This document shows positions 1 through 46,971 of a DNA stretch of 46,971 nt, piece after piece. The stretch is from a virus. How positions within the stretch are numbered: position 1 is the stretch's first letter; every line of letters starts with the position of its first letter. The translations under genes and the position numbers were made by a program. Under the pieces are notes generated by a model, which had not been told where the DNA came from, did not search any database, and saw only the letters and a program-made list of their open reading frames with translations. The stretch lies in IMG/VR virus record IMGVR_UViG_3300037245_000684, positions 1-46,971 of that record. One strand, given 5' to 3'.

Positions 1-127
1 TCTGCGGGCGTCTCACTTTTCAGCGTCCTTGCACGAGCTTCGGCAATACCTCTCTGTATGTCCTGACGGCTCTTATTCCAGTATACATGCTTCAATGATT
101 CGCTGAATTGGAAGAAGTCCTTGCCGA
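1..127. repeat. Terminal direct repeat, left copy (circular contig overlap)
   Basis: These 127 bases are identical to 46845-46971. An exact overlap of 127 is what a de Bruijn assembler with k=127 leaves on a circular contig, so it is most simply an assembly overlap, not a biological terminal repeat. It lies inside the coding sequence of an internal virion protein, and removing one copy restores that frame exactly. Confidence 0.9.
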
Positions 128-1499
128 GCTTATCTGGGTTTTCAGTAATCCAATCCCTGACCTCTGCATTGTACTGAGATAGCGAAAAGAATTGCTCTTG
201 GCGGATTATGTTCTGTTCGTCCTTGAAAATGTCAGCAGCACTAACCTCCATACCCTCCGTTCCTTCAGATAAGAAATTAAGGAATGCACTTTCTTCGGCG
301 AAGTCAACTATTAGCCTACCAGCTTCCGTATTGGCTCTGGAAAGCGATTCTGCCTGTGAGGATTTCAATGTGTCCGCTGCGGACTTTGCCAGTCTGCGAT
401 ATGAGTCATCGTCCAAATTCTCAGCTGCATTAGCAAGGTCTTTATTGAATTCCGCTTTCGATATATTTCCACGCCATATATCCAGCGACTTAGTGTAAAG
501 CTCGGCCTCTGTGATTCTGTTTGTGGTGGCGTTGCTATTGATAGCCTTTGCCCGCTTAGCTGAACTGTCCTTCAGGTCGAGCTTTTGTTTGCCGGTAAGG
601 TTCGGCTGTGCGTCTATAAGTGCATTTATGCCGACAAGTTCGCCGTCGTTTATTTTATCATAGACATTTTCGCTTTCTTCTGACTGAGCAGCTTCGATCT
701 GTAACTTATTCTCAGCGCGTCGATTAGAAACCCGCGTCTTCATAGCCGACTCGGAATCTTGCTTCTGATCGCCGGATATACCCTCGATTGCATTTATAGC
801 ATCGAACCCAGCATTAAGGTCGCCATCGGGATTATCCTCGGTGATCGTAGCCTCCCAAGCATTGAACCCAATACCGGAAACATTAGCAACAGTAACCTTG
901 GATTGAGCAGCGTCGAATATGGCGTAATCCTCAGTTTGTTTTGCTCTTGCCGAACCCTCATCAACCAACCCACTCGAGATTGCGTTCTCCATGTTGGTAT
1001 TGTATTTAGCCTTACCATCAATGGATAAGCTCTTAATATTATTCTCTTGAAGTTGATTGTAGGTAGCAAGTTGTTGTTTGGACTGTATGGCCTCCATCGA
1101 AGCTTGAGTCTGGAACCTGATCGAACCGAGATTCTTTTTATACCACCTTGCGTTACTTTCCTTAGCTCGCGGCATTGTCGAGGAATTCCCGGCGATCCTA
1201 ATACCCTTAAGCATCTTATCTCGCTCGGTTTCAAGTTGCTGGAAACTTGCACCTGGATTGCTGGCAACGAAAACATCAAACTCGCCCATAGCGTCGTTAA
1301 CAGTGCCTTGGAATATCGCTTCCTCGTTAGCAACACGCGTCTGCTCAAGGCGGTTAAATGAATCTCCGCCGAACTTAGCAAGTCCCTGGCCTAATGCCGC
1401 TTCGCCCGACCGATCTGCTAATTGCGTAGGAGGCTTTACCGCACCCGTCCGGCCTGGCGGTAACGCTGATCTGTCATGTAGTTTTATTTGTACTGCCAT
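1..1499 (-). CDS. Internal virion protein, 541 aa across the circle junction (N-terminal 5/6 here)
   Basis: The minus-strand frame opens at an ATG at 1499 (start MAVQIKLHDRSALPPG) and runs without a stop off the left edge. Joined through the 127-bp overlap to 46844, it ends at 46718, giving 1626 nt (541 aa) in frame. The protein is hydrophilic, rich in Ala, Gln, Glu and Lys, largely helical in appearance, with no signal peptide or membrane segment. Its place between fibre genes and the giant 1643-aa gene corresponds to the ejected core proteins of T7-like phages (gp14-gp15-gp16). I recognise no enzymatic motif. Function is inferred from gene order, size and composition only. Confidence 0.75.
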   Translation of the reverse strand, partial: MAVQIKLHDRSALPPGRTGAVKPPTQLADRSGEAALGQGLAKFGGDSFNRLEQTRVANEEAIFQGTVNDAMGEFDVFVASNPGASFQQLETERDKMLKGIRIAGNSSTMPRAKESNARWYKKNLGSIRFQTQASMEAIQSKQQLATYNQLQENNIKSLSIDGKAKYNTNMENAISSGLVDEGSARAKQTEDYAIFDAAQSKVTVANVSGIGFNAWEATITEDNPDGDLNAGFDAINAIEGISGDQKQDSESAMKTRVSNRRAENKLQIEAAQSEESENVYDKINDGELVGINALIDAQPNLTGKQKLDLKDSSAKRAKAINSNATTNRITEAELYTKSLDIWRGNISKAEFNKDLANAAENLDDDSYRRLAKSAADTLKSSQAESLSRANTEAGRLIVDFAEESAFLNFLSEGTEGMEVSAADIFKDEQNIIRQEQFFSLSQYNAEVRDWITENPDKLGKDFFQFSESLKHVYWNKSRQDIQRGIAEARARTLKSETPA

Positions 1500-1502
1500 T
1501 GT

Positions 1503-1823
1503 CTACTCCGAAATTACGTTAGGATCAATGATTTTTGCTTTATCGGCTAATCTCTCTTTACCTTTGCTGTATATCGCAAACAAATATCGCCGTATTATAA
1601 GCCTTATCCACTGTTTTTGTGTGTACTGCGGAACCGCCTTGCTAAGATCACCAGGCTCGTTAGGATCTGGAAGCATAGGAATCGGTGCTACCTCCAGAAA
1701 TCCAGCCGAAAACTCAGCAACCTTATCCGCCGGAATGACGATCGTAATCTCAACATCGCCAACTGCCGCAAATATGTTACCTATCAATGCCATCAGTAAA
1801 ATTATGATTATTAGTTTTCTCAT
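1503..1823 (-). CDS. Secreted-type small protein of unknown function (106 aa)
   Basis: The protein starts with a basic residue pair and a strongly hydrophobic stretch (MRKLIIIILLMALIG) followed by a plausible signal-peptidase site after NIFA. The mature part is about 87 aa, contains a Pro-rich stretch near residues 48-57 and a basic C-terminal half. It sits in the late operon between a 364-aa signal-peptide protein and the 541-aa internal virion protein. I recognise no family. It could be an exported lysis or virion accessory protein; the signal peptide is the only supported functional hint. Confidence 0.7.
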   Translation of the reverse strand: MRKLIIIILLMALIGNIFAAVGDVEITIVIPADKVAEFSAGFLEVAPIPMLPDPNEPGDLSKAVPQYTQKQWIRLIIRRYLFAIYSKGKERLADKAKIIDPNVISE

Positions 1824-1832
1824 GTCGTTTCC

Positions 1833-2927
1833 TTAATTATCAACTAATACAATATCAAATGCCGCGATTACACCCATATCTGCTGTAGTCGAATCGCATC
1901 TTATTAAAATATCTGTTTTTTCTGGTATCCCTACCGGCACGCCATACTCGTATATCCAGAACTGCGAAGCGGTTGTCATCACTTCCACTTGCCCTTTGAT
2001 TGCGAATACGCCAGTTGATCCATTATTTACCCTAGCTCGCCATGTGAACACTGACGCACCTGATGTTGTTGGGTTAGCTCTCGATCCTAAACCGACATAA
2101 CCCTTGACGAAATAACCTGACTTGCCTGATGGCACTGTATATACCGCCTGCTGTGTCTGACCGTCCATTGCAGCGATAAATGTACCGGCAATAACAGTTG
2201 CGTCAATTTCAACGGTTATGTCACCTTCGTTCGCGGCTGACGATCCAGCATGAAGAACGCTTGACCTATAAAGCCTTACATACTGATTAAGCATAGCAAC
2301 ATCAGTCTGTCCGTTCAATATCACGGTTTCTGTGGTTATTGTCCAGATACCACTTGAGTCGCTCAATCCCTCAACGCTTATAACCCCCGCTCCGGTGTCG
2401 GCACTTGACGCAACCCTATAAGTATCGCCTGATTCATTAGGGAAGTTTCTCTTTTGTGGAAGTGCTGTTTGAGCAGTTGACCCGCTTGTCATTGCAGTAT
2501 GAGTTAAGGTTGTAGCTGAAGTGACTTCGTTTACAGTTCCAAACTCACCATTCGTATCATTTATAACTATATCACCAACTGCCACGCCGTCACCAGTGAA
2601 GTTTGCACCAGTATCAATTAGCGTAGTAAGACTTCCGCCAGTTGCAGTACCCGAACTGACTAATACGCCTACATCGTCAACGTCAGTGCTTACAGCCTCT
2701 ACAGTTTTATTTACGTTCGTGTCCCAGAAAGTGTATAACCCACCGCCTCCCCAAACGTCTTCCGGCCCACCATTCACCGATTCATTATGCCCATACTTGT
2801 TCATCTGAGAATGGCCGTAAACTTTACCCTTAGCCACTTCCAGCATAAAGTCAGTTGAGCCAATTCGTGACGCATAGCAATTAAAACTAATCGCCAATAT
2901 TAAGATTAAATATAAAAGTTTTTTCAT
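1833..2927 (-). CDS. Putative virion accessory/tail protein with signal peptide (364 aa)
   Basis: The N-terminus (MKKLLYLILILAISFNCYAS) is a textbook signal peptide with cleavage expected after CYA. The rest is Thr, Ser, Gly and Val rich with alternating beta-type segments and no Cys clusters, as in beta-sandwich phage decoration, fibre-tip or receptor proteins. Residues about 85-150 contain repeated Thr/Asp/Gly motifs typical of phage beta structure. It is followed with little spacing by the 106-aa gene and preceded by the 512-aa fibre gene, so it belongs to the tail module. The exact role is unknown. Confidence 0.75.
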   Translation of the reverse strand: MKKLLYLILILAISFNCYASRIGSTDFMLEVAKGKVYGHSQMNKYGHNESVNGGPEDVWGGGGLYTFWDTNVNKTVEAVSTDVDDVGVLVSSGTATGGSLTTLIDTGANFTGDGVAVGDIVINDTNGEFGTVNEVTSATTLTHTAMTSGSTAQTALPQKRNFPNESGDTYRVASSADTGAGVISVEGLSDSSGIWTITTETVILNGQTDVAMLNQYVRLYRSSVLHAGSSAANEGDITVEIDATVIAGTFIAAMDGQTQQAVYTVPSGKSGYFVKGYVGLGSRANPTTSGASVFTWRARVNNGSTGVFAIKGQVEVMTTASQFWIYEYGVPVGIPEKTDILIRCDSTTADMGVIAAFDIVLVDN

Positions 2928-2928
2928 A

Positions 2929-4467
2929 TTACCACCATTTCTCTGAAGTTTCGAAGGTTAATATTACCACATCTCCAGCATTAAGTCTCACATCTTCTGT
3001 TGAACCTAATATATTCTCTGCTGAGGTTATCGTTATTGTGCCTGTGCCTGAGTTGATTATCCTGAATGTCTGTCCATCAACGCCAGTAGGCAGGGTTACA
3101 GTGAATGTACCATTACAATACACTTGGTCATCTGTCACTAATATTGTCTGAGTTGCAGTGTAGCGAGAGGTGTTCTTTATCCGCCCTGACTCGCTCTTGA
3201 CCACGCCTGCCACCTCAAGGGCGTAGGTCGGGGCTGTGGTGTCGCCTATGCGTTGCTTTTGCGTTACGTTTGTTACGGCATTTAGCCTGAGTGATTGTGC
3301 TGCTGGCGTTGAGGCCATCGTGCCAAATATGATTGAGTCTGTTGCCTCTGCTGCTGCCGAAGCCCTTGATTGCGTGTCCAGTATTAGCGTGTTAGATGCG
3401 GCTGTTTGTCGTAGACCAGCACGATAGCCAAGGAATAGGTTCTGGCTGCCGCTATTGAATAACCCAGACCCCCATCCAATCCCGACATTAGAATTTCCAG
3501 AAGTACCTTCAGATAACGCACTTGTACCAATCGCCACATTGTTGACAGCGGCGGTTATTTTACCTAACGCCCCCTTTCCTATAGCCATATTGCTAGTGCC
3601 TGTTGTCAGTGAGTTTAATGCGTTTTCTCCCACTCCAACATTAAGTGAGCCTGTTGTTATAGCAGTTCCTGATCGTCTACCAATGAGCATATTAGAGAGG
3701 CCATCGGTTATCATTGAGCCTGCTGACGTACCGATAGCAACATTATACACACCTTTACCTGACGAACTTCCATCAAGAGCCATAAGGGCATTAAACCCAA
3801 TGCCTATATTATCTGTGGAATTGGAGGTTAAGGCGAAGTTACCAGCCCCCTCACCAATGAAAAGATTTCGCGAGCCGTAGCTGTGGTATCTTACCAAGCC
3901 TTGATAGATGTGGCCTAGCAGCGATGTGGTGGTTGGGACTGTAAGGTTGTCCGCTACAAAATCCCCATCAACAGTAACCTCGCCAAGCGTCCCGTCAAGG
4001 GTAATAAGGTCAGTGCCAAGCCCACCCAAAGCACTGATAGTACCGCCATCGGGGAGGGTCAAGTTGCCGGTTAGGGTGAGGTCATCGCCAATATTAGCTG
4101 ATGTTATAACTGTCCCCGTCCTTGACCAATAGCCGAGAATGCCGCTCGTTGGTGGAGTTGATACCAGCTTCTTCAGGCTGTCAGTATAAACGCCAGAATC
4201 AGCAGTAAGGCTATTTACTATAATATCACCAGCGGTCAACGTGCCGGTTGTATCTAGGTTGTCGATTGTCAGATTAACATCACCACCAAGCATGATTAAG
4301 TCGCCAAGTGTCCAGTCCATGACGACGTTCTGGTTGTCTATGTCGCGGAAAATAGTGAGTAGTTCAGATCCGTCAGGACTGAGCAGGTGCATTTCGTCCT
4401 CGACTACTTCCCAACCTGCGAAAGTAATGCTTGTAAATAGCATCAAAAATAGTATTAGTTTTTTCAT
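2929..4467 (-). CDS. Tail fibre-like protein with YadA-head-type repeats and signal peptide (512 aa)
   Basis: A signal peptide (MKKLILFLMLFTSITFAG) is followed by a beta-rich region. From about residue 200 to 360 there is a run of degenerate ~14-residue units built on the pattern NxxIGxxAL or NVAIGxSAL, the left-handed beta-roll seen in YadA/Hia heads and many phage fibres. The C-terminal ~80 residues are another beta domain ending in EKWW, with no intramolecular chaperone (S74) motif. It probably trimerises and contacts the cell surface. Its stop codon overlaps the upstream internal virion gene by 4 nt. An export signal on a phage fibre is unexpected. Confidence 0.8.
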   Translation of the reverse strand: MKKLILFLMLFTSITFAGWEVVEDEMHLLSPDGSELLTIFRDIDNQNVVMDWTLGDLIMLGGDVNLTIDNLDTTGTLTAGDIIVNSLTADSGVYTDSLKKLVSTPPTSGILGYWSRTGTVITSANIGDDLTLTGNLTLPDGGTISALGGLGTDLITLDGTLGEVTVDGDFVADNLTVPTTTSLLGHIYQGLVRYHSYGSRNLFIGEGAGNFALTSNSTDNIGIGFNALMALDGSSSGKGVYNVAIGTSAGSMITDGLSNMLIGRRSGTAITTGSLNVGVGENALNSLTTGTSNMAIGKGALGKITAAVNNVAIGTSALSEGTSGNSNVGIGWGSGLFNSGSQNLFLGYRAGLRQTAASNTLILDTQSRASAAAEATDSIIFGTMASTPAAQSLRLNAVTNVTQKQRIGDTTAPTYALEVAGVVKSESGRIKNTSRYTATQTILVTDDQVYCNGTFTVTLPTGVDGQTFRIINSGTGTITITSAENILGSTEDVRLNAGDVVILTFETSEKWW

Positions 4468-4979
4468 ACGTTTATACTCCTTGCCAATAAGTCCCGGCTC
4501 GGTGTAGTTCCAGGACCAGGCAATTTTGAAGCAGCAAGACCTATCGACGCAGCACCCAAAAGACCTTGTGACAAAGCCTTGAATTTAGATTGCTTACGTT
4601 TAGTTTTGCCGATAGCACGCTCAAGAGTAGCACTGTTTATCAATGATTCAGATTCAACCCGGCCAGATTCAAGACCAAAACCAATATCCTTGGCAATATT
4701 AGCCTTTGTTTCGGCCTCAATCACGAGTGGAGAACCGACATTTATCCGGATTCCACTGGCCGCAGCAGCCCCTTTTTGTTCTGCGAGCAACCTACGTCCA
4801 CGTTCGCCCTGTATCTTCGCCTTTTCGACACTGGCATCGCGTACCGCAACGGCGTTCTGTTCGTCAACATCAGCCCGGACATTAGCAATCTGCTCGGCTT
4901 GCTTGCCTTGCTGTATCGTGCTAGTGGCCTGCAATGCAGTTCCGGCGGCGGTAACTGCGAGTAATGTTTCAAGACCCAT
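4464..4979 (-). CDS. T7 gp14-like internal virion protein (171 aa)
   Basis: The protein starts MGLETLLAVTAAGTALQATST and continues as a long Ala/Gln/Glu/Arg-rich helix (IQQGKQAEQIANVRADVDEQ) with a Gly-rich central turn, the pattern of small internal core proteins of podoviruses. A weakly hydrophobic first 20 residues and another segment near residues 138-152 (LGAASIGLAASKLPG) could enter the host membrane during DNA ejection. It follows the nozzle gene directly and overlaps the fibre gene by 4 nt. There is no signal peptide, in contrast with both neighbours. The assignment rests on pattern and synteny. Confidence 0.65.
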   Translation of the reverse strand: MGLETLLAVTAAGTALQATSTIQQGKQAEQIANVRADVDEQNAVAVRDASVEKAKIQGERGRRLLAEQKGAAAASGIRINVGSPLVIEAETKANIAKDIGFGLESGRVESESLINSATLERAIGKTKRKQSKFKALSQGLLGAASIGLAASKLPGPGTTPSRDLLARSINV

Positions 4980-4987
4980 ATATAAAC

Positions 4988-7279
4988 CTACTTTCTAATT
5001 TTCATTTCGGGGATTATAGCACGAACGCCTAACGGAACTGGTTTACTTGACTGAAAGTAAGCTGTCGCTTTAGTCGTTCCGCCATAGACAAATACAAATC
5101 GCTTAGGTTTTCTTACGCTAGTATGGAACTCCTGGAACGCCGTGACGCTCGCGCCCTCAGTAAAGTTGACCGGAGTGAGATCGCTGTTCGCTCCATTGCC
5201 AAATTCGACATCCCCGGTTCGATAAAAATCTACGTGTAAAGCTATGATTTTCTTCTTGAGAACGTAGTCGGAGGGGTCAGCCCTGAGAGGCATTGTCTCA
5301 AGTTTAGCAGTAAACGGAAGCCCGGCAGCGACAACGGACGCTTCAATGTCAATAGTGATCGAACCCCCGGAAACAACCTCGCTTTCCTGAACTATCCCAT
5401 CAGCGAACACAGCGACCGTAGAGCCGTTTAAGTGGTCGAGGCCGGTAAATGTCGCAGTAGCTGTCGAATCGTAACCCAGCCCACTGTCAACGAACCATGC
5501 GTCCTCCTGGTCGGTTCCCCAGTTGTTCGGCTGGAATTGTTCGATAAATGCCGCCGAACCGCCCCGATCAACCGTAACCCAGACCTCATCTTCGTCGCTA
5601 CCAGAAATAACAGCTACGCTTTTGAAGTCACCTGCGGTTATCTGCTTTGTCCATGCGACAACTGACTGTGATTTGTCATATGTCAATGTTGCAATATCGC
5701 CATTACTGAGAACATTCCACAATATCGGGTTTGGCCTTAACTGGAAAGCTATGTCTACTATTCCGCTTTCCGTAATCTCAGGCGATAATATTGTCAGGTC
5801 CGGAGAAAGATACTTGTCAACCTGGAAGCTAAAGCCGAACTCTCTTACATTTCTTGCCCCTCGCTCAATGTAAATAACTGAATCCCCACCCAATACCGCC
5901 CTGAGAGCCGCCGAGCCATGCCGCGTTTGTTCTTGGTAATTGGGGGAAGTCGGAGTAACAGCTTTGCCCTGGTCGCCGTATTTGCCACATGAGCCGCTGG
6001 TTCCGATCAGGAGGTAATCCTGTGACAGTAACCATCGTATCGGGTTCTGTCCGGGGAGTGCTACGGTAAACGCCGATGTATCTAGCGTACCCTCAAGGAA
6101 GTTTGCGTAATCGTCCGGGTCGGTCTTGCCGAACCATATTGTTTGTGGGTAGCTAACTGATCCACCGAATACTAATCTTTGCTGATGAAAAGCAACTGTC
6201 GAAGGCCACCCTCTGAAATCTGACCAGTACCCCTCACGCCATTGCGTAGTTGCATCAGTTGATACAAGATCAGTCAAAACAGTGGCCGTCGCTACGGTAC
6301 TGCTCGCAACTCCGGTAATTCGGACAACGCCCTTGCTTACATTGTCAGTGATAGTAAGCGTGTACGTTGGGGTTCCGCTGGAATACCCACTCATAACAAC
6401 GCGGTAAATTGCTCCATCTTCTTCATTTTCGGCAGGGTTATCAAAGTCAATGTTAGTCAATGCCGTAAGAGCAGCCCGCCAGGAAGTGCCGCCGTTCGTG
6501 CTTCGCTGGAGCGTGATCGTGCCACCAGAGTTCCCGCTGGTCGTGAATCCATATCCTCCCGTAAAGAATGGACTCGATAAGGATGTTCCGTTAGCTGAGA
6601 ATGTTCCTGTTACTGTAGAGCTTTCCCGCGTCTGGTTGATCGCCCAGATCGAGCCGATGTGACTTGTATTTGTCGAAGATTGAAATATCCCCGAGCTTGC
6701 TGTGAGCGTTATAGAGCCCGTTGTCCCTGAAGGTGTAATTGTAGTGGCCGTGTCGTTCTCAGGCAAGAATGGGCCTGTGGTGAAGTCTATGTCCTCAATA
6801 GTCCAGTCAGTGTGACTTGTTCGGCTTAATATCTGCGGAATGTCCGTACCGTTTGCAAAATACATCTCGTTATCGGTCTGAGCGTACTGGACACTGGGTA
6901 GTTCGGCAGTACTGTATGGCGTTACGATCTCAACAGGTAATGTCGGATCAAGTATCTGCCCGCCATCACGAAAGAACCGCATATACAGGTTGCCCGTTTC
7001 AAGGACATAAGCATCATCAGTTGAGTATTCAAAAGGCAATAACCGGGGATTGCCACTTTTGGCCGTTGCGATATACTTAGTTCCTGGTCGCTTAACTACT
7101 GGACCCTGAACCATGACGAACATATTTTCAACAGTGCGGCTAAGCGTTGTATATTTGGGAAAGTCAAACCGAGCCTCTATCGCCCAACCACCTTGGCCGC
7201 CAGTGAAACTAGTTATGGACGGATTGTACGCTATAGCGTTGCATGTAAATAATAATATGAGTATTAGTTTTTTAAGCAT
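4988..7279 (-). CDS. Tail tubular protein B / nozzle-like (gp12-like, 763 aa) with signal peptide
   Basis: After the leader MLKKLILILLFTCNAIA the protein begins YNPSITSFTGGQGGW and contains 'MVQGPVVKRPGTKYIA' near residues 50-70. This is the hallmark start of the podovirus tail tube B/nozzle family, where residues of the form 'G..KRPGT.' are conserved. Length (about 745 aa mature) fits T7 gp12-type nozzles. The internal region contains a long Thr/Ser-rich beta insertion and 'GWPSTVAFHQQRLVFGG', also characteristic. It should form the hexameric distal tube bound to the gp11-like ring (9823-10557). The leader peptide is not expected on a protein that docks onto a cytoplasmic capsid. Confidence 0.88.
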   Translation of the reverse strand: MLKKLILILLFTCNAIAYNPSITSFTGGQGGWAIEARFDFPKYTTLSRTVENMFVMVQGPVVKRPGTKYIATAKSGNPRLLPFEYSTDDAYVLETGNLYMRFFRDGGQILDPTLPVEIVTPYSTAELPSVQYAQTDNEMYFANGTDIPQILSRTSHTDWTIEDIDFTTGPFLPENDTATTITPSGTTGSITLTASSGIFQSSTNTSHIGSIWAINQTRESSTVTGTFSANGTSLSSPFFTGGYGFTTSGNSGGTITLQRSTNGGTSWRAALTALTNIDFDNPAENEEDGAIYRVVMSGYSSGTPTYTLTITDNVSKGVVRITGVASSTVATATVLTDLVSTDATTQWREGYWSDFRGWPSTVAFHQQRLVFGGSVSYPQTIWFGKTDPDDYANFLEGTLDTSAFTVALPGQNPIRWLLSQDYLLIGTSGSCGKYGDQGKAVTPTSPNYQEQTRHGSAALRAVLGGDSVIYIERGARNVREFGFSFQVDKYLSPDLTILSPEITESGIVDIAFQLRPNPILWNVLSNGDIATLTYDKSQSVVAWTKQITAGDFKSVAVISGSDEDEVWVTVDRGGSAAFIEQFQPNNWGTDQEDAWFVDSGLGYDSTATATFTGLDHLNGSTVAVFADGIVQESEVVSGGSITIDIEASVVAAGLPFTAKLETMPLRADPSDYVLKKKIIALHVDFYRTGDVEFGNGANSDLTPVNFTEGASVTAFQEFHTSVRKPKRFVFVYGGTTKATAYFQSSKPVPLGVRAIIPEMKIRK

Positions 7280-7288
7280 AGTATCTCG

Positions 7289-9811
7289 TTAGTATAGTAT
7301 TCCGTATAAGCGTAATGTATTAGTTGCTCCGCCAGACTGATTAGCCACCACAGCCTCAATATTAGTCTCCGCTGCGTAGGACTTTTGTTTGACGGGAGTA
7401 GCATTTGGTATAGGTTGCAATATAACAGCGTCAAATTCCGCATCGAGATTACTTAGTGTTTGTGTTCCAAGGAAGTCTGTTTCTGCTCCATCTGCACCAA
7501 TAGTAATTGTAGTTGTCGCACCAGCGTCCGCACCTGCTGTTATTATTGCCTTTGTGAGAACACATCTAACTCCTGTAGGTACATCGTAAAGGTCTGTTGT
7601 TGCATCAGCGTTAAACGCTATCGTAGTCGTAGATAGGAGTATCTCGGTATCTTCAAGAATTCCCTGCCTTAGATTACCTCTAGTTACAATCGTGCCAGTG
7701 CTTGAGTCTTGTATTTCGGCCCCAAGACTCGGTAAATTCAAGAAGAAGTTATTCTTTACTATTGCACCTGCACTGTCGTTAAATCTTATCCCAAAAGTAG
7801 TTGTGTCTATTATATTGTTGCTAATCATTACATCTGTTGATGTCCCGCTAACTAACATTGCTCTTACTGTGTCCCCAATCATCAGATTAGATTGAACGGT
7901 GACGTTCGTTCCATCCTGAACAGAAATACTTGATCCGTTGTCTGTGAATATATTGCCTTCTATTACAACATTGTCGGCTCCACTCAACATATCAATACCA
8001 GCTACCGTATAGTTTGATATGTGGTTGTTCGATAGCATTGATCTGTGTATCTTGTCATTTTGGCACTTTATCCCGACCCCAGCAACGCCACCTCCGTCGA
8101 GATGATTTCCAGAAACAATGCTATCATACATATCTGTTCCTAGATCAGATTCCAGAATAATCCCTGAACCTGATTTAGTGTAGCATGTATTATTAATAAT
8201 CTTATTAGGATATGGCGACCTTGAGTAAAACCCAGCACCTATACCGCCTGATGCTACATTCCCTTCCATGCGACCATTATAAACGGCGCCATGAAAATCA
8301 AAAGATGCTGTGCCTAAATTTCCGGTGCTTTTGTTGTTCTGAAAAACAATATCCTTTGATAGATACTGACCTGACGCTGCTGTTATTTCATGCCTGCACC
8401 CGTTCACTTTATTATCTTGTACAGTTACATGTGCCCCGCCTACGTCTATCCCATAGTTTGCTGATTGACCAACTCTATAGCAGTCTCTAATGAAACAATT
8501 CTGAATAACTCCGTCGTGTATATGATTCAATATAATGCCGTGTTCGCATAAAGTAACAGGTTCAACATTCACTTCATCTATGACAAAATTAGTTAAACCC
8601 TCCATGTTGATAGCCCAATCAAGTGGATTATTGGGTACGAATTTTAACCCAAGTAATCTAAATCCATCTAGCGGAGCTATTTTCTTAACTGTGATCGATG
8701 CGGCTGTTGGTTCGAAAACGAACGAATCATAGAATGTTATTGTTGTCCCAGAGGCGGCTTTAACTATATGAGTTTCTCCAAGAAGAAAAAGATCCTTTAT
8801 GACAGTAGAGGAATTAACAAATATAACATCGCCTACGCTAACTAATGTTGCATCATCGACGGTTAATGTTGTATCGCCCGCTGTCACGTCAGCCGTAACA
8901 GTCGCTGTACTGTCAACGAATGTGCTTGCCCTTTTAAGCATCTGAATATCGCCAACAGCGGCACTGTTATTTAGAGTGGCACCGTAAGCAGAAATAGTTA
9001 AATTAATCAAATCAGGTATAGTTAATGTGGCGGATGTAATATATTTCCCAGGAGGAAAATACAATGTCTGTCCATCGACAAGAGTGTTTAGTGCTGCTTG
9101 AATCGCTGCCGTATCGTCAATAGCGTCATCCGGAATAGCACCATAAGTCAAGTTGGTTATATTTATTACAGATACGCCCTGTAAAGTTGCCATAGCTTTT
9201 AACGCCGTTGTGTCGTCAAGCACAGTCCCCATGAAAGGGCTAACATTAGACGAAGACGGAGTAAGTGATGCAGTATAAGTCAGTTCCCCACTTGCATTAA
9301 AAAACGGATAAGAACTAGCCCTGTTTATAAGGCTCGGTATCGTCATGTCCAGCGTCAATGATTCACTTTCTCCTAAATGCCAAGACCTGTCTTTCCTGTC
9401 CTCCGCGTCTTGGATGGCACGAATAGCTTTATCAAGAGCCGCAACAATAGAAGTCGGCGTAATAGCACCTTGCGAGGTTTCCTGGCTAAGTTTAATCCTA
9501 CGCACGATTTTAACCGTGAAAGTGTCAGCAAGGGCAGGCGTGATCGTAACCACACCGCCGTTGAGATAACTACCCCCGGTTGGTGCTATCGTATAAGCTG
9601 TACCTGACACCAAGGCCGCCTCTGGCTCGCCTGTCGAAGTCAATGGAGCGTAGACAAGAACATCGTCACTCGAATTGCATTTGAAAGTAAAAGTGAATGT
9701 AGTCGTTGAACCATTAGGAGAAAAAGACTGACGCACCGTTTCGCCATCAGACACCGTTCCAAATACAGGCATTACGAATAACAATAATATTACAATAAAT
9801 AATTTCTTCAT
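7289..9811 (-). CDS. Tailspike/fibre with T7-fibre-like N-terminus, pectate-lyase beta-helix and signal peptide (840 aa)
   Basis: A leader (MKKLFIVILLLFVMPVFG) precedes a ~130-residue domain resembling the T7 tail-fibre attachment domain, with features such as 'FSPNGSTTTFTFTFKC' and 'RRIKLSQETSQG'. From about residue 215 comes the classic pectate-lyase_3 entry ('GAIPDDAIDDTAAIQAALN', then 'YFPPGKY'), followed by parallel beta-helix repeats rich in N and G to about residue 700. The last ~110 residues form a separate beta domain, probably trimerising or receptor binding. The likely role is host-surface polysaccharide recognition or cleavage. Catalytic residues cannot be assigned from sequence alone. 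Confidence 0.88.
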   Translation of the reverse strand: MKKLFIVILLLFVMPVFGTVSDGETVRQSFSPNGSTTTFTFTFKCNSSDDVLVYAPLTSTGEPEAALVSGTAYTIAPTGGSYLNGGVVTITPALADTFTVKIVRRIKLSQETSQGAITPTSIVAALDKAIRAIQDAEDRKDRSWHLGESESLTLDMTIPSLINRASSYPFFNASGELTYTASLTPSSSNVSPFMGTVLDDTTALKAMATLQGVSVINITNLTYGAIPDDAIDDTAAIQAALNTLVDGQTLYFPPGKYITSATLTIPDLINLTISAYGATLNNSAAVGDIQMLKRASTFVDSTATVTADVTAGDTTLTVDDATLVSVGDVIFVNSSTVIKDLFLLGETHIVKAASGTTITFYDSFVFEPTAASITVKKIAPLDGFRLLGLKFVPNNPLDWAINMEGLTNFVIDEVNVEPVTLCEHGIILNHIHDGVIQNCFIRDCYRVGQSANYGIDVGGAHVTVQDNKVNGCRHEITAASGQYLSKDIVFQNNKSTGNLGTASFDFHGAVYNGRMEGNVASGGIGAGFYSRSPYPNKIINNTCYTKSGSGIILESDLGTDMYDSIVSGNHLDGGGVAGVGIKCQNDKIHRSMLSNNHISNYTVAGIDMLSGADNVVIEGNIFTDNGSSISVQDGTNVTVQSNLMIGDTVRAMLVSGTSTDVMISNNIIDTTTFGIRFNDSAGAIVKNNFFLNLPSLGAEIQDSSTGTIVTRGNLRQGILEDTEILLSTTTIAFNADATTDLYDVPTGVRCVLTKAIITAGADAGATTTITIGADGAETDFLGTQTLSNLDAEFDAVILQPIPNATPVKQKSYAAETNIEAVVANQSGGATNTLRLYGILY

Positions 9812-9822
9812 GGTATTTCCCT

Positions 9823-10557
9823 TTAAAGTGTTATCCCTCTGGTATCTTCACGGAACGGCAAGACCTTACTTCGGCCACCGCCCCAATCGTTTACGCTTCT
9901 TGCTGTGTTATTGAAGCCCATCTGGTTTGCTGCTTGAGCATTCGGCCTTACAACTTGTTCGTATTTAGCAAGCATAATATTACTCGCTTCCATATCCCTA
10001 CCGATAACCGGAGCAACCTCTGATGCTAGCAATGTCGCTATGCAATCGATCATTTCTTCAGTGAATCCACCAGTTTTTGGTGTGTCAATAATCAACTCAA
10101 CAAATGCACTGTCTCTGTCGGTATTACTTAAGGTGTTCGTCAGAAGCACTTTTCCGCTGCCAGCGACATCAGCCACCATTTCCCACTGATACTCTATCTG
10201 TGAACGAACCTGATACGGCCTTGGCTGTGTTCTGGCAGCAATGCGATTTTCATCAAACTGACTGACAACCTGAAGGCACTCTCCTGGTAAGGTGAAAGCA
10301 AAACACCATTCGCCTATTTCAGACGTTGTTTCCAATTGCGTACCCAGATCGAGAAACCTCACTGTGGAACGAAACGGAGCATTCTTTGTCGCAAGGTCTA
10401 ATATTACCCTGCGTCTTATCCGGGGAAACGCCAGCTTGCACCATGACGAAACTTTGTCAGACCCGTTAATGTCGGGAATAAAAGCATTGCCGTCAAGAGC
10501 ATCGCCAGCACCGCCAAGTTTTCCTAAAGCTAAATTGCATATGTCAGTTTCGGTCAC
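9823..10557 (-). CDS. Head-tail adaptor / tail tubular protein A (gp11-like, 244 aa)
   Basis: The opening MTETDICNLALGKLGGAGD is the conserved start of the T7 gp11/Bbp-type adaptor family, which forms the ring between portal and nozzle. The helical N-terminal third includes W39, a run of basic residues ('PRIRRRVILDLA') and 'NAPFRSTV', all typical. A central beta insertion is followed by C-terminal helices ending in a Gly/Arg-rich tail. It has no signal peptide although the two genes downstream do. The gene is bounded upstream by a plus-strand endonuclease gene that interrupts the late operon. Confidence 0.85.
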   Translation of the reverse strand: MTETDICNLALGKLGGAGDALDGNAFIPDINGSDKVSSWCKLAFPRIRRRVILDLATKNAPFRSTVRFLDLGTQLETTSEIGEWCFAFTLPGECLQVVSQFDENRIAARTQPRPYQVRSQIEYQWEMVADVAGSGKVLLTNTLSNTDRDSAFVELIIDTPKTGGFTEEMIDCIATLLASEVAPVIGRDMEASNIMLAKYEQVVRPNAQAANQMGFNNTARSVNDWGGGRSKVLPFREDTRGITL

Positions 10558-10567
10558 GATATTTTCC

Positions 10568-10595
10568 TTGTATTTAAAGTAATAGCTGTTATAAT
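10568..10595 (+). promoter_or_regulatory. Putative sigma70 promoter for the inserted HNH-like gene
   Basis: A perfect TATAAT lies at 10590-10595 with a weak TTGTAT 16 bp upstream at 10568. It sits 34 nt before the ATG at 10629, which has AAAAGGA as its ribosome site. The gene therefore carries its own promoter, opposite to the surrounding late transcription. Confidence 0.5.
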
Positions 10596-10628
10596 GCGAA
10601 AAACTACGTTAATTAAAAGGACACAGTT

Positions 10629-11054
10629 ATGGCTAAAAGCACCGAAGCCCAAAAAGAATACATGAAGAAGTACCATCGAAGCGAAAAGGGCAAAGCGTCC
10701 AGAAAGCGAAGCGAAAGCAAAGAGAGTCGGAAAAGCTACCTTTATGAGTTTCGACGAAGCGACAAAAACAAGGAGATACAGAAGGAATACAGCAGTAGCG
10801 TAAACGGCAAACTTTCCCGCAAGGGGATAACAGACAGGTATAGGGCTAAGTATCCCGGCAAAAGAAAGGCTAGGACCGCAGTACACAATGCTGTTGCTGC
10901 TGGAAAAATGCCTTGCATCAAAACCCTTGCATGTGATTGCGGCGAACAGGCACAACATTATCACCACAAAAGCTATGATAAAGCTAATTGGCTTAATGTA
11001 ATTCCTGTTTGTAATAAATGTCACTATTCGTTGCATCATATCGACTCTGTTTAG
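10629..11054 (+). CDS. Zinc HNH-like endonuclease/mobile protein inserted in the late operon (141 aa)
   Basis: The first ~95 residues are extremely Lys/Arg/Glu/Ser rich with repeated 'YMKKYHRSEKGK', 'YEFRRSDKNK' and 'YRAKYPGKRKA' units, as in DNA-binding N-termini of phage-borne endonucleases. The C-terminus has a zinc site of the form CDCGEQAQHYHHKSYDKANW...CNKCHYSLHH, found in a common family of phage free-standing HNH-like proteins. It is the only plus-strand gene within 1-21.9 kb. Its end overlaps the 3' end of the minus-strand gene 11051-11449 by 4 nt. A selfish mobile gene is the best interpretation; nuclease activity is unproven. Confidence 0.75.
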   Translation: MAKSTEAQKEYMKKYHRSEKGKASRKRSESKESRKSYLYEFRRSDKNKEIQKEYSSSVNGKLSRKGITDRYRAKYPGKRKARTAVHNAVAAGKMPCIKTLACDCGEQAQHYHHKSYDKANWLNVIPVCNKCHYSLHHIDSV

Positions 11055-11449
11055 TCTCCCATAAGGGTTATATTGCACAGGCCAGTAGATGCACCTGGAT
11101 CGCCAGATAACAACGCACTTACCGTAACTGTTCCATTACACAGCACATGCAACGGCAAGTCTGTTGCTGATAGCGTCATGAATTGCTGAGCAACCGGAGC
11201 CGCACTTGTGGCTTCTGCTACCGCTTCGCCTGTAAACAACACTGAGCCTGTAGCTTTGTCGATCAATGAAACGGTTACGTTTACTGCGTTGGTCATATCG
11301 TTCATACCAACCATAATCTGTTTTACGGCCGCGTCTATGTTGACTTCTTCGGTCTGCGTGAGTCCACCTACGCCAACAGGGAAAGTCATCTGTGGCACTT
11401 GAATTCTGAACACTGAGCGTTTATTGTCTCTACCTACGCCTTGTCCCAT
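11051..11449 (-). CDS. Putative virion structural protein (132 aa)
   Basis: I take the ATG at 11449 (MGQGVGRDNKRSVFRIQVPQ) because it is preceded by a good AAGGAG site; a longer in-frame form to 11509 lacks one. The protein is beta-rich, Thr/Val/Ala-rich, without Cys clusters or membrane segments. It sits between the 321-aa putative decoration protein and the gp11-like adaptor, so a minor capsid or decoration role is likely. No family recognised. Confidence 0.65.
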   Translation of the reverse strand: MGQGVGRDNKRSVFRIQVPQMTFPVGVGGLTQTEEVNIDAAVKQIMVGMNDMTNAVNVTVSLIDKATGSVLFTGEAVAEATSAAPVAQQFMTLSATDLPLHVLCNGTVTVSALLSGDPGASTGLCNITLMGD

Positions 11450-11510
11450 GATAATACTCCTTAAGAAAAAAGGAGGTGAGCCGGAACCCACCTCATTGAA
11501 TTTAGTCAAT

Positions 11511-12476
11511 TTAGTTAGATTGCGCTATGCTAATCCAATCAATCGTCACTGTATTAACTGTAGTGATCTCGGCGAACGCACCGTAACAGATACCCATACC
11601 CGTACCATCAGGCAAAGAAGCTTCGGTCGTATGAGCAGTTCCGGCCACACCGTTAACGTAAGGAGTGACAACTTGGACAGCGCCCGTTAATACGCACTTA
11701 AAACCCAGCTTAACATACGTCCCATCAACAAGCCCAGTGACCGCACCTGCTGTTTTCTGTTCTGTCGATCCATCCGCTGTAATAAAACCAAGAGTAGCGG
11801 TTGTGTCGCCGTCTTCGTGATAGAATCCGATCTTGTCAACAACGTCATCAACCACACCAGACGGCATTATAGAAGTAAGTGTATCGGTCAGCCCGACATA
11901 GAACATGCCCTCTGCGTCTTGAGTGTGATCGATCCCGGCAAACGACACCCGAGCTTCAAACCAAATAGTCTTAGTGTCGGCAGGTATAAACGGAGTTGCA
12001 CTATACATGACTGTCAGGCCATCGTCAGGAGACGCAAACGCTTCTGAACTTACAACCAAAGCACCTCCGTCCACTTCTGACTTTGTAGTCAACCCACTCG
12101 TTACTTCCGTTTGAATCCAATCGGCAATTTCAGTGGTAGATGTTCCTGTAAGGAATCCTGGTATCAAAGAACCAGCACCACCCCACCGGGTCGCATATGT
12201 ATGGAAATCAAAGAAGCCAGCGGACGGGTCTTGCAATCCGATAGTCACAGGACAATCATTCCACAAAGTCGGACTCATGCCCCTATTGGCGTTTGTTCCA
12301 ACCCCGTCAAGGATGTCTTCTACTTCCTCAATGAACCCTCGCAAGGGATCGTTGGCAGACTTAGAGAACGCAGTTCGGACATTCTTGTCGTAGAATGCCA
12401 CGCCATACGTCATCTCTGCTAGATTAGTCGCTGTGAAACATACAAACAGCAACATAACAATTAAAAACTTTTTCAT
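11511..12476 (-). CDS. Putative virion decoration protein with signal peptide, lectin-like fold (321 aa)
   Basis: A leader MKKFLIVMLLFVCFTATNLA precedes a mature region in which residues ~30-75 ('FSKSANDPLRGFIEEVEDIL') are helical. Residues ~130-320 form a beta-rich module with 'TIWFEARVSF', 'EGMFYVGLTD', 'KIGFYHEDGD', 'YVKLGFKC' and 'VTPYVNGV'. This succession is typical of concanavalin-A/jelly-roll lectin-like domains used as phage head decorations. It is located directly after the Bbp16-like capsid gene, a position that carries head accessory proteins in related phages. The signal peptide is the odd feature. Confidence 0.7.
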   Translation of the reverse strand: MKKFLIVMLLFVCFTATNLAEMTYGVAFYDKNVRTAFSKSANDPLRGFIEEVEDILDGVGTNANRGMSPTLWNDCPVTIGLQDPSAGFFDFHTYATRWGGAGSLIPGFLTGTSTTEIADWIQTEVTSGLTTKSEVDGGALVVSSEAFASPDDGLTVMYSATPFIPADTKTIWFEARVSFAGIDHTQDAEGMFYVGLTDTLTSIMPSGVVDDVVDKIGFYHEDGDTTATLGFITADGSTEQKTAGAVTGLVDGTYVKLGFKCVLTGAVQVVTPYVNGVAGTAHTTEASLPDGTGMGICYGAFAEITTVNTVTIDWISIAQSN

Positions 12477-12542
12477 TAGATTACTCCTTAAAAGTAAATT
12501 AAAGGACGACCCGGGAAAGGTTAACCAGGCCGCCCAGTTTCA

Positions 12543-13016
12543 TTAAGCGGGCAAGCCCACGTTAGAACGGATTACTTGCGTATTGTCCTTCGTCCGAGGT
12601 TGACTAGGAGACAACGCCGCATTGATCGAGATAGTTGCACCGGCGCTGATAGTGGAAATCAAGCCGAGATACAGATCGGTTACTGCTTCCTTAAGCTCAC
12701 CAATCATCTGACCAACATTCACAGAGAGAATAGCCCTGTTGGTGTTCGCGATTTCTTCCGATTCAAAGTCTGTAATAGTCCTGGAAAGTATCTGGATATT
12801 AGTATCTAAAGTAGATTCTTCAGACAATACAAGCTGGAACTGGTAAGTATCAGACGAATCGCCAGTTGCGATAGTCTCTGTTTCTACCGACAACCACAAA
12901 TCACCAAACCCAACGTCTTTAATGGCGCTAAGCTTAATAACATTTTCACTATCGGTCGTTGAACCCGACGTCAAGTCCTGAGCGGTGCTTAATACACCAA
13001 AAGCTTCAAGTATCAT
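12543..13016 (-). CDS. Bbp16-like capsid protein (157 aa)
   Basis: It starts MILEAFGVLSTAQDLTSGSTTDSENVIKL, the pattern of the Bbp16 family of BPP-1-like podoviruses, which sits on or next to the major capsid protein. The body alternates beta strands ('DLWLSVETET', 'YQFQLVLSEE', 'RAILSVNVGQ') and ends 'RSNVGLPA'. The length matches the family. It is immediately downstream of the major capsid gene in the same transcription unit, supporting a cement/decoration role. Confidence 0.75.
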   Translation of the reverse strand: MILEAFGVLSTAQDLTSGSTTDSENVIKLSAIKDVGFGDLWLSVETETIATGDSSDTYQFQLVLSEESTLDTNIQILSRTITDFESEEIANTNRAILSVNVGQMIGELKEAVTDLYLGLISTISAGATISINAALSPSQPRTKDNTQVIRSNVGLPA

Positions 13017-13053
13017 TATAATACTCCTTAATTGAACAATTTTAAATTAACGA

Positions 13054-14082
13054 TTAAGTCAACTGAGTCTCACCATCGCCGATAGCGTGGTTAAGAGAAT
13101 CAAGACGACGGATGATGATATTCGGGCCGATCATGGGAAGTTCGGTCTGATAGATGTTCTGGTCAGACGTGTGAACCTTCAATTTATCGTTGGCACCGAG
13201 AATCAACTGGGTATGAACGTCAGCATCACAATACAAGAACCACGTCTTGGACATTGTGGAACTGTGCTTGTTAGCTGCACGAATGACGTTGTTGATAAGA
13301 TCCGCACCCGGCGTAGTAGTTCCGCCGACAGGGATATTAGCAATACGCTTAACAGCACGCTGGTCACGAATGACAAAGCCCTGCTGAAGCATGAATTCGA
13401 TGATGATGTCCCAGCGACCTTCCGCAGCGTCAAGACTTGCAGCGGTTGGATCCTGGACAAACACTTCGCCTTTTTCGGTCATCTGGACACCAATCGTAGG
13501 ATGATTAGGGTTATAAACAAGATGAACGCCATTGACGCCAGGCTGCATCAACCAAGCACTACGCAGATCAGAACCAGTACCGCCAGTGTCATAGGTGAAC
13601 TCACTGTCGATAGAAGTGTAAGGTGCGCGACTTGCAAGGCCAACGATAGAATTCTGCGTTGGGTCTTGATCGTCTGGACCTGAAATAATGAGGTTAGACC
13701 ACGACTGGCCCATGCTCTCGATATGATCGTCCTTTTCTTCGGAAACGAGCATCTGAGATACTTCCGGGCCTTCGGTTTCTAGTACGTCTTTCGGCGACTG
13801 GAATCTGCTACGGGTTGTAGCAAGTGCCTCGACGAACGGGGTGCGTTCACTCTTGGACGATCCCCATGTCCCGCCGATGTTAGTCAGCGTTGACGTAGGA
13901 AGTGCCGATGTTCTTGCTCCTGTATGGAACAATCCACCGTTAGACGGAAGTGCTGGCAAGTCAAACAGCAAATCGTTGCGTTCAACAAGCGTATTAGTTA
14001 CTTCGACAGCACCGCCGTTCGGTGCTTTTAGTTTTTGTACGTCGAACAGATTTGATCTGCCCGTTAGAGCTAAAGTACTCAT
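13054..14082 (-). CDS. Major capsid protein (HK97-fold type, 342 aa)
   Basis: The 342-aa protein lies after the putative scaffold and before the Bbp16-like gene, the conserved place for the major capsid protein. Features include an N-terminal Leu/Asn-rich arm, a Thr/Ser-rich region near residues 58-85 ('TSALPTSTLTNIGGTWG'), 'SDLRSAWLMQPGVNGVHLV', a nucleotide-free beta hinge and a C-terminal domain with 'TWFLYCDADVHTQLIL' and 'GPNIIIRRLD'. This matches the GP20/BPP-1-like group of capsid proteins. Its ATG at 14082 has a good site (CAGGAG) preceded by an unusually structured 166-nt leader. Confidence 0.85.
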   Translation of the reverse strand: MSTLALTGRSNLFDVQKLKAPNGGAVEVTNTLVERNDLLFDLPALPSNGGLFHTGARTSALPTSTLTNIGGTWGSSKSERTPFVEALATTRSRFQSPKDVLETEGPEVSQMLVSEEKDDHIESMGQSWSNLIISGPDDQDPTQNSIVGLASRAPYTSIDSEFTYDTGGTGSDLRSAWLMQPGVNGVHLVYNPNHPTIGVQMTEKGEVFVQDPTAASLDAAEGRWDIIIEFMLQQGFVIRDQRAVKRIANIPVGGTTTPGADLINNVIRAANKHSSTMSKTWFLYCDADVHTQLILGANDKLKVHTSDQNIYQTELPMIGPNIIIRRLDSLNHAIGDGETQLT

Positions 14083-14126
14083 TATGAGTCTCCTGAAATA
14101 ATATTATAATTAACATTTATTTCGGA

Positions 14127-14199
14127 GAAGTCGTCCGTTTCCGGGCTTCGCCTTGCAATTACCCCGCATAAGGGTGTCGTCTTTCCGACAGTCGCAAGG
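14127..14199 (-). promoter_or_regulatory. Structured RNA leader upstream of the major capsid gene
   Basis: The 166-nt gap between scaffold and capsid genes holds several inverted repeats: CCTTGC (14151-14156) with GCAAGG (14194-14199) enclosing ACCC/GGGT (14161-14164/14172-14175) and GTCG/CGAC (14176-14179/14186-14189). Next to it lies GAAG (14127-14130)/CTTC (14146-14149) enclosing a CCG-GAAA-CGG tetraloop hairpin on the minus strand (14135-14144). The result is a branched RNA in front of the most highly expressed gene. It might stabilise a processed 5' end or control translation; no known riboswitch or ribozyme core was recognised. Confidence 0.5.
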
Positions 14200-14248
14200 T
14201 GCAATCAATGATTACATCGTCTCGATTTATTCGTACTCTATGTTATTC

Positions 14249-15040
14249 CTACCAGCCGAGAATCTTCCCTGTGACTGGCATTTGCTGTGCTGCTGTCTTT
14301 GCTGCCGGTGGAGTGTCACCATGCTGGCCATTCTCCGTACTGCCTTCAGTAGCAAGCGGAGCAAAGGTGTCGATCATAAGTTTCCGCAATACTGGATTTG
14401 TAGCACCCTCGCCGTCTCTTAAGAACTCAGCGACGTTGTTAGCGTCTTCAGGCGAAAGCTTACAGTTGTTCTTCAATGCTGTATGCAACTTGACCGATTT
14501 GGCGTCCAGGGCTTCTACGGTTCCGAAATCTGCATGAGCAGTCAGTGAATCATTGCAGGCTTTAACTGCGATAGCATGATCCGCTTTCGACTTTTCATCG
14601 GCGGCGGTGTTCATTGTCTCGCCTTTGGCTGCGAAATACTCGCCCATAGGACCATTAAATAGTGCGGTCATCTTGCCGACTGACTCGGTTGATACTCCTT
14701 CATCAACAGCCCACTTCTTGATAACGCCGATCAGAGCATCGTCTACCTCGGCATCGTCGGCAAGGCCAGCCTTAAAGTTGACATCAGCAAACGATTCAAG
14801 GTCTTTTGGTATCGTCCGACCCAGCAGCTTGTTAGCTCCGGCTCTAAACTCAGACCTTACATTATCATCGGCCAGCTTATCCATAGACTCAGGGAACTTG
14901 TACGGCTTTCCCATTTGGCTCTTTAAATCCATGCCATCCAATGCAGCAGCTTCAAAAGAGTCAAACTTATCCATGTGCGTTTGCAACGCCACTCTATTAT
15001 CGGCAGTTATTGCCGCGTGTTCGTTTGTTGAAATATCCAT
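14249..15040 (-). CDS. Putative scaffolding protein (263 aa)
   Basis: An acidic, Ala/Asp/Glu/Lys-rich, largely helical protein without Cys clusters or membrane segments, located immediately upstream of the major capsid gene. The C-terminal ~30 residues ('GDTPPAAKTAAQQMPVTGKI') are a flexible linker plus short basic end, as in scaffolds that bind capsid protein through their tails. Length and composition are like podovirus scaffolds. There is no direct motif, so the call is from context and composition. Confidence 0.7.
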   Translation of the reverse strand: MDISTNEHAAITADNRVALQTHMDKFDSFEAAALDGMDLKSQMGKPYKFPESMDKLADDNVRSEFRAGANKLLGRTIPKDLESFADVNFKAGLADDAEVDDALIGVIKKWAVDEGVSTESVGKMTALFNGPMGEYFAAKGETMNTAADEKSKADHAIAVKACNDSLTAHADFGTVEALDAKSVKLHTALKNNCKLSPEDANNVAEFLRDGEGATNPVLRKLMIDTFAPLATEGSTENGQHGDTPPAAKTAAQQMPVTGKILGW

Positions 15041-15069
15041 AATAGTTTACCTTTCAAGTAATGTTTCAG

Positions 15070-15231
15070 TTATTCTACGATTTCTTTGATTTGCTTTTCA
15101 ATTGAGTCTGTTACTGTTTCAATGGGACTATCGCTGCAGTCATCCATCAAATCGCCTATTGTCCTTATTGGCATTACTGCGATCTTAATTGGTGCAGTTA
15201 CGACCTTCGCTAAAAAATCTCCTAATCCCAT
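15070..15231 (-). CDS. Small late protein of unknown function (53 aa)
   Basis: An ATG at 15231 opens MGLGDFLAKVVTAPIKIAVM and ends IEKQIKEIVE at 15070. An amphipathic N-terminal helix with a 'PIK/PIR' motif precedes an acidic middle and a charged C-terminal helix. The same compact form occurs in small proteins of podovirus capsid regions, but I cannot name it. It fills the gap between the 198-aa gene and the scaffold gene on the same strand, 4 nt from the former. Confidence 0.6.
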   Translation of the reverse strand: MGLGDFLAKVVTAPIKIAVMPIRTIGDLMDDCSDSPIETVTDSIEKQIKEIVE

Positions 15232-15235
15232 AATA

Positions 15236-15832
15236 TTATTCTTTCATATAATCAATAGTGATAACCGTAACCAGCATACCTTTTTTGGGTACGCATTGAC
15301 GGTCGAAGTTTAGTTTGTTAATGCACCGGGGGTCGATCCGTTCAAGCCTCAAGAAGTCTGCAAGCTGTCCTTCGTCGTAATTACAGCGGGCAACGTGCAT
15401 CGACCTGGCTTCTGTCATTTCGACAGTGCATTCGAGCGTTGCCGGTTTACCCTTGATAATGTAACCGCCACGGATAACCTGCTTTTTGGCTTTCTCGGCT
15501 GGCTTCACTGTTGACTGAGGCTTAATCAACTGGCACTGGCGTTCGAGTTCGGTAATGTCCGTAAACAATGCAATCCGTTCAGGTAACATGCCGATTTTTA
15601 TAGCACGCTTGATTACGGGATGATCGCTTTCCGGGTCAAGCTTCGGAGCGGGTTCTTGCGTTGAGCCTTGGCCGATGGGTTTGCCGATGAGCGGAGAGGT
15701 GTCGCCAGCCTCGTCAACTGAGTCAGTAGCGTCCTTCAGCATGGAACACAACGTCTTATAATCATCAGTCGTTACAGCAATACCGAGTTCTTGTAGTTCT
15801 GCTTTGACTGCCTTTTTACTTTTATTCGCCAT
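15236..15832 (-). CDS. Late protein of unknown function (198 aa)
   Basis: The N-terminus (MANKSKKAVKAELQELGIAV) looks like a short SAP/Rho-N-like helical motif. A Pro/Gly/Asp-rich linker (residues 44-68) is followed by a helix-rich middle and a C-terminal beta portion ('VIRGGYIIKGKPATLECTVE'). It lies between the portal region and the scaffold in the late operon, where head-completion or assembly factors are common. No family recognised. Confidence 0.6.
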   Translation of the reverse strand: MANKSKKAVKAELQELGIAVTTDDYKTLCSMLKDATDSVDEAGDTSPLIGKPIGQGSTQEPAPKLDPESDHPVIKRAIKIGMLPERIALFTDITELERQCQLIKPQSTVKPAEKAKKQVIRGGYIIKGKPATLECTVEMTEARSMHVARCNYDEGQLADFLRLERIDPRCINKLNFDRQCVPKKGMLVTVITIDYMKE

Positions 15833-15833
15833 C

Positions 15834-16034
15834 TTAGTTTTCCTTAATTGTATTTTCTTTCAGTTCAATTATGCCACACTTTGTTTTAACAACATCAATC
15901 CTCATCTGTGCTAACTTGTAAACAATACCGACCACGGCAATCATCCCAGCGTAATACAACTTGTCAGGAGCATCTATTGATAAGTGAGCTATTGCCTGTA
16001 TTACAAATAGTGTTGTTGTTAGTTTCTTGCTCAT
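15834..16034 (-). CDS. Small membrane protein, possible holin (66 aa)
   Basis: Two hydrophobic stretches (residues ~5-18 and ~27-44, 'LYYAGMIAVVGIVYKLAQM') are separated by a short polar turn and followed by a charged C-terminal tail ending KENTIKEN. The size and two-segment layout are like class II holins. It is packed tightly between two late genes (1-nt gaps). No other obvious holin is visible in this operon; the alternative is a generic membrane protein. Confidence 0.5.
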   Translation of the reverse strand: MSKKLTTTLFVIQAIAHLSIDAPDKLYYAGMIAVVGIVYKLAQMRIDVVKTKCGIIELKENTIKEN

Positions 16035-16035
16035 T

Positions 16036-16299
16036 TCATTGCCCTACGTTTAATATCCTCTGCGCCATTCGCCGGAGGAACTGGTTCTTTGTTTGCTTCT
16101 TGCCTGTCAACATACCTTGTGCCATAGTCTTGAAGAATGATTCCTCTTTGCCCTCGATGATCTTAAGCACATCGGCAAGCATATCATTATGCAGAATCCT
16201 ATCTTCTTCAGTCTCGATCTTCGTAAATACCCGAGCGAGACGAACCGCCAAGAAGTTCGGACCTGCTGCCATGTATGCTCTTTGTATGGGGTTGCTCAT
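16036..16299 (-). CDS. Late protein of unknown function (87 aa)
   Basis: A basic, helical protein (MSNPIQRAYMAAGPNFLAVR) with acidic patch 'KIETEEDRIL' and C-terminal 'QFLRRMAQRILNVGQ'. There is no membrane segment. Its start overlaps the stop of the 29-aa basic gene by 4 nt, indicating translational coupling. No family recognised. Confidence 0.6.
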   Translation of the reverse strand: MSNPIQRAYMAAGPNFLAVRLARVFTKIETEEDRILHNDMLADVLKIIEGKEESFFKTMAQGMLTGKKQTKNQFLRRMAQRILNVGQ

Positions 16300-16385
16300 T
16301 TCTTCTTACCCTTTTTATGAGACGTTTTCTTTTTCGTTCCGCCTGCCGCTTTGCGACCTCGCTTGTAGCCTATTCCTTTTGGCAT
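16296..16385 (-). CDS. Very small Lys/Arg/Gly-rich protein (29 aa)
   Basis: From the ATG at 16385, preceded by a GGGAGCG ribosome site, the frame encodes MPKGIGYKRGRKAAGG followed by a Lys-rich tail. Tiny basic proteins beginning MPKGIGY occur in many podovirus late operons and may bind DNA. The gene overlaps both neighbours by a few bases (ATG/TGA and stop/start), the usual sign of a real coupled gene. A comparable 25-aa basic gene lies at 41249-41326. Confidence 0.65.
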   Translation of the reverse strand: MPKGIGYKRGRKAAGGTKKKTSHKKGKKK

Positions 16386-16669
16386 TATCCGCTCCCTACA
16401 ATAATTAGTTTGCGTTCAGGTACGATTACTTTCGGTTCCGGGTTTACTGCTGTCAATACAAAGGTGTTCGTTGCCGGATCAAACAGAGTCGTCAATGTCG
16501 CAGTGTCCGGCACTGCATCCATGTCGGCTTTAGATATATTCATCTTGCCGCCGTTATTGTCAATAATCTTCCATAAGACAGCGTTCGTCATCGCCTGCAA
16601 GTTCTCTTTGGTCTGGCGGCGTTCCTGTTTCTCTTGGCGCGTTATCTGTTTTGATGTTTTTGCTACCAT
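16385..16669 (-). CDS. Late protein of unknown function (94 aa)
   Basis: The first ~30 residues are charged and helical (SKQITRQEKQERRQTKEN), followed by 'AMTNAVLWKIIDNNGG', then a beta-type end ('VIVPERKLIIVGSG'). Start and stop overlap adjacent genes. It may be a small head-assembly protein near the portal; nothing specific recognised. Confidence 0.6.
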   Translation of the reverse strand: MVAKTSKQITRQEKQERRQTKENLQAMTNAVLWKIIDNNGGKMNISKADMDAVPDTATLTTLFDPATNTFVLTAVNPEPKVIVPERKLIIVGSG

Positions 16670-16812
16670 TAAGCTACCCTACCTATCTGTATTTCTTCAA
16701 CCTTTAAGTCTTTTTTGTTTCTTCCGCATTTGCATTTAGCGTTCGCATTGTCATTGTCAGCCCAAAACCCTTTCCCGCATATGCATCTCAATAATTTTAC
16801 CCAACCACTCAT
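16669..16812 (-). CDS. Small zinc-ribbon-like late protein (47 aa)
   Basis: The start ATG at 16812 overlaps the portal stop codon (TAATG), and the stop overlaps the start of the 94-aa gene. The sequence MSGWVKLLRCICGKGFWADN continues to a CKCGR, so two CxC pairs (CIC and CKC) are separated by 15 residues, suggesting a metal-binding ribbon. Nothing more can be said of function. Confidence 0.6.
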   Translation of the reverse strand: MSGWVKLLRCICGKGFWADNDNANAKCKCGRNKKDLKVEEIQIGRVA

Positions 16813-18632
16813 TACACAGCCTCCTTCACTTGCTCGATTACGCTTGTTTCATCAACTGGACCCTGCAAAGCCTTACTTGCCTTCATAAGCTCGATCTGGT
16901 TTTCTTGCTGCAACTGTGCGGCTCTTTGTTCGTTAATCCCTGCAACAATCTCGTCGTATTCCTCAGTCGGTACAATCTCACTTGCCGGGAAGTCCACGGC
17001 CTCAAGCATCTTATCCATCGTGCCTTTCAGACGTAGACCATGCTTGAGGTCAGGTTCCATATCAAGCAAGCCAGATTCACGAACCAGGGCGATACCGGTA
17101 GTAATCGGTTCCAATGCCTGAGTAAGCTTCTGAGCCTGAGCAAGCGGACTGACAAAGGTTGGCTGAATACCAATCGTTACGACATTCTCCGTAGCGTTAC
17201 TGAGGATTATATCGGTAATGTTCGCCATAGTATCAGGATCGAACGGCCCGCGACCTGCCCGAGCTTCAATGTCAACCATGCGAGCATCGGCAACAGACAA
17301 GTATTTGCTGTGAGTTTCAATAGCTGGACTGAGCAATGTAGCCTTTTCGCCTGCCATCTGGAATATCTGCGTAGCTGTTACCGGCTGTTTGTTCTGCCTG
17401 GCCAACTGCGAGAACATCTGAAACTTGTCAATAAAGAACCATCGCTGCAACGCTTCATCGTATATCTCGATTATCTCGCTCGGTATATTAAGGCTGCCAA
17501 TAAGATCAAGAGACTTAGGAGGTCGATCATATTCCTGCTTTCCAACATACATTTGTCCCTCGGGCGAAAGGTGCATATTACCCTTCATCGTGTCCATCGC
17601 GATAACCGGAGGTCTATTCATCAACTGGGCATTCTCAAGCAAATTCTTATGAACCTGCTGAAGTCCCATATTGTCCCATATTGCGTACCATGCCGGAGTG
17701 CGGCTTGCAGCTTCCCACGGCTTCTTGTCAAAGTCCCAATTAACAAACGGCTGCGAGAAATAGCCCATATTGTCATTCAGGGGCTTATTCTTCTTGCTTG
17801 CGTCCTGGTCAGTGATTTCAAGGAAGTAAACAGATAACCAGGTCCAGTCACCGGCAGGCTTCTTGAATGCGTCATTGCCAGAACCATCCCATATCTGATC
17901 GTCAACCTTGAACACTGCCCGGTAAACCGTGAACTCCTGATTGAGCTTACCTGCCTTTAGTGCGTTGTTCACTGACATAGTGAGCTTTTCTGTAGCCTTG
18001 GTCCCGTCAGGATCGTCGCCGATAAAGGTGTCATGTATTTGTTTTGCAGTCCACTTCTTATCGCGGACTATACATCCATTAACCTCATTAAATTTGTCGT
18101 AGTAAAGACGGACGTTCTTATAATACTGAGGCATCCACATAGTCCGACCGGAAGATTCCACTGATTCGCCAAACATTACAGGGGAGCCGGTGGTTATTCC
18201 GTCAAGGGTAAACTGAGGCTGCACATCGTAGAAGTTAGATCGTTGATACACTTCGTTCATGTAGACCTTAACGTCCTGTAGCCAAATATCAAGCTCGTCA
18301 ATAGTCCGGAGGCTGAATTGTTCCATCTGATAGCGGATCCAGACAATGTTCTTCGATACAAGATTACCCTGGAATCCAGTAGCCATACTCTTAGAATACC
18401 AAGCACCCGAGCCGTTATAGATGTTTTGACCCAGTAAGTCCATATCCTTGCCACCGCCACCAGTAGACCCGGAGTTAGTAGAACCCTCACTGTCATTCTC
18501 AGGCTGTTCGTCACTCCTGAATATGCGGATTATCTGCTCTCGGTTGGTGTTCAGGGTAGAATACTTACCCTCAAGCTCTTGCCATCGGTCAGTTATCCGG
18601 TCGTATAATGTTCTATCTTTCCATGCTACCAT
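16812..18632 (-). CDS. Portal protein / head-to-tail connecting protein (606 aa)
   Basis: The start 'YDRITDRWQELEGKYSTLNTNREQI', the Gly/Ser-rich loop at residues ~48-60, and motifs 'NIYNGSGAWYSKSMATGFQGNL' and 'TRTPAWYAIWDNMGLQQVHKNLLENAQLMNRPP'-type residues in the crown/stem region identify the T7 gp8-like connecting-protein family (bacteriophage head to tail connecting). It is somewhat longer than T7 gp8 (536 aa). It forms the dodecameric DNA channel. It follows the small 81-aa gene and the GNAT-like gene after the terminase, the normal order in this group. Confidence 0.88.
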   Translation of the reverse strand: MVAWKDRTLYDRITDRWQELEGKYSTLNTNREQIIRIFRSDEQPENDSEGSTNSGSTGGGGKDMDLLGQNIYNGSGAWYSKSMATGFQGNLVSKNIVWIRYQMEQFSLRTIDELDIWLQDVKVYMNEVYQRSNFYDVQPQFTLDGITTGSPVMFGESVESSGRTMWMPQYYKNVRLYYDKFNEVNGCIVRDKKWTAKQIHDTFIGDDPDGTKATEKLTMSVNNALKAGKLNQEFTVYRAVFKVDDQIWDGSGNDAFKKPAGDWTWLSVYFLEITDQDASKKNKPLNDNMGYFSQPFVNWDFDKKPWEAASRTPAWYAIWDNMGLQQVHKNLLENAQLMNRPPVIAMDTMKGNMHLSPEGQMYVGKQEYDRPPKSLDLIGSLNIPSEIIEIYDEALQRWFFIDKFQMFSQLARQNKQPVTATQIFQMAGEKATLLSPAIETHSKYLSVADARMVDIEARAGRGPFDPDTMANITDIILSNATENVVTIGIQPTFVSPLAQAQKLTQALEPITTGIALVRESGLLDMEPDLKHGLRLKGTMDKMLEAVDFPASEIVPTEEYDEIVAGINEQRAAQLQQENQIELMKASKALQGPVDETSVIEQVKEAV

Positions 18633-18635
18633 AGA

Positions 18636-18881
18636 TTAAATCCCTAATAGTCCTGGTTTACCTAATACTGGCGTTCCAAAGTCCTTAGTCAGTAACGATG
18701 CTTTCCTTTGCCTATTCTTCTTGGCAGCTTCTGAGTCCTGCGGTAACGCCTCTGCTGTCTTTGTCTCATTTACTGCCGTTTGCTTGGGTAATTTCGGTTT
18801 CTTGCTAAATGCACCGCCAGCCGCCGCACCCGCCGCAATCCCGCCGCCCAACAATAACAATGTCGCTGTTTCAATACCCAT
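18636..18881 (-). CDS. Small late protein with hydrophobic Gly/Ala N-terminus (81 aa)
   Basis: I choose the ATG at 18881 (MGIETATLLLLGGGIAAGAA), which has a GAGGTGG site and overlaps the preceding gene by 11 nt; the longer frame to 18968 lies within that gene. A Gly/Ala-rich hydrophobic segment (residues 6-24) is followed by a basic Pro/Lys region and a Lys/Gln-rich tail. Similar short proteins accompany portal genes in T7-like and BPP-1-like phages and may be minor virion or membrane-active proteins. Confidence 0.6.
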   Translation of the reverse strand: MGIETATLLLLGGGIAAGAAAGGAFSKKPKLPKQTAVNETKTAEALPQDSEAAKKNRQRKASLLTKDFGTPVLGKPGLLGI

Positions 18882-19308
18882 TTGCCACCTCGTATATATC
18901 GTTAGTAATACCCGGAAACATTTCACTTGATACTGTCTTTTTGTAAACGCCGCCAATAAACTTCGCATACCTCGCGCCGTTGCATAAGTCAGACGGGATG
19001 CTGAACACGCCCCGACAACCCGGCAGTAATGATCTGAACTTCTTACAGAATGCCACTGTCGCCCTTGCGATTGTTATGACGGAGAACTCATTCGAATATA
19101 TAGCCCACATATTCCATACATTGTTGTGTAAAATGGCACCACAACAGCCAACCGGCTTATCATCCTTGAAATACGTAAACGCATTACCCTGCATTTCTGC
19201 ATGTTCGGCGAGGCCCTCAGTTATTATAGTACCCCTTGAATCAGACTCGACAATGTTTAATCTTATCTGCATCAGGTCTGCTTTATGTAGTTTGCGGATT
19301 CCGGTCAT
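18871..19308 (-). CDS. GNAT-like acetyltransferase, gp13-related (145 aa)
   Basis: The layout fits a short GNAT fold: N-terminal helix region, 'GNAFTYFKDDKPVGCCGAIL', then 'VWNMWAIYSNEFSVITIARATVAFCKKF', and a final strand region. It resembles the T7 gp13-type proteins that occur beside portal/terminase genes. The acetyl-CoA loop is not obvious, so catalytic activity is uncertain. It lies between a membrane protein gene and the portal-adjacent small gene, all with overlapping ends. Confidence 0.6.
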   Translation of the reverse strand: MTGIRKLHKADLMQIRLNIVESDSRGTIITEGLAEHAEMQGNAFTYFKDDKPVGCCGAILHNNVWNMWAIYSNEFSVITIARATVAFCKKFRSLLPGCRGVFSIPSDLCNGARYAKFIGGVYKKTVSSEMFPGITNDIYEVANGY

Positions 19309-19649
19309 TATGAAATCGCCTTTCCTGTTGAATGCGTAGGGTTTATACCGGTTCGTCGTCTCTGTCCGAGGAATACTACTCGCCAGCCGCAGATAAGCCT
19401 GTAAGTCTTCGTATGCCCTGCTCGCTCCGAAAACAGCATAGGTGTTCGCTTAATAGAAAACCCTCGACCAAACAAGCGAACCCAGAAGACATCTTTACTT
19501 ACATTATGATCACTCTCTTTGATTAGCCATAAAACCAACACTACCGCTATCAATACCCGCTGAATCGGTGTGAATGGCTCAGGATAGAACACTAAAACGG
19601 CAGCATAGGCCATTTCTAGCATTCCTATCGCGTTTATAGATTTATTCAT
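19308..19649 (-). CDS. Small protein with two hydrophobic segments (113 aa)
   Basis: Two hydrophobic segments (residues ~7-22 and ~29-43, 'VLIAVVLVLWLI') precede a basic C-terminal half with several Arg pairs. It overlaps the terminase stop by 4 nt and abuts the GNAT-like gene. A membrane role, perhaps lysis related, is possible. No family is recognised. Confidence 0.5.
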   Translation of the reverse strand: MNKSINAIGMLEMAYAAVLVFYPEPFTPIQRVLIAVVLVLWLIKESDHNVSKDVFWVRLFGRGFSIKRTPMLFSERAGHTKTYRLICGWRVVFLGQRRRTGINPTHSTGKAIS

Positions 19650-21265
19650 CGCATCCCCCGCCTTAATACGTTGTTATTGTAAGCACCACCGCCAGCACCA
19701 ACAAGGACGCTGTTAATGCGATTAGCCTGGCCGCCTGTGTCAATATTGCCGATCAGCGACCGTGTGCGCCCGAGCCGTTTGCCACCGATCGATTCTTCAA
19801 CCCAAACCATACCGAGTCCCTGGAAAGCATCTGAGTCGTCCGCAGACCAATCATCGACCGGCTTATCTGAATACTTCTTTTTGTCATCATCCCACTCATA
19901 GCGGTAGAATCCAAGAGACTTCGTAAGTCCCGTTGTTTTCTTCGCCTCAAAGAATACATGCGGAAAGATCATCCTTGCCGCTTCGATACTATCACCTTTT
20001 GCCTTACATCGATCCACTTGCTGTACCTTGCCAACCCCCAGCAATTGCTCAACTGTATCAAACAAAGGCTCGGCGGTAACTGCGTTGCGTTTGGCTGCGT
20101 CATGCGGTAAATAGTGCATTTCGTATACATAAGGCTTATCTTTAACAATCTTGCAATGATAAGTAATGCCCCGATTAGCTTTTTGATGATGGTCTATTAT
20201 TCGCACCTCGGCGCCGATAAACTGCACAAATAGAACAACTGTCGGGTGCCCAATGCCTAAATCCCAGAACGTATAAACAGGCACGCTCTCTTGGTATGGG
20301 AGGAAACAGACCCGGCCTTCTGATCTTGCTTGTTCAAGTTCTTCGGCAAATACCGCACCTTCGACGGCTTGTTCGAATGCTTCAGCCGGATAACTTGGGT
20401 GTTCACGCTTCATAAGTCGACCAAGACCGTTCGCGCCGTCACGCTTTAACGCATACCATGCCTTTTGTCCCTCGGTCAGTTCGACATTACGCTTCTCGCT
20501 AAGCTCTAAGAAGTACCGTTTAAGCTCATCAGATACAGTAATGCCCGCTGGTTCGGTCGTATTCTTCGGGTCGTCATGCCAGGCAAAGAAATGGAACCGG
20601 CTCTGCATCTTGTTTAATTCCAGTCCGCCTGCCTTTTCACTGGCAGTATCAGCCTGGGACTGAATGCAAGCATCGTAAAAGTCACCAGCCCCGCCCTCGG
20701 CAGTGCTTTCGTCAAAGAAATACGATCCTTCGTGAAGTGCCGGCAGTGTACCAGTGAGAAGCTCTATTGCTTTTTGTGGGAACTTAGCGCACATCTTACC
20801 GCGTTCAGATACATGCAGAAAACGCAAGGTGCTTGATCTCATGGACATAGCAACGCGAATCCCGCTATTATTCCCGAATCTCAACTCGTTAGCGTTGGAC
20901 TTGAGCAGGGGTATTCTATCGCGGATCATCTTTGGGAGGTTGTCGTAGGGATATTTTACTTTTGTTGCGAATATCTTTTGAACGGCTTCTTTGGTGTGGG
21001 CTATGATACCAGCTTCGATATTGTCATTGAATAAACACATGTCCAGGCCGATGATGTCGATTAGCGTGCTGAATCCATGCTGCCGGCTCTTAAGGATCTC
21101 GTTCCAATACCACATTTCATCATAAAACTTGTTCTGAGCATAACGCATCTTAAACTTAACACGCTCTGACTTCTCATTGATAACCCAATAAAGGTTGTTG
21201 AGACGCCAGAAAGGATCATTAAGATTCTTCACAAGCTCAGGTGGTAGTGTTTGTTTATATCCCAT
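19646..21265 (-). CDS. Terminase large subunit (539 aa)
   Basis: The ATPase motor is visible: a Walker A-like 'LKSRQHGFSTL' (residues 58-68) and a Walker B/catalytic segment 'RFLHVSERGKM' (148-158). The C-terminal RNase H-like nuclease begins at 'TFWDLGIGHPTVVLF' near residue 333 with its first catalytic Asp. Overall length and order match podovirus terminases of the Terminase_6 kind. It pumps DNA into the prohead with the portal. The small subunit gene lies 30 nt upstream. Confidence 0.88.
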   Translation of the reverse strand: MGYKQTLPPELVKNLNDPFWRLNNLYWVINEKSERVKFKMRYAQNKFYDEMWYWNEILKSRQHGFSTLIDIIGLDMCLFNDNIEAGIIAHTKEAVQKIFATKVKYPYDNLPKMIRDRIPLLKSNANELRFGNNSGIRVAMSMRSSTLRFLHVSERGKMCAKFPQKAIELLTGTLPALHEGSYFFDESTAEGGAGDFYDACIQSQADTASEKAGGLELNKMQSRFHFFAWHDDPKNTTEPAGITVSDELKRYFLELSEKRNVELTEGQKAWYALKRDGANGLGRLMKREHPSYPAEAFEQAVEGAVFAEELEQARSEGRVCFLPYQESVPVYTFWDLGIGHPTVVLFVQFIGAEVRIIDHHQKANRGITYHCKIVKDKPYVYEMHYLPHDAAKRNAVTAEPLFDTVEQLLGVGKVQQVDRCKAKGDSIEAARMIFPHVFFEAKKTTGLTKSLGFYRYEWDDDKKKYSDKPVDDWSADDSDAFQGLGMVWVEESIGGKRLGRTRSLIGNIDTGGQANRINSVLVGAGGGAYNNNVLRRGMR

Positions 21266-21294
21266 TTAGTTCGTTTCTATCGAATCCTGCGAGT

Positions 21295-21699
21295 TTACAC
21301 TTTATTTTTAGTTTTAATCGGAAGGCAGGCACCAACGCCGCCTATTTCCTTCATCAGAATAGCCAAGTCATCGGTTATGCCGTGATCGACTTCGCACTTG
21401 TCCGCCTGGTTAAGTTCATTCTTACCTAGGAAGATCAATAACGCTGGATTACCCTTCTTAGCGGCTGCATTCTGCATCTTTCGCAGGTTATTCTTTCGCT
21501 CACACCTTTTCTTTGTTAATTGTTTCCCGAAACGCCTTACAATCGATTCATGCGGTATATCCATAATCGTTGCTATTGTGTTATTCTGGCATCCATTAAG
21601 TGCTAATGTGTTCATTTTCTTTATTTGTGCAGGGGTAAATACTGTCTTGGGTCTACCTGTCTTCTTGGCTGTTTTCTTTTTAGCGGTCTTTTTAGCCAT
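21295..21699 (-). CDS. Terminase small subunit-like DNA-binding protein (134 aa)
   Basis: A Lys-rich start is followed by 'GRPKTVFTPAQIKKMNTLALNGCQNNTIATIMDIPHESIVRRFG', a helix-turn-helix of the small-terminase type, and then 'KKGNPALLIFLGKNELNQADK'. That last pattern (gNpalliFLgKnelg..D) is typical of small terminase-like proteins. Its position directly before the large subunit supports the role of pac/cos recognition. It overlaps the preceding coiled-coil gene by 8 nt. Confidence 0.75.
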   Translation of the reverse strand: MAKKTAKKKTAKKTGRPKTVFTPAQIKKMNTLALNGCQNNTIATIMDIPHESIVRRFGKQLTKKRCERKNNLRKMQNAAAKKGNPALLIFLGKNELNQADKCEVDHGITDDLAILMKEIGGVGACLPIKTKNKV

Positions 21700-21847
21700 T
21701 CGGTAAAGCCTTTTCCAGTTTAAACAGTGCTTGTTCTGTTTCTGCGATTGCTTGCTTTAGTTCTGTGTCTTGCGTTCCCTCGAATGCGATCATCCCGCCT
21801 TTGAGGTGTTCGATCTGGCTTTTCAAGTTTCCAATTCGATCATCCAT
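21692..21847 (-). CDS. Short coiled-coil protein at head of the late operon (51 aa)
   Basis: From the ATG at 21847 (MDDRIGNLKSQIEHLKGGMI) the protein is an uninterrupted amphipathic helix with heptad-like Leu/Ile spacing. A longer GTG-started reading to 21916 would run through the predicted promoter, so I prefer the short form. The expected transcription start lies only a few bases before this ATG, so translation may be nearly leaderless. Function unknown. Confidence 0.5.
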   Translation of the reverse strand: MDDRIGNLKSQIEHLKGGMIAFEGTQDTELKQAIAETEQALFKLEKALPNG

Positions 21848-21855
21848 ATATTTAC

Positions 21856-21883
21856 ATAATACACCATTGGGGAGAAAATGCAA
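21856..21883 (-). promoter_or_regulatory. Putative late promoter (minus strand)
   Basis: On the minus strand TTGCAT (21883-21878) and TATTAT (21861-21856) are separated by 16 bp. The site lies just after a strong minus-strand terminator and before the terminase and virion genes, so it is the best candidate for starting the whole late operon. Confidence 0.5.
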
Positions 21884-21936
21884 CATATATTTCTGGAAAT
21901 GATGTATTTTTACCACATTTATTTATCTCTGCGCAT

Positions 21937-21968
21937 TAAAAAAGCCCCCAGCTTATCACCGAGGGCCT
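21937..21968 (-). terminator. Intrinsic terminator ending the early minus-strand unit
   Basis: Read on the minus strand, GCCCTC (21966-21961) pairs with GGGGGC (21949-21944, one G-U) and is followed at once by TTTTTT. It separates the 68-aa gene from the late operon. Confidence 0.8.
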
Positions 21969-22005
21969 ATATTTGATTAAATGCAAATTGTTTCTTTATT
22001 TCATG

Positions 22006-22212
22006 TCAGTGGTTTTGCCAACGCAAGTAAGGGTCATCTTCGGTTTCTTCTGGTACGTGATAACCTGGAGCTTTCTTTGGTTCTTCGGCCTTCACTTTCT
22101 TTATCACACCAAAACCGTATTTTCCTACGCACAGTCCGCTAAAATTCACCTTTAATGGGAACCTAGCGAAGTCTAACAGGTTGAACTTCCAGAATATCGG
22201 GCCTCTAATCAT
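22006..22212 (-). CDS. Early small protein of unknown function (68 aa)
   Basis: Starts MIRGPIFWKFNLLDFARFPLK after an AAGGAG site and ends in an acidic, Pro-rich tail ('EEPKKAPGYHVPEETEDDP'). There are no Cys clusters or membrane segments. It is the last gene before the terminator. No family recognised; a small host-takeover protein is possible from position only. Confidence 0.6.
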   Translation of the reverse strand: MIRGPIFWKFNLLDFARFPLKVNFSGLCVGKYGFGVIKKVKAEEPKKAPGYHVPEETEDDPYLRWQNH

Positions 22213-22238
22213 GCTCTGTTCTCCTTTATATTGGGTTA

Positions 22239-22427
22239 TTACTGCACCTTTTCTATGGTTATCTCGTCATCTCTCAGCCAGTCATCCATTATAGACGGGT
22301 CTTCGGATATGCTGGCCTTGTCGTATTCCATCATTTCTTCTTCTGTAAAGACACCCTCTGGATAATTATCTGAGTCCACCTCTATTATAGCTGTGGATTG
22401 CCTGGTTACTTTTATTTTAAACTTCAT
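22239..22427 (-). CDS. Early small acidic protein (62 aa)
   Basis: An N-terminal beta stretch (MKFKIKVTRQSTAIIEVDS) is followed by an acidic helical tail with many Glu/Asp. A strong AAGGAAG site precedes the ATG. The acidic, compact character is common among phage proteins that inhibit host enzymes, but nothing identifies a target. Confidence 0.6.
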   Translation of the reverse strand: MKFKIKVTRQSTAIIEVDSDNYPEGVFTEEEMMEYDKASISEDPSIMDDWLRDDEITIEKVQ

Positions 22428-22511
22428 GTCTTACTTCCTTTCTTGTGTACTATTTATGTTCTATCTTTACCGAGTCTAAAACCATGCATATTACAAGGTT
22501 ACGGCCAATTG

Positions 22512-23006
22512 TTATTCTGGGAAATTAAGTCTTGCAAATTCGCCAAAATACTTTATAGCTGCTGTATCGTAAGCCTTGGCTGCCTTGATTAAGCAAAAAA
22601 AAGAACCAAGACTGATATATTTGCCGTTTAACCAAATACTTGACCGCCACATATTAGATGCTTTACGAAAACACACCCCTTTGTAACCACTCTTATTTGT
22701 AGACTTAATACCTCTATTCCATGAGTTCTGTTGTGTAGTAACTAACCTCAAGTTAGATCGCTGGTTATTAAGACCGTTGCCATCTATATGGTCAACTTCC
22801 ATTCCATCAGGGGCGTTAAGTATAACTCTGTGCATCGGAACTCTTTTTCCATCAATACGGGCAGTGACATATATGGTCTTACTGTTCCTGCTGTAGTTTG
22901 ATGCAGACCACCTGCATTTACAATCCATAAGGGATTTAAAATCAGAATCATCTACCATGGTGATTGCGTCTGGGTGTTTTTGCGTGCTTACGTCAATTTG
23001 TTTCAT
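22512..23006 (-). CDS. HNH homing endonuclease with AP2 DNA-binding domain (164 aa)
   Basis: Residues ~55-85 contain the HNH core 'VPMHRVILN...EVDHIDGNGLNNQRSNLRL', with the DH pair and two downstream Asn. Residues ~105-160 form an AP2-like domain ('SGYKGVCFRKASNMWRSSIW', 'KAAKAYDTAAIKYFGEFARLNF'). This is a standard phage free-standing homing endonuclease. Two relatives lie on the plus strand (27513-28001 and 39386-39868). It has its own promoter-like sequence and a leader with interleaved inverted repeats. Confidence 0.92.
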   Translation of the reverse strand: MKQIDVSTQKHPDAITMVDDSDFKSLMDCKCRWSASNYSRNSKTIYVTARIDGKRVPMHRVILNAPDGMEVDHIDGNGLNNQRSNLRLVTTQQNSWNRGIKSTNKSGYKGVCFRKASNMWRSSIWLNGKYISLGSFFCLIKAAKAYDTAAIKYFGEFARLNFPE

Positions 23007-23008
23007 GG

Positions 23009-23090
23009 GTCAAGTCCATAGAAAAACCCGCTCACAAGGGACTTGACTACCTCGTTTGCGGGTTATCTTAAAATTTATATATAGTGTCAA
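23009..23090 (-). promoter_or_regulatory. Promoter and pseudoknot-order leader of the minus HNH gene
   Basis: On the minus strand a perfect TTGACA (23090-23085) is followed after 17 bp by GATAAC (23067-23062). Downstream, AACCCGC (23064-23058) pairs with GCGGGTT (23031-23025), and GTCAAGTCC (23047-23039) pairs with GGACTTGAC (23017-23009). The order is a-b-a'-b', i.e. a pseudoknot or mutually exclusive hairpins. The last arm lies 3 nt before the ATG and covers any ribosome site. If transcription starts ~6 nt after GATAAC the first arm would be outside the RNA, so only the 9-bp b hairpin would then act. Confidence 0.5.
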
Positions 23091-23201
23091 GTCTATCATA
23101 GTTCGTTCATTTTAGCATGAAGCCTATTAGGAATCAAGTAAAATCTTTCTATTAAGTGAAAATAGTTATCTGTCCCTACCGTTAGCTCTTTGGAGGATGG
23201 T

Positions 23202-23435
23202 CTAGTCTGAACTCTTAGAACTGCTTGACGAACTGCTTTTGATCAATGCTCCACACAGGAACGTCAAACACCAAGCCTTGCCCCATGTAAGGACAGGTAA
23301 TGAGAATATATAAGGCATGGTAGCGTTCCATGTCCACTTGACAGGGAATGCGAATAAAAGAGAGAATCCGCCTATTGTGAATAATAACGCTGCTATCACT
23401 CCGATTACTGCTGCTGCTGCTAATAATGCTTTCAT
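23202..23435 (-). CDS. Small membrane protein (77 aa)
   Basis: I use the ATG at 23435 (MKALLAAAAVIGVIAALLFT), preceded by TTGGAGTT; an upstream TTG would add four residues. Two hydrophobic segments (residues ~2-28 and ~42-68) flank 'KWTWNATMPYIFS', and the C-terminus is a run of Ser/Lys ending SSD. It could alter the host envelope early in infection. No family recognised. Confidence 0.6.
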   Translation of the reverse strand: MKALLAAAAVIGVIAALLFTIGGFSLLFAFPVKWTWNATMPYIFSLPVLTWGKAWCLTFLCGALIKSSSSSSSKSSD

Positions 23436-23437
23436 AA

Positions 23438-23527
23438 TTAACTCCAATAAAAAAGCCCAATCCCGGCAACCTTCACATTACCGTTATTGAGCTTAATTTC
23501 AAATTCTATTGTTGTGAAGGAATTCAT
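23438..23527 (-). CDS. Possible 29-aa leader peptide
   Basis: ATG at 23527 to TAA at 23440-23438 encodes MNSFTTIEFEIKLNNGN followed by a short hydrophobic end. It lacks a recognisable ribosome site, and its stop is 2 nt from the next ATG, so it could couple translation of the membrane protein. It may equally be chance. Confidence 0.3.
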   Translation of the reverse strand: MNSFTTIEFEIKLNNGNVKVAGIGLFYWS

Positions 23528-23547
23528 TGTTTATTTACTTTTAAAGG

Positions 23548-23556
23548 CTACTTCAT
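23548..23556 (-). other. Two-codon minigene (Met-Lys-stop) with strong ribosome site
   Basis: On the minus strand AAGGAG (23568-23563) is followed after 6 nt by ATG AAG TAG. Promoter, perfect ribosome site and immediate stop together recall the lambda bar minigenes, which titrate tRNA by peptidyl-tRNA drop-off. It may also be the remnant of a gene. Confidence 0.35.
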
Positions 23557-23572
23557 GTTAGTCTCCTTAGAT

Positions 23573-23601
23573 TTAATAGAGCTTTGACTGATTTGGGTCA
23601 A
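23573..23601 (-). promoter_or_regulatory. Putative early minus-strand promoter
   Basis: TTGACC (23601-23596) and TATTAA (23578-23573) on the minus strand are separated by exactly 17 bp. It would drive the minigene, the membrane protein and the genes down to the terminator at 21.95 kb. Confidence 0.6.
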
Positions 23602-23996
23602 ATTGTTCTTCTCTGTAAAGCCAAAGTATACAGTACGGATCGAAGTAAGTCAAATAAAAAATAAAATAAAAGTTTGCCTGAATATCTCACAGGCGGGAAT
23701 ATCACGGCTTGAGCTATAATCTTGCCACCGGATCAATCACTGCATATCAATACTATACCACATTGCAGCGATAAGTCAAGCAACTTACAAAGATAATTTG
23801 TTGGTTCGTTCAAAAGGTGAATGAGTGGGTTTATTTATCGGAATAACACTATCCTGCTAACTTTACCATGTTTTAACACTATCCTGCTGACATTCACCAA
23901 TTTCGGGTTTTTCTGTTGGCGATTCTTATTTTATGCCCGATACTATATTCAGAAGCAACGAACGTAAATTTTATTATTCTTTTAGGAACTGGGATT
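23602..23996. promoter_or_regulatory. Divergent control region with an 18-bp direct repeat
   Basis: This ~395-bp AT-rich gap separates the minus and plus early units. TAACACTATCCTGCTAAC (23844-23861) recurs at 23874-23891 with one change, centres 30 bp (about three helical turns) apart, as expected of an operator or iteron. A TATAAT occurs near 23716 but without a good -35 box. I see no credible gene here. Confidence 0.55.
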
Positions 23997-24308
23997 ATGA
24001 CAACACAAACAAAATGGGTCACACAAGAAGAAGCTGAGGGGAATATTGGAATATACCCTGAGTCCAGCAATGATTGTATATCAGTTGTCTGGGGTTGCGA
24101 AAGTAACGCCGATGCCCACGCCGCTCTGATTGCCTCCGCTCCTGAATTACTGACAGCATTGAAAGCGGCAAGAACTGGTCTTGTGTTGATTCAGAACAAT
24201 GTCCGTGATTCAGTTAAGATCGACCCTAACTGGGATGGTATGGTAGAAATGATAGACACTTACATAGCAAGAAGCGACAAAGCTATCGTCACAGCAGAAA
24301 AGAACTAA
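23997..24308 (+). CDS. Early phage protein with 'DAHAALIASAPELL' motif (103 aa)
   Basis: The ATG at 23997 follows TAGGAACTGGG; an upstream extension has no ribosome site. The motif 'NADAHAALIASAPELLTALKAA' near residues 36-58 is shared by a very widespread set of small phage proteins of unknown function (pattern AnArLIAAAPeLLeaL). It is the first gene of the plus-strand early region. Confidence 0.7.
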   Translation: MTTQTKWVTQEEAEGNIGIYPESSNDCISVVWGCESNADAHAALIASAPELLTALKAARTGLVLIQNNVRDSVKIDPNWDGMVEMIDTYIARSDKAIVTAEKN

Positions 24309-24319
24309 ACCAGTTCCAG

Positions 24320-24371
24320 GCCCTCCCCTTTCCTGCGTAGGGATCGGGCGGGGGCTTTAATTTACTTTTTA
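24320..24371 (+). terminator. Possible terminator after first early gene
   Basis: GCCCTCCCC (from 24320) can pair with GGGCGGGGGC (to 24355) with one mismatch and wobble pairs, followed by TTTAATTTACTTTTT. The stem is imperfect, so the call is tentative; partial read-through would be expected. Confidence 0.4.
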
Positions 24372-24383
24372 AGGACACGAAAC

Positions 24384-24644
24384 ATGATGAAATTTCAAGC
24401 GGTACGAAAGCACAATAAAGTCCCGGTGATGACTGGGATCGGCAAAAAAAAGAAAATAGCGACGTTTATCTGCTATATTGACCCATTCAGTCGGCTTGGT
24501 ACAAGGCTAGTTCCTCGCGGCGAGATTATCGTATGCAAGATAAAGGGGGTTCCTGGTCCGACATTCAGTGCCGGAGGCAAAACAATAGAACGTCCCCGGC
24601 AGTTATTCACTCGGTTCTTCGATTTCTATGAGGTGGCAAAATGA
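24384..24644 (+). CDS. Early protein of unknown function (86 aa)
   Basis: A basic, beta-looking protein (MMKFQAVRKHNKVPVMTG, then a GKKKK run). Its stop overlaps the next start (ATGATAATG). No recognised domain. A double ATG makes the exact first residue uncertain by one codon. Confidence 0.6.
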   Translation: MMKFQAVRKHNKVPVMTGIGKKKKIATFICYIDPFSRLGTRLVPRGEIIVCKIKGVPGPTFSAGGKTIERPRQLFTRFFDFYEVAK

Positions 24645-24865
24645 TAATGATACTCGAAGAAAAGCATCTGTCGATACTCAATCACACTGAAACGAGGGCT
24701 GCAAATAGACATTTCCACGGAAACCCGGACGGAATGTCTGATCTCGTGGATGCTGGGTTAATGAAATTGATCGGGAACCCTTCGCCAATTTTCCCAGACA
24801 AAATATTCACTATTACCGAAGAGGGTAGTAAGCGACTTAGCCGAATTAAGAACGCCGTAGCTTAA
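24641..24865 (+). CDS. Small winged-helix-like early protein (74 aa)
   Basis: MIMILEEKHLSILNHTETRA is followed by 'MSDLVDAGLMKLIGN' and 'DKIFTITEEGSKRLSRI'. The helix-helix-strand pattern ending in 'fTITeeGkkrL' is typical of short winged-helix proteins. It overlaps the preceding gene by 4 nt. A transcriptional role is possible; identity unproven. Confidence 0.6.
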   Translation: MIMILEEKHLSILNHTETRAANRHFHGNPDGMSDLVDAGLMKLIGNPSPIFPDKIFTITEEGSKRLSRIKNAVA

Positions 24866-24930
24866 AATCAAGCTTGCAAGGGTTATTGGAAGACTAGAAT
24901 AAGCAGTAATTTAATAGGGAGATAGAAGCA

Positions 24931-25167
24931 ATGATAATCAGGATAGTCTACAAGGCCAGTAAAGGTTCATGGTTTTGGATTCTTGAGACCGACCGTGGGA
25001 ATGCAGTGTGTATCAGTAGTAATTCTTGCTCTATGGATGGCGGGTACACAAGAAAAACAGGGGCGGTTAAGGCGGCTTGGAGATTTATTGACCGCAATTT
25101 TGATTCAAATATTCGTCTCAAGATGTACTTGAGCTTTACCGGCATACTTATCGGCAATAGGAATTAA
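24931..25167 (+). CDS. DUF1508/YegP-like small protein (78 aa)
   Basis: The pattern 'ASKGSWFWILETDRGNAVCIS...YTRKTGAVKAAWRFIDRN' matches the single YegP/DUF1508 repeat (fyWrL...NG..i..SegY.sk..a...i..vk). A ribosome site GGGAGATAG precedes the ATG. YegP-like proteins are common small phage and bacterial proteins of unclear function. Confidence 0.6.
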   Translation: MIIRIVYKASKGSWFWILETDRGNAVCISSNSCSMDGGYTRKTGAVKAAWRFIDRNFDSNIRLKMYLSFTGILIGNRN

Positions 25168-25201
25168 CCAGCCCCACACGGGCTATAAAGGAGAATAAGA
25201 A

Positions 25202-25477
25202 GTGCTTAGATTAAACGGACTCCTCCCTGAAGACGTAGACTACAGGATCGCTCAAAGGGCATTGCTCGAAGACTTACTGTATTACACAGAGAAGTTTTCA
25301 ATGCGAAAAAGAGTGATGATGCGAATGAGGTTCCGGGATGGTTACACTTATTCGGAGATCGGAGCTGCTTTCGGGTTTTCAGATACCAAAGCCAAACGTC
25401 AAATCGTGGCATTATGCAAAATTGCGGCGACAAACAAAGAAAAAGACTGTTGTAGTATGAAAGGTAATCCAGCATGA
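25202..25477 (+). CDS. Sigma-70 region 4-like helix-turn-helix protein (91 aa, GTG start)
   Basis: After a strong AAAGGAGAATAAG site the gene starts with GTG at 25202. Residues ~33-80 ('MRKRVMMRMRFRDGYTYSEIGAAFGFSDTKAKRQIVALCKIA') have the order of sigma region 4: a helix giving fixed length, 'YtysEIGaaFGfs..kakrqi' as HTH. It could redirect host RNA polymerase or act as a small activator. It is the only obvious transcription factor candidate in the early region and overlaps the next gene by 4 nt. Confidence 0.6.
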   Translation: MLRLNGLLPEDVDYRIAQRALLEDLLYYTEKFSMRKRVMMRMRFRDGYTYSEIGAAFGFSDTKAKRQIVALCKIAATNKEKDCCSMKGNPA

Positions 25478-25824
25478 AACCACTGAAAGCCATAAAATCA
25501 CTAATTTCCGGACTTCTCGCTACAGTTTCCCCGAAGAACTTCGCCGATTGTGGCGTAAAGGTTGACGTGTCCCCAGACGATGACAGGGCGCCTGATGATA
25601 AATTGCTCGTAGAGGCTCATGGTATTATGACTAAAGCTGCCGCAACTATAGTAAGTCTCGAAAAGAAGCTCACCGCCGCTACTGATGCTCTCATGCAGAT
25701 TGAATGCTTGACGCAAGGTGCAAGAAGCACAGAATCGGTTATGAAACATACTGGCGTAAAAACAGAGCTTATCTGTAAAGCGAACATACTTTCACAGGAC
25801 GCTCGGCGGGCAACTCAGGCATAA
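25474..25824 (+). CDS. Early protein of unknown function (116 aa)
   Basis: A short basic, weakly hydrophobic N-terminus (MKPLKAIKSLISGLLATVS) precedes an acidic linker ('DVSPDDDRAPDDK') and a long helix rich in Ala, Leu and Lys. It could be a membrane-tethered helical protein. Translationally coupled to the sigma-like gene. Not recognised. Confidence 0.55.
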   Translation: MKPLKAIKSLISGLLATVSPKNFADCGVKVDVSPDDDRAPDDKLLVEAHGIMTKAAATIVSLEKKLTAATDALMQIECLTQGARSTESVMKHTGVKTELICKANILSQDARRATQA

Positions 25825-25853
25825 ACTAAAACAGTATTTTAATGGAGATTGAC

Positions 25854-26372
25854 ATGGACAATGAAATGATCAAAGCGTTAAAAGAAAACAGATTACCAGT
25901 TTGTTATATGAGTGAAGACTTGCGAACTACTATGCTTTCGATGGATAAGAGGCTGTTTAGGCTTTTGATAGATACTAGCTCTTGTCACGTTCCAGGGTGG
26001 AGATACCTACCTAAAACTGCAAGCCGGGCATGGGGAAACGTAAGCGGGAATTACATCTATACGCTTATTCCTGATTACGCCGAGAAGCCGAAGGTGGTGG
26101 AGTGTCAAGTTGAAGAAAGGGACGGGGAATTAAAGTACGAATACAATACAGACTCGCAGATTTACATGCTACTAATGCAGGCGGTTAACGATCTTGACTT
26201 CATCGGCTTTAAGTACGATGACGACAGGATCGAAAACGAAAATCACCGGCTTTGTCCGTCACCGAGGTTATATATGGACAAAGCTTCTGGGCTTACATTT
26301 CTGAATATAGACTTTAAGTACCTAGCTGACTACGAAGTCCTCACTCCCACCGCCGTACTGTTCAAGGCATAA
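25854..26372 (+). CDS. Early protein of unknown function (172 aa)
   Basis: I choose ATG 25854 (MDNEMIKALKENRLPVCYMS) because TGGAG lies 7 nt before it; an in-frame ATG at 25842 overlaps that site. The sequence has several Tyr/Trp-containing strands ('HVPGWRYLPKTASRAWGNVSG') and 'YEYNTDSQIYMLLMQAVNDLDFIGFKY'. No family is recognised. Confidence 0.6.
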   Translation: MDNEMIKALKENRLPVCYMSEDLRTTMLSMDKRLFRLLIDTSSCHVPGWRYLPKTASRAWGNVSGNYIYTLIPDYAEKPKVVECQVEERDGELKYEYNTDSQIYMLLMQAVNDLDFIGFKYDDDRIENENHRLCPSPRLYMDKASGLTFLNIDFKYLADYEVLTPTAVLFKA

Positions 26373-26419
26373 ACTAAAATAAAGAATATTAGTAGTAAAT
26401 TAGTAGTTGGAGAAATGCA

Positions 26420-26584
26420 ATGAGCTTGATAGATGATATTGACGAAATGATTGAAATCTGCGACAAAATAATTGGCTCAAAATACGATTCACTTTCAATG
26501 GACTGTTTCGGTAAGCCTTACAGTGAGCTTGAAGCAGATGAACAAATAACAATTAGAGATATTTTTGACGAGAGGAACGAGTAA
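26420..26584 (+). CDS. Small acidic protein (54 aa)
   Basis: ATG at 26420 after TTGGAGAA; encodes MSLIDDIDEMIEICDKIIGS and ends FDERNE at 26584, 2 nt before the next ATG. It is strongly acidic with amphipathic helices. The tight placement in the operon and good ribosome site support a real gene. No function is evident. Confidence 0.6.
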   Translation: MSLIDDIDEMIEICDKIIGSKYDSLSMDCFGKPYSELEADEQITIRDIFDERNE

Positions 26585-26586
26585 TT

Positions 26587-27366
26587 ATGAGTACCGAACT
26601 AATAGTATTTAAAGAATTTGAAGCAAATCTGGCAGGACTTGAAGAATCTAACGCAAGTATGGAATTTGAGAACACGCCGGACGGCATAGCAGAACGCCGG
26701 GCATGGTACAAAACGCTCCGTAAGGGGACTAATGCACTTGACAAACTCCGTAAGGAAACAGGTGCGGACTACTTGAGGCTTAAGCGTGAGGTTGACGCCG
26801 AAGCTAAGGGTATTCAGGTTCGTTTGGATGCTATGGAGATACCGCACAAAATCGTGCTTGACGAGATCAAGGCTGCTGAAGATAAAGAGATCGCCGATCT
26901 CGCTGAAAAGAACCGGCTTGCTGCTGAAATCGAAGTTGACGAGCGAATGGCGTATCTTGAAAACGGCGAAAGAAAATTGAAAGCTGCCGAAGATAAGATT
27001 GCCGAGGAAGCCGCCGCACTCAAAGCCACTGCTGACCGAATTGAGCGAGAAACGAAAGCTGCCGCAATTACAGCCTCGGCAGTCAAAGAAGCCGTTAAGG
27101 AGTCAGTGCAGGTCACTATAACCAGCGAAACTGCGAAGACTCACGAAGCCAACGGCATCCGCATCGCCAAAGAGCTTGAAGAAAAGAACAAACAGGATGA
27201 ACTTGACGAAAAAGAGCGGTTACGGGTTGCTGATGTTGAGCATCAAAACAAAATCCAAGGCGAGATTTACAGGAAATTAAGGCTTTATGTTGATCCTAAC
27301 ACAACACAGAGCATTCTTGACGCTATCGTTGCTGGCGAAATCCCACATATCGAAATTATTTACTAA
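26587..27366 (+). CDS. Coiled-coil protein of the recombination cluster (259 aa)
   Basis: Residues ~45-215 are almost continuous Glu/Lys/Ala/Arg-rich helix, including repeated 'AAEDKI', 'AAEDKE' stretches. The C-terminal ~35 residues ('IYRKLRLYVDPNTTQSILDAIVAGEIPHIEI') form a compact domain. Proteins with this plan sit just upstream of exonuclease/annealing pairs in many phages and probably assist recombination. It is separated from the exonuclease by a mobile HNH gene that likely inserted here. Confidence 0.6.
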   Translation: MSTELIVFKEFEANLAGLEESNASMEFENTPDGIAERRAWYKTLRKGTNALDKLRKETGADYLRLKREVDAEAKGIQVRLDAMEIPHKIVLDEIKAAEDKEIADLAEKNRLAAEIEVDERMAYLENGERKLKAAEDKIAEEAAALKATADRIERETKAAAITASAVKEAVKESVQVTITSETAKTHEANGIRIAKELEEKNKQDELDEKERLRVADVEHQNKIQGEIYRKLRLYVDPNTTQSILDAIVAGEIPHIEIIY

Positions 27367-27372
27367 TATTAC

Positions 27373-27491
27373 TTGACTTTCACCCGAAATAGGTTATTAT
27401 TATGTTATGCGACGTAGTACCACAAAATCAAAAGAAGTCATCCAGGGGCAATCCGGGCTCGCGCCCTTCCTGCGTCGCAACCCTGGGTGGC
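27373..27491 (+). promoter_or_regulatory. Promoter and pseudoknot-order leader of plus HNH gene 1
   Basis: TTGACT (27373-27378) and TATTAT (27395-27400) form a promoter with 16-bp spacing. In the leader, TGCGACG (27408-27414) pairs with CGTCGCA (27473-27479), and GTCATCCAGGG (27437-27447) pairs with CCCTGGGTGGC (27481-27491, two G-U pairs). GGGC-TCGC-GCCC (27455-27466) is a hairpin between them. The order a-b-c-c'-a'-b' is a pseudoknot. Confidence 0.6.
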
Positions 27492-27512
27492 TCTTATTTT
27501 GGGAGTCATACC

Positions 27513-28001
27513 ATGAAAAAAATACCACTCACTAAAGGACTGTCAGCGATAGTAGATGATGCCGACTACGAAGAACTAAGCCGCCATAAATGGTACGCTA
27601 TGAAAAACACCTACGGCGGCTTTCTGGCTAGAAGATCTACTTTTATAGACGGAAAACATGGCAAAGTATGGATGCACCGTTTTTTGTTGGGCCTTAAAAA
27701 AGGAGATAATATGGTTGGGGATCACATCAATCACAATACGCTTGATAATAGAAGATTTAATCTCCGCAAATGCACCCAAGGACAAAACCTTTGCAATATG
27801 AGTCCGAACAAAAACACAAGCTCTCAATACAAGGGCGTTAGCTTTAATAAACAATGCCGTAAATGGGACGCCAGAATCAGTAAGAATGGCGTGCAGCATT
27901 GTTTGCAGTTATTTGAAACAGAGGAACTTGCGGCACTTGCTTACAACGAAAAAGCAAAAGAGTTACATGGCGAATTCGCGCATTTAAATAAAATCAATTA
28001 G
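27513..28001 (+). CDS. HNH homing endonuclease with AP2 domain (162 aa)
   Basis: The ATG at 27513 (MKKIPLTKGLSAIVDDADYE) has a GGGAG site; an earlier in-frame ATG at 27402 would be inside the structured leader. The start 'IPLTKGLSAIVDDADYEELSRHKWYA' is shared with the gene at 39386. The HNH core is 'GDHINHNTLDNRRFNLRKC', with Asn where the family more often has Asp-Gly. An AP2-like domain follows ('SQYKGVSFNKQCRKWDARIS...LAALAYNEKAKELHGEFAHLN'). It splits the coiled-coil gene from the exonuclease gene. Confidence 0.92.
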   Translation: MKKIPLTKGLSAIVDDADYEELSRHKWYAMKNTYGGFLARRSTFIDGKHGKVWMHRFLLGLKKGDNMVGDHINHNTLDNRRFNLRKCTQGQNLCNMSPNKNTSSQYKGVSFNKQCRKWDARISKNGVQHCLQLFETEELAALAYNEKAKELHGEFAHLNKIN

Positions 28002-28011
28002 GAGTTATAAA

Positions 28012-28629
28012 ATGGAAACAAAGTACCCAGTCACGCATCATATGAAGCAGGGAAGCGAACTCTGGCATAATATTAAGCGAGGTAAGATAAGTTCCTCAAA
28101 CTTTCACATAGCAATCAGTACCGGCAAGGGCCGAAAAGACCTGCTGAAAACTCTACGTAATGAGCGAATGGGCGTAATTAGCTTAGATCGCTTCATTAGC
28201 GAGCCTATGAAACGTGGGACCGAGATGGAGCCTGAAGCCCGTGAATTCTACGAGAAATTAAACGGCTGCGAAGTCAAGCAAGTCGGCTTTATTGAAATGA
28301 GCGAATATATAGGTACAAGCACTGATGGCCTCCTGAATGACGATGGTGTACTGGAAATAAAAAACCCGAACTCATCAACTCACCTGGATTGGATTTTCGC
28401 CAACAAACTACCGATGACTCACAGGCATCAAGTGCAGGGCGGTTTATGGGTCACTGGTCGGCAATACTGCGATTTTGTGAGCTATGACCCAAGAGTTACC
28501 AAGAAACCGTATTGGTGCATCAGGGTCGAACGTGACGAAACTATTATCGCTGAATTAGATGTCAAGCTCGGCAAATTCGTTAATGAACTGAAAATGATAA
28601 TGGCCCAAATTGAAGGCCCGAAATTTTAG
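28012..28629 (+). CDS. YqaJ/lambda-exo-type recombination exonuclease (205 aa)
   Basis: Recognisable motifs: 'GSELWHNIKRGKISSSN' (14-30), 'RGTEMEPEAREFY' (68-80), 'IGTSTDGLL' with the catalytic Asp105, 'LEIKNPN' with Glu115 and Lys117, and 'HQVQGGLWVTGRQYCDFVSYDP' (139-160). This is the PD-(D/E)XK fold of YqaJ recombinases, which resect duplex ends 5' to 3'. It pairs with the ERF annealing protein that follows after an 11-nt gap, giving a two-component recombination system for replication and end joining. Confidence 0.92.
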   Translation: METKYPVTHHMKQGSELWHNIKRGKISSSNFHIAISTGKGRKDLLKTLRNERMGVISLDRFISEPMKRGTEMEPEAREFYEKLNGCEVKQVGFIEMSEYIGTSTDGLLNDDGVLEIKNPNSSTHLDWIFANKLPMTHRHQVQGGLWVTGRQYCDFVSYDPRVTKKPYWCIRVERDETIIAELDVKLGKFVNELKMIMAQIEGPKF

Positions 28630-28639
28630 GAGATTTACC

Positions 28640-29485
28640 GTGGAACAAGAACTAGTAGACAAGCAGACGGAAGTAAATGAATTGGAAGTATCGATCCCGA
28701 AACCGCAGGCGTTGGCCATAAACCCAGACGCACCGCTGATGGTTCAGGTCATGCAGGCTGTAGCTTCTGGTATCAAAATAGACACCGATACCATAAAAGC
28801 GATGCAGGATATAGTCCGACAAGAAAAAGACGATGCCGCAAAGCTGGCTTTTGCTACCAATTTTACTCTAGCACAGGCTGGTATAGGCGGTGTTGTAAAG
28901 ACAAGGAAAAATAAACAAACGGATAGTATGTATGCCGGGCTTGATGATGTTATTGAAATGTCAAAGGCCGTATGCTCTAAACATAATTTTTCGGTTACTT
29001 TCTCTGAAGGCTCGACCGAGGCTAAGGAGCATATCCGAATAATCGCTACCGTCTTACATAAAGATGGACATAAGGAACTGTATCATTATGACGTTCCTCT
29101 TGGCGGAAAAGGCATAAAGGGCGTTGTTAATATGACAGCGATCCACGCCAAAGCTACTTCTGTGTCGTATGGCCAGAGATATTTACTGTGTATGATCTGG
29201 AATATCCCCACAAAAGACAATGACGGCAATAGCGGCAATCCTGGTAACACCGACAAGCCCGGGCCTACTGTTGAACCACCAAACGAAAAAGAAACAGAAG
29301 TCTTGCAGTTAATCGCTGATAAAATCCCGCCAAAAGATGGGTATGTCGTTAGCTTGCGGAAAATAGGAGCTCTTTGTTTCGCTTCGTACAGTAAGTACCC
29401 TTACGATTTAACCGCTGTGACTGCTATCGCTGAATGGATCACGACTTCCCATCAAGATTCGCAGGTATATAACGACATAAGATAA
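28640..29485 (+). CDS. erf: ERF-family single-strand annealing protein (281 aa, GTG start)
   Basis: A GTG at 28640 follows TTAGGAGA; a longer reading to 28610 would begin within the exonuclease gene. 'KLAFATNFTLAQAGIGGVVKTRKNKQTDSMYAGLDDVIEMSKAVCSKHNFSVTFS' followed by 'IIATVLHKDGHKELYHYDVPL' and 'SYGQRYLLCMIWNIPTKDNDGN' are the signature of ERF proteins (P22 Erf type). They bind and anneal ssDNA, here partnered with the YqaJ nuclease. The C-terminal ~75 residues form a separate helical extension. Confidence 0.9.
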   Translation: MEQELVDKQTEVNELEVSIPKPQALAINPDAPLMVQVMQAVASGIKIDTDTIKAMQDIVRQEKDDAAKLAFATNFTLAQAGIGGVVKTRKNKQTDSMYAGLDDVIEMSKAVCSKHNFSVTFSEGSTEAKEHIRIIATVLHKDGHKELYHYDVPLGGKGIKGVVNMTAIHAKATSVSYGQRYLLCMIWNIPTKDNDGNSGNPGNTDKPGPTVEPPNEKETEVLQLIADKIPPKDGYVVSLRKIGALCFASYSKYPYDLTAVTAIAEWITTSHQDSQVYNDIR

Positions 29486-29494
29486 AACAAATCA

Positions 29495-29613
29495 GATGGC
29501 TCGCGTGAGTCATCGACCCGGCGGTCTGGTAATCTTCGCCGACTCGCCTGACCGTCGGGCATTTTAAAATAACCGGCTGAGACATAAAGGCACGATGCCT
29601 GACTCTACCAGCC
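29495..29613 (+). ncRNA. Structured intergenic RNA of three hairpins (function unknown)
   Basis: The 201-bp gap after erf has no gene but three stems: GATGGCTC/GAGTCATC (29495-29502/29507-29514, loop GCGT, one G-U), CCCGGCGGTC/GACCGTCGGG (29517-29526/29550-29559, one G-U), and GGCTG/CAGCC (29575-29579/29609-29613) enclosing AGGCA-CGA-TGCCT (29588-29600). The second stem is followed by ATTTTAAAAT and could act as a terminator. I recognise no known RNA family and no tRNA. Confidence 0.45.
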
Positions 29614-29686
29614 AAGTAACTATCTCCATTGCGGTCGAGGGATTGACTGCTTTGGGGGTTTTAATTAACTTTATAGGAGAAGTATT

Positions 29687-30214
29687 ATGGCACGACAAAC
29701 ATTCAAAGGCGGCTCTGTATTGATGACCGGCGATGACATGATGGCTGCTCTTGAAGCGGCGTATAATAGACGCGGTTTGTATGAAACAGAATGCTCTTAT
29801 TGTATACATGAAGATTCCAGCGATGCTGAGTATGATGAATTTTGCGAAGGTTGTTCAATTTCAGATACCGACCTTAGTTGCAGTTGTCATATAAACCCGC
29901 CATGCAGTAAGTGCGTAGAGTCTGCTTTTGAGCCGTCTTCTAATTTGGTGAATTACCAGCAACACAAAAACGGCAAAAAGAAATGGGAATGCTTTAAGGC
30001 GGATAAAGAAGTTTGCGATAAGCTACAGTTGATTGAAGATGCAAAGCTTGAGTTGTCCGCTGAAATACTCACGACCGGGGAAGTTGCTATTTACATTGAC
30101 GATGGAATAGACTTCGGCAATAACGAAGCTATCGAGATATGTGAGCGAGTAAAGTACAAGCAAGTAATGTGTAAAATGATAATGGACTACTCAATACAGT
30201 CCACGGTAGTTTAA
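29687..30214 (+). CDS. Cys-rich early protein (175 aa)
   Basis: Residues ~36-85 contain ten Cys in the pattern 'CSYCIHED...CEGCSISDTDLSCSCHINPPCSKC', suggesting two zinc sites. The C-terminal half is mixed helix and strand. A TATAGGAGAAG site precedes the ATG. Function unknown; zinc binding is the only visible property. Confidence 0.6.
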   Translation: MARQTFKGGSVLMTGDDMMAALEAAYNRRGLYETECSYCIHEDSSDAEYDEFCEGCSISDTDLSCSCHINPPCSKCVESAFEPSSNLVNYQQHKNGKKKWECFKADKEVCDKLQLIEDAKLELSAEILTTGEVAIYIDDGIDFGNNEAIEICERVKYKQVMCKMIMDYSIQSTVV

Positions 30215-30238
30215 TAACCTTTATAGGAGAATAAGAAG

Positions 30239-30607
30239 ATGAGCGATAAAGAAATAACAGATTGCCCTTTTTGCGGTAGCGAAAATGTCAAAGCTATACT
30301 GCTTGGCGGGTTCTTTAAATGTTCCTGCGAGATGTGTGACTCAAGTAGCTGCTTATGTACAACTGAAAATATAGCTATTCAAGCGTGGAACGGACGTGTT
30401 AATCCTCTCGATAAACCTAGAGGATTCGATGTTGACCACCTGTATGAAGTAGACGCCACCCACACCGACCCCGTCCAGCAAGAAACAGCCACCTGCCTGA
30501 AGTACCGACAGCGGGCAAGGGAGGCGGAGGCGGCGTTGAAGGAATGTCAAGCTAAATTAGACGTGGCTACGAAAGCGGCATGGACTGAAAAAGGAGATAA
30601 GCCATGA
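30239..30607 (+). CDS. Lar-like restriction alleviation domain protein (122 aa)
   Basis: 'CPFCGSENVKAILLGGFFKCSCEMC' followed by '...ENIAIQAWNGRV' is the Lar_restr_allev zinc-ribbon signature (CPFCGs...C..C......A...WN.R). Rac-prophage Lar relieves type I restriction by modulating methylation. The C-terminal half is a helical coiled region ('YRQRAREAEAALKECQAKLD'). Domain proteins of this kind are often of unproven function. It shares 4 nt with the next small gene. Confidence 0.7.
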   Translation: MSDKEITDCPFCGSENVKAILLGGFFKCSCEMCDSSSCLCTTENIAIQAWNGRVNPLDKPRGFDVDHLYEVDATHTDPVQQETATCLKYRQRAREAEAALKECQAKLDVATKAAWTEKGDKP

Positions 30608-30774
30608 GAAAAACAATACTTCTGATCATAATAATAATCGCATCGGCATACACAGGTGCATATCTCGGGCCTGAAAAGCTGAATAAGGCTGGCTCTATCG
30701 CAGTGAGTGAATCTATCAAGTGCGTTAAGGTTGGCTGTAATTATATCAAAACTCAATGGGAGAAACCAGAATGA
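30604..30774 (+). CDS. Small single-pass membrane protein (56 aa)
   Basis: ATG 30604 opens MRKTILLIIIIIASAYTGAY and the frame ends at 30774. One N-terminal transmembrane or signal-anchor segment is followed by ~35 mixed residues with two Cys. Both ends overlap neighbouring genes (ATGA type). Orientation and role unknown. Confidence 0.6.
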   Translation: MRKTILLIIIIIASAYTGAYLGPEKLNKAGSIAVSESIKCVKVGCNYIKTQWEKPE

Positions 30775-31469
30775 AACCGAAACATTTAAAGCCTGAAATG
30801 GCACTGGCTGTACTTGAGGATCGTAAAAAGCAAACGAGAATGCCAGTTCCAGGACTTGAGGGGGAATGGATATACTCTGGCCCCAACTGCAACGGCGATC
30901 ACTTATTTGTCGCAACTGATTGGCAGCAACGCAAGATAGATGTCTCTGACTGCACTGTGATACGCAAACCTAAGTACAAAATCGGGGACGTACTCTATAT
31001 CCGCGAGCGGGCAAGATTGATCGATGTAAAAAATGGTGGGGAGTTTTGCGAAGACAGCACTGTCAAGTGGCTAGTAAGATATAAATATGAAGCCGACGGG
31101 ATAGAAACCGACTGGATTTACAAGCCCAGAAGAATAAAGCACCACGAGGTAGGCACTTGCTGTTCAAACGGTTGCTTCCGCGAGCTTGCCCGGATATTTG
31201 TTAAGATTACAGGGGTTCGGGTGGAATGGTCTGAGGACATGACCGAAGCCGATTGCATTGCAGAGGGCGTAAGGAAAGTATCAAAAGACGCAGAGATTTA
31301 TAAGTATTGCATTTACGATCATGGCGACTACAGTTCTGTGCCGTGGTGTGATATGCCGCGATCTCCGAGGCCGGTTTTCGATAAGATGTGGGATTCGTGC
31401 TACCCGAAACTAAAAGGGAAACCGCACTGGCGATTTGTTTTTGACTTTAAGAGGATTGCGAAACCATGA
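30771..31469 (+). CDS. ASCH-domain phage protein (232 aa)
   Basis: I use ATG 30771, which overlaps the previous stop and has GGGAGA upstream; an ATG at 30756 is alternative. 'HLKPEMALAVLEDRKKQTRM' and 'KIGDVLYIRERARL' near the start, then 'ARIFVKITGVRVEWSEDMTEADCIAEGV' and 'FDKMWDSCYPK...HWRFVFDFKRI', follow the ASCH family of phage proteins, a PUA-like RNA-binding fold. The family is common in phage early regions. The molecular target is unknown. Confidence 0.7.
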   Translation: MKPKHLKPEMALAVLEDRKKQTRMPVPGLEGEWIYSGPNCNGDHLFVATDWQQRKIDVSDCTVIRKPKYKIGDVLYIRERARLIDVKNGGEFCEDSTVKWLVRYKYEADGIETDWIYKPRRIKHHEVGTCCSNGCFRELARIFVKITGVRVEWSEDMTEADCIAEGVRKVSKDAEIYKYCIYDHGDYSSVPWCDMPRSPRPVFDKMWDSCYPKLKGKPHWRFVFDFKRIAKP

Positions 31470-31771
31470 GCAAACTAACAAGAGAAGCAAAGCATAGGAA
31501 ATGCACGGTAATGTCTAACGTATGCAATAGAAACCCAGAGACGACCGTATTGGCCCATTTGAACATGAGAGCTGTGTTTCGCTGCGGTATGGGCCAAAAA
31601 CCCCCTGACTGGGCCGGTGCGTGGGCATGTAACCCTTGCCATGACCTCCTGGATGGTAGGGTCAAGAGTGACGATTACACGGCAGAGGAAATCGAAAACA
31701 TGCACTTGATGGGCATGGTTCGGACACTGAAAATCTTAGATGACGAGGAAAAGCTACCATGGATTGCATAG
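31466..31771 (+). CDS. YbcO-like HNH nuclease (DUF1364, 101 aa)
   Basis: 'SNVCNRNPETTVLAHLNM...CGMGQKPPDWAGAWACNPCHDLLDGR' is the DUF1364/YbcO signature, including the C-x2-CHD pair that coordinates metal. Prophage YbcO is a small DNA nuclease associated with recombination genes. The gene overlaps both neighbours and sits among recombination proteins as in lambdoid nin-type regions. Confidence 0.8.
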   Translation: MSKLTREAKHRKCTVMSNVCNRNPETTVLAHLNMRAVFRCGMGQKPPDWAGAWACNPCHDLLDGRVKSDDYTAEEIENMHLMGMVRTLKILDDEEKLPWIA

Positions 31772-32229
31772 GCATCAAGAAAAACGGCAAGCCAAACTTC
31801 CCCCCTGCTATTCAAAGGCAATGGCAAGAGAAGTGGGCTAAGGTCAAAGAAGGCCAGCACTTCAAATGGTCGCTGACTATACCGAATAACGGCAAGTCTC
31901 AGGCACAGCTTGGATTGATCTTCGGAAACCTAATCGCCAACGCAGTAGAGCAGGCAAACGAGAAGCATGTAACCACCGAGCAGATGATGATATTCTTACT
32001 AAACGACGCGATGAACAATGAATCCAATGGCGTTCCCGTGGATAAGGATTTCTTGCATTCGTTTATGTATGTAATCTGCCCGACATTTAGCGACGATGGC
32101 GAGCCTATAACGCTTAGAGATATGGATAAGCAGCAGGCCAGCCGGTTATTTACAGTAGTGCAGACGTTTTTAGCTAGACCAGGAATTGAGATCATTATCG
32201 ACGATCCGCCTGAATTAGAAACCAAATAA
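31759..32229 (+). CDS. NinB-like recombination protein, tentative (156 aa)
   Basis: 'HFKWSLTIPNNGKSQAQLGLIFGNLIANAVEQ' resembles the region of NinB/Orf-like proteins in which small phage recombination mediators begin after 'RSLdQNrklW'. The rest is helical ('FLHSFMYVICPTFS...MDKQQASRLFTVVQTFLA'). Its position after a YbcO-like gene is like lambda nin regions. It could instead be an unrelated helical protein, so the name is tentative. Confidence 0.5.
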   Translation: MDCIGIKKNGKPNFPPAIQRQWQEKWAKVKEGQHFKWSLTIPNNGKSQAQLGLIFGNLIANAVEQANEKHVTTEQMMIFLLNDAMNNESNGVPVDKDFLHSFMYVICPTFSDDGEPITLRDMDKQQASRLFTVVQTFLARPGIEIIIDDPPELETK

Positions 32230-32246
32230 CTTTTAAGGAGCATGAC

Positions 32247-32648
32247 ATGGAATGGAAATTTCGCGGGAAAGTAATAAGCGGCGAGCAAAAAAAGAACACG
32301 TGGGCATACGGTTATTATTCAAAAGAATGGTCCCGTGATTCAGCAGGCGGTAGTTCGATACGGCATTATATTTACTGTTTTGATAGCCAAAAGAAACTGA
32401 GAGTCAATGGCGAGTCAGTAGGCTTATGTACGGGGCTTAAGTGTAAGAATGGAGTTGATATATACGAGGGCGATATAGTTAAAGCTCCAGCGTATTTTGA
32501 TGGCAATAGAGAACTTTGCTTCAATAAACTAATGGCCATTGCAACTGTCGACAAGGATGGGTCGCATCGCATCGACTTGTTAATGCTGGACTTATTGGAA
32601 GTAGTTGGCTCAACCACCGACACCCCGGAACTCCTGGAGTCAAAATGA
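32247..32648 (+). CDS. YopX-domain protein (133 aa)
   Basis: 'EWKFRGKVISGEQKKNTWAYGYY' and 'VGLCTGLKCKNGVDIYEGDIVKAPA' are diagnostic of the YopX family (FRGkd...W.yG...; tGlkDknGk.IyEGDIv). It is common in phages of many hosts, a beta-barrel protein of unknown function. The stop overlaps the next ATG. Confidence 0.8.
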   Translation: MEWKFRGKVISGEQKKNTWAYGYYSKEWSRDSAGGSSIRHYIYCFDSQKKLRVNGESVGLCTGLKCKNGVDIYEGDIVKAPAYFDGNRELCFNKLMAIATVDKDGSHRIDLLMLDLLEVVGSTTDTPELLESK

Positions 32649-32803
32649 GCAATGCAAGAACAATGGAACTCTGTAAAACCTGCACAAAGACCGAAAAAGA
32701 GGGCAAAACCCTAATCTGCACCCCAAGAGGCAAGCCCTGTACTGTTCATGTTAGCGATACTAGAGAGGGCTGTGTGAACTATGAAGCCCGACCAGAACTA
32801 TAA
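32645..32803 (+). CDS. Small Cys-containing protein (52 aa)
   Basis: ATG 32645 overlaps the YopX stop and encodes MSNARTMELCKTCTKTEKEG, then CTPRGKPC and a final Cys. Five Cys in a compact basic protein suggest metal binding (CxxC plus later Cys). No family recognised. Confidence 0.55.
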   Translation: MSNARTMELCKTCTKTEKEGKTLICTPRGKPCTVHVSDTREGCVNYEARPEL

Positions 32804-32829
32804 TAATACTTTTATGAAAGGATTGAAAG

Positions 32830-33273
32830 ATGAAGTATAGCACAAAAAGAAGTTTGCCGGGGAAAGTTAAGCCTCAGATAGTTGGCGAGCAGATCGAGAA
32901 ACTCAAAGCAAGGTTTGGGCATATAACCCCTGATATGCTCGTTAAAGAAGCTACCAAGAAAAGGTCACCTCTACATGGCTGCTTTACATGGGATGACAAA
33001 AAGGCCGGCGTATTACGACGATTAGACGAAGCTCGTTACTTGCTCCGCATGATTACCGTGGAAGTCGAAACAGAAGACGATCCTATTGTTACGAGGGCGT
33101 TCGTGTCGGTGACCGAGGAGTCAATTTATACCACGATAGAATCAGCACTCGCCGATGATGACATGCGAGAAAGCCTGTTGAATCAGGCAAAGAAAGAATT
33201 GCGGTCTTTTAAATTTAAGTATTCACAGTTGAAAGAATTGGCCGTTGTCTTTTCGGCTATTGAGAATGTATAG
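32830..33273 (+). CDS. 'SPLHxxFxWDD' phage protein directly upstream of the pentamer array (147 aa)
   Basis: The core 'ITPDMLVKEATKKRSPLHGCFTWDDKKAGVLRRLDEARYLLRMITVEV' (residues ~32-80) belongs to a widespread but uncharacterised phage family with the pattern SPLH..F.WDD..A....RL..AR.LiR. The N-terminus suggests a helix-turn-helix; the last ~40 residues are a basic helix ('LNQAKKELRSFKFKYSQLKE'). Its stop codon TAG at 33271-33273 is 1 nt before the first TCAG of the array, so array and gene are contiguous. It may be a partner of the array/220-aa protein. Confidence 0.75.
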   Translation: MKYSTKRSLPGKVKPQIVGEQIEKLKARFGHITPDMLVKEATKKRSPLHGCFTWDDKKAGVLRRLDEARYLLRMITVEVETEDDPIVTRAFVSVTEESIYTTIESALADDDMRESLLNQAKKELRSFKFKYSQLKELAVVFSAIENV

Positions 33274-33274
33274 C

Positions 33275-33694
33275 TCAGGTTCGTCGTGTTCCGGTTAGTT
33301 TCGTCACGTCAGTTAAGTCGGGATAAGGTGCGTTTGGGTAAGTTTGATTGCGTCTTGTCAGTCAAGTTGAGTTTTGCTCAGTCGAGGCTAGTTATGTTGT
33401 GTTGCGTTGAGTCAGTCGGGTTCAGGTGGGCTATGTTCAGTTGCGTTTAGTTTGGTTATGTCAGTTGGGTCGGGCTATGTCCAGTTCCGTTGCGTTATGT
33501 TCTGTCAGTCACGTCGCGTTAGGTTCAGTTATGATGCGTTGAGTTCAGTTTTGTCAGTCAAGTCGGGATAAGTAGTGTTGTGTTTAGTTAAGTCAGTCAA
33601 GTTATGACATGTAGCGTTCAGTTGAGTTAAGTTGATTTATGTTCCGTCAGTTATGTCGGGTTAAGCTGAGTTGCGGTACGTTCCGTCGAGTCAG
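33275..33694 (+). repeat. Pentanucleotide-period array: ten TCAG tetramers separating nine runs of (NYNNG)6-10
   Basis: The 420-bp stretch parses completely as TCAG-(NYNNG)n with n = 6, 9, 10, 9, 8, 9, 7, 10, 8 and a final TCAG. TCAG starts at 33275, 33309, 33358, 33412, 33461, 33505, 33554, 33593, 33647 and 33691. Of 76 pentamers, 74 end in G (exceptions TTTGA, TTGAT), 74 have a pyrimidine second, and 61 start with T; positions 3 and 4 are free. Units such as TCGGG, TTGCG, TTATG and TTCAG recur. All frames on both strands contain stops, so it is non-coding. It lies in one transcription unit between the 147-aa and 220-aa genes with no terminator visible. Confidence 0.9.
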
Positions 33695-33726
33695 TTAAAT
33701 TATAATTTTATTAAAGGGTTAGAAAG

Positions 33727-34389
33727 ATGGCAAAGAAAAAAGCAGTAGAAACAAAAATCGTAGAGATTCACGCATTGAATCGCAAACAGTTAACCGTTAA
33801 TATCGTTGGCGATACACCTTTATTCGTCCACCGGCTGCCTGCAAAGCTCAAGATCGAGTTTGAGGCAAGGAATATGGGTAAGGCAATGCCAAAGAACAAG
33901 GTCAGAGATAAGCAGGTTGAGTTCTGCGAATCCCTGTACTGGCTAGACAAGGCTGGCAATGAGATCGTTGCAAAGAAAGACGTTTCAAAGCATAAGTATT
34001 GGGGGTTCCCTGCGTCCGGCTTCAAGAAAGCAGCGATCAGTTCTTGCCGTGCATTCAAAAGTATTAAGATGACAGAAATGCGAGGAGCTTTCCATGTAAA
34101 CGGTCGATATGTAATGATCGAGGGATCGCCGAGAATCCAGCAAGAGCAGGGATGTGACGGTATCTGGGTTCGCGAAGGCGGCAAAGGACCTGGAACCGGA
34201 ACGCCAAATATCCGGTATCGTGCGGAATATCCTGAATGGTCTGCAAAGCTCAATATTACTTACAATGGTAATATGATTACAGCAGAGCAGATATTCAACC
34301 TCTTTAATACTGCCGGGTTCAGTGTTGGAGTTGGCGAGGATCGTCCAGATAAGAGCGGTGGGACCGGTGGAATGTTCCATGTAGAATAA
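33727..34389 (+). CDS. RAMP/Cas7-like phage protein downstream of the array (220 aa), hypothesised
   Basis: Visible features are 'VNIVGDTPLFVHRL' (24-37), 'YWGFPASGFKKAAISSCRAF' (91-110), 'MRGAFHVNGRYVMIEG' (118-133), 'NIRYRAEYPEWSAKLNITYN' (161-180) and 'FNTAGFSVGVGEDRPDKSGG' (193-212). The order TPL..H, then G.P.s.fK.A..s, then a C-terminal Gly-rich loop resembles RAMP proteins (Cas7, Csm3, Cmr), where these are an RRM strand, the 'PGSSLKGALRS' helix and the RNA-contacting G-loop. It belongs to a common uncharacterised phage family. The resemblance is by eye and needs structure prediction. The gene starts 32 bp after the array, with AAAGGG as ribosome site, and is followed by a terminator. 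Confidence 0.55.
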   Translation: MAKKKAVETKIVEIHALNRKQLTVNIVGDTPLFVHRLPAKLKIEFEARNMGKAMPKNKVRDKQVEFCESLYWLDKAGNEIVAKKDVSKHKYWGFPASGFKKAAISSCRAFKSIKMTEMRGAFHVNGRYVMIEGSPRIQQEQGCDGIWVREGGKGPGTGTPNIRYRAEYPEWSAKLNITYNGNMITAEQIFNLFNTAGFSVGVGEDRPDKSGGTGGMFHVE

Positions 34390-34394
34390 GTTCT

Positions 34395-34440
34395 AACCCC
34401 GTTAAGCTCCTGCGGATCGTTTCCGTGGGGGCATCTTTTA
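34395..34440 (+). terminator. Terminator after the RAMP-like gene
   Basis: CCCC (34397-34400) pairs with GGGG (34427-34430) around an inner CGGA-TCGTT-TCCG hairpin, followed by CATCTTTTA. It would end the operon that includes the array. The stem is interrupted, so efficiency is uncertain. Confidence 0.5.
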
Positions 34441-34472
34441 TCTCAGGTCTTGAAATAAAATAAATTTAGTGC

Positions 34473-34501
34473 TTGACTTATATGCAGTTAGAGGTTATAG
34501 T
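34473..34501 (+). promoter_or_regulatory. Sigma70 promoter for the ~100-nt structured RNA
   Basis: TTGACT (34473-34478) and TATAGT (34496-34501) are separated by exactly 17 bp. The same CTTGACTT context begins the leaders of both plus-strand HNH genes (27373, 39265). Transcription would start near 34508. Confidence 0.75.
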
Positions 34502-34507
34502 TTAAAT

Positions 34508-34607
34508 ATTAGATCGCCCTAGAAGACGATGCCAGCTATAATAATACACATTCAAAAGATTCACAGCGAACTGTCTTCTAGGGCCTTCGCACGTGAATCT
34601 TTTTTTA
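34508..34607 (+). ncRNA. Putative ~100-nt pseudoknot RNA with its own terminator
   Basis: Two perfect helices are interleaved: GCCCTAGAAGAC (34516-34527) with GTCTTCTAGGGC (34573-34584), 12 bp; and AAAAGATTCAC (34554-34564) with GTGAATCTTTT (34593-34603), 11 bp, followed by more Ts (to 34606). The order 1-2-1'-2' gives an H-type pseudoknot or two exclusive folds, the second being an intrinsic terminator. With the promoter just upstream this has all parts of a small RNA gene or a transcription attenuator for the gene at 34619. No known family was recognised. Confidence 0.7.
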
Positions 34608-34618
34608 TGGAGTAAATT

Positions 34619-35131
34619 ATGAACAATTCAAACCTTATTAAATGTTTCGTTTGCTTTCTCGACGGAAAGCCATGCGGCAATAATCAGAGATTATCAAGGA
34701 CTAAAAAGAAACTACTCAAGAAGGCTATATCGCTATTAAGGTGCTTGCGTTCTAATTTTGAAATGTGGGAATACCCTTCGTCTTGCACTCCTTTTTCTGA
34801 CTATAAATATTTCCTACCGTTTATAAAGAATATGAACTTTTACCATAAATACAAGGATGTTTACCTCAAAGTAATGCTCTACGCAAGCGATCACCTTGAG
34901 GAATTAGCATTCATTAAGCAAGAAAGTGGGTACTTATTGGCCTTTCCCTGGGAAGAAGACAATGGCCTTTATACGGTAGAGGGTTCCATGCCCTTGCAGT
35001 TCGGGTGCAACCCCGACGATGGAACATGGGCATACGGGGAAACTCGTTCGATTTGTGAACACTTCGGAGTCAATATTCTCACGACAAAAAATGAACGTGA
35101 CTTCATAAAACAGATCGCAACTAAGGACTAA
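34619..35131 (+). CDS. Protein of unknown function behind the structured RNA (170 aa)
   Basis: MNNSNLIKCFVCFLDGKPCG, with three Cys, is followed by a basic helix ('LSRTKKKLLKKAISLLRCLR'), an aromatic-rich middle and a C-terminal part 'MPLQFGCNPDDGTWAYGETRSICEHFG'. A TATGGAG site overlapping the end of the terminator-like helix precedes the ATG, so folding of the RNA could control both transcription and translation. No family recognised. Confidence 0.6.
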   Translation: MNNSNLIKCFVCFLDGKPCGNNQRLSRTKKKLLKKAISLLRCLRSNFEMWEYPSSCTPFSDYKYFLPFIKNMNFYHKYKDVYLKVMLYASDHLEELAFIKQESGYLLAFPWEEDNGLYTVEGSMPLQFGCNPDDGTWAYGETRSICEHFGVNILTTKNERDFIKQIATKD

Positions 35132-35134
35132 CAC

Positions 35135-35191
35135 ATGCAAGGCTGGATAAAACTACATAGAAAGCTGATAGAATGCCACAAGGACGAATAA
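35135..35191 (+). pseudogene. Remnant start of a replisome-organiser-type gene (18 codons)
   Basis: ATG 35135, with AAGGA upstream, encodes MQGWIKLHRKLIECHKDE and stops at 35191. 'M.GWIKLHRKll' is the typical first line of phage replisome-organiser/initiator proteins, but it ends and the real initiator gene starts in another frame at 35173. It looks like a recombination joint between two initiator types, or a short translated leader coupling the initiator. Confidence 0.45.
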
Positions 35192-35895
35192 TACTAAAGT
35201 CAATATGCCAAAGCAAGAAATTGTCGCAGCTTAAAAGCGATGGCGCAAGACTTTTGTACACTTGGTTGCTCCCAAACTTGGACATTCAAGGGTGTTTCTC
35301 TGGCGACGAATATGTAATCATGGGCCAGATATTCACAAGGCTCAAAAAAGCACCGGACGAAGTGACTGGATTCCTCCAAGACTTGCACGATTGCGGTTTA
35401 ATTATCTGGTATGAAGCAGATGACGATAAATTTCTACATGTTCCTGATTTCGTTACCAAACAACCACGTCTAAACCCTATTAAAGAAGCTAAATCAACGA
35501 TTCCGATGCCAACTCCCGACCTACTCCCGACTAACTCCCGACCTACTCCAGACTTACTCCCCCCAAAGCAAAGCGAAGCAAAGGAAAGCAAAGCAAAGGA
35601 AAGTAAAGTTAAAGCGAAGGACGTTTCGTTTGAATCTAAAGATTCTTGTTCTTCGGTCGCCTCGCTCGAACTCAACTTCTACGATGGAGCGTGTGAGATA
35701 TTCAAGATCAAAAAGCCCGCTGACCATACAACACTGCGAAACGTAGCAGAGTTTTTAGGAAAGAAATACGAGTTTGATGATAAGATTTTCAAGAAAGTAC
35801 AGAAAGTTGCAATAGAAAGCGTTGGCGGTAATGTTCCAATAGCTCTTTTCATGAGCAGGATGAAATCAGAATTTGATTATCGGAAACCAGAATAA
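35173..35895 (+). CDS. Winged-helix replication initiator-like protein (240 aa)
   Basis: Residues 1-105 ('KSICQSKKLSQLKSDGARLLYTWLLPNLDIQGCFSGD...VTGFLQDLHDCGLIIWYEADDDKFLHVPDFVTKQPRLN') follow the common phage initiator winged-helix pattern in which 'sk.l..Ls..arlLyt.L...aD..Gr' is followed by a small beta wing. A Pro/Lys/Ser/Glu-rich linker (~110-150) precedes a C-terminal helical domain, the usual place for helicase-loader binding. It probably opens the origin and recruits host helicase; no phage helicase or polymerase is encoded. Confidence 0.75.
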   Translation: MPQGRIILKSICQSKKLSQLKSDGARLLYTWLLPNLDIQGCFSGDEYVIMGQIFTRLKKAPDEVTGFLQDLHDCGLIIWYEADDDKFLHVPDFVTKQPRLNPIKEAKSTIPMPTPDLLPTNSRPTPDLLPPKQSEAKESKAKESKVKAKDVSFESKDSCSSVASLELNFYDGACEIFKIKKPADHTTLRNVAEFLGKKYEFDDKIFKKVQKVAIESVGGNVPIALFMSRMKSEFDYRKPE

Positions 35896-36356
35896 TGCCT
35901 ATCAAAAAAACAGTTTACGGATGCAAATTTAAGTGTGGTCAACGATGGAAGCCCAATAAATCCTTCATCTCGGAACACGAAAAGCACTGCTTTAGCAATA
36001 TAGACAGGGTTCCTTATGATGGAGAATTAACGTACTTTAAACAGACAGGCAAAATAGTTGATTACGGATATGACGACAGCATTAATATGACTTGGTACGA
36101 GTGGAACGACCACGACGAAATGCCGAAGTGGTGGCCGGGCGAAGGCAAGATATATATATCAGGCAAATGGTTTGACGTTAAGGGCTATGAATGCAAGGTG
36201 ATTGAGGGCGCTCATGGTTGTGCTGGCGGTGCTGGATGTGAGGATATTTGGCCTGCCAACTTGCACAAAATGACAACTACGGCTCGACTTATGTGGTGGT
36301 TTGGCTACGAGCAACCACTTGTCGGGCCTCCTGAGCCTGGAGGGATTCCGTTTTGA
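35895..36356 (+). CDS. Protein of unknown function with N-terminal Cys/His site (153 aa)
   Basis: 'YGCKFKCGQRWKPNKSFISEHEKHCF' gives a possible Cys2-His-Cys zinc site at residues ~8-32. The body is unusually rich in Trp and Gly ('MTWYEWNDHDEMPKWWPGEGKIYISGKWF', 'GAHGCAGGAGC'). The start overlaps the stop of the initiator gene. No family recognised. Confidence 0.6.
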   Translation: MPIKKTVYGCKFKCGQRWKPNKSFISEHEKHCFSNIDRVPYDGELTYFKQTGKIVDYGYDDSINMTWYEWNDHDEMPKWWPGEGKIYISGKWFDVKGYECKVIEGAHGCAGGAGCEDIWPANLHKMTTTARLMWWFGYEQPLVGPPEPGGIPF

Positions 36357-36694
36357 CCTTAACTGACTTTAAAGCCAAATATTCCAGCGACCTCCGCAAT
36401 CACACTGTCGCAGCCCTGAAGGGCAATGCTGCTTTCATGGCCCTATGTGTCGAATCTCAAGAGATAAGGGACTACGTGCTACGTGAGCGGTCTGATATGA
36501 AGCGTGAAGACAATCCCTACAAGGTTACGTTCAAAAAACAAGAAAAGTTCGTGCCGGTAATTATCAAGGAACCGGAGCCAGTAAAAGCAGTTAAGCCGGA
36601 AGCCGTGAGCGATTCGCCGACAATAGCCGAGCTAATCAAGGATATACATAAATATCGCAAGACAAAGGGATTTAAACGCACTGGTATGTGCTAA
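36353..36694 (+). CDS. Protein of unknown function (113 aa, TTG start)
   Basis: The frame opens with TTG at 36353 overlapping the previous TGA, with GGAGGGA as ribosome site; no ATG lies near. An N-terminal helical region ('DLRNHTVAALKGNAAFMALC') is followed by a Lys/Glu/Pro/Val-rich linker and a basic C-terminal helix ('IAELIKDIHKYRKTKGFKRT'). The layout is like short helicase-loader-associated proteins, but this is only a suggestion. Confidence 0.55.
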   Translation: MTLTDFKAKYSSDLRNHTVAALKGNAAFMALCVESQEIRDYVLRERSDMKREDNPYKVTFKKQEKFVPVIIKEPEPVKAVKPEAVSDSPTIAELIKDIHKYRKTKGFKRTGMC

Positions 36695-36712
36695 GACTGA
36701 AAGGGAATTGAA

Positions 36713-36982
36713 ATGAAAACAATAACAAGCCAGCAAGACGGTAGCCCAAACCAGCGAATACCGAAGCTTGATAAAATTATTGAATTAGACAGAATGGTTA
36801 TGGACGTCAGAGACGATTTCAGGCGTGGCGTTAAAAGACCCTGTAGGGTTCCGGTTAAAGTTTGGAAGTATATGCTCCTTAACAATCAAGACTTCATAGT
36901 TATTGAAGGTAAAAACATGAGACTAAAAGCGGTGAGCCTCGGCGTTGGTGTACTTAACCTGACTATAAAAGAATTGAAATGA
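36713..36982 (+). CDS. Protein of unknown function (89 aa)
   Basis: Starts MKTITSQQDGSPNQRIPKLD after AAGGGAATTG. A helical first half is followed by a beta segment ('QDFIVIEGKNMRLKAVSLGVGVLNLTIK'). Its stop overlaps a possible small gene at 36979. Not recognised. Confidence 0.55.
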   Translation: MKTITSQQDGSPNQRIPKLDKIIELDRMVMDVRDDFRRGVKRPCRVPVKVWKYMLLNNQDFIVIEGKNMRLKAVSLGVGVLNLTIKELK

Positions 36983-37071
36983 GATTAAGACTGAACAAAG
37001 GTAGAGATAAGAACATGTATAACCTTGTGGATGGAACTATAGAAAGGGATCAGGATGGACGGCAGGACTAA
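36979..37071 (+). CDS. Possible very small protein (30 aa)
   Basis: ATG 36979 overlaps the previous TGA, and the frame ends at 37071 inside the next gene's start region. It encodes MRLRLNKGRDKNMYNLVDGT and a short acidic tail. Coupled start and overlapping end are suggestive, but the length makes it uncertain. Confidence 0.4.
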   Translation: MRLRLNKGRDKNMYNLVDGTIERDQDGRQD

Positions 37072-37576
37072 AAACCGATTGATTAAAGTACTAGAATTGT
37101 CTAAACGTGGCGTAGGCGGCGAAAAGGATAATGCAGATCGAATCTTACAGGCCGCTCTCATAGAACACGGCATCACTATTGACGACATCAAGAAAGAAGA
37201 ACAAGAGCTTATTGCTCTGTCTTATCACTCAGGGAACAAAGCAGACGAAAGGCTTTTAGTTCAAATAATAATCCACGTTGCCGATAGGTACGATATATTA
37301 AGCAGAAAAGAAGGAAAAAAAACTTGGTTCAAGCTGACTAATCTTGAGCATATAGAGGTCGAAGCGATGTATAAATACTACCGCAAGCTTTTGAAAAAAG
37401 AACAAGACCTCCTACTTACAGCTTTCATTCACAAGCATAATATTTTCCCTGCAACAGCCCAAAGCAACAGGGCGGGCGATCAAGAGACGAGCATGGAGGA
37501 TCAATTGAATATGATGCAGTTGATGGGAGGTCTTAGAAGCGGAAATTTCACGTCAACCAAAAAAAGGCTAAACTAA
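37055..37576 (+). CDS. DUF2786-like protein (173 aa)
   Basis: 'IKVLELSKRGVGGEKDNADRILQAALIEHGIT' (residues ~9-40) matches the DUF2786 N-terminal pattern (ki..Ll.kg...GE..nA......l...hgl...). The middle ('ADRYDILSRKEGKKTWFKLTNLEHIEVEAMYKYYRKLLKKEQDLLLTAFIHKHN') is helical and the end is Gln/Met-rich. Family members are phage proteins of unknown role. Confidence 0.65.
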   Translation: MDGRTKNRLIKVLELSKRGVGGEKDNADRILQAALIEHGITIDDIKKEEQELIALSYHSGNKADERLLVQIIIHVADRYDILSRKEGKKTWFKLTNLEHIEVEAMYKYYRKLLKKEQDLLLTAFIHKHNIFPATAQSNRAGDQETSMEDQLNMMQLMGGLRSGNFTSTKKRLN

Positions 37577-37643
37577 ATATGGGCGTATAACCCTTGCCGA
37601 TGGCGTGATAGATGTTGACTAAACTTTAAACGGAGAATGAACA

Positions 37644-38075
37644 ATGGTAACAGTAGAACAGATATTAGCGGCAGAGGGCGTGGAGCTGAGTAGGTTGATT
37701 GGTGAGGTGTTAGGCGATAAGCCGTGGCGTCACGAAATGAACGTCCTTAATCGTTGCGTTAAGTGCAAACGGGCATTTAGTAGCCCAGACCGCGAGCCAA
37801 TACATTGTGTATGTCCAGACCCCATTCCTCTCACCTGGGATAACGCAATGTTTTGGCGCGACTGGGCTTGTGACAAGATTGGGCCGAAAGAATTTAAAGA
37901 TGCACTGTATTCGGTATTCATAAGGCTCGATCCATGTTCGTCTTCGGTAGTGGGTTTCACTCAATGGGTCGTATCGCCAGAATGCAAACCAGAATATTAT
38001 TTACAAGCCGCAGCAATAGCGAAACTTAACTCTGAAAAGGGGAACGCAAGTGATAAAAATAACAATTCCAGGTAA
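37644..38075 (+). CDS. Protein with Cys-rich ribbon, likely phage accessory (143 aa)
   Basis: An N-terminal helix (MVTVEQILAAEGVELSRLIG) is followed by a possible zinc ribbon 'NRCVKCKRAFSSPDREPIHCVCPDP' and an alpha/beta part in which '...PECKPEYYLQAAAIAK' resembles the end of phage ABA-sandwich proteins ('tPra.i.AAl.A.e'). It overlaps the start of the RusA gene by 26 nt. The true function is unknown. Confidence 0.55.
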   Translation: MVTVEQILAAEGVELSRLIGEVLGDKPWRHEMNVLNRCVKCKRAFSSPDREPIHCVCPDPIPLTWDNAMFWRDWACDKIGPKEFKDALYSVFIRLDPCSSSVVGFTQWVVSPECKPEYYLQAAAIAKLNSEKGNASDKNNNSR

Positions 38076-38391
38076 GCCGAAAGTATTGAAACGCCACAGA
38101 GACGGCAAGCGTGGAAAGTACGATCCGTCTAAGGACGATAAGCGAGTCTTTGCGATCCATTGCAACCAGCACAGGCCGAAAGAACCGTTTGATTTTCCGT
38201 TACATGTTTTGTTGCAGTTTCATTTTGACAACCACCAACACGAGGGCGATGTTGATAATTATATTAAATTTGTCTTCGATGCTTTAAATGGTATATTCTG
38301 GAAAGATGACAAATGGATTTACTGGGTTACTGCTGTTAAGGTTTACAAAGGTAATCCGAGAACAGAAATCGTCATAAAAGAAGCTGAATAG
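38050..38391 (+). CDS. rusA: RusA-type Holliday junction resolvase (113 aa, GTG start)
   Basis: A GTG at 38050 follows AAAGGGGAACG. 'IPGKPKVLKRHR' at the start and 'GDVDNYIKFVFDALNGIFWKDDKWIYWVTAVKVY' (66-99) carry the RusA residues Asp67/Asp69, Lys73 and the DD pair near 86-87, with C-terminal 'GNPRTEIVIK'. It would resolve recombination intermediates produced by the YqaJ/ERF pair. The length matches the family. Confidence 0.9.
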   Translation: MIKITIPGKPKVLKRHRDGKRGKYDPSKDDKRVFAIHCNQHRPKEPFDFPLHVLLQFHFDNHQHEGDVDNYIKFVFDALNGIFWKDDKWIYWVTAVKVYKGNPRTEIVIKEAE

Positions 38392-38417
38392 ATAATTTTA
38401 ATTTTAAGGAGTATATA

Positions 38418-39068
38418 ATGGCAAAGATTAGCGACGGAACAGTCTACGATTGGCGATACGCTGGAATAAAAAGAGGCGACACGTTACTCTGCGTTGGCAA
38501 TTCCAAGATGAGTAAAAGAATACAGAAGTTCCAGAAATACACCGGAGCAGAAGGCGTTTCGTGGCAGGTAAGTCATGTAGCTAAAGTCATAGAATACGAC
38601 TCATTCAGTGCTGATCCTCGATTACAAGTGTACGAATCAACCTCATTAAATAAATGGGCTGGCAAATCTGGCGTCCAAGTTAATCCGTTCGAGGAATGGC
38701 TTGCTAGTTATGACGGAATGGTATTCTTGAGGAAGTGGAATTTCGACCGAACGACAATCTATTTACATGAAGATGATTTGTTTATATCGAAGCATGCAGA
38801 CCTAGGGTACGAGAACGGCATACCAGGAGGCGTAGAGTTGCTCTTGTGTGGACTGAGGCTTCACAGGTTCATAAGGTGGGCATTCCCCGATTACACGCCG
38901 ACATTCACCTCTGAACCGCATTGTACCGAACTTATAGGCGAGAACAAGCAGTGTCACTCTCAATTGGCCATGCGAGCAGTCATAAACCGACTACCACCGT
39001 GGATGTGGTGGGCAGTGATCGATTCAATAACAAACGTCCCAGTAGGGAAGCCAATAAGATTGAAGTAA
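38418..39068 (+). CDS. Permuted papain-like (NlpC/P60-related) hydrolase (216 aa)
   Basis: 'IKRGDTLLCVGNSKMSKRIQKFQ' followed by 'VSWQVSHVAKV' (catalytic His53) and, near residue 169, 'EPHCTELIGE' (catalytic Cys) follow the YiiX/LRAT-type permuted papain order, in which His precedes Cys. Such enzymes cut amide bonds in peptidoglycan or lipid substrates. It is the only clear enzymatic candidate for lysis or cell-wall cutting, although it is on the early strand and without signal peptide. A strong AAGGAG site precedes the ATG. Confidence 0.65.
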   Translation: MAKISDGTVYDWRYAGIKRGDTLLCVGNSKMSKRIQKFQKYTGAEGVSWQVSHVAKVIEYDSFSADPRLQVYESTSLNKWAGKSGVQVNPFEEWLASYDGMVFLRKWNFDRTTIYLHEDDLFISKHADLGYENGIPGGVELLLCGLRLHRFIRWAFPDYTPTFTSEPHCTELIGENKQCHSQLAMRAVINRLPPWMWWAVIDSITNVPVGKPIRLK

Positions 39069-39091
39069 ACCGATAAATAAGGAGCGGTAAC

Positions 39092-39268
39092 ATGGGCATG
39101 GACAAAGCAATAGAGAGCGGCAAGGAAAAGCGAAAGAAGTATTACGGTGCTAAGTCATCCGATTCTACATGCAATAATCACGGTTCTTGTCGGGCAAGCA
39201 GAGAGAACCGGCAGCACAAAAACCGTAAACGTAAATTAACCGCAGATGATCAATTGAAAAACACTTGA
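39092..39268 (+). CDS. Small conserved phage protein 'AIESGKEKRKKYYGAK' (58 aa)
   Basis: ATG 39092 after AAGGAGCGG encodes MGMDKAIESGKEKRKKYYGA, then SFDSTCNNHGSCR-type Cys-His motif and a basic tail. The pattern 'aIesGKEhRkpY.gsk..d.sCrnHGsC..CR.NR.hk' is shared by many short phage proteins of unknown function. Its stop (TGA) overlaps the -35 box of the following promoter. Confidence 0.65.
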   Translation: MGMDKAIESGKEKRKKYYGAKSSDSTCNNHGSCRASRENRQHKNRKRKLTADDQLKNT

Positions 39269-39381
39269 CTTTCAGGAAATATATGTTATAGTTTGGATAG
39301 CTAGGGTATGCAACCCGAAAAGGCGGACACCTGAACCGCCCTGCTATTCAACTTATTTCAGGATAACTATTACAGGAATAG
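39265..39381 (+). promoter_or_regulatory. Promoter and structured leader of plus HNH gene 2
   Basis: TTGACT (39265-39270) and TATAGT (39287-39292) are 16 bp apart. Downstream are a closing stem ATAGC/GCTAT (39297-39301/39343-39347), hairpins GGGT-ATGCA-ACCC (39304-39316) and GGCGG/CCGCC (39322-39326/39336-39340). The loop of the latter has CCTGAA (39330-39335) complementary to TTCAGG (39357-39362), a possible pseudoknot. CTATT/AATAG (39367-39371/39377-39381) holds the ribosome site AGG in its loop. Confidence 0.5.
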
Positions 39382-39385
39382 TATT

Positions 39386-39868
39386 ATGAAACAAATCAAG
39401 TTAACACAAGGGAAGTTCGCATTAGTCGATGACGAAGACTATAAAGAACTGACGAAACACAAATGGTACGCTCATAGGAATAAAAGTACGTTTTATCCTA
39501 GAAGGAGCCTGCCCTATGTGGACGGAATACAACAGAAACAGTATCTTCATGTATTTCTTCTTGGTAGTTCGCCCAATAAAGAGATAGACCATAGAGATGG
39601 AAATGGACTTAACAACCAAAGGAACAACCTCCGTATGTGCACCCAATCTCAAAACTCAATGAATAGGCACGGCAGTCACGGTAAATGTAAATTCAAAGGT
39701 GTTTCATGGTATGAAGGCCCCAAAAGATGGAGATCGCAAATTGCAGTAGGAGGAAAACGTGAATATTTAGGGATCTTCTTTTGTGCAGTTAAAGCCGCAA
39801 AAGCATATGACAAAGCAGCTAAAGAATATTTTGGCGAGTTCGCAAACCTCAATTTTGAAGGAGATTAA
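39386..39868 (+). CDS. HNH homing endonuclease with AP2 domain (160 aa)
   Basis: Starts MKQIKLTQGKFALVDDEDYK; the HNH core is 'EIDHRDGNGLNNQRNNLRMC' (~70-90), and the AP2-like domain 'CKFKGVSWYEGPKRWRSQIA...KAAKAYDKAAKEYFGEFANLNF' fills the rest. The C-terminal half is closely similar to the minus-strand copy at 22512-23006, and the N-terminus to the copy at 27513. This pattern indicates spread of one family in this genome. It is bounded by its own promoter/leader and by a lipoprotein-like gene. Confidence 0.92.
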   Translation: MKQIKLTQGKFALVDDEDYKELTKHKWYAHRNKSTFYPRRSLPYVDGIQQKQYLHVFLLGSSPNKEIDHRDGNGLNNQRNNLRMCTQSQNSMNRHGSHGKCKFKGVSWYEGPKRWRSQIAVGGKREYLGIFFCAVKAAKAYDKAAKEYFGEFANLNFEGD

Positions 39869-39872
39869 CCCA

Positions 39873-40178
39873 ATGAGACAATCACTAAAGATAGCCCTCG
39901 TAATAGCATGGGTAGCCATTAGCGTGTTCCTGAATTACGGGTGCGTAAAATGGAAAGTCCCTGTATCAAACGGCAAGTACATAGTGCATGAGCGATGGTG
40001 GTCTGATGCGTCTGCGGACAAGGTTGACTTTTACTATAAAGACCCGAACATCACTGTGCTTATATCGGTCAACGATCCTAATGTCTCGGTTAATTCAGGC
40101 CGGCTTATTATCACTGAGCCACGCACCGGTATCAATGCAAGTTTTGAAGCTGGAAAGGGGAATCATCATGCCAGATAA
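39873..40178 (+). CDS. Putative exported/lipoprotein-like protein (101 aa)
   Basis: ATG 39873, with AAGGAG upstream, encodes MRQSLKIALVIAWVAISVFL followed by NYGC, a weak lipobox at about residue 24. The mature part is beta-rich and hydrophilic. It could be a lipoprotein of the lysis (o-spanin-like) or superinfection-exclusion kind; the lipobox -3 residue is unusual, so lipidation is uncertain. Confidence 0.5.
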   Translation: MRQSLKIALVIAWVAISVFLNYGCVKWKVPVSNGKYIVHERWWSDASADKVDFYYKDPNITVLISVNDPNVSVNSGRLIITEPRTGINASFEAGKGNHHAR

Positions 40179-40506
40179 AGACATACCGATAGGCAAACCA
40201 AAAGAAGGGGGCGAATACGCTATCGTATCGCCGGATGGGTTTTATTTAACGATAGAACCAGAAAAAGACGTTCTCGTAGGCGTTAAGGATCAGTTCGATC
40301 GTTACATAGAGATTTGCGGTAACTCTAAGATGGACGTCAGTCAGTGGATGACTCGTGAGGATTTCTTGATTTTCTGTGCCTGTGTTGGATTCGACAAGCA
40401 GACCGAAACATTGAGCGACATCTTTAATCAGGCCATTGTGGACGGATGCCTAGCGGCGGCTGAATTTAATGATAAAATGGAAAAGATAATTAACGAGAAA
40501 GGTTAG
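40168..40506 (+). CDS. Protein of unknown function (112 aa)
   Basis: I take ATG 40168 (MPDKDIPIGKPKEGGEYAIV) with AAAGGGG upstream; an extension to 39988 would overlap the preceding gene in another frame. A beta first half ('AIVSPDGFYLTIEPEKDVLVGV') is followed by a helical second half with two Cys. No family recognised. Confidence 0.6.
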   Translation: MPDKDIPIGKPKEGGEYAIVSPDGFYLTIEPEKDVLVGVKDQFDRYIEICGNSKMDVSQWMTREDFLIFCACVGFDKQTETLSDIFNQAIVDGCLAAAEFNDKMEKIINEKG

Positions 40507-40510
40507 GCTT

Positions 40511-40714
40511 ATGTTGACATTTATAATGGTAGTTTGTTTGTTGTCGGGTGGGATATTGATCGGGCTTAGTTGGCGTGGGTTGCCGTTGCTGATTAAGATT
40601 TCAGGACTAAGAGATCATGTTGAATACCAAAAGAAGATCGCTCTTGGCTACGCAACCAGGGTCAACGATCTTGAAACAGAACTCAATCAGCGTAAACTTG
40701 ATATGAAGGCATAA
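40511..40714 (+). CDS. Small membrane protein with C-terminal coiled coil (67 aa)
   Basis: One transmembrane segment (residues ~2-19, MLTFIMVVCLLSGGILIGL) is followed by a basic/hydrophobic linker and a helical tail ('YATRVNDLETELNQRKLDMK'). This layout occurs in i-spanin-like or holin-accessory proteins, and the preceding lipoprotein-like gene makes a spanin pair conceivable. No direct evidence of function. Confidence 0.5.
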   Translation: MLTFIMVVCLLSGGILIGLSWRGLPLLIKISGLRDHVEYQKKIALGYATRVNDLETELNQRKLDMKA

Positions 40715-40718
40715 GCAA

Positions 40719-40859
40719 ATGAGCGATACTAAACTAAAATTAGCCAAAGACACAATCCAGAAGCTTGTCGAAACCTTAGAAAAGCCGGTGACTGAATTGA
40801 ATCATGTTGAAAAGCTGGCGGTTATAGAGGCTGCGAAGGTTGTCCATGAAACACTGTGA
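40719..40859 (+). CDS. Small helical protein (46 aa)
   Basis: ATG 40719 encodes MSDTKLKLAKDTIQKLVETL and ends VVHETL at 40859, overlapping the next gene by 14 nt. Entirely helical, charged, no motif. Tight operon placement supports it being translated. Confidence 0.5.
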   Translation: MSDTKLKLAKDTIQKLVETLEKPVTELNHVEKLAVIEAAKVVHETL

Positions 40860-41046
40860 GCCACAATACAAAGTCTTAGAAGTCAGAACATACATTTCCC
40901 ACTACTGCCATTCCTGTAGGTGTGAATGGTACTCAGAAGTGAAAGCGAAAGTATGTCGTCTGTGCAAGAAAAGCGAGAACTTATCAACAGGAACTAAAAA
41001 ACCAAAGGAGATTAAATGTCACACAAGACAAAGCAAATTAAGATGA
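40846..41046 (+). CDS. Small zinc-ribbon-like protein (66 aa)
   Basis: I use ATG 40846 (MKHCEPQYKVLEVRTYISHY). 'CHSCRCEWYSEVKAKVCRLCK' gives two CxxC pairs separated by 13-14 residues, a zinc ribbon. A basic tail follows. Role unknown; nucleic-acid binding is plausible. Confidence 0.55.
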   Translation: MKHCEPQYKVLEVRTYISHYCHSCRCEWYSEVKAKVCRLCKKSENLSTGTKKPKEIKCHTRQSKLR

Positions 41047-41168
41047 AGCGAAACGTTGGCGATGTATGCACAGTTTCGCAGGTAGGGGAATTTTACGTTC
41101 GCAGGAACTTTGAACCGCAGAAATGCCTTGACAAAAATAGGGTCAAGGGTCGGAGGTCGGCATTATGA
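41016..41168 (+). CDS. Small basic protein (50 aa)
   Basis: ATG 41016 has a perfect AAAGGAG site and encodes MSHKTKQIKMKRNVGDVCTV, ending GRRSAL at 41168. It is strongly basic with two Cys. It overlaps the previous gene by 31 nt in another frame; the strong ribosome site is the main reason to accept it. Confidence 0.5.
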   Translation: MSHKTKQIKMKRNVGDVCTVSQVGEFYVRRNFEPQKCLDKNRVKGRRSAL

Positions 41169-41236
41169 TTGAGCAAAAGAAAACCCCTGCGAGCAGAAAA
41201 ACATGGAGAACTCGCAGGAGGAAAGCAGAAAAGTAA
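41165..41236 (+). CDS. Possible 23-aa basic peptide
   Basis: ATG 41165 overlaps the previous TGA and encodes MIEQKKTPASRKTWRTRRRK and AEK. It contains the inverted repeat of the convergent terminator, so it may be fortuitous. Confidence 0.25.
   Translation: MIEQKKTPASRKTWRTRRRKAEK
41186..41218 (-). terminator. Terminator at the convergence of early and late units
   Basis: CCTGCGAG (41186-41193) and CTCGCAGG (41211-41218) form an 8-bp perfect stem. On the minus strand it is followed by GGTTTTCTTTTG, so it probably ends the late operon; on the plus strand no T-run follows. Confidence 0.55.
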
Positions 41237-41248
41237 AACAATGGTTCG

Positions 41249-41326
41249 TTATTTCTTTTTCTTGGTAGCAGTTCGCTTTTTGCGAGTCGCACTTCTTTTT
41301 TTCTTGGTTGCTTTTTTATGAGCCAT
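41249..41326 (-). CDS. Very small Lys/Arg/Thr-rich protein (25 aa)
   Basis: ATG at 41326 with GGAGG upstream; encodes MAHKKATKKKRSATRKKRTA and a final Lys run. It resembles histone-tail-like phage peptides such as the one at 16296-16385. It may bind DNA in the capsid or neutralise charge. It is the last gene of the late operon. Confidence 0.6.
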   Translation of the reverse strand: MAHKKATKKKRSATRKKRTATKKKK

Positions 41327-41336
41327 AATAAACCTC

Positions 41337-41786
41337 CTAATCTATTTTTTCTATTGTTCTTAAATATGCGTTTAGTTCCGATATTGTTTTCTGCTGTGCT
41401 GCCCTAAACTTCATGTCTTCTGACCTTTGCTCTCGGAGCAGTTTAGCGTCTTCGCTCCTTTGTTCTCTGAGCAACTTCATATCTTCCGACCTCTGCGACT
41501 TCATTTCTCGTTGACCGATAAGTATTGCTTCCTGATCTTTCGTTAAGGAAATCTGAGTCTTTTCGATGCTTGTTTGGCGTTCAATTATACCGGTCAATCC
41601 GCTCTCAACTTTAGTCAGGCGGGTTTCATGTGAGCCTACTATTGAGTAATGATTCGCCTCTGCTTTGGCTTCAGCCCCACCCCTGTCACTCCAGAACGCA
41701 CCGAATCCGACAACTGCTATTACAAGCATTATCGTTGCCGCCAACCCTTTACTTATTCCGATCTCTGGTTTTGCTTCCTTCGCCAT
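41337..41786 (-). CDS. Membrane-anchored coiled-coil protein (149 aa)
   Basis: A single transmembrane segment (residues ~13-32, 'GLAATIMLVIAVVGFGAFW') is followed by a long helix containing three near-identical units of 'LLREQRSEDAK' type (residues ~100-130), i.e. an 11-residue coiled-coil repeat. It sits downstream of the giant internal virion gene and could be an i-spanin or holin-associated protein. The ATG has AAGGAG upstream. Confidence 0.6.
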   Translation of the reverse strand: MAKEAKPEIGISKGLAATIMLVIAVVGFGAFWSDRGGAEAKAEANHYSIVGSHETRLTKVESGLTGIIERQTSIEKTQISLTKDQEAILIGQREMKSQRSEDMKLLREQRSEDAKLLREQRSEDMKFRAAQQKTISELNAYLRTIEKID

Positions 41787-41804
41787 GCTGTTTCTCCTTA
41801 AGTG

Positions 41805-44800
41805 TTATTTCTTATTATCAGTTTTTTCTTTAAGCTTCTTTAGTTTGTCGATTATCCTACCAGGAACAAGGTCGCTTGTCAGTAATCCAGAGTCGCTTAA
41901 CTCGATTATCTTATCAGTCAGAGCCTTACCTTTCAACCCTTTCATTTCCCGAGCAACAGCCTCAGACTTAGCGACCTCTCTGCTTGTGTCGATAACCTCA
42001 GTGATACCCTTTGCCTTTTGTTCGTCACTCAATCTCTGGTAGCCTTTATTGGCCACGATAACAGTAAGGTTGTCTTTGGTAATCTGGCCGGTCCGTTTCC
42101 ATAGTTCCGTATTTTCTTCTGGTGTCAGTGCTTCGTAGCCGTCTCTATTTCCCATCAATGACGGCGTTGCTCTGAATCCAGCATCAAACAATCTTCTAAG
42201 TTCCTTGACGACAGGAGTTGCAATGTCCTTCGCTGGTCTTGTCGGGTCGATCATTATCTCAATTGGATTTGCAGTTACTTTTCTTTCTTCGCCGAGAACG
42301 GTTATTTGCGGCTCAAGCGTTTGCCTCAGTCCCGGTATTTTTGCTTTGACTCTCGCGGCGATAGTTCCGGTTCTTCTTTCGAGCGGATCCGTTGCCCTTG
42401 CTACGTCCCCGACTATTGTGGGGATCACTGACGACACAAGCCCTCTTGCTAATCTTGGGCCTGATCGCTCAGGATCTTGTAGTGCGGACGTGAATTGATT
42501 GACGCCCTGTAAGAATGTCTGCTCAGTAAACGATTTTCCGCTGCCAAGTATCGCCGTTGTCATCGCCTCTGATGGACTGCCGGAATCCTGGAACGCTCTT
42601 TTGAAGTGACCGCCAACTATGAGAAGGTTTCCAGCCGGGCCGAATGATTGAATAGTTCTCCATTTACCATCGACTTTTATGGAGTTCGCTTTCCGTCCTT
42701 CGATCTTCCAGAGTTCACGCTCCTTCTCGGTCTTTGGATAGTCCAGCGTCAACATACCTGCTTCCCACAAAGCCGCACCGATCACCAGTGGTATTGCCCC
42801 GACTATTGATTTACCTAAGCCTGTAACGAAATCCCTTTGGTCGAATTTACCCTTGCCGATATTATCTATGATTGTTTTGACCGCGCCAACTGGCGAGTAG
42901 TTCACTATCTGCATTGCAACTGCTGAAGGTGTTCGACCGAACGGCACAACGATTTCCCCAATACCTCCGCCAAGCTCCTGGATCCCCTTTGCTAGATCGC
43001 CTAATTTTGTTTTGTTCTGGAATACCGCACCTTCGGCATCCTTAGAGGCATTCTTAATCATATCCTCTGTGGGATTCTGCATCAGGTTATCAATAAAGGT
43101 TTGTGCTTTCTTGCCCTTAAGACCCTCGTTTATTGCGGCGACTTTGGCCTGCTCATATAATGACATTGTTTTTGCTGCATAATAGAACGGCTGGTCTTCA
43201 GCTCCAAGCAACCGGAAAACGCTATCCGTGTAAAGCTGCAATGCACGAGCAAGTCTACCTTTACCCATATTGACCCGCTTATAATCCAGCTTCGTCCCGA
43301 TATTTCTCTCGTCATATCCCGTTGTGAGATAATCAAACCCACGCTTAGTACCTTGAACAGTTCCTTTCCCAAGACCCTGAATGCTCACTGTGACGGTTCT
43401 TTTCCCTGTGCCGATAGATATTGCTTTGTCAACTATGGTCGCTGGAATCTTTGCCGCTATCTCTGTTGTGACATTTGCGGCGGTACTCATTATATTCAGT
43501 CCCGATGTTTTTAAGCCAGTCAATAACCCAGCCTTCCAAATGGTCGTAAGCTTCTTAAATAGCGGAGTTGGAACAAGGTCTGCTATGAAGTTCTGTAATT
43601 TCTGGAACCGTTTAGCTTTGTCTTCGCCCGGTGGCATTGCTTCTATTGCGGCCATTTCTTCAAGTATAAATTCAGTTTGCTTAGGCGTAAGTTCTGGTAT
43701 TTTCTTTTTCAATCCGAATTTGCCTCCGCCGGTCTTTTCAATGTCCTCGTTAAACTTCTGGATTTCCCTCGCCGCAAACCTTACTTGCCCTTCAGGGGTT
43801 AGCCTGGTCAGTATGATTGCAGCCTGAACCGTCCTGCCTGCCTCTGTGAGCTTGGCAGCTATGTCGCTGGCGATTGTTGCGGCCTTATCATAAAACGCGT
43901 CCTTCGCTACCTGGTCGGTTGCGAGTTGAGCCTGTTCGTTGTAATACTTCAAGAGTTCCGATGCGGTCGCTACCGATTTGTCACTATCACCTTTTGACGC
44001 AAGAGCTTCGGCTTTCTTAATATCATCAGCAACCAGGTTCTTTGCCTTGATGGAAAGTTCGTCGGTGCTGCGCGGGATATAAGTCCCTTCGACTCTGAGT
44101 TCCGGCAATGCTGTTTTGATGCTGGATATAAATCCTCGTTGCTTTATGGTTTCTTCGGCTTCTTTCTGCTTGGTGGTTACTCTGGGTTTCGTGGGTTTCT
44201 TTTTCGCTTTCGGTTTTGCCTGCTCGGGATTTACGTTGTCCCAAATACCCTTGAGGTGAGGCTTAACGCTTTCGCCGACAAGCTCGATCATCTTCTTAGA
44301 CCACGCAGCGAACTTGCGAACGCCAGTCTCCACGAGATAACCGCCTACAATTGCCGCGTCCTTGATCTGTTGCGGGTCAAGTCCAGCTTTCAGTTTATCA
44401 ATTGTACCAAGTCGCTTCAATGCTGCATCGAAAGCGTCTTTGGAGATTATGCGTTTTTCTTCTTTTTCTTCTGATTCTTCGCTGATCGTCGGTATGTTTG
44501 CTTGTTGGGCTTGGGTGAGATTTAATTTTCGCCCATCGAAAACGCCTGCCGTTTCAGTTCCCTTTTCAGTCTGTATCCACCCATCAAAACCTAACTCCTT
44601 AATCTTATCCTTAACGTCCAACTCAAACAGAACCCATGTATTGCTAGATTGCTGGTCGGCGAGTCCAAAAAATTCTTCCTTAGTAGTCTCGAATTTGCCA
44701 CCAGCAAAACTTGTTGTATTAAACGTATCGGGGAGAATGTCCGACAATTGCTTCTTGTGTTCAGGGTTATTTATATCGAACAGATTCAAATCCGCTTCGA

Positions 44801-46736
44801 CCTCTTGGACTGTAGGCTCAAAACCTGTTTCCGTTTCATGCCGATTTATCAAATTGTCAGTCTGTTCGTCGGCTATATTCTCCGCGAAATTCTTATCTTT
44901 AGTGACAAATACAACACCCTCTTTGAACTCTACAACCCCACCCTCTGTGCCTGAGCCGTGGAAGAACTTTTGCTTTCCTTTTTGCTGTATTTTCTTGTTG
45001 TCAACCTGAACAGCAGCTTCAACTTTATCAAGCTCAGAAGGCCCAATATCCGAAGCAACATCGGGGACTTTGCTGGATATGCGGGTTAATCGCTCGGCTT
45101 CTTCCGGAGTTTCGCCCTCGCTTACAAGGAAATCAACAGATGCCTGTTCTTCTTCGGTTAATGGTTCTATTGCGTCAGTCAGCTTGTCTTCCTGTATGAC
45201 AAGTTCGTCCTCAGCTTCATCCTCAACAGCCTCAACAGTGACGGTATTGTCAGCAAGATCAGTCGTAATTGTAACGTCAACACCCTCACGCAAGGCAACC
45301 TCGGCGGCTTTTTCGGCGTAACCCTTGGCATCTTCGGCATTATCAAACGGCACTTCCCCGACTTCAATAGCTTGGTTAAGTTGCTCGGCTTCGGTCGGAA
45401 CCGATATACCTTTAGTTAGAGAAACGCCCATAGTCATACCACGGCGAACGCTTGCAGGGGCCAATAATGTCACAAGTTCTGAGCCTAAGTTCTCAGGCTG
45501 GAAGTCTTCTTTTATTCCCTCCCAGATACGTTCTCCGAATTTCCCCTTGCGATCCGACACTCCTGTAGCTTCACGAAGTATCGTTCCGACTCGCTCCTCG
45601 CCCATCTCGCCCAAAATGGAGGAATATCCAGCCTTTGCCAGCACTTTAGATGTGAAGTCGTCTGCTGAGCCTCCTGTGAGCTTCATCCAATCTGATTGCA
45701 AAGTGGCAATAAACTTCTTCCCAAACGGTAATTTAGCTAATAATGCACCACCGCCCTTTGTCAATAGCCCGCCAGTTTCCTCAGAGAAGGATTCAATAAC
45801 AACATCGCCCCACGCTTTTGCAAGACTTGTCGCCCATCCTTCTTTACCAGCGACACCCAGAGCAATCAACTCCTGACGGTTGACAGCCTTTTCGCCAACC
45901 CTCGGCAATAGGCCAGTTGAAGTCCTGACTACTGCACCAGTGGTTAATCCAGCCGCTTTAATCGCAGTCTTACCAATAGCGGTCTTGACATACTTGCCGA
46001 GAAGCTTTTCGCCAGCCTTCTTTGCTGCCTTATCTCCAAGCTTGGCCAATCCGCCAGTTGCGGCAAATTCGATCATCCATGTTGGGAGTTGAGAAAGTCC
46101 AGCAGCTACCTTGCCGCCGAAAGTTCGCTTCCTCTGCTGTTGCTCTAAATCCTTTATGACAGAAGCTATGAATTTCAGATCATCCTCACGGTTGGCGTCT
46201 GAAGGCTTCGCCACCTCACCGGGCCTCCGCCCATCTCTCGGCAGTCCTAAGTTGCCCAACGGACGAGATCGGATCATCCTATCTCTGAAATTATTGAACT
46301 TTTCATAATCAAACGATGGATCTGCAACTCTATTTGCTACTTCGATAGTAGCGACTGATTCTAATGCACCGATTATCCCGCCTGTTATAGGTATTTTGGT
46401 TATAGCGTTGACGCCTGTCCATTGATTTATGAATTCCTCACTAAAGCCAACTCTGTTATCAGGCGGAGGCGATTGAGGGAATGGATCAGTAGGGTCATCA
46501 TCGGCCTGCGGATAGAAATACATATTCGCTTGCTCTAGCGGTATCTCGTCATCTACGGAAGTGTCCCAGACCATACCGGCTCGCTCGAACGCAACTTCTT
46601 CGTCCAGTGGTTCTACTATTGGTTGAGGTGGATTTTTTTCACTTGAAACATCAGGATCGAGAACAAACCCTTCAGGTGGGCTTATCTGTTTATCAAGCAC
46701 AAATCCCTCTGGAGGACTTAAGGTACCGGCTGCCAT
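41805..46736 (-). CDS. Giant internal (ejected) virion protein with ADP-ribosyltransferase-like domain (1643 aa)
   Basis: The N-terminus has two copies of 'PPEGFVLD'. Gly/Ala-rich helical segments near residues 205-275 could insert in membrane. Residues ~588-737 ('FFHGSGTEGG', 'VVFVTKDKNFAENIADE', 'ELGFDGWIQTEKGT...VFDGRKL') follow the ART-PolyVal layout of phage polyvalent proteins. The C-terminal ~900 residues are mostly helical, with hydrophobic stretches near 1120-1140 and 1305-1330. Size and place are like T7 gp16-type ejection proteins. The ATG at 46736 overlaps the 541-aa gene by 19 nt. I see no lytic transglycosylase motif. Confidence 0.75.
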   Translation of the reverse strand: MAAGTLSPPEGFVLDKQISPPEGFVLDPDVSSEKNPPQPIVEPLDEEVAFERAGMVWDTSVDDEIPLEQANMYFYPQADDDPTDPFPQSPPPDNRVGFSEEFINQWTGVNAITKIPITGGIIGALESVATIEVANRVADPSFDYEKFNNFRDRMIRSRPLGNLGLPRDGRRPGEVAKPSDANREDDLKFIASVIKDLEQQQRKRTFGGKVAAGLSQLPTWMIEFAATGGLAKLGDKAAKKAGEKLLGKYVKTAIGKTAIKAAGLTTGAVVRTSTGLLPRVGEKAVNRQELIALGVAGKEGWATSLAKAWGDVVIESFSEETGGLLTKGGGALLAKLPFGKKFIATLQSDWMKLTGGSADDFTSKVLAKAGYSSILGEMGEERVGTILREATGVSDRKGKFGERIWEGIKEDFQPENLGSELVTLLAPASVRRGMTMGVSLTKGISVPTEAEQLNQAIEVGEVPFDNAEDAKGYAEKAAEVALREGVDVTITTDLADNTVTVEAVEDEAEDELVIQEDKLTDAIEPLTEEEQASVDFLVSEGETPEEAERLTRISSKVPDVASDIGPSELDKVEAAVQVDNKKIQQKGKQKFFHGSGTEGGVVEFKEGVVFVTKDKNFAENIADEQTDNLINRHETETGFEPTVQEVEADLNLFDINNPEHKKQLSDILPDTFNTTSFAGGKFETTKEEFFGLADQQSSNTWVLFELDVKDKIKELGFDGWIQTEKGTETAGVFDGRKLNLTQAQQANIPTISEESEEKEEKRIISKDAFDAALKRLGTIDKLKAGLDPQQIKDAAIVGGYLVETGVRKFAAWSKKMIELVGESVKPHLKGIWDNVNPEQAKPKAKKKPTKPRVTTKQKEAEETIKQRGFISSIKTALPELRVEGTYIPRSTDELSIKAKNLVADDIKKAEALASKGDSDKSVATASELLKYYNEQAQLATDQVAKDAFYDKAATIASDIAAKLTEAGRTVQAAIILTRLTPEGQVRFAAREIQKFNEDIEKTGGGKFGLKKKIPELTPKQTEFILEEMAAIEAMPPGEDKAKRFQKLQNFIADLVPTPLFKKLTTIWKAGLLTGLKTSGLNIMSTAANVTTEIAAKIPATIVDKAISIGTGKRTVTVSIQGLGKGTVQGTKRGFDYLTTGYDERNIGTKLDYKRVNMGKGRLARALQLYTDSVFRLLGAEDQPFYYAAKTMSLYEQAKVAAINEGLKGKKAQTFIDNLMQNPTEDMIKNASKDAEGAVFQNKTKLGDLAKGIQELGGGIGEIVVPFGRTPSAVAMQIVNYSPVGAVKTIIDNIGKGKFDQRDFVTGLGKSIVGAIPLVIGAALWEAGMLTLDYPKTEKERELWKIEGRKANSIKVDGKWRTIQSFGPAGNLLIVGGHFKRAFQDSGSPSEAMTTAILGSGKSFTEQTFLQGVNQFTSALQDPERSGPRLARGLVSSVIPTIVGDVARATDPLERRTGTIAARVKAKIPGLRQTLEPQITVLGEERKVTANPIEIMIDPTRPAKDIATPVVKELRRLFDAGFRATPSLMGNRDGYEALTPEENTELWKRTGQITKDNLTVIVANKGYQRLSDEQKAKGITEVIDTSREVAKSEAVAREMKGLKGKALTDKIIELSDSGLLTSDLVPGRIIDKLKKLKEKTDNKK

Positions 46737-46971
46737 GTCTTGCCTCCATCAGTTGATTGTACTCGTTCGTTTGTGTTCGGGTTAGTTGCTGTTATTGTCT
46801 TCTGTGTTCCCTTAGTTCTCTTCCCGGCATCTATCTGGCCTTGTTCTGCGGGCGTCTCACTTTTCAGCGTCCTTGCACGAGCTTCGGCAATACCTCTCTG
46901 TATGTCCTGACGGCTCTTATTCCAGTATACATGCTTCAATGATTCGCTGAATTGGAAGAAGTCCTTGCCGA
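46718..46971 (-). CDS. C-terminal part of the 541-aa internal virion protein
   Basis: The frame enters from the right edge (bases 46845-46971 duplicate 1-127) and ends at TAA/TGA-type stop at 46718 after '...TDGGKTWQPVP'. It is the last 254 nt of the gene whose start is at 1499; treat the two as one gene on the circle. The final ~40 residues are Thr/Asn/Gly rich with a short 'STDGGKTWQPV' tail. Confidence 0.8.
   Translation of the reverse strand, partial: GKDFFQFSESLKHVYWNKSRQDIQRGIAEARARTLKSETPAEQGQIDAGKRTKGTQKTITATNPNTNERVQSTDGGKTWQPVP
46845..46971. repeat. Terminal direct repeat, right copy
   Basis: Exact copy of 1-127; one copy should be removed to obtain the 46,844-bp circle. Confidence 0.9.

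Follow-up and report, generated by a model that had tools for sequence, protein, structure and literature searches.

Sec-type leaders on the outer virion proteins of a short-tailed phage suggest their export and late joining to heads

Tailed phages are thought to complete their particles within the cytoplasm, and in T7 and P22 the nozzle contributes to sealing of the DNA. In T7 the closed portal retains the DNA ahead of tail assembly, and the tail proteins join in the order gp11, gp12, gp17 (PMC6702177). Host Sec is used by phage lysis proteins, namely signal-peptide endolysins and SAR endolysins (one example is given in PMC8951688), but these are lysis enzymes and not virion parts. A literature search for Sec leaders on tail or other virion proteins found no precedent; subscription papers and preprints lay outside that search.

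The DNA analysed here, the window, is the 46,971 nucleotides of IMG/VR record IMGVR_UViG_3300037245_000684, a complete, circularly closed genome of the T7/epsilon15-like short-tailed type with 127-bp identical ends. Because the ends are identical and the genome is closed, the late genes continue unbroken into the gp15- and gp16-like ejection proteins. Several described phages share parts of this module. The Cobetia phage Carin1 has homologous nozzle, capsid and cement proteins and its genes follow the same order, running from portal through capsid, cement, surface-protein genes and connector to nozzle. The window nozzle matched the Carin1 tail nozzle (PDB 8ck1) with a profile E of 1e-167, and this structure was also its top fold match, with the T7 nozzle among the other top fold matches. 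With T7, epsilon15 and the Pelagibacter phage HTVC010P the window shares the nozzle, the adaptor, the gp14/15/16-type ejection proteins and a tail-fibre N-domain; the window tailspike has an N-terminal domain similar to the N-termini of tail fibres from Pelagibacter and epsilon15-type phages. The phage zth2-2, whose host is a Lentisphaerae strain of the PVC superphylum and which is reported to be chronic (PMC11361711), has related genes for capsid, portal, nozzle and spike.

The window differs from Carin1, epsilon15, HTVC010P and zth2-2 in its leaders. None of 12 proteins tested from the Carin1 module has one (its nozzle starts MASNNYQPASSYIQPSFAGGE), the epsilon15 and HTVC010P nozzles are leaderless, and the zth2-2 nozzle and spike lack leaders. 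Whereas short tails of the T7/epsilon15 type are expected to have parts without export signals, the nozzle, spike and fibres of the window carry leaders (Table 1).

Table 1. Leader-bearing genes of the window and leaderless control genes
Product	Position	Strand	Leader (nt; aa)	Inferred cleavage (/)	Match	Homologues with leader
p106, small leader-bearing protein	1503..1823	-	1767-1823; 1-19	IFA/A; MRKLIIIILLMALIGNIFA/A		
p364, fibre-like	1833..2927	-	2871-2927; 1-19	CYA/S; MKKLLYLILILAISFNCYA/S	phrog_8198 (function unknown), 6e-34	
p512, tail-spike/fibre-like, YadA-like repeats	2929..4467	-	4417-4467; 1-17	TFA/G; MKKLILFLMLFTSITFA/G	phrog_4636 'tail spike', 3e-19	4/4 reaching the N-terminus (window counted in)
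p763, gp12-like tail nozzle	4988..7279	-	7229-7279; 1-17	AIA/Y; MLKKLILILLFTCNAIA/Y	phrog_376, 1e-164	
p840, tailspike with beta-helix	7289..9811	-	9758-9811; 1-18	VFG/T; MKKLFIVILLLFVMPVFG/T		13/13
p321, outer fibre candidate	11511..12476	-	12417-12476; 1-20	NLA/E; MKKFLIVMLLFVCFTATNLA/E		17/17 complete homologues
gp14-like internal virion protein	4464..4979	-	none		phrog_418, 7e-24	1/26 flagged
gp11-like adaptor	9823..10557	-	none		phrog_394, 5e-13	0/33
p152, unknown	11051..11509	-	none			one distant homologue (L017)
p157, capsid cement protein	12543..13016	-	none		Carin1 gp42 cement, hhalign 97.4%, E 9.5e-12	0/17
Major capsid protein	13054..14082	-	none		phrog_212, 2e-25	0/22
Scaffold-like protein (assigned by position)	14249..15040	-	none			0/20
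Portal (head-tail connector)	16812..18632	-	none		phrog_332, 1e-38	0/20
Terminase large subunit	19646..21265	-	none			0/6
gp15-like ejection protein, 541 aa	1..1499, across circular join into 46718-46971	-	none			0/14
gp16-like ejection protein, 1643 aa	41805..46736	-	none		phrog_6651, phrog_10089	0/8

Leaders were called with a home-made strict rule. Of all 62 genes called in the window, this rule returned the six leader genes, each with an ATG start, and one probably spurious ORF at 10557-11078 on the minus strand, antisense to an HNH gene that it overlaps. A Shine-Dalgarno-like stretch lies 5' of most of the six ORFs and is weak for the nozzle. All six leaders are among the 23 late minus-strand genes and none among the 39 genes elsewhere, a distribution expected from random placement with a probability of approximately 0.002. 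The first-pass annotation, which had described Sec-type N-termini on these six virion-module proteins and their absence from terminase, portal, capsid, adaptor and internal proteins, was thus borne out on both counts, and no other credible window gene has such an N-terminus.

The six N-termini look like Sec/signal peptidase I leaders in their sequence pattern, having a charged n-region, a hydrophobic core and a small residue at −1. All begin M(L)K/RK. In an alignment of 31 nozzle leaders, 30 have K or R at column 5, the core columns are 87–100% hydrophobic with D, E, K and R absent, the inferred −1 residue is always small (G in 14, A in 13, S in 4), and the −3 residue is mostly A, S, L, C or V. 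The lipobox [LVI][ASTVI][GAS]C of signal peptidase II substrates was not found: the Cys often present in leaders follows L, F or I, and a G, A or S precedes Cys in none of the six window leaders. No Tat-type RR was present in the n-regions of the six. The K/R-first charge pattern predicts an N-in/C-out orientation, which would place the protein body beyond the cytoplasm with or without cleavage. Among leader substitutions in homologues from independent IMG/VR contigs, 29 of 31 stayed hydrophobic, compared with 61% expected (p=5e-5); on this sequence evidence, purifying selection keeps the leaders hydrophobic.

The same rule was applied to approximately 30 related phages forming a leader clade and to the leaderless relatives of their nozzles, which are marine phages and prophages. 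In the clade, 70 of 75 members of the outer families (nozzle, tailspike, p321-type fibre, p512/p364/p106) had a leader, whereas only 1 of 166 members of the inner families (adaptor, capsid, cement, scaffold, portal, terminase, ejection) did (p=2e-53, relatedness not corrected for). Over all module genes the figures were 128/407 in the clade and 5/482 in the leaderless relatives. The pattern is not due to chance. These counts give good support to the earlier proposal that the leader marks proteins at the particle exterior; as a strict rule it is not supported, because the nozzles of two clade members, L146 and L015, are leaderless while other proteins retain leaders. Misassigned start codons or chance hydrophobic N-termini could be suspected from the home-made rule and from L044 and L072, which have no canonical start at the nozzle leader. 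However, this explanation is barely credible given the ATG starts, the conservation in approximately 30 phages, and the near absence of leaders from the leaderless relatives by the same rule; these comparative observations contradict it.

The leader is placed ahead of a normal nozzle N-terminus: in leaderless relatives the shared FNxGE motif follows 5–15 residues after the start. L007 and L077 encode nozzles divided near residue 104, with a separate leader on every N-domain piece and on the remainder. In L146, which is nested in the leader clade, the leader is gone from nozzle and spike together, both of which begin at the predicted mature N-terminus, and the p321-type protein retains one. These features bear on the idea that the virion retains the leaders as hydrophobic tips that interact with membranes. 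Leader hydrophobicity and location on outer proteins would agree with it, but a tip has no need of K/R residues, AXA-like ends or a leader on each nozzle fragment, and in T7 it is the platform barrel, rather than the distal tip, that contains the N-terminal 45 residues of the nozzle (PMC6702177); we regard it as highly improbable. It is hardly more plausible, though still very unlikely, that fibre genes were acquired from secreted host proteins and that their leaders are leftovers or neutral passengers. GLUG, dockerin-like and beta-helix passenger domains are indeed common in secreted bacterial proteins, and fibre genes are mobile among phages: the L066 homologue of p364, which has a leader, is 96% identical, whereas the nozzles of the two phages are only 37% identical. 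Nevertheless, the nozzle and the gp17-like spike N-domain are phage families, so that their leaders must have been added, and the leaders are selected for hydrophobicity and persist over deep nozzle divergence.

The explanation we favour, and consider probable, is that the outer virion proteins are exported with leader cleavage and are added, outside the cytoplasm, to heads that already contain DNA and bear the adaptor. The six leaders would be Sec-type signal peptides cleaved by signal peptidase I. The nozzle, tailspikes, fibres and probably a head fibre would pass through the inner membrane, lose the leader and fold in the periplasm; this exported set would comprise all parts distal to the gp11-like adaptor and all those on the outside of the capsid. 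Heads would be assembled in the cytoplasm from the leaderless portal, capsid, cement, scaffold and ejection proteins, filled with DNA and given the adaptor. The halves would then be united outside the cytoplasm, adaptor to nozzle, and the simplest occasion would be the breach of the inner membrane by the lysis system. From the sequences we infer strongly that outer proteins are exported and cleaved; the place and time of head-tail joining we can only infer. The full two-compartment virion, with cytoplasmic heads, tails, spikes and head fibres that are periplasmic following Sec export and removal of the leader, and adaptor-nozzle joining outside the cytoplasm, we give an even chance. Because the nozzle contributes to sealing the DNA in T7 and P22, waiting heads with only an adaptor would need to be stable, which counts against this scheme. 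On the other hand, in T7 the DNA is already retained by a closed portal when the tail is added (PMC6702177), which speaks for the feasibility of adding tails to filled heads. Were the scheme correct, morphogenesis, lysis timing and the control of tail activity would need rethinking for leader-clade phages, and a leader on the nozzle gene could serve as a marker for finding such phages in metagenomes.

Of the three options in the first-pass annotation, export is favoured by the sequence pattern, whereas anchors for cytoplasmic assembly, like retained tips, fit poorly. If the leaders were uncleaved signal anchors, tail proteins would be tethered in the inner membrane with the body outside, and heads would dock there to receive tails. 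Such a tether would hold the tail proteins in one spot, and some module proteins of relatives, near the adaptor, do have longer hydrophobic N-termini, e.g., MKTIKRYGKAALVSLAILAFIALMALQISPIN in L066. The main leaders, however, have the short core and small −1 residue typical of cleaved peptides, and leaderless homologues start at the predicted mature N-terminus; we therefore think anchoring unlikely.

Similarly doubtful is partial or side export, in which cytoplasmic nozzle and spike suffice for assembly and an exported pool acts outside, possibly through surface polysaccharide degradation by the spikes or receptor blocking. The beta-helix/pectate-lyase-like spikes would suit such a role, as would the leaderless L015 and L146 nozzles beside leader-bearing fibres, which indicate that nozzle export is not indispensable in the clade. 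Yet the nozzle has no plausible job outside and is leader-bearing in almost the whole clade, and each piece of a split nozzle has its own leader. A second start for a cytoplasmic form is, moreover, usually absent. In 14 of 18 nozzles there is no start codon from the cleavage site to the body, by which we rejected a dual start giving a leaderless cytoplasmic nozzle, and in the window an internal-start leaderless form is possible only for p840 and p321.

The host is likely a Phycisphaerae planctomycete; a search for chromosomal proof found none, genome G352 having just a short, distant, leaderless nozzle. Host signal peptides were rejected as the origin of the consensus LLCSVxF[AG] of the nozzle leaders; a search of the Phycisphaerae samples did not recover it. 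The host envelope by itself does not account for the trait, given that Planctomycetota genomes contain leaderless relatives too, and we rejected the trait as a mere host consequence: nozzles of other Planctomycetota-associated loci, and that of zth2-2, are leaderless. A link to chronic release through the ZRK32 phage, a planctomycete phage, is unsupported, no tail module being recognisable in the 21 kb examined of its partial deposit.

Cysteine makes up 0.93% of the leader-bearing proteins compared with 0.67%, a slight rise that does not clearly indicate an oxidising compartment. Neither p321 nor p152 is supported by sequence comparison as a homologue of the Carin1 head spike base; p321 had no sequence match to Carin1 gp38-gp40, its AlphaFold2 model had a pLDDT of 28.5, and its gene position is that of the Carin1 head spike base gene. 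The smallest leader-bearing protein, p106, had no match in PHROG or Pfam; its homologue in L066 is 84% identical and has a leader.

The window spans an entire, circularly closed phage genome, as shown by its termini, which are an identical 127-bp repeat, and by the gp15-like gene (541 aa), which reads across the join. The late module, on the minus strand, runs in the order terminase, portal (phrog_332), small genes, scaffold-like protein, capsid (phrog_212), cement p157, p321, p152, adaptor (phrog_394), tailspike, nozzle (phrog_376, 1e-164), gp14-like (phrog_418), p512, p364, p106, gp15-like, and gp16-like. Cement p157 is homologous to gp42 of the Cobetia phage Carin1 (hhalign 97.4%, E 9.5e-12). 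In a structure model of the nozzle (mean pLDDT 68.8), the predicted fold was closest to the solved Carin1 nozzle (8ck1), followed by LME-1 and T7-type nozzles.

The first-pass annotation had assigned Sec-type signal peptides to six virion proteins (p106, p364, p512, nozzle p763, tailspike p840, and p321), and this assignment held for each: one or two basic residues are followed by an uncharged hydrophobic core and then a plausible signal-peptidase-I site. Such leaders were called with a strict, home-made rule, which required a 9-residue window with a mean Kyte-Doolittle value of at least 2.6, K or R within residues 2–9, no D or E, and a small residue at −1. It matched 7 of the 62 called genes: the six proteins and an ORF antisense to an HNH gene, which is probably spurious.

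Relatives were gathered by nozzle and capsid from IMG/VR and also from genome contigs. Among about 30 related phages (the leader clade), the rule was positive for 32/37 nozzles, 13/13 spikes, and all 17 complete p321 homologues; leaders were likewise present in p364 (2/2), p106 (2/2), and the four of eight p512 matches that reached the N-terminus. The inner families gave 0/33 for adaptor, 0/22 for capsid, 0/20 each for scaffold and portal, 0/17 for cement, 0/14 for gp15, 0/8 for gp16, 0/6 for terminase, and 1/26 for gp14 (Fisher p 2e-53 for outer versus inner families, with p512 entered as 4/4 and relatedness not corrected). By the same rule, leader phages had 128 positives among 407 module genes, and leaderless relatives 5 among 482. 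Of the five nozzles missed by the rule, three are accounted for by a putative non-canonical start (contigs L044 and L072) or by leaders longer than the search span used (the split nozzle of L077), and the L015 nozzle is truly without a leader. In L044 and L072 the leaders lack ATG, GTG, or TTG; each frame follows a G-rich stretch and opens with ATT or ATA, possible non-canonical starts.

Leaderless nozzles (from Pelagibacter phages, alphaproteobacterial prophages, Carin1, epsilon15, the Lentisphaerae phage zth2-2, and other Planctomycetota loci) begin approximately 5–15 residues ahead of a conserved FNxGE motif. Nozzles of the leader clade have a 15–20-residue leader placed before that start point, and the leader is thus an added unit. 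It is regarded as old and maintained, because its anatomy is conserved, substitutions keep it hydrophobic, and it is strongly clustered on the nozzle tree. In the aligned leaders, column 5 was K or R in 30/31, core columns were 87–100% hydrophobic, acidic residues were absent, and the inferred −1 residue was A, G, or S in 31/31. Core substitutions between close homologues kept a hydrophobic residue in 29/31 cases (expected 61%, p=5e-5). The tree required 5 leader changes versus 25 with shuffled labels, and a second tree including contig L146 again gave 5.

In L007 and its distant relation on the tree, L077, a break near residue 104 divides the nozzle among three ORFs, an arrangement that suggests a nozzle with two alternative N-domains. 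Each of the three ORFs has its own leader. Because the split leaves no leader to inherit, the C-terminal piece had to gain one, as expected if all pieces must reach the same compartment.

L146 belongs to a 46.9-kb contig from a Phycisphaerae genome bin and is nested within the leader clade. Its nozzle (MKISPTITSF) and spike (MTVASSESIRESF) both lack a leader and start at the predicted mature N-termini of the relatives' proteins; its p321-type protein and others retain leaders. In T7-like tails nozzle and spike are in contact, and in L146 both change together, a coupled loss. The leaderless nozzles of L015 and L146 show that nozzle export can be lost.

By established signal-peptide rules, the basic residues before the core predict N-in/C-out insertion and hence a protein body outside the cytoplasm, cleaved or uncleaved; a core this short, followed by a −1 residue that is invariably small, favors cleavage. 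The adaptor–nozzle joint divides leader-bearing proteins from leaderless ones. In T7 a closed portal retains DNA before tail addition; once packaging is over, the adaptor is attached first, then the nozzle, and then the fibres (PMC6702177). By analogy, heads could wait for tails. In the simplest scheme, heads would be completed in the cytoplasm and outer proteins would wait in the periplasm, the two meeting, we infer, once the inner membrane is breached by the lysis system. A full-text search of open-licence papers turned up no earlier description of Sec leaders on nozzles or any other tail protein. Taken singly, the podophage tail and Sec signal peptides are of known kinds; their combination on the outer proteins of the virion, together with the evidence from split nozzles and coupled loss, appears to be new.

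The host is likely, but not proven to be, a Phycisphaerae planctomycete. Two leader-clade or nested contigs sit in Phycisphaerae bins: L146 and C18 of bin G001, a complete phage likewise with 127-bp ends. The 15-mer TCTGTGTCCTCTGTG is scattered through 13 of 61 Phycisphaerae genomes, with up to 50 copies in one, and is also present in C18; the reversed sequence gave 0 and other host genomes 0/10. GC contents agreed (0.45 vs. 0.47). No leader-bearing copy was seen in any chromosome-sized contig. The 15-mer, an interspersed repeat of Phycisphaerae genomes, also lies within the stretch of a split L077 nozzle ORF that encodes the leader, as if repeat DNA had given rise to that signal peptide.

The window genes p106, p364, and p321 share 81–96% identity with genes of L066, against just 37% for the nozzle; leader-bearing fibre genes move from phage to phage within the clade. 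The HNH-type and HNH/AP2-like ORFs look homing-endonuclease-like by eye.

Coordinates of features in the window and in related phage contigs
Feature	Genome	Coordinates (strand)	Remark
p106, p364, p321	Window	1503-2927, 11511-12476	
HNH-type ORF	Window	10629-11054 (+)	Antisense, between p152 and adaptor
Three similar HNH/AP2-like ORFs	Window	22512-23006 (-), 27402-28001 (+), 39386-39868 (+)	
Recombination module	Window	28012-29485, 38050-38391	YqaJ-type recombinase, ERF, RusA
gp16-like ejection protein	Window	41805-46736	1643 aa; residues 562-833 also match DarB-like antirestriction family (phrog_10089)
Nozzle leader, possible ATT/ATA start	L044	~824	
Nozzle leader, possible ATT/ATA start	L072	~2672	
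Three-ORF nozzle	L007	15882-20886	N-terminal domain plus large insert; N-terminal domain alone; remainder
Three-ORF nozzle	L077	8454-12679	As for L007
Repeat-containing leader DNA	L077	~9947-10030	
Leader-bearing phage protein	L015	6910-8493	Dockerin-like stretch (GDINSDGFVDTLDLH) immediately behind leader
Recurring gene near adaptor	L066	955-1860	Longer TM-like N-terminus (MKTIKRYGKAALVSLAILAFIALMALQISPIN)
Recurring gene near adaptor	L007	13373-14326	TM-like N-terminus
Recurring gene near adaptor	L028	4397-5323	TM-like N-terminus
Recurring gene near adaptor	L077	4366-5310	TM-like N-terminus
Recurring gene near adaptor	L040	6124-6819	TM-like N-terminus

Follow-up and report, generated by a model that had tools for sequence, protein, structure and literature searches.

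The module at positions 32830-34440 (+ strand) of the 46,971-nucleotide stretch of viral DNA analyzed here (the window) is, with a probability of roughly 0.9, a VIPR system encoded by the phage, with its guides in a staggered array. VIPRs as a kind have been known since 2026 (PMC13142463). In the main text of that preprint, the SUSP1 Vipr is described as a RAMP bound to vrRNAs composed of GGY-NN pentamers, and the SUSP1 VIPR as binding double-stranded DNA targets via the NN pairs, one base being skipped; for VIPRs in general, a vrRNA has 9-16 repeats and then a structured 3' tail that is conserved. Seven VIPR types and the accessory genes vap1-6 are distinguished there, SUSP1 carrying a type II VIPR, and VIPRs are proposed as both ancestors of the CRISPR RAMP proteins and minimal programmable DNA binders (PMC13142463). 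Recognized by its open reading frames, array spacing, and fold, the module of the window comprises, all on the + strand, an accessory gene of 147 codons' product length (vap, 147 aa, 32830..33273), a vrRNA-like guide array of GTY-NN pentamers in about nine segments (33273..33694), a gene for a predicted 220-aa Cas7-type RAMP (vipr, 33727..34389), and an intrinsic terminator-like hairpin with a T run at the module end (34406..34432; fold z -3.6). An earlier note on this DNA, made from the letters alone, had placed the 147-aa and 220-aa frames on either side of the array and a terminator behind them, and these elements are present as claimed; both frames are intact, and the array occupies the gap between them. 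The interval given in that note, 32830-34389, takes in all of the module but the hairpin.

The identity of the 220-aa protein rests on a structure prediction and on family membership. Its AlphaFold2 model (pLDDT 87, pTM 0.83) was compared with solved structures using Foldseek and VIA-align, and every chain listed belonged to a CRISPR RAMP protein or complex (Csm3, Csm5, Cmr subunits, type VII Cas7, and Cas7-11; Z up to 9.7); the fold library extends to April 2026 and does not contain 36pp, the solved SUSP1 Vipr. When a family profile built from the window protein and 47 relatives was run against PDB sequences, 36pp was the single convincing match (E 4.2e-11, nearly full length), and in PHROGs the window protein and SUSP1 gp39 fall into the same family, phrog_4652. 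Searches of Pfam, NCBIfam, and PADLOC at their cut-offs returned no family for either the 147-aa or the 220-aa protein. The three motifs that had been read in the order of RAMP strands, helix, and G-loop all contain invariant or nearly invariant residues of the family (G28, P31, and H35; G93, P95, F99, and K100; G197, G201, and R206). The protein is thus predicted, in keeping with the proposal of a RAMP/Cas7-like protein, to be a Cas7-type RAMP with an RRM core and a G-loop, homologous to Vipr.

The likeness to the Csm3/Cas7 backbone of type III and type VII CRISPR-Cas, which extends over residues 16-220 and probably includes an RNA-guided filament logic, could also be read as a class 1 CRISPR-Cas fragment acquired by a phage. 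The Cas7-type fold is what such an acquisition would leave, but the array lacks a repeat-spacer layout, its unit is 5 nt rather than 6 nt, no CRISPR array was found in the window, and in sequence the relative is Vipr, no CRISPR RAMP having matched and no similarity to Csm3/Cas7 having been detected; we regard this origin as having a negligible probability. Membership of the module in class 1 CRISPR-Cas was likewise rejected, as the locus holds a run of pentamers with no long direct repeats or spacers and resembles Cas5/6/7 in fold alone.

The VIPR reading also draws on the array. Within 33273-33694 lie 68 GTY triplets, 52 neighboring pairs of which are spaced by 5 or 10 nt, whereas 2000 first-order Markov shuffles gave 7.5 such pairs on average and never more than 20. 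Of the 70 pentamers making up the eight complete segments, 68 have G at position 1 (97%), 57 have T at position 2 (81%), and 68 have T or C at position 3 (97%), corresponding to 1.78, 1.01, and 1.05 bits, respectively, compared with 0.14 and 0.09 bits at the two NN positions; some triplets deviate (GAT, GGT, ATT). The five-nucleotide spacing recognized previously therefore stands far above shuffled sequence, although the period is imperfect, being broken by 4-nt GTCA steps that shift the register at 33308, 33357, 33411, 33460, 33504, 33553, 33592, 33646, and 33690 (+ strand). The last of these junctions opens an AT-rich end (33690..33717, + strand; GTTAAATTATAATTTTATTAAAGG), and the arrays of two related loci, L008 and L014, have a similar end. 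The array RNA has no stable secondary structure, its folding being at shuffle level (z -0.02), and a search by folding for a structured 3' tail at the array found none.

Nine guide segments are delimited on the + strand: 33273..33307 (NN = CA TC GT CC TA TC AC), 33312..33356 (AA GG AA GC TG AA TG GC TT), 33361..33410 (AA GA TT CA GA TA AT GT GC GA), 33415..33459 (GG CA GG AT CA GC TA TG AT), 33464..33503 (GG GG AT CA CC GC AT CT), 33508..33552 (AC GC AG CA AT GC GA CA TT), 33557..33591 (AA GG AA GT GT TA AA), 33596..33645 (AA AT AT GC CA GA AA GA AT CC), and 33650..33689 (AT GG AA GA GC AC CC GA). They are numbered 1 to 9 in this order, hold 7-10 pentamers each, and measure 39-54 nt with the junction included. 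Segments 2 and 7 share their three opening NN pairs, AA GG AA, in nearly identical letters (33312-33326 and 33557-33571), perhaps because the boundary is constrained, because there was a duplication, or because their targets are related. A register-shifting 4-mer is common to related arrays, namely GGCA in GGY arrays, GTCA in the window, L008, and L014, and GCCA in L075. Across 289 segments, the first NN after a junction is constrained (0.82 bits versus 0.1-0.2 mid-segment), and the boundary consensus is G-x-C-A-G-x-C-R-W. By comparison with the description in its main text, the array looks like the form that the preprint terms 'staggered', in which vrRNAs overlap (PMC13142463).

Set beside the SUSP1 VIPR (PDB 36pp), the module shares a homologous RAMP, a small accessory gene, pentamers of a fixed triplet plus NN, and a phage as its carrier. 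In the SUSP1 record, the two genes lie at 28031-28471 and 28474-29061 with pentamer tracts on either side; SUSP1 has separate vrRNAs with GGY scaffolds and 3' tails, whereas the window has one continuous array with GTY scaffolds and GTCA register shifts. The window's segments are mostly shorter than the 9-16 repeats given in the preprint's main text (PMC13142463), which, like the failure to find a structured tail, speaks against the VIPR reading, and the accessory proteins belong to different families (phrog_5926 in SUSP1, phrog_15946 in the window). Closer in organization are loci of Mycobacterium phages, Gordonia phages, and cyanophages, which have the same Vipr family, the same vap family, and a junction-cut array, but combine GGY scaffolds with GGCA junctions and mostly a GEWRP loop where the window combines GTY, GTCA, and GEDRP. 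VIPR modules are annotated merely as hypothetical in Mycobacterium phage Saal, two Gordonia phages (L004 and L005), and cyanophage Cy-LDV1, and in Cy-LDV1 arrays flank vap on both sides.

Protein family and array travel together. A pentamer array adjoins the vipr gene on the same strand in all five relatives first examined (UmaThurman, ODay, Saal, Cy-LDV1, and L001), and a scan of viral contigs yielded 80 further loci, most with arrays. Among 61 tabulated viral loci, the window included, vipr, vap, and array occur together in 57; two have no detected vap and two no detected array. Neither a fold lacking an RRM/ferredoxin-like core nor a lack of co-occurrence between genomes, each of which would have contradicted the earlier note, was thus observed. 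The order vap-array-vipr, as in the window, is found in six of the 61. The suggestion that the 147-aa protein is a third component is likewise borne out by its conservation beside vipr in nearly all loci, relatives of this phrog_15946 member occurring in nearly the same phages as those of vipr. Its model is a confident alpha/beta fold (pLDDT 94); a PDB fold search with that model found no resemblance to a solved structure, and BLASTP against the SUSP1 accessory protein found no relationship. A DNA-binding role for vap would follow from the preprint by analogy (PMC13142463).

The earlier reading, which holds in outline, had a filament-forming RAMP on a transcript of five-nucleotide period, an arrangement reported for the homologous SUSP1 VIPR (PMC13142463) and expected here by analogy; what could not be drawn from that reading is that the NN dinucleotides would be a guide, read against DNA with one skipped base. 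Evidence on this point comes from the relatives. Every guide was compared with all fetched loci at skips of 0, 1, and 2 bases, and among 516 guides of at least nine pentamers, two gave long near-perfect matches elsewhere, both only at skip 1: a guide of L077 against L068 (21/22 positions) and a guide of L063 against L026 (23/24), where the chance expectation for such matches is about 0.001. Each target is part of another phage's vipr gene and is matched in frame, the skipped base falling on codon position 3, and the own vipr of L077 and of L063 differs from the respective guide at 7 positions. Both matches cover all pentamers between two successive junctions, and since they fill exactly one junction-to-junction segment, one guide corresponds to one segment. 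By their sequence matches, the two look like anti-VIPR guides, a class also reported in the main text of the preprint (PMC13142463), and they independently back the 1-nt skip rule for staggered arrays. The L077 guide, the first of its array (4143-4629), covers conserved vipr codons and matches the vipr genes of 9 other loci with two mismatches; it is apparently a broad anti-VIPR guide.

Searches of viral contigs, related phages, and bacterial genomes turned up no credible target for the guides of the window itself. Segments 3, 4, 6, and 8 had zero exact matches in viral contigs, and segment 3 had none with up to three mismatches in 40 related phage records. Matches of segment 8 in bacterial genomes (one Maribacter gene and one Omnitrophus gene) were judged to be chance, as was a match of segment 2 in one phage of 68% G+C, which crosses a gene boundary. 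A codon-like strand signature in the NN pairs of the window was also discarded, 13.7% of composition-control simulations being as high. The absence of a found target speaks against the guided reading and, along with the unstructured array, would suit a structural or regulatory RNP that the RAMP forms on its own transcript (for autoregulation or packaging, for example), with NN as filler; filler, however, would not match the vipr genes of other phages at nearly all positions of two guides and at a single skip, and the homologous SUSP1 system has been shown by others to be guided (PMC13142463). We consider such an RNP very improbable and retain the guided VIPR system as the reading of the module.

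In the mechanism proposed for this VIPR system, vap, array, and vipr would be transcribed as a single unit, and the array RNA would be held by Vipr with one subunit per GTY-NN pentamer, as homology with the SUSP1 VIPR implies. The GTY triplets would serve as the scaffold read by the protein, and the NN pairs would jointly form the guide; each segment between two GTCA junctions would act as one guide matched to DNA as NNxNNx, one base being skipped, as sequence matches indicate for the two relatives and as others have demonstrated biochemically for SUSP1. The skipped base would usually be the third position of a codon. The likely role of the system would be to silence phages or mobile elements that compete for the same host. 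In this lineage, the second scaffold base is T rather than G and is paired with a Trp-to-Asp change at G-loop residue 205, which is proposed to help read that base.

The G-loop of the window's Vipr reads GFSVGVGEDRP, with Asp205; GEDRP also occurs in L008, L014, and L024, and GEWRP in most other loci. Among the loci that a targeted search for GED proteins brought up, L098 was the one addition, and its array is GTY. All five Asp205 Viprs go with T-dominant (GTY) arrays, and 118 of 120 with other residues go with G-dominant (GGY) arrays, an association with a Fisher probability of 9e-8 when kinship is ignored. In a tree calculated with residue 205 masked, the window groups with L008 and L098 in one clade, L014 is placed elsewhere on a long branch, and L024 branches from within the GGY loci, its sister L022 having Trp and GGY. 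The single clade reduces the independent switches to two or three instead of five; the branching thus points to at least two independent changes from GGY to GTY.

The GTY scaffold might instead mark a VIPR that has decayed or been repurposed in this lineage, having drifted toward A+T with no working change of specificity. Scaffold T fraction does correlate with low G+C (r -0.52), and the array contains the deviating triplets listed above; against this, the first and third triplet positions keep G and Y equally well, the junctions have changed in step to GTCA, both reading frames are undamaged, and T predominates at position 2 in a phage of 45% G+C while low-G+C L015, L035, and L086 stay GGY. 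Because of these three loci, G+C can be said to contribute to the scaffold without explaining GTY. We consider decay or repurposing very improbable. Two further loci, L068 (4611-5250) and L075 (1403-1946), have scaffolds that are mostly GTY or mixed GTC/GCC despite Trp205, the junctions of L068 being still GGC-type, then GAT; residue 205 is accordingly not the sole route to a change of scaffold. The chances seem about even that residue 205 helps to read the second triplet base (Trp, or His, Asn, or Gly, with GGY and Asp with GTY), the code having switched at least twice to give separate, possibly mutually exclusive scaffolds. The GTY scaffold and its tie to residue 205 are possibly new, being absent from the main text of the preprint, whose supplement mentions 'a related consensus', a wording that may or may not take in GTY (PMC13142463). 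With a natural GTY variant and one residue as the candidate switch, the way in which the scaffold is read becomes open to direct testing, and Vipr-guide pairs without cross-talk may be within reach.

As for the phage itself, positions 1-25000 of the window had no near relative in the phage collection, and the closest terminase relatives, about 38-40% identical, are mostly from gammaproteobacterial phages. An Rfam int-alpA RNA at 39294-39363, above the gathering score, suggests that the phage is temperate and has an integrase region. Two proteins of the HNH-AP2 type, similar to homing endonucleases, are encoded at 27402-28001 and 39386-39868, and a recombination pair (a YqaJ/RecE-like exonuclease and an Erf-like annealing protein) lies upstream of the module at 28012-29485. 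Lastly, two short tandem repeats (11/22 bp and 5/15 bp) lie side by side at 35511-35608 within a replication-initiator-like gene (35173-35895).

Follow-up and report, generated by a model that had tools for sequence, protein, structure and literature searches.

The region spanning positions 33275 to 33694 of the window (the whole 46,971-base stretch of DNA analysed, an IMG/VR-type virus record whose minus strand carries tail, capsid and terminase genes) very probably corresponds to an array of guide RNAs belonging to a VIPR (Viral Interference Programmable Repeat) system carried by a phage. VIPR was described in Escherichia phage SUSP1 and in a P. fulva prophage, in which NN dinucleotides of the RNA guide a RAMP protein to DNA via a gapped NNxNN code (PMC13142463, 2026); it has been proposed to be ancestral to CRISPR and phages appear to use it against rival phages. 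The assignment relies on the profile match of the neighbouring 220-aa protein to PDB 36pp and on its Csm3/Cas7-like predicted fold (see below). The features that define a VIPR array, namely a constant triplet and hypervariable NN dinucleotides with a 5-nt period beside vipr, are all present at the locus. The strict GGY of the characterised type II is not found, 7 of the 76 units having G at that position and 61 having U; because the definition admits GGY "or a related consensus" (PMC13142463), the locus counts as a variant within VIPR on account of its GUY triplet. The locus is a real, divergent member of this recently described kind and does not call for a separate category.

Optimal segmentation resolved 33275-33694 into 76 NYNNG pentamers and 10 TCAG tetramers that account for every base, with G at the pentamer end in 74/76, a pyrimidine at position 2 in 74/76 and T first in 61/76, and the counts given in an earlier note on this DNA were recovered exactly. 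On the plus strand, the first TCAG is located at 33275..33278 and the others end at 33312, 33361, 33415, 33464, 33508, 33557, 33596, 33650 and 33694, bounding nine modules of, in order, 6, 9, 10, 9, 8, 9, 7, 10 and 8 pentamers. The 5-nt phase is not due to chance: the segmentation cost of the array is 15.5 versus 96.3 +/- 3.8 for 500 dinucleotide-preserving shuffles, which never reproduced it (minimum 79.9), and an NYNNG-array detector scored 124.8 at 33275-33694 versus a maximum of 14.2 over 62 strands simulated with an order-2 Markov model. No second NYNNG array with a score of at least 20 was detected in the window. The borders previously reported also hold in the sequence and its ORFs, with the array starting 1 nt past the stop of a 147-aa ORF (end 33273) and ending 32 nt ahead of the ATG (33727) of a 220-aa ORF; this gap (33695..33726, plus strand) carries an AAAGGG ribosome-binding-like site. 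No ORF of at least 60 aa overlaps the array, no promoter-like site was detected for it beyond shuffled expectation, and Rfam gave no credible match, hammerhead ribozyme included.

Tandem Repeats Finder reported loose periods of 39 bp and 44 bp in the array, as might be left by a functionless tandem repeat degenerating after replication slippage or by a decayed coding sequence. Such an origin is hardly conceivable, the constant positions being kept in 74/76 units while the NN positions span 15 of the 16 dinucleotides, and the same grammar being found beside vipr in several phyla in sequences that cannot be aligned. A telomere-like repeat was considered and dropped, as was a RecT/RecA loading site, a recombination-protein role listed among the candidates of the earlier note and for which no support was found.

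The gene that follows the array (33727..34389, plus strand) falls in the unannotated phrog_4652 and encodes a predicted RAMP-fold guide-binding protein of 220 aa. A profile (A1) made from six relatives, an alignment of six rows that is too diverse for locus scans, had a single match in the PDB, 36pp_D, "SUSP1 Vipr protein" (E=2.6e-10). The AlphaFold2 model (pLDDT 71.8, pTM 0.70) had Csm3/Cas7-type RAMPs as its best PDB matches (best E 1.7e-4, TM about 0.4) and also matched viral proteins, one of which is annotated as a Cas-associated RAMP; the C-terminus is Gly-rich (GVGEDRPDKSGGTGG). Profile and model together point to this product being Vipr, a minimal RAMP homologue, which would most likely be the protein with a 5-nt footprint that the earlier note had put forward. 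Distant relatives (about 25-40% identity) were found in Gordonia, Mycobacterium and cyanobacterial phages, in alphaproteobacterial plasmids, in one IMG/VR contig and in three microbial genomes; among 395 genomes of the class to which the Bacteroidota locus L009 belongs, vipr was detected only in L009's own genome.

The gene that precedes the array (32830..33273, plus strand; phrog_15946) encodes the 147-aa protein, predicted to be vipr-associated (vap-like) and carrying the motif LHxxFxWDDxxAxxxxRxxxA. Its homologues, in which LHxxFxWDDxxA is conserved, occur close to vipr in L001-L005, L007 and L009, and its model (pLDDT 79.0) had no significant fold match in the PDB. Searches of Pfam, NCBIfam and PADLOC gave no match for either the 147-aa or the 220-aa protein, both of which fall in PHROGs of unknown function. 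A class 1 CRISPR-Cas system was rejected, since the locus shows no array of identical repeats and spacers, and Pfam and PADLOC gave no Cas match for the neighbours tested.

As the earlier note had predicted, comparable arrays were found beside homologues of these two proteins, in phages, in prophage-like loci and in plasmids from several phyla. Arrays adjacent to vipr and on the same strand occur in Gordonia phages (UmaThurman, Pipp, ODay and Ecliptus), Mycobacterium phages, a cyanobacterial phage (Cyanophage Cy-LDV1), the IMG/VR locus L001, Bacteroidota (L007 and L009) and alphaproteobacterial replicons (Paracoccus, Sulfitobacter and Rhodoplanes plasmids). These arrays are runs of (G/T)YNNG pentamers interrupted by 4-nt units, which are GCAG in actinophages, the cyanophage and L001, GCGG in the Paracoccus and Sulfitobacter plasmids and TCAG in the window, and vipr, array and accessory gene are arranged differently from one lineage to another. 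The scaffold is predominantly GGY/NN in the 13 other arrays versus GUY/NN in the window. In an array survey of 817 kb, made up of 12 whole virus records, seven unrelated contigs, half of SUSP1 and the window itself, all arrays scoring at least 20 adjoin vipr with the exception of a marginal one in Brocalys (21989-22082, score 20.3), which, since the viruses tested had been picked for carrying vipr, shows clustering of arrays at vipr rather than their absence from vipr-less genomes.

Several of the related loci depart from this organization. In an archaeal MAG, a Vipr homologue (L008:3998-4594) has no NYNNG array detected nearby and may use another consensus, while in the Pseudomonas aeruginosa prophage LESphi2 (L015:2191-2490) pentamer arrays without regular tetramer punctuation occur upstream of a vipr relative. 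The array of a Bacteroidota MAG (L007:5116-5300) has almost no tetramers and contains runs of 13 and 16 units, which points to a small number of longer guides. In Mycobacterium phage Gorge, vipr and the accessory gene lie in one ORF (gp54, L031:1727-2944) with the vipr homology split in two pieces, which is consistent with a frameshift or a fusion. Finally, the annotated hypothetical proteins UmaThurman gp40 (L002:4628-4951), Pipp gp43 (L013:3614-3883) and Clifton and Donkeykong gp048 (L025:1120-1308 and L027:1007-1393) coincide for the most part with guide arrays and probably do not represent real genes. Elsewhere in the window, tandem repeats of 11 bp (ACTCCCGACCT) and of 5 bp (CAAAG) occur at 35511-35608 inside a replication-initiation-like gene (35173-35895) and may possibly represent an iteron-type origin within a gene, as in lambda O.

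Comparison of close relatives bears on the role of the tetramers. Variants of a single array are present in ten mycobacteriophages of cluster F1 and differ by entire modules bounded by GCAG: ByChance is missing exactly one module of 59 nt (11 pentamers and a tetramer) when compared to BobaPhett and Mattes, and Donkeykong has two additional modules of 59 and 54 nt when compared to Brocalys, Clifton and Pippy. Single-pentamer changes within modules were also found. The units of gain and loss are thus mostly tetramer-bounded and resemble CRISPR spacers in this respect, and because ten arrays differ in this way the tetramers are taken to delimit guide modules; that the tetramer-bounded modules are themselves the guides is likely. 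Alternatively, the TCAG of a VIPR array might delimit nothing, vrRNAs overlapping and running across tetramers that would act as units with a single N or would displace the target register by one. For VIPR, "staggered arrays with overlapping vrRNAs" have been mentioned, and the modules of the window (6-10 pentamers) are mostly no longer than the 9-16 pentamers reported per vrRNA (PMC13142463). This arrangement is possible but distinctly less likely than delimitation, given that arrays of close relatives gain or lose exactly tetramer-bounded modules and that modules have a lineage-specific start after the tetramer, GA in L001 (5/6) and TC in L022 (5/5). Under delimitation by tetramers, we hypothesize that the tetramer acts by throwing the Vipr filament out of its 5-nt register.

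The earlier note described positions 3 and 4 of the pentamers as varying freely, which is not quite the case, their composition being biased towards that of codon positions 1-2. The NN pairs of the window fit codon positions 1-2 in sense with a gain of 11.0 bits over genomic dinucleotides (p=5e-5), the other five phases all being negative, and the gain reaches 20.8 bits when compared to NN drawn from other [TG]YNNG occurrences in the window. The signature is found in antisense in the Gordonia arrays (+7 to +11 bits) and in sense in the Rhodoplanes array (+16.4 bits), while several other arrays are neutral; the coding model was built from the arrays' own replicons and not from targets. Such a resemblance is expected if modules derive from coding sequence with skips on the wobble base, and skips in natural VIPR targets do fall on codon wobble positions (PMC13142463). 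The signature supports a guide function while pointing to no particular target. Together with the Vipr neighbour and the conserved arrays, it favours the candidate of the earlier note in which a guide-like RNA carries two informative bases per unit, the VIPR family not having been recognised there.

TRAP, too, recognises triplets with two variable bases between them, and the array might instead be a structural or regulatory RNA, or a DNA binding site, read without any guiding by a TRAP-like ring or by another RNA-binding protein with a 5-nt step. The unremarkable secondary structure of the array (z=0.11) would fit this reading. It is nonetheless very improbable and was dropped, the array being next to a Vipr/RAMP homologue and both the codon signature of its NN pairs and the module-wise variation among relatives being needless for a mere scaffold.

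Regarding targets of the putative guides, exact NNxNN searches with guides 3, 8, 6 and 4 gave no match in 2.9 million viral contigs, and a mismatch-tolerant search with 67 guides and skips of 0-3 in 0.87 Mb of sequence gave nothing convincing, the top skip-1 matches having been pre-selected by pattern scan. A guide that is conserved among mycobacteriophages of cluster F1 had seven matches, in contigs of 37-49% GC of which none was recognisably mycobacterial; these were rejected as targets, their number being near chance expectation. With a match of 18-20 exact letters demanded and no host to direct the search, the absence of targets is weak evidence against guiding. Terminase relatives are mostly phages of Gammaproteobacteria with less than 40% identity and there is no close DNA relative, so that no host was assigned.

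RNA binding, the 1-nt skip rule and repression have been demonstrated for other VIPRs (PMC13142463). Beside the array, the Vipr homology, the conserved locus, the module-wise variation in relatives and the codon signature, all observed here, we infer how the array would be expressed and processed, what it would target and how TCAG would act. The array would be transcribed on the plus strand, and copies of the 220-aa Vipr would assemble into a filament on this RNA, each subunit covering 5 nt, gripping the constant G-U-Y positions and leaving its NN exposed. A module between two TCAG tetramers (6-10 NN pairs) would represent one guide and pair with NNxNNxNN-type DNA in which the skipped bases lie mostly at codon wobble positions, and the complex may silence genes of competing phages or prophages. 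With a filament counting 5-nt steps, a 4-nt TCAG step would break the register and so start or end a guide, marking guide boundaries in an array devoid of tails. A structured 3' tail per vrRNA is a type II feature, other types having other array architectures (PMC13142463), and there is no space for a tail of the SUSP1 type either between modules or in the 33695..33726 gap. The chances are about even that the locus is a VIPR variant combining a GUY code with a register-breaking tetramer, with about nine tail-less guides in one 420-nt RNA. It is likewise evenly balanced whether GUY code and punctuation together constitute a functional variant not yet described: the main text of PMC13142463 makes no mention of Gordonia, Mycobacterium or tetranucleotides, and its supplementary figures may already cover part of this.

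Three elements appear to be new in these comparisons of sequences: a GUY/NN scaffold where 13 other arrays use GGY/NN, tetramers as probable delimiters of guide modules, from ten mycobacteriophage arrays, and window NN pairs having the codon-1-2 composition that wobble skipping predicts. They would indicate that the scaffold triplet of VIPR can change from GGY to GUY with the 5-nt NN layout kept, and they provide comparative evidence on the punctuation of compact multi-guide arrays; for wobble skipping, the support is compositional. An orthogonal Vipr/vrRNA pair could be obtained from the locus, and unannotated arrays, some of them probably mis-annotated as protein genes, could be sought with a simple grammar of NYNNG runs and [GT]C[AG]G tetramers.

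When compared to known systems, the locus shares the RAMP fold with class 1 CRISPR-Cas, in which Csm3/Cas7 filaments assemble on crRNA and, by the published mechanism, subunits periodically interrupt base pairing; class 1 systems differ by a 6-nt period, a repeat-spacer array and cas genes, whereas the period is 5 nt in the window and neither of the other two was found at the tested locus and neighbours. The punctuated loci of Gordonia and Mycobacterium phages, Cyanophage Cy-LDV1 and IMGVR_UViG_3300031994_000095 have homologues of both proteins and a contiguous array with a tetramer every ~7-17 pentamers; such loci differ from the window by GGY units, by GCAG tetramers (GCGG in two alphaproteobacterial plasmids), by gene order and by array position. 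SUSP1 VIPR has a GGY triplet instead of GUY and separate vrRNAs of ~100 nt with structured 3' tails instead of one continuous TCAG-delimited array of ~9 modules, and its accessory protein appears unrelated to the 147-aa protein. With the SUSP1 and P. fulva systems, the window nevertheless has in common a phage-borne locus, a homologous RAMP protein (PDB 36pp), a small adjacent accessory gene and, beside vipr, a noncoding RNA with a 5-nt period made of a constant triplet and a hypervariable NN.

Follow-up and report, generated by a model that had tools for sequence, protein, structure and literature searches.

In classic leader-peptide attenuators of the trp and erm type, overlapping segments of the leader RNA pair as 1:2, 2:3 and 3:4. 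In the repYZ system of the IncI-alpha plasmid ColIb-P9, which includes the leader peptide RepY, a pseudoknot switch activates translation of repZ, and the pseudoknot is controlled by an antisense RNA. Premature termination of the pT181 and P4 types is controlled by small RNAs acting in trans. Work on plasmid pseudoknot control, including Asano and Mizobuchi 1998, and on pT181 is cited in PMC10724649. According to PMC9031893, leaderless short (polycysteine) ORFs of mycobacteria control the next gene, and attenuation depends on the cysteine codons; PMC4633059 also deals with leaderless-ORF attenuators of mycobacteria. In the titles and abstract openings of the literature on attenuation in phage leaders that contain pseudoknots or leaderless ORFs, mostly from outside subscription journals, the arrangement described below for a phage locus, element A, was not found.

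Organization of element A

The stretch of DNA analysed (the window) comprises the 46,971 bases of a virus record and carries tailed-phage genes. Element A lies in it between the genes 33727-34389 and 34619-35131, the former of which has its own terminator-like hairpin behind it (34406-34432). The parts of the locus are:

34473..34501, + strand: sigma70-type promoter (TTGACT 34473-34478, 17-nt spacer, TATAGT 34496-34501)
34516..34528, + strand: arm 1 of helix 1 (12 Watson-Crick pairs and one G-U)
34529..34615, + strand: leader ORF of 28 codons, MPAIIIHIQKIHSELSSRAFARESFFME, with its stop 3 nt before the start at 34619
34554..34564, + strand: arm 2, the 5' strand of the terminator (perfect inverted repeat)
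34566..34570, + strand: inner extension of the terminator stem, GCGAA, pairing with TTCGC 34586-34590
34572..34584, + strand: arm 1', the partner of arm 1
34586..34590, + strand: inner extension of the terminator stem, TTCGC, pairing with GCGAA 34566-34570
34593..34606, + strand: arm 2' (34593-34603) and T run (34600-34606), of intrinsic-terminator form
34619..35131, + strand: downstream gene, an orphan of 170 aa without a relative in the collections searched

Helix 1 consists of GCCCTAGAAGAC (34516-34527) and GTCTTCTAGGGC (34573-34584), helix 2 of AAAAGATTCAC (34554-34564) and GTGAATCTTTT (34593-34603), with all 12 and all 11 bp, respectively, matched (100%). The original prediction had placed here a TTGACT-17-TATAGT promoter, followed by two perfect inverted repeats of these lengths in the order 1-2-1'-2', the second ending in a run of T, with the next ATG 12 nt further on. 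All of these features were found as described; the T run has seven T. The two-helix description was right as far as it went, but it missed the inner GCGAA/TTCGC extension, which makes the terminator stem longer, as well as the overlapping leader ORF and the sister elements described below.

With loops of up to 60 nt allowed, no perfect inverted repeats in the whole window are longer than these two, and no other pair of repeats of at least 9 bp is interleaved. None of 200 dinucleotide shuffles of the window contained two interleaved repeats whose arms both reached 11 bp. The RNA up to 34592 folds with -24.5 kcal/mol (z -5.1) and the terminator hairpin alone with -20.0 kcal/mol (z -4.7), values reached in 0 of 200 shuffles in either case. 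Simple counts near the element are at the level of chance (13 promoter matches vs 12.4 expected, 6 terminator matches vs 5.8); the exact form TTGACT-N14-20-TATAGT is present three times in the window vs 0.05 expected.

The leader ORF begins right after arm 1, overlaps the terminator and ends next to the gene start. Arm 1 is near the expected 5' end of an RNA made from the element's own promoter, at the place that a ribosome bound to the leader start would occupy. The leader ATG is 27 nt after the -10 box and is preceded only by a weak SD-like AGAAG; an ATG near the expected +1, which would put an AUG at the 5' end of the RNA, was not found. An SD-like GGAG lies between the T run and the ATG at 34619, outside both helices. 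In its sequence form the terminator has a stem of 11 + 5 bp followed by the T run, and it stands before the gene. The inner part of this stem adjoins arm 1', and the apical loop is essentially arm 1' itself; therefore the complete terminator would hardly form at the same time as helix 1. The outer 11 bp alone could coexist with helix 1, with a gap of 8 nt between 1' and 2', and an H-type pseudoknot of helix 1 and outer helix 2, with loops of 25, 7 and 8 nt, is possible. When the growing transcript was folded stepwise (pseudoknot-free), helix 1 was complete and the most favourable structure at 34584, ahead of the synthesis of 2', and persisted to 34620.

Behind the 170-aa gene, at 35136-35192, a short ORF (MQGWIKLHRKLIECHKDE) extends past 35173, where the replication gene begins. 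It appears to resemble the N-terminal part of a different phage replication protein, of which it is perhaps a remnant.

Homologue searches

For the 170-aa protein no relative was detected by tblastn or by a related-locus search in viral and genome contigs, and there was no PADLOC or Pfam match; its single-sequence structure model (pLDDT 48.6) was too poor for use. A type III toxin-antitoxin system was considered and rejected, taking into account the same lack of PADLOC and Pfam matches and that there are no direct repeats at 34400-34700. Blastn with 34390-34720 gave two weak matches in phages (12% of the query, E 0.3) and none in plasmids. The leader peptide had no convincing homologue in phages (E 8-10 only) or in plasmids. 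Comparison of the RNA and the protein with 25, then 10 related virus records returned a single 14-nt match. A pattern scan for the terminator stem hit 15 contigs, and in the repeat listing none of the 15 had a counterpart of helix 1; three of these contigs were inspected and resemble coding DNA. The terminase of the window has relatives with 60-79% identity only among metagenomic viral contigs, and at most 39.5% identity among the named phages listed. Since these searches revealed no homologue of either the RNA or the protein, recurrence of the same plan in unrelated sequences was taken as a substitute for covariation evidence.

Element A had no match at the gathering score to any Rfam 15 family, and the idea of a known riboswitch or intron was dropped on this ground. 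With the covariance model of the int-alpA RNA (RF02996) two chance-level matches were obtained (E 5.3 and 8.6), neither of them int-alpA. In the relatives' loci L052, L053 and L065 there were likewise no Rfam 15 matches.

Sister elements in the window and in relatives

The plan of element A recurs in seven further elements, two before HNH genes in the window and five in relatives, which have in common a promoter, crossing helices and an adjoining gene:

27373..27492, + strand: element B, TTGACT-16-TATTAT, before the HNH gene at 27513
23025..23137, - strand: element C, TTGATT-17-TAAAAT, before the HNH-AP2 gene 23006..22512
relative G002: element D, directly before a replication initiator homologue
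relative G002: elements F and G, before genes of 112 aa (F) and 103 aa (G)
relative G008: element H, before a 127-aa gene
relative G411 (from records added later): element I, before a 67-68-aa gene
39265..39363, + strand: int-alpA case, related but not a member; TTGACT-16-TATAGT (39265-39292) and Rfam int-alpA RNA (39294-39363), before the HNH gene at 39386

The arms of element B are TGCGACGTAG/CTGCGTCGCA (27408-27417/27470-27479) and AGTCATCCAGGG/CCCTGGGTGGCT (27436-27447/27481-27492), those of element C GACTTGAC/GTCAAGTC (23086-23093/23040-23047) and AACCCGC/GCGGGTT (23058-23064/23025-23031). Element D was the second 1-2-1'-2' leader to be met; its sequence is different, and the G002 replication gene behind it is homologous (63% identical) to the window gene at 35173. 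HNH_3 and AP2 are Pfam matches, both below the curated cut-offs in the case of the element B gene; the proteins downstream of F, G and H have no Pfam match.

Some observations were made on the window sequences around these elements. Three genes encode HNH-AP2 type endonucleases (22512-23006, - strand; 27513-28001 and 39386-39868, + strand), each with its own promoter-like site and structured leader, all of different sequence. At 23008-23093 (- strand), GACTTGAC of arm 1 in element C is found again, as GGACTTGACC, immediately upstream of the HNH start, so that arm 1' could alternatively pair across the initiation region. Element B (27399-27497) has a sub-threshold match to the ftsZ-DE RNA (RF02985; 21.9 vs 72.2 bits, E 0.026). 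At 23625-23779 (- strand) two TTGACTT promoters are arranged in tandem (23779-23752 and 23653-23625), separated by a T-rich stretch that resembles a terminator; in the RNA of about 100 nt predicted from the first of these (23779-23752), no interleaved helices were found.

The topology alone is weakly enriched: at p<=0.01 it was found in 9/183 upstream regions of close relatives, 3/91 of distant relatives and 5/201 controls, and on the opposite strand in 3/183, 0/91 and 7/201, respectively. At p<=0.05 there were 27 sense-strand matches. Five of these, all from the close set, have a sigma70-like promoter just before arm 1, and all five also have a leader ORF that begins at arm 1 and extends almost to the gene; among the other 22, none has such a promoter and eight have an ORF. 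A permissive scan of the whole window was uninformative (156 matches vs 137-169 in six shuffles).

A promoter-anchored detector, which like its thresholds was shaped after elements A-D were known, was run over whole sequences, and in the close set (388 kb, 27 loci) it returned five elements with scores of at least -42 in strength, each having a gene start no more than 45 nt away; none was returned in 80 shuffles. At -29, with a gene and a leader ORF, six matches were obtained vs a shuffle mean of 0.06. Among the matches listed, the best in controls (325 kb) scored -32.0 and the best in distant relatives (165 kb) -26.5. Among the members of the close set are G024, with a terminase identity of only 42%, as well as G003 and G004, which entered via the replication gene; several of its records are short fragments of 4-8 kb. 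The relatives' records G017-G019, G021-G023 and the end of G016 were left out.

Relatives added later (53 kb close, 507 kb distant) contained one further complete element, element I, which scored -56.5 after the scoring had been altered once (overlap trimming) upon noticing it at the low score of -24.3; these relatives are therefore a supportive, not a blind, test. The unaltered detector had already given element I, among two matches with a gene and a leader ORF. In 30 shuffles of the close sets (441 kb) there was no match at -38 or better. Near 2034 of the distant L135 (- strand), a 25-bp stem crossed by an 8-bp helix precedes a 635-aa ORF; this match (-50.7, no leader ORF) fits neither group.

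Common features of the eight elements

The eight leaders have no pairwise similarity (best E 0.2) and, in the comparison made, no common stretch longer than 9 nt; their leader peptides have no evident common motif or codon run. The -35 box is TTGACT in A, B, F, G and H, TTGATT in C, TTTACA in D and, as scored, TTGAAA in I. Arm 1 begins 3-17 nt after the -10 box in all eight. A leader ORF spans to near the gene start in seven, with its stop within -19..+31 nt of the start; that of element G stops inside the loop.

An ATG is present 6-10 nt after the -10 box in 7/8 elements (all but A) vs 114/1138 promoter-like sites, the true 5' ends being predicted only. The probability of such an outcome is ~7e-7 at a background of 10% and of the order of 4e-4 at the promoter-matched rate of 22-25%. 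At TTGAC[TA] sites, an ATG 7-10 nt after the -10 box was counted in 18/82 cases in the close set (elements included) and in 4/38 in the controls. Judged by sequence, leaderless mRNAs may be common in this phage group or its host. Promoter-like sites with an ATG 7-10 nt after the -10 box, opening ORFs of 51-705 codons, were also seen in L052, L063, L064, L070 and L073.

The following energies (in kcal/mol, all computed without pseudoknots) were obtained for the helix-1 and the terminator state, respectively: A, -26.8/-22.2; B, -24.7/-31.4; C, -12.3/-22.9; D, -21.2/-21.7; F, -19.0/-24.1; G, -24.9/-29.3; H, -18.4/-22.2; I, -31.3/-35.6. The two states are within 7 kcal/mol of each other in seven of the eight elements, the difference being widest (10.6 kcal/mol) in C. 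At equilibrium the terminator is equal or better in 7/8, while helix 1 is able to arise earlier; the exception is element A, in which helix 1 is more stable. With arm 1 made unavailable, the minimum-energy fold was the terminator in all seven elements tested (A-D, F-H). The inner terminator stems adjoin 1' in A, C and D. The T tracts after 2' are terminator-like in A, C, D, H and I and weak in B, F and G, where termination is therefore doubtful.

Proposed mechanism and alternative explanations

We infer, with a probability of about one half, that element A is transcribed as a unit of its own and that its 5' leader acts as a ribosome-gated transcription attenuator. Helix 1 would close first during transcription, because 1' is transcribed before 2', and by obstructing the inner part of the terminator it would let RNA polymerase read into the gene at 34619. 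A ribosome on the leader start would cover arm 1 and prevent helix 1, the full terminator would then fold, and an RNA of about 100 nt would be released. A ribosome following close behind the polymerase, on the other hand, would overrun arm 2, prevent termination and become coupled to the gene. The choice would be set by leader translation, not by a ligand or a sequence-specific protein, which would fit the absence of common sequence between the elements, and the direction in which leader translation pushes the gene would depend on timing. Among the eight elements, A is an outlier: it has no ATG near +1, and its helix 1 is more stable than its terminator. The original prediction had offered a pseudoknotted small RNA or an attenuator and did not consider a leader ORF. 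Its second option is favoured by the inner stem adjoining 1', the energies of the two states, which are within 7 kcal/mol in 7/8 elements, and the position of the elements directly before genes.

The main rival to the attenuator is a translational switch of the ColIb-P9 kind, in which translation of the leader ORF opens or permits a 1-2-1'-2' pseudoknot upstream of the SD of the gene and thereby stimulates or blocks its translation. The position of the leader stops close to the gene start in 7/8 elements, the replication initiator homologue behind element D, and the gap of 8-10 nt between 1' and 2' in A, C, D, F and G all speak for it. In B, H and I, however, this gap is 0-1 nt, too little for the two complete helices to be present together; in element A the pseudoknot of the original prediction is conceivable with outer helix 2. 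Terminator-like T tracts in five elements and, in element A, the location of the SD-like GGAG outside the helices are also against a translational switch, which we consider rather unlikely. A stable small RNA of about 100 nt, sealed by helix 1 at its 5' end and by the terminator at its 3' end and acting in trans or alone, with the gene transcribed by read-through only, would agree with the element's own promoter, compact fold and T-run terminator. Such an RNA would need neither the recurring tie to gene starts nor leader ORFs, and it has no homologue in the collections searched. Its longest matches to other phage mRNAs (the only targets compared) are 11-12 nt, equal to those of shuffles, for which reason an antisense RNA to phage mRNAs was rejected; we regard the small RNA as unlikely.

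Arm 1 begins so close behind the -10 box in 8/8 elements that helix 1 might guard the 5' end of the mRNA from decay, helix 2 being a leaky terminator. This explanation leaves the crossing order and the inner stems adjoining 1' in A, C and D unaccounted for, and we think it improbable. Least probable of all, by our estimate, is a chance meeting of an ordinary terminator with an unrelated inverted repeat: the topology by itself is fairly common in real upstream regions, as seen in the controls at p<=0.01, but shuffles yield nothing as strong, and eight elements have nearly the same full set of features.

A broader extension of the attenuator reading is put forward tentatively, at odds somewhat short of even. 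Phages of this group may repeatedly build the same leader plan from unrelated sequence: a promoter, a near-leaderless ORF, 1-2-1'-2' helices, a terminator and a gene start, with helix 1 and a ribosome at the first few codons being mutually exclusive. The elements would then constitute an attenuator class recognisable by topology only, with the int-alpA RNA as a conserved cousin. If this is true, a device for gene control can be preserved in its shape only, with none of its sequence retained, and RNA searches based on families, whether by sequence or by covariance, would miss such devices. Unannotated phage genes, homing-type endonucleases and a replication gene would have in common a translation-dependent expression switch. 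The eight elements are short and open to direct testing.

Comparison with known systems

The int-alpA RNA also precedes similar genes in G003 and G012 (called HNH by sequence likeness). In three phages of the group it was seen directly before an HNH-like gene. Its sequences (window 39294-39363, L031, L032 and L144-L159) were examined for pairing of the P3 loop with a downstream site, and such pairing over 6-7 bp is possible in 10 of the 12 sequences that could be parsed from a total of 19, a count made without shuffle control. The pairings differ in sequence (e.g. CCTGAA/TTCAGG, TCTCGA/TCGAGA, CCCGCA/TGCGGG), and the P3 loop and 3' flank of the int-alpA RNA appear to be joined in a covarying pseudoknot. 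The consensus line of cmscan gives these positions as unpaired. With this pairing the int-alpA RNA would also be a 1-2-1'-2' RNA, which we note as a lead and not as a claim of membership. Element A and the int-alpA RNA have the same promoter type in the window phage and, counting the 3' pseudoknot, the same topology; in contrast to element A, which fails the int-alpA model, the int-alpA RNA has a conserved sequence and two extra hairpins.

With repYZ of ColIb-P9 element A has in common a leader ORF and would share a long-range pseudoknot and translational coupling to the next gene; unlike repYZ, its predicted structure includes a T-tract terminator, and no antisense RNA was identified. The gene downstream of element A is the 170-aa orphan, not a replication gene, and only element D directly precedes a rep homologue. 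A regulated terminator within the 5' leader would be common to element A and the pT181 and P4 types, whereas an RNA acting in trans was not identified here. The plan resembles the leaderless-ORF attenuators of mycobacteria in that a short ORF would control the next gene, but it lacks the cysteine codon run, and element A is not leaderless. Like the trp and erm attenuators, element A combines a short ORF, helices that may obstruct each other and a predicted intrinsic terminator before the gene; its pairs, however, are disjoint and interleaved, 1:3 and 2:4, and there is no diagnostic codon run. Leader-peptide attenuators, leaderless-ORF attenuators and plasmid pseudoknot control thus each have a part of the plan.
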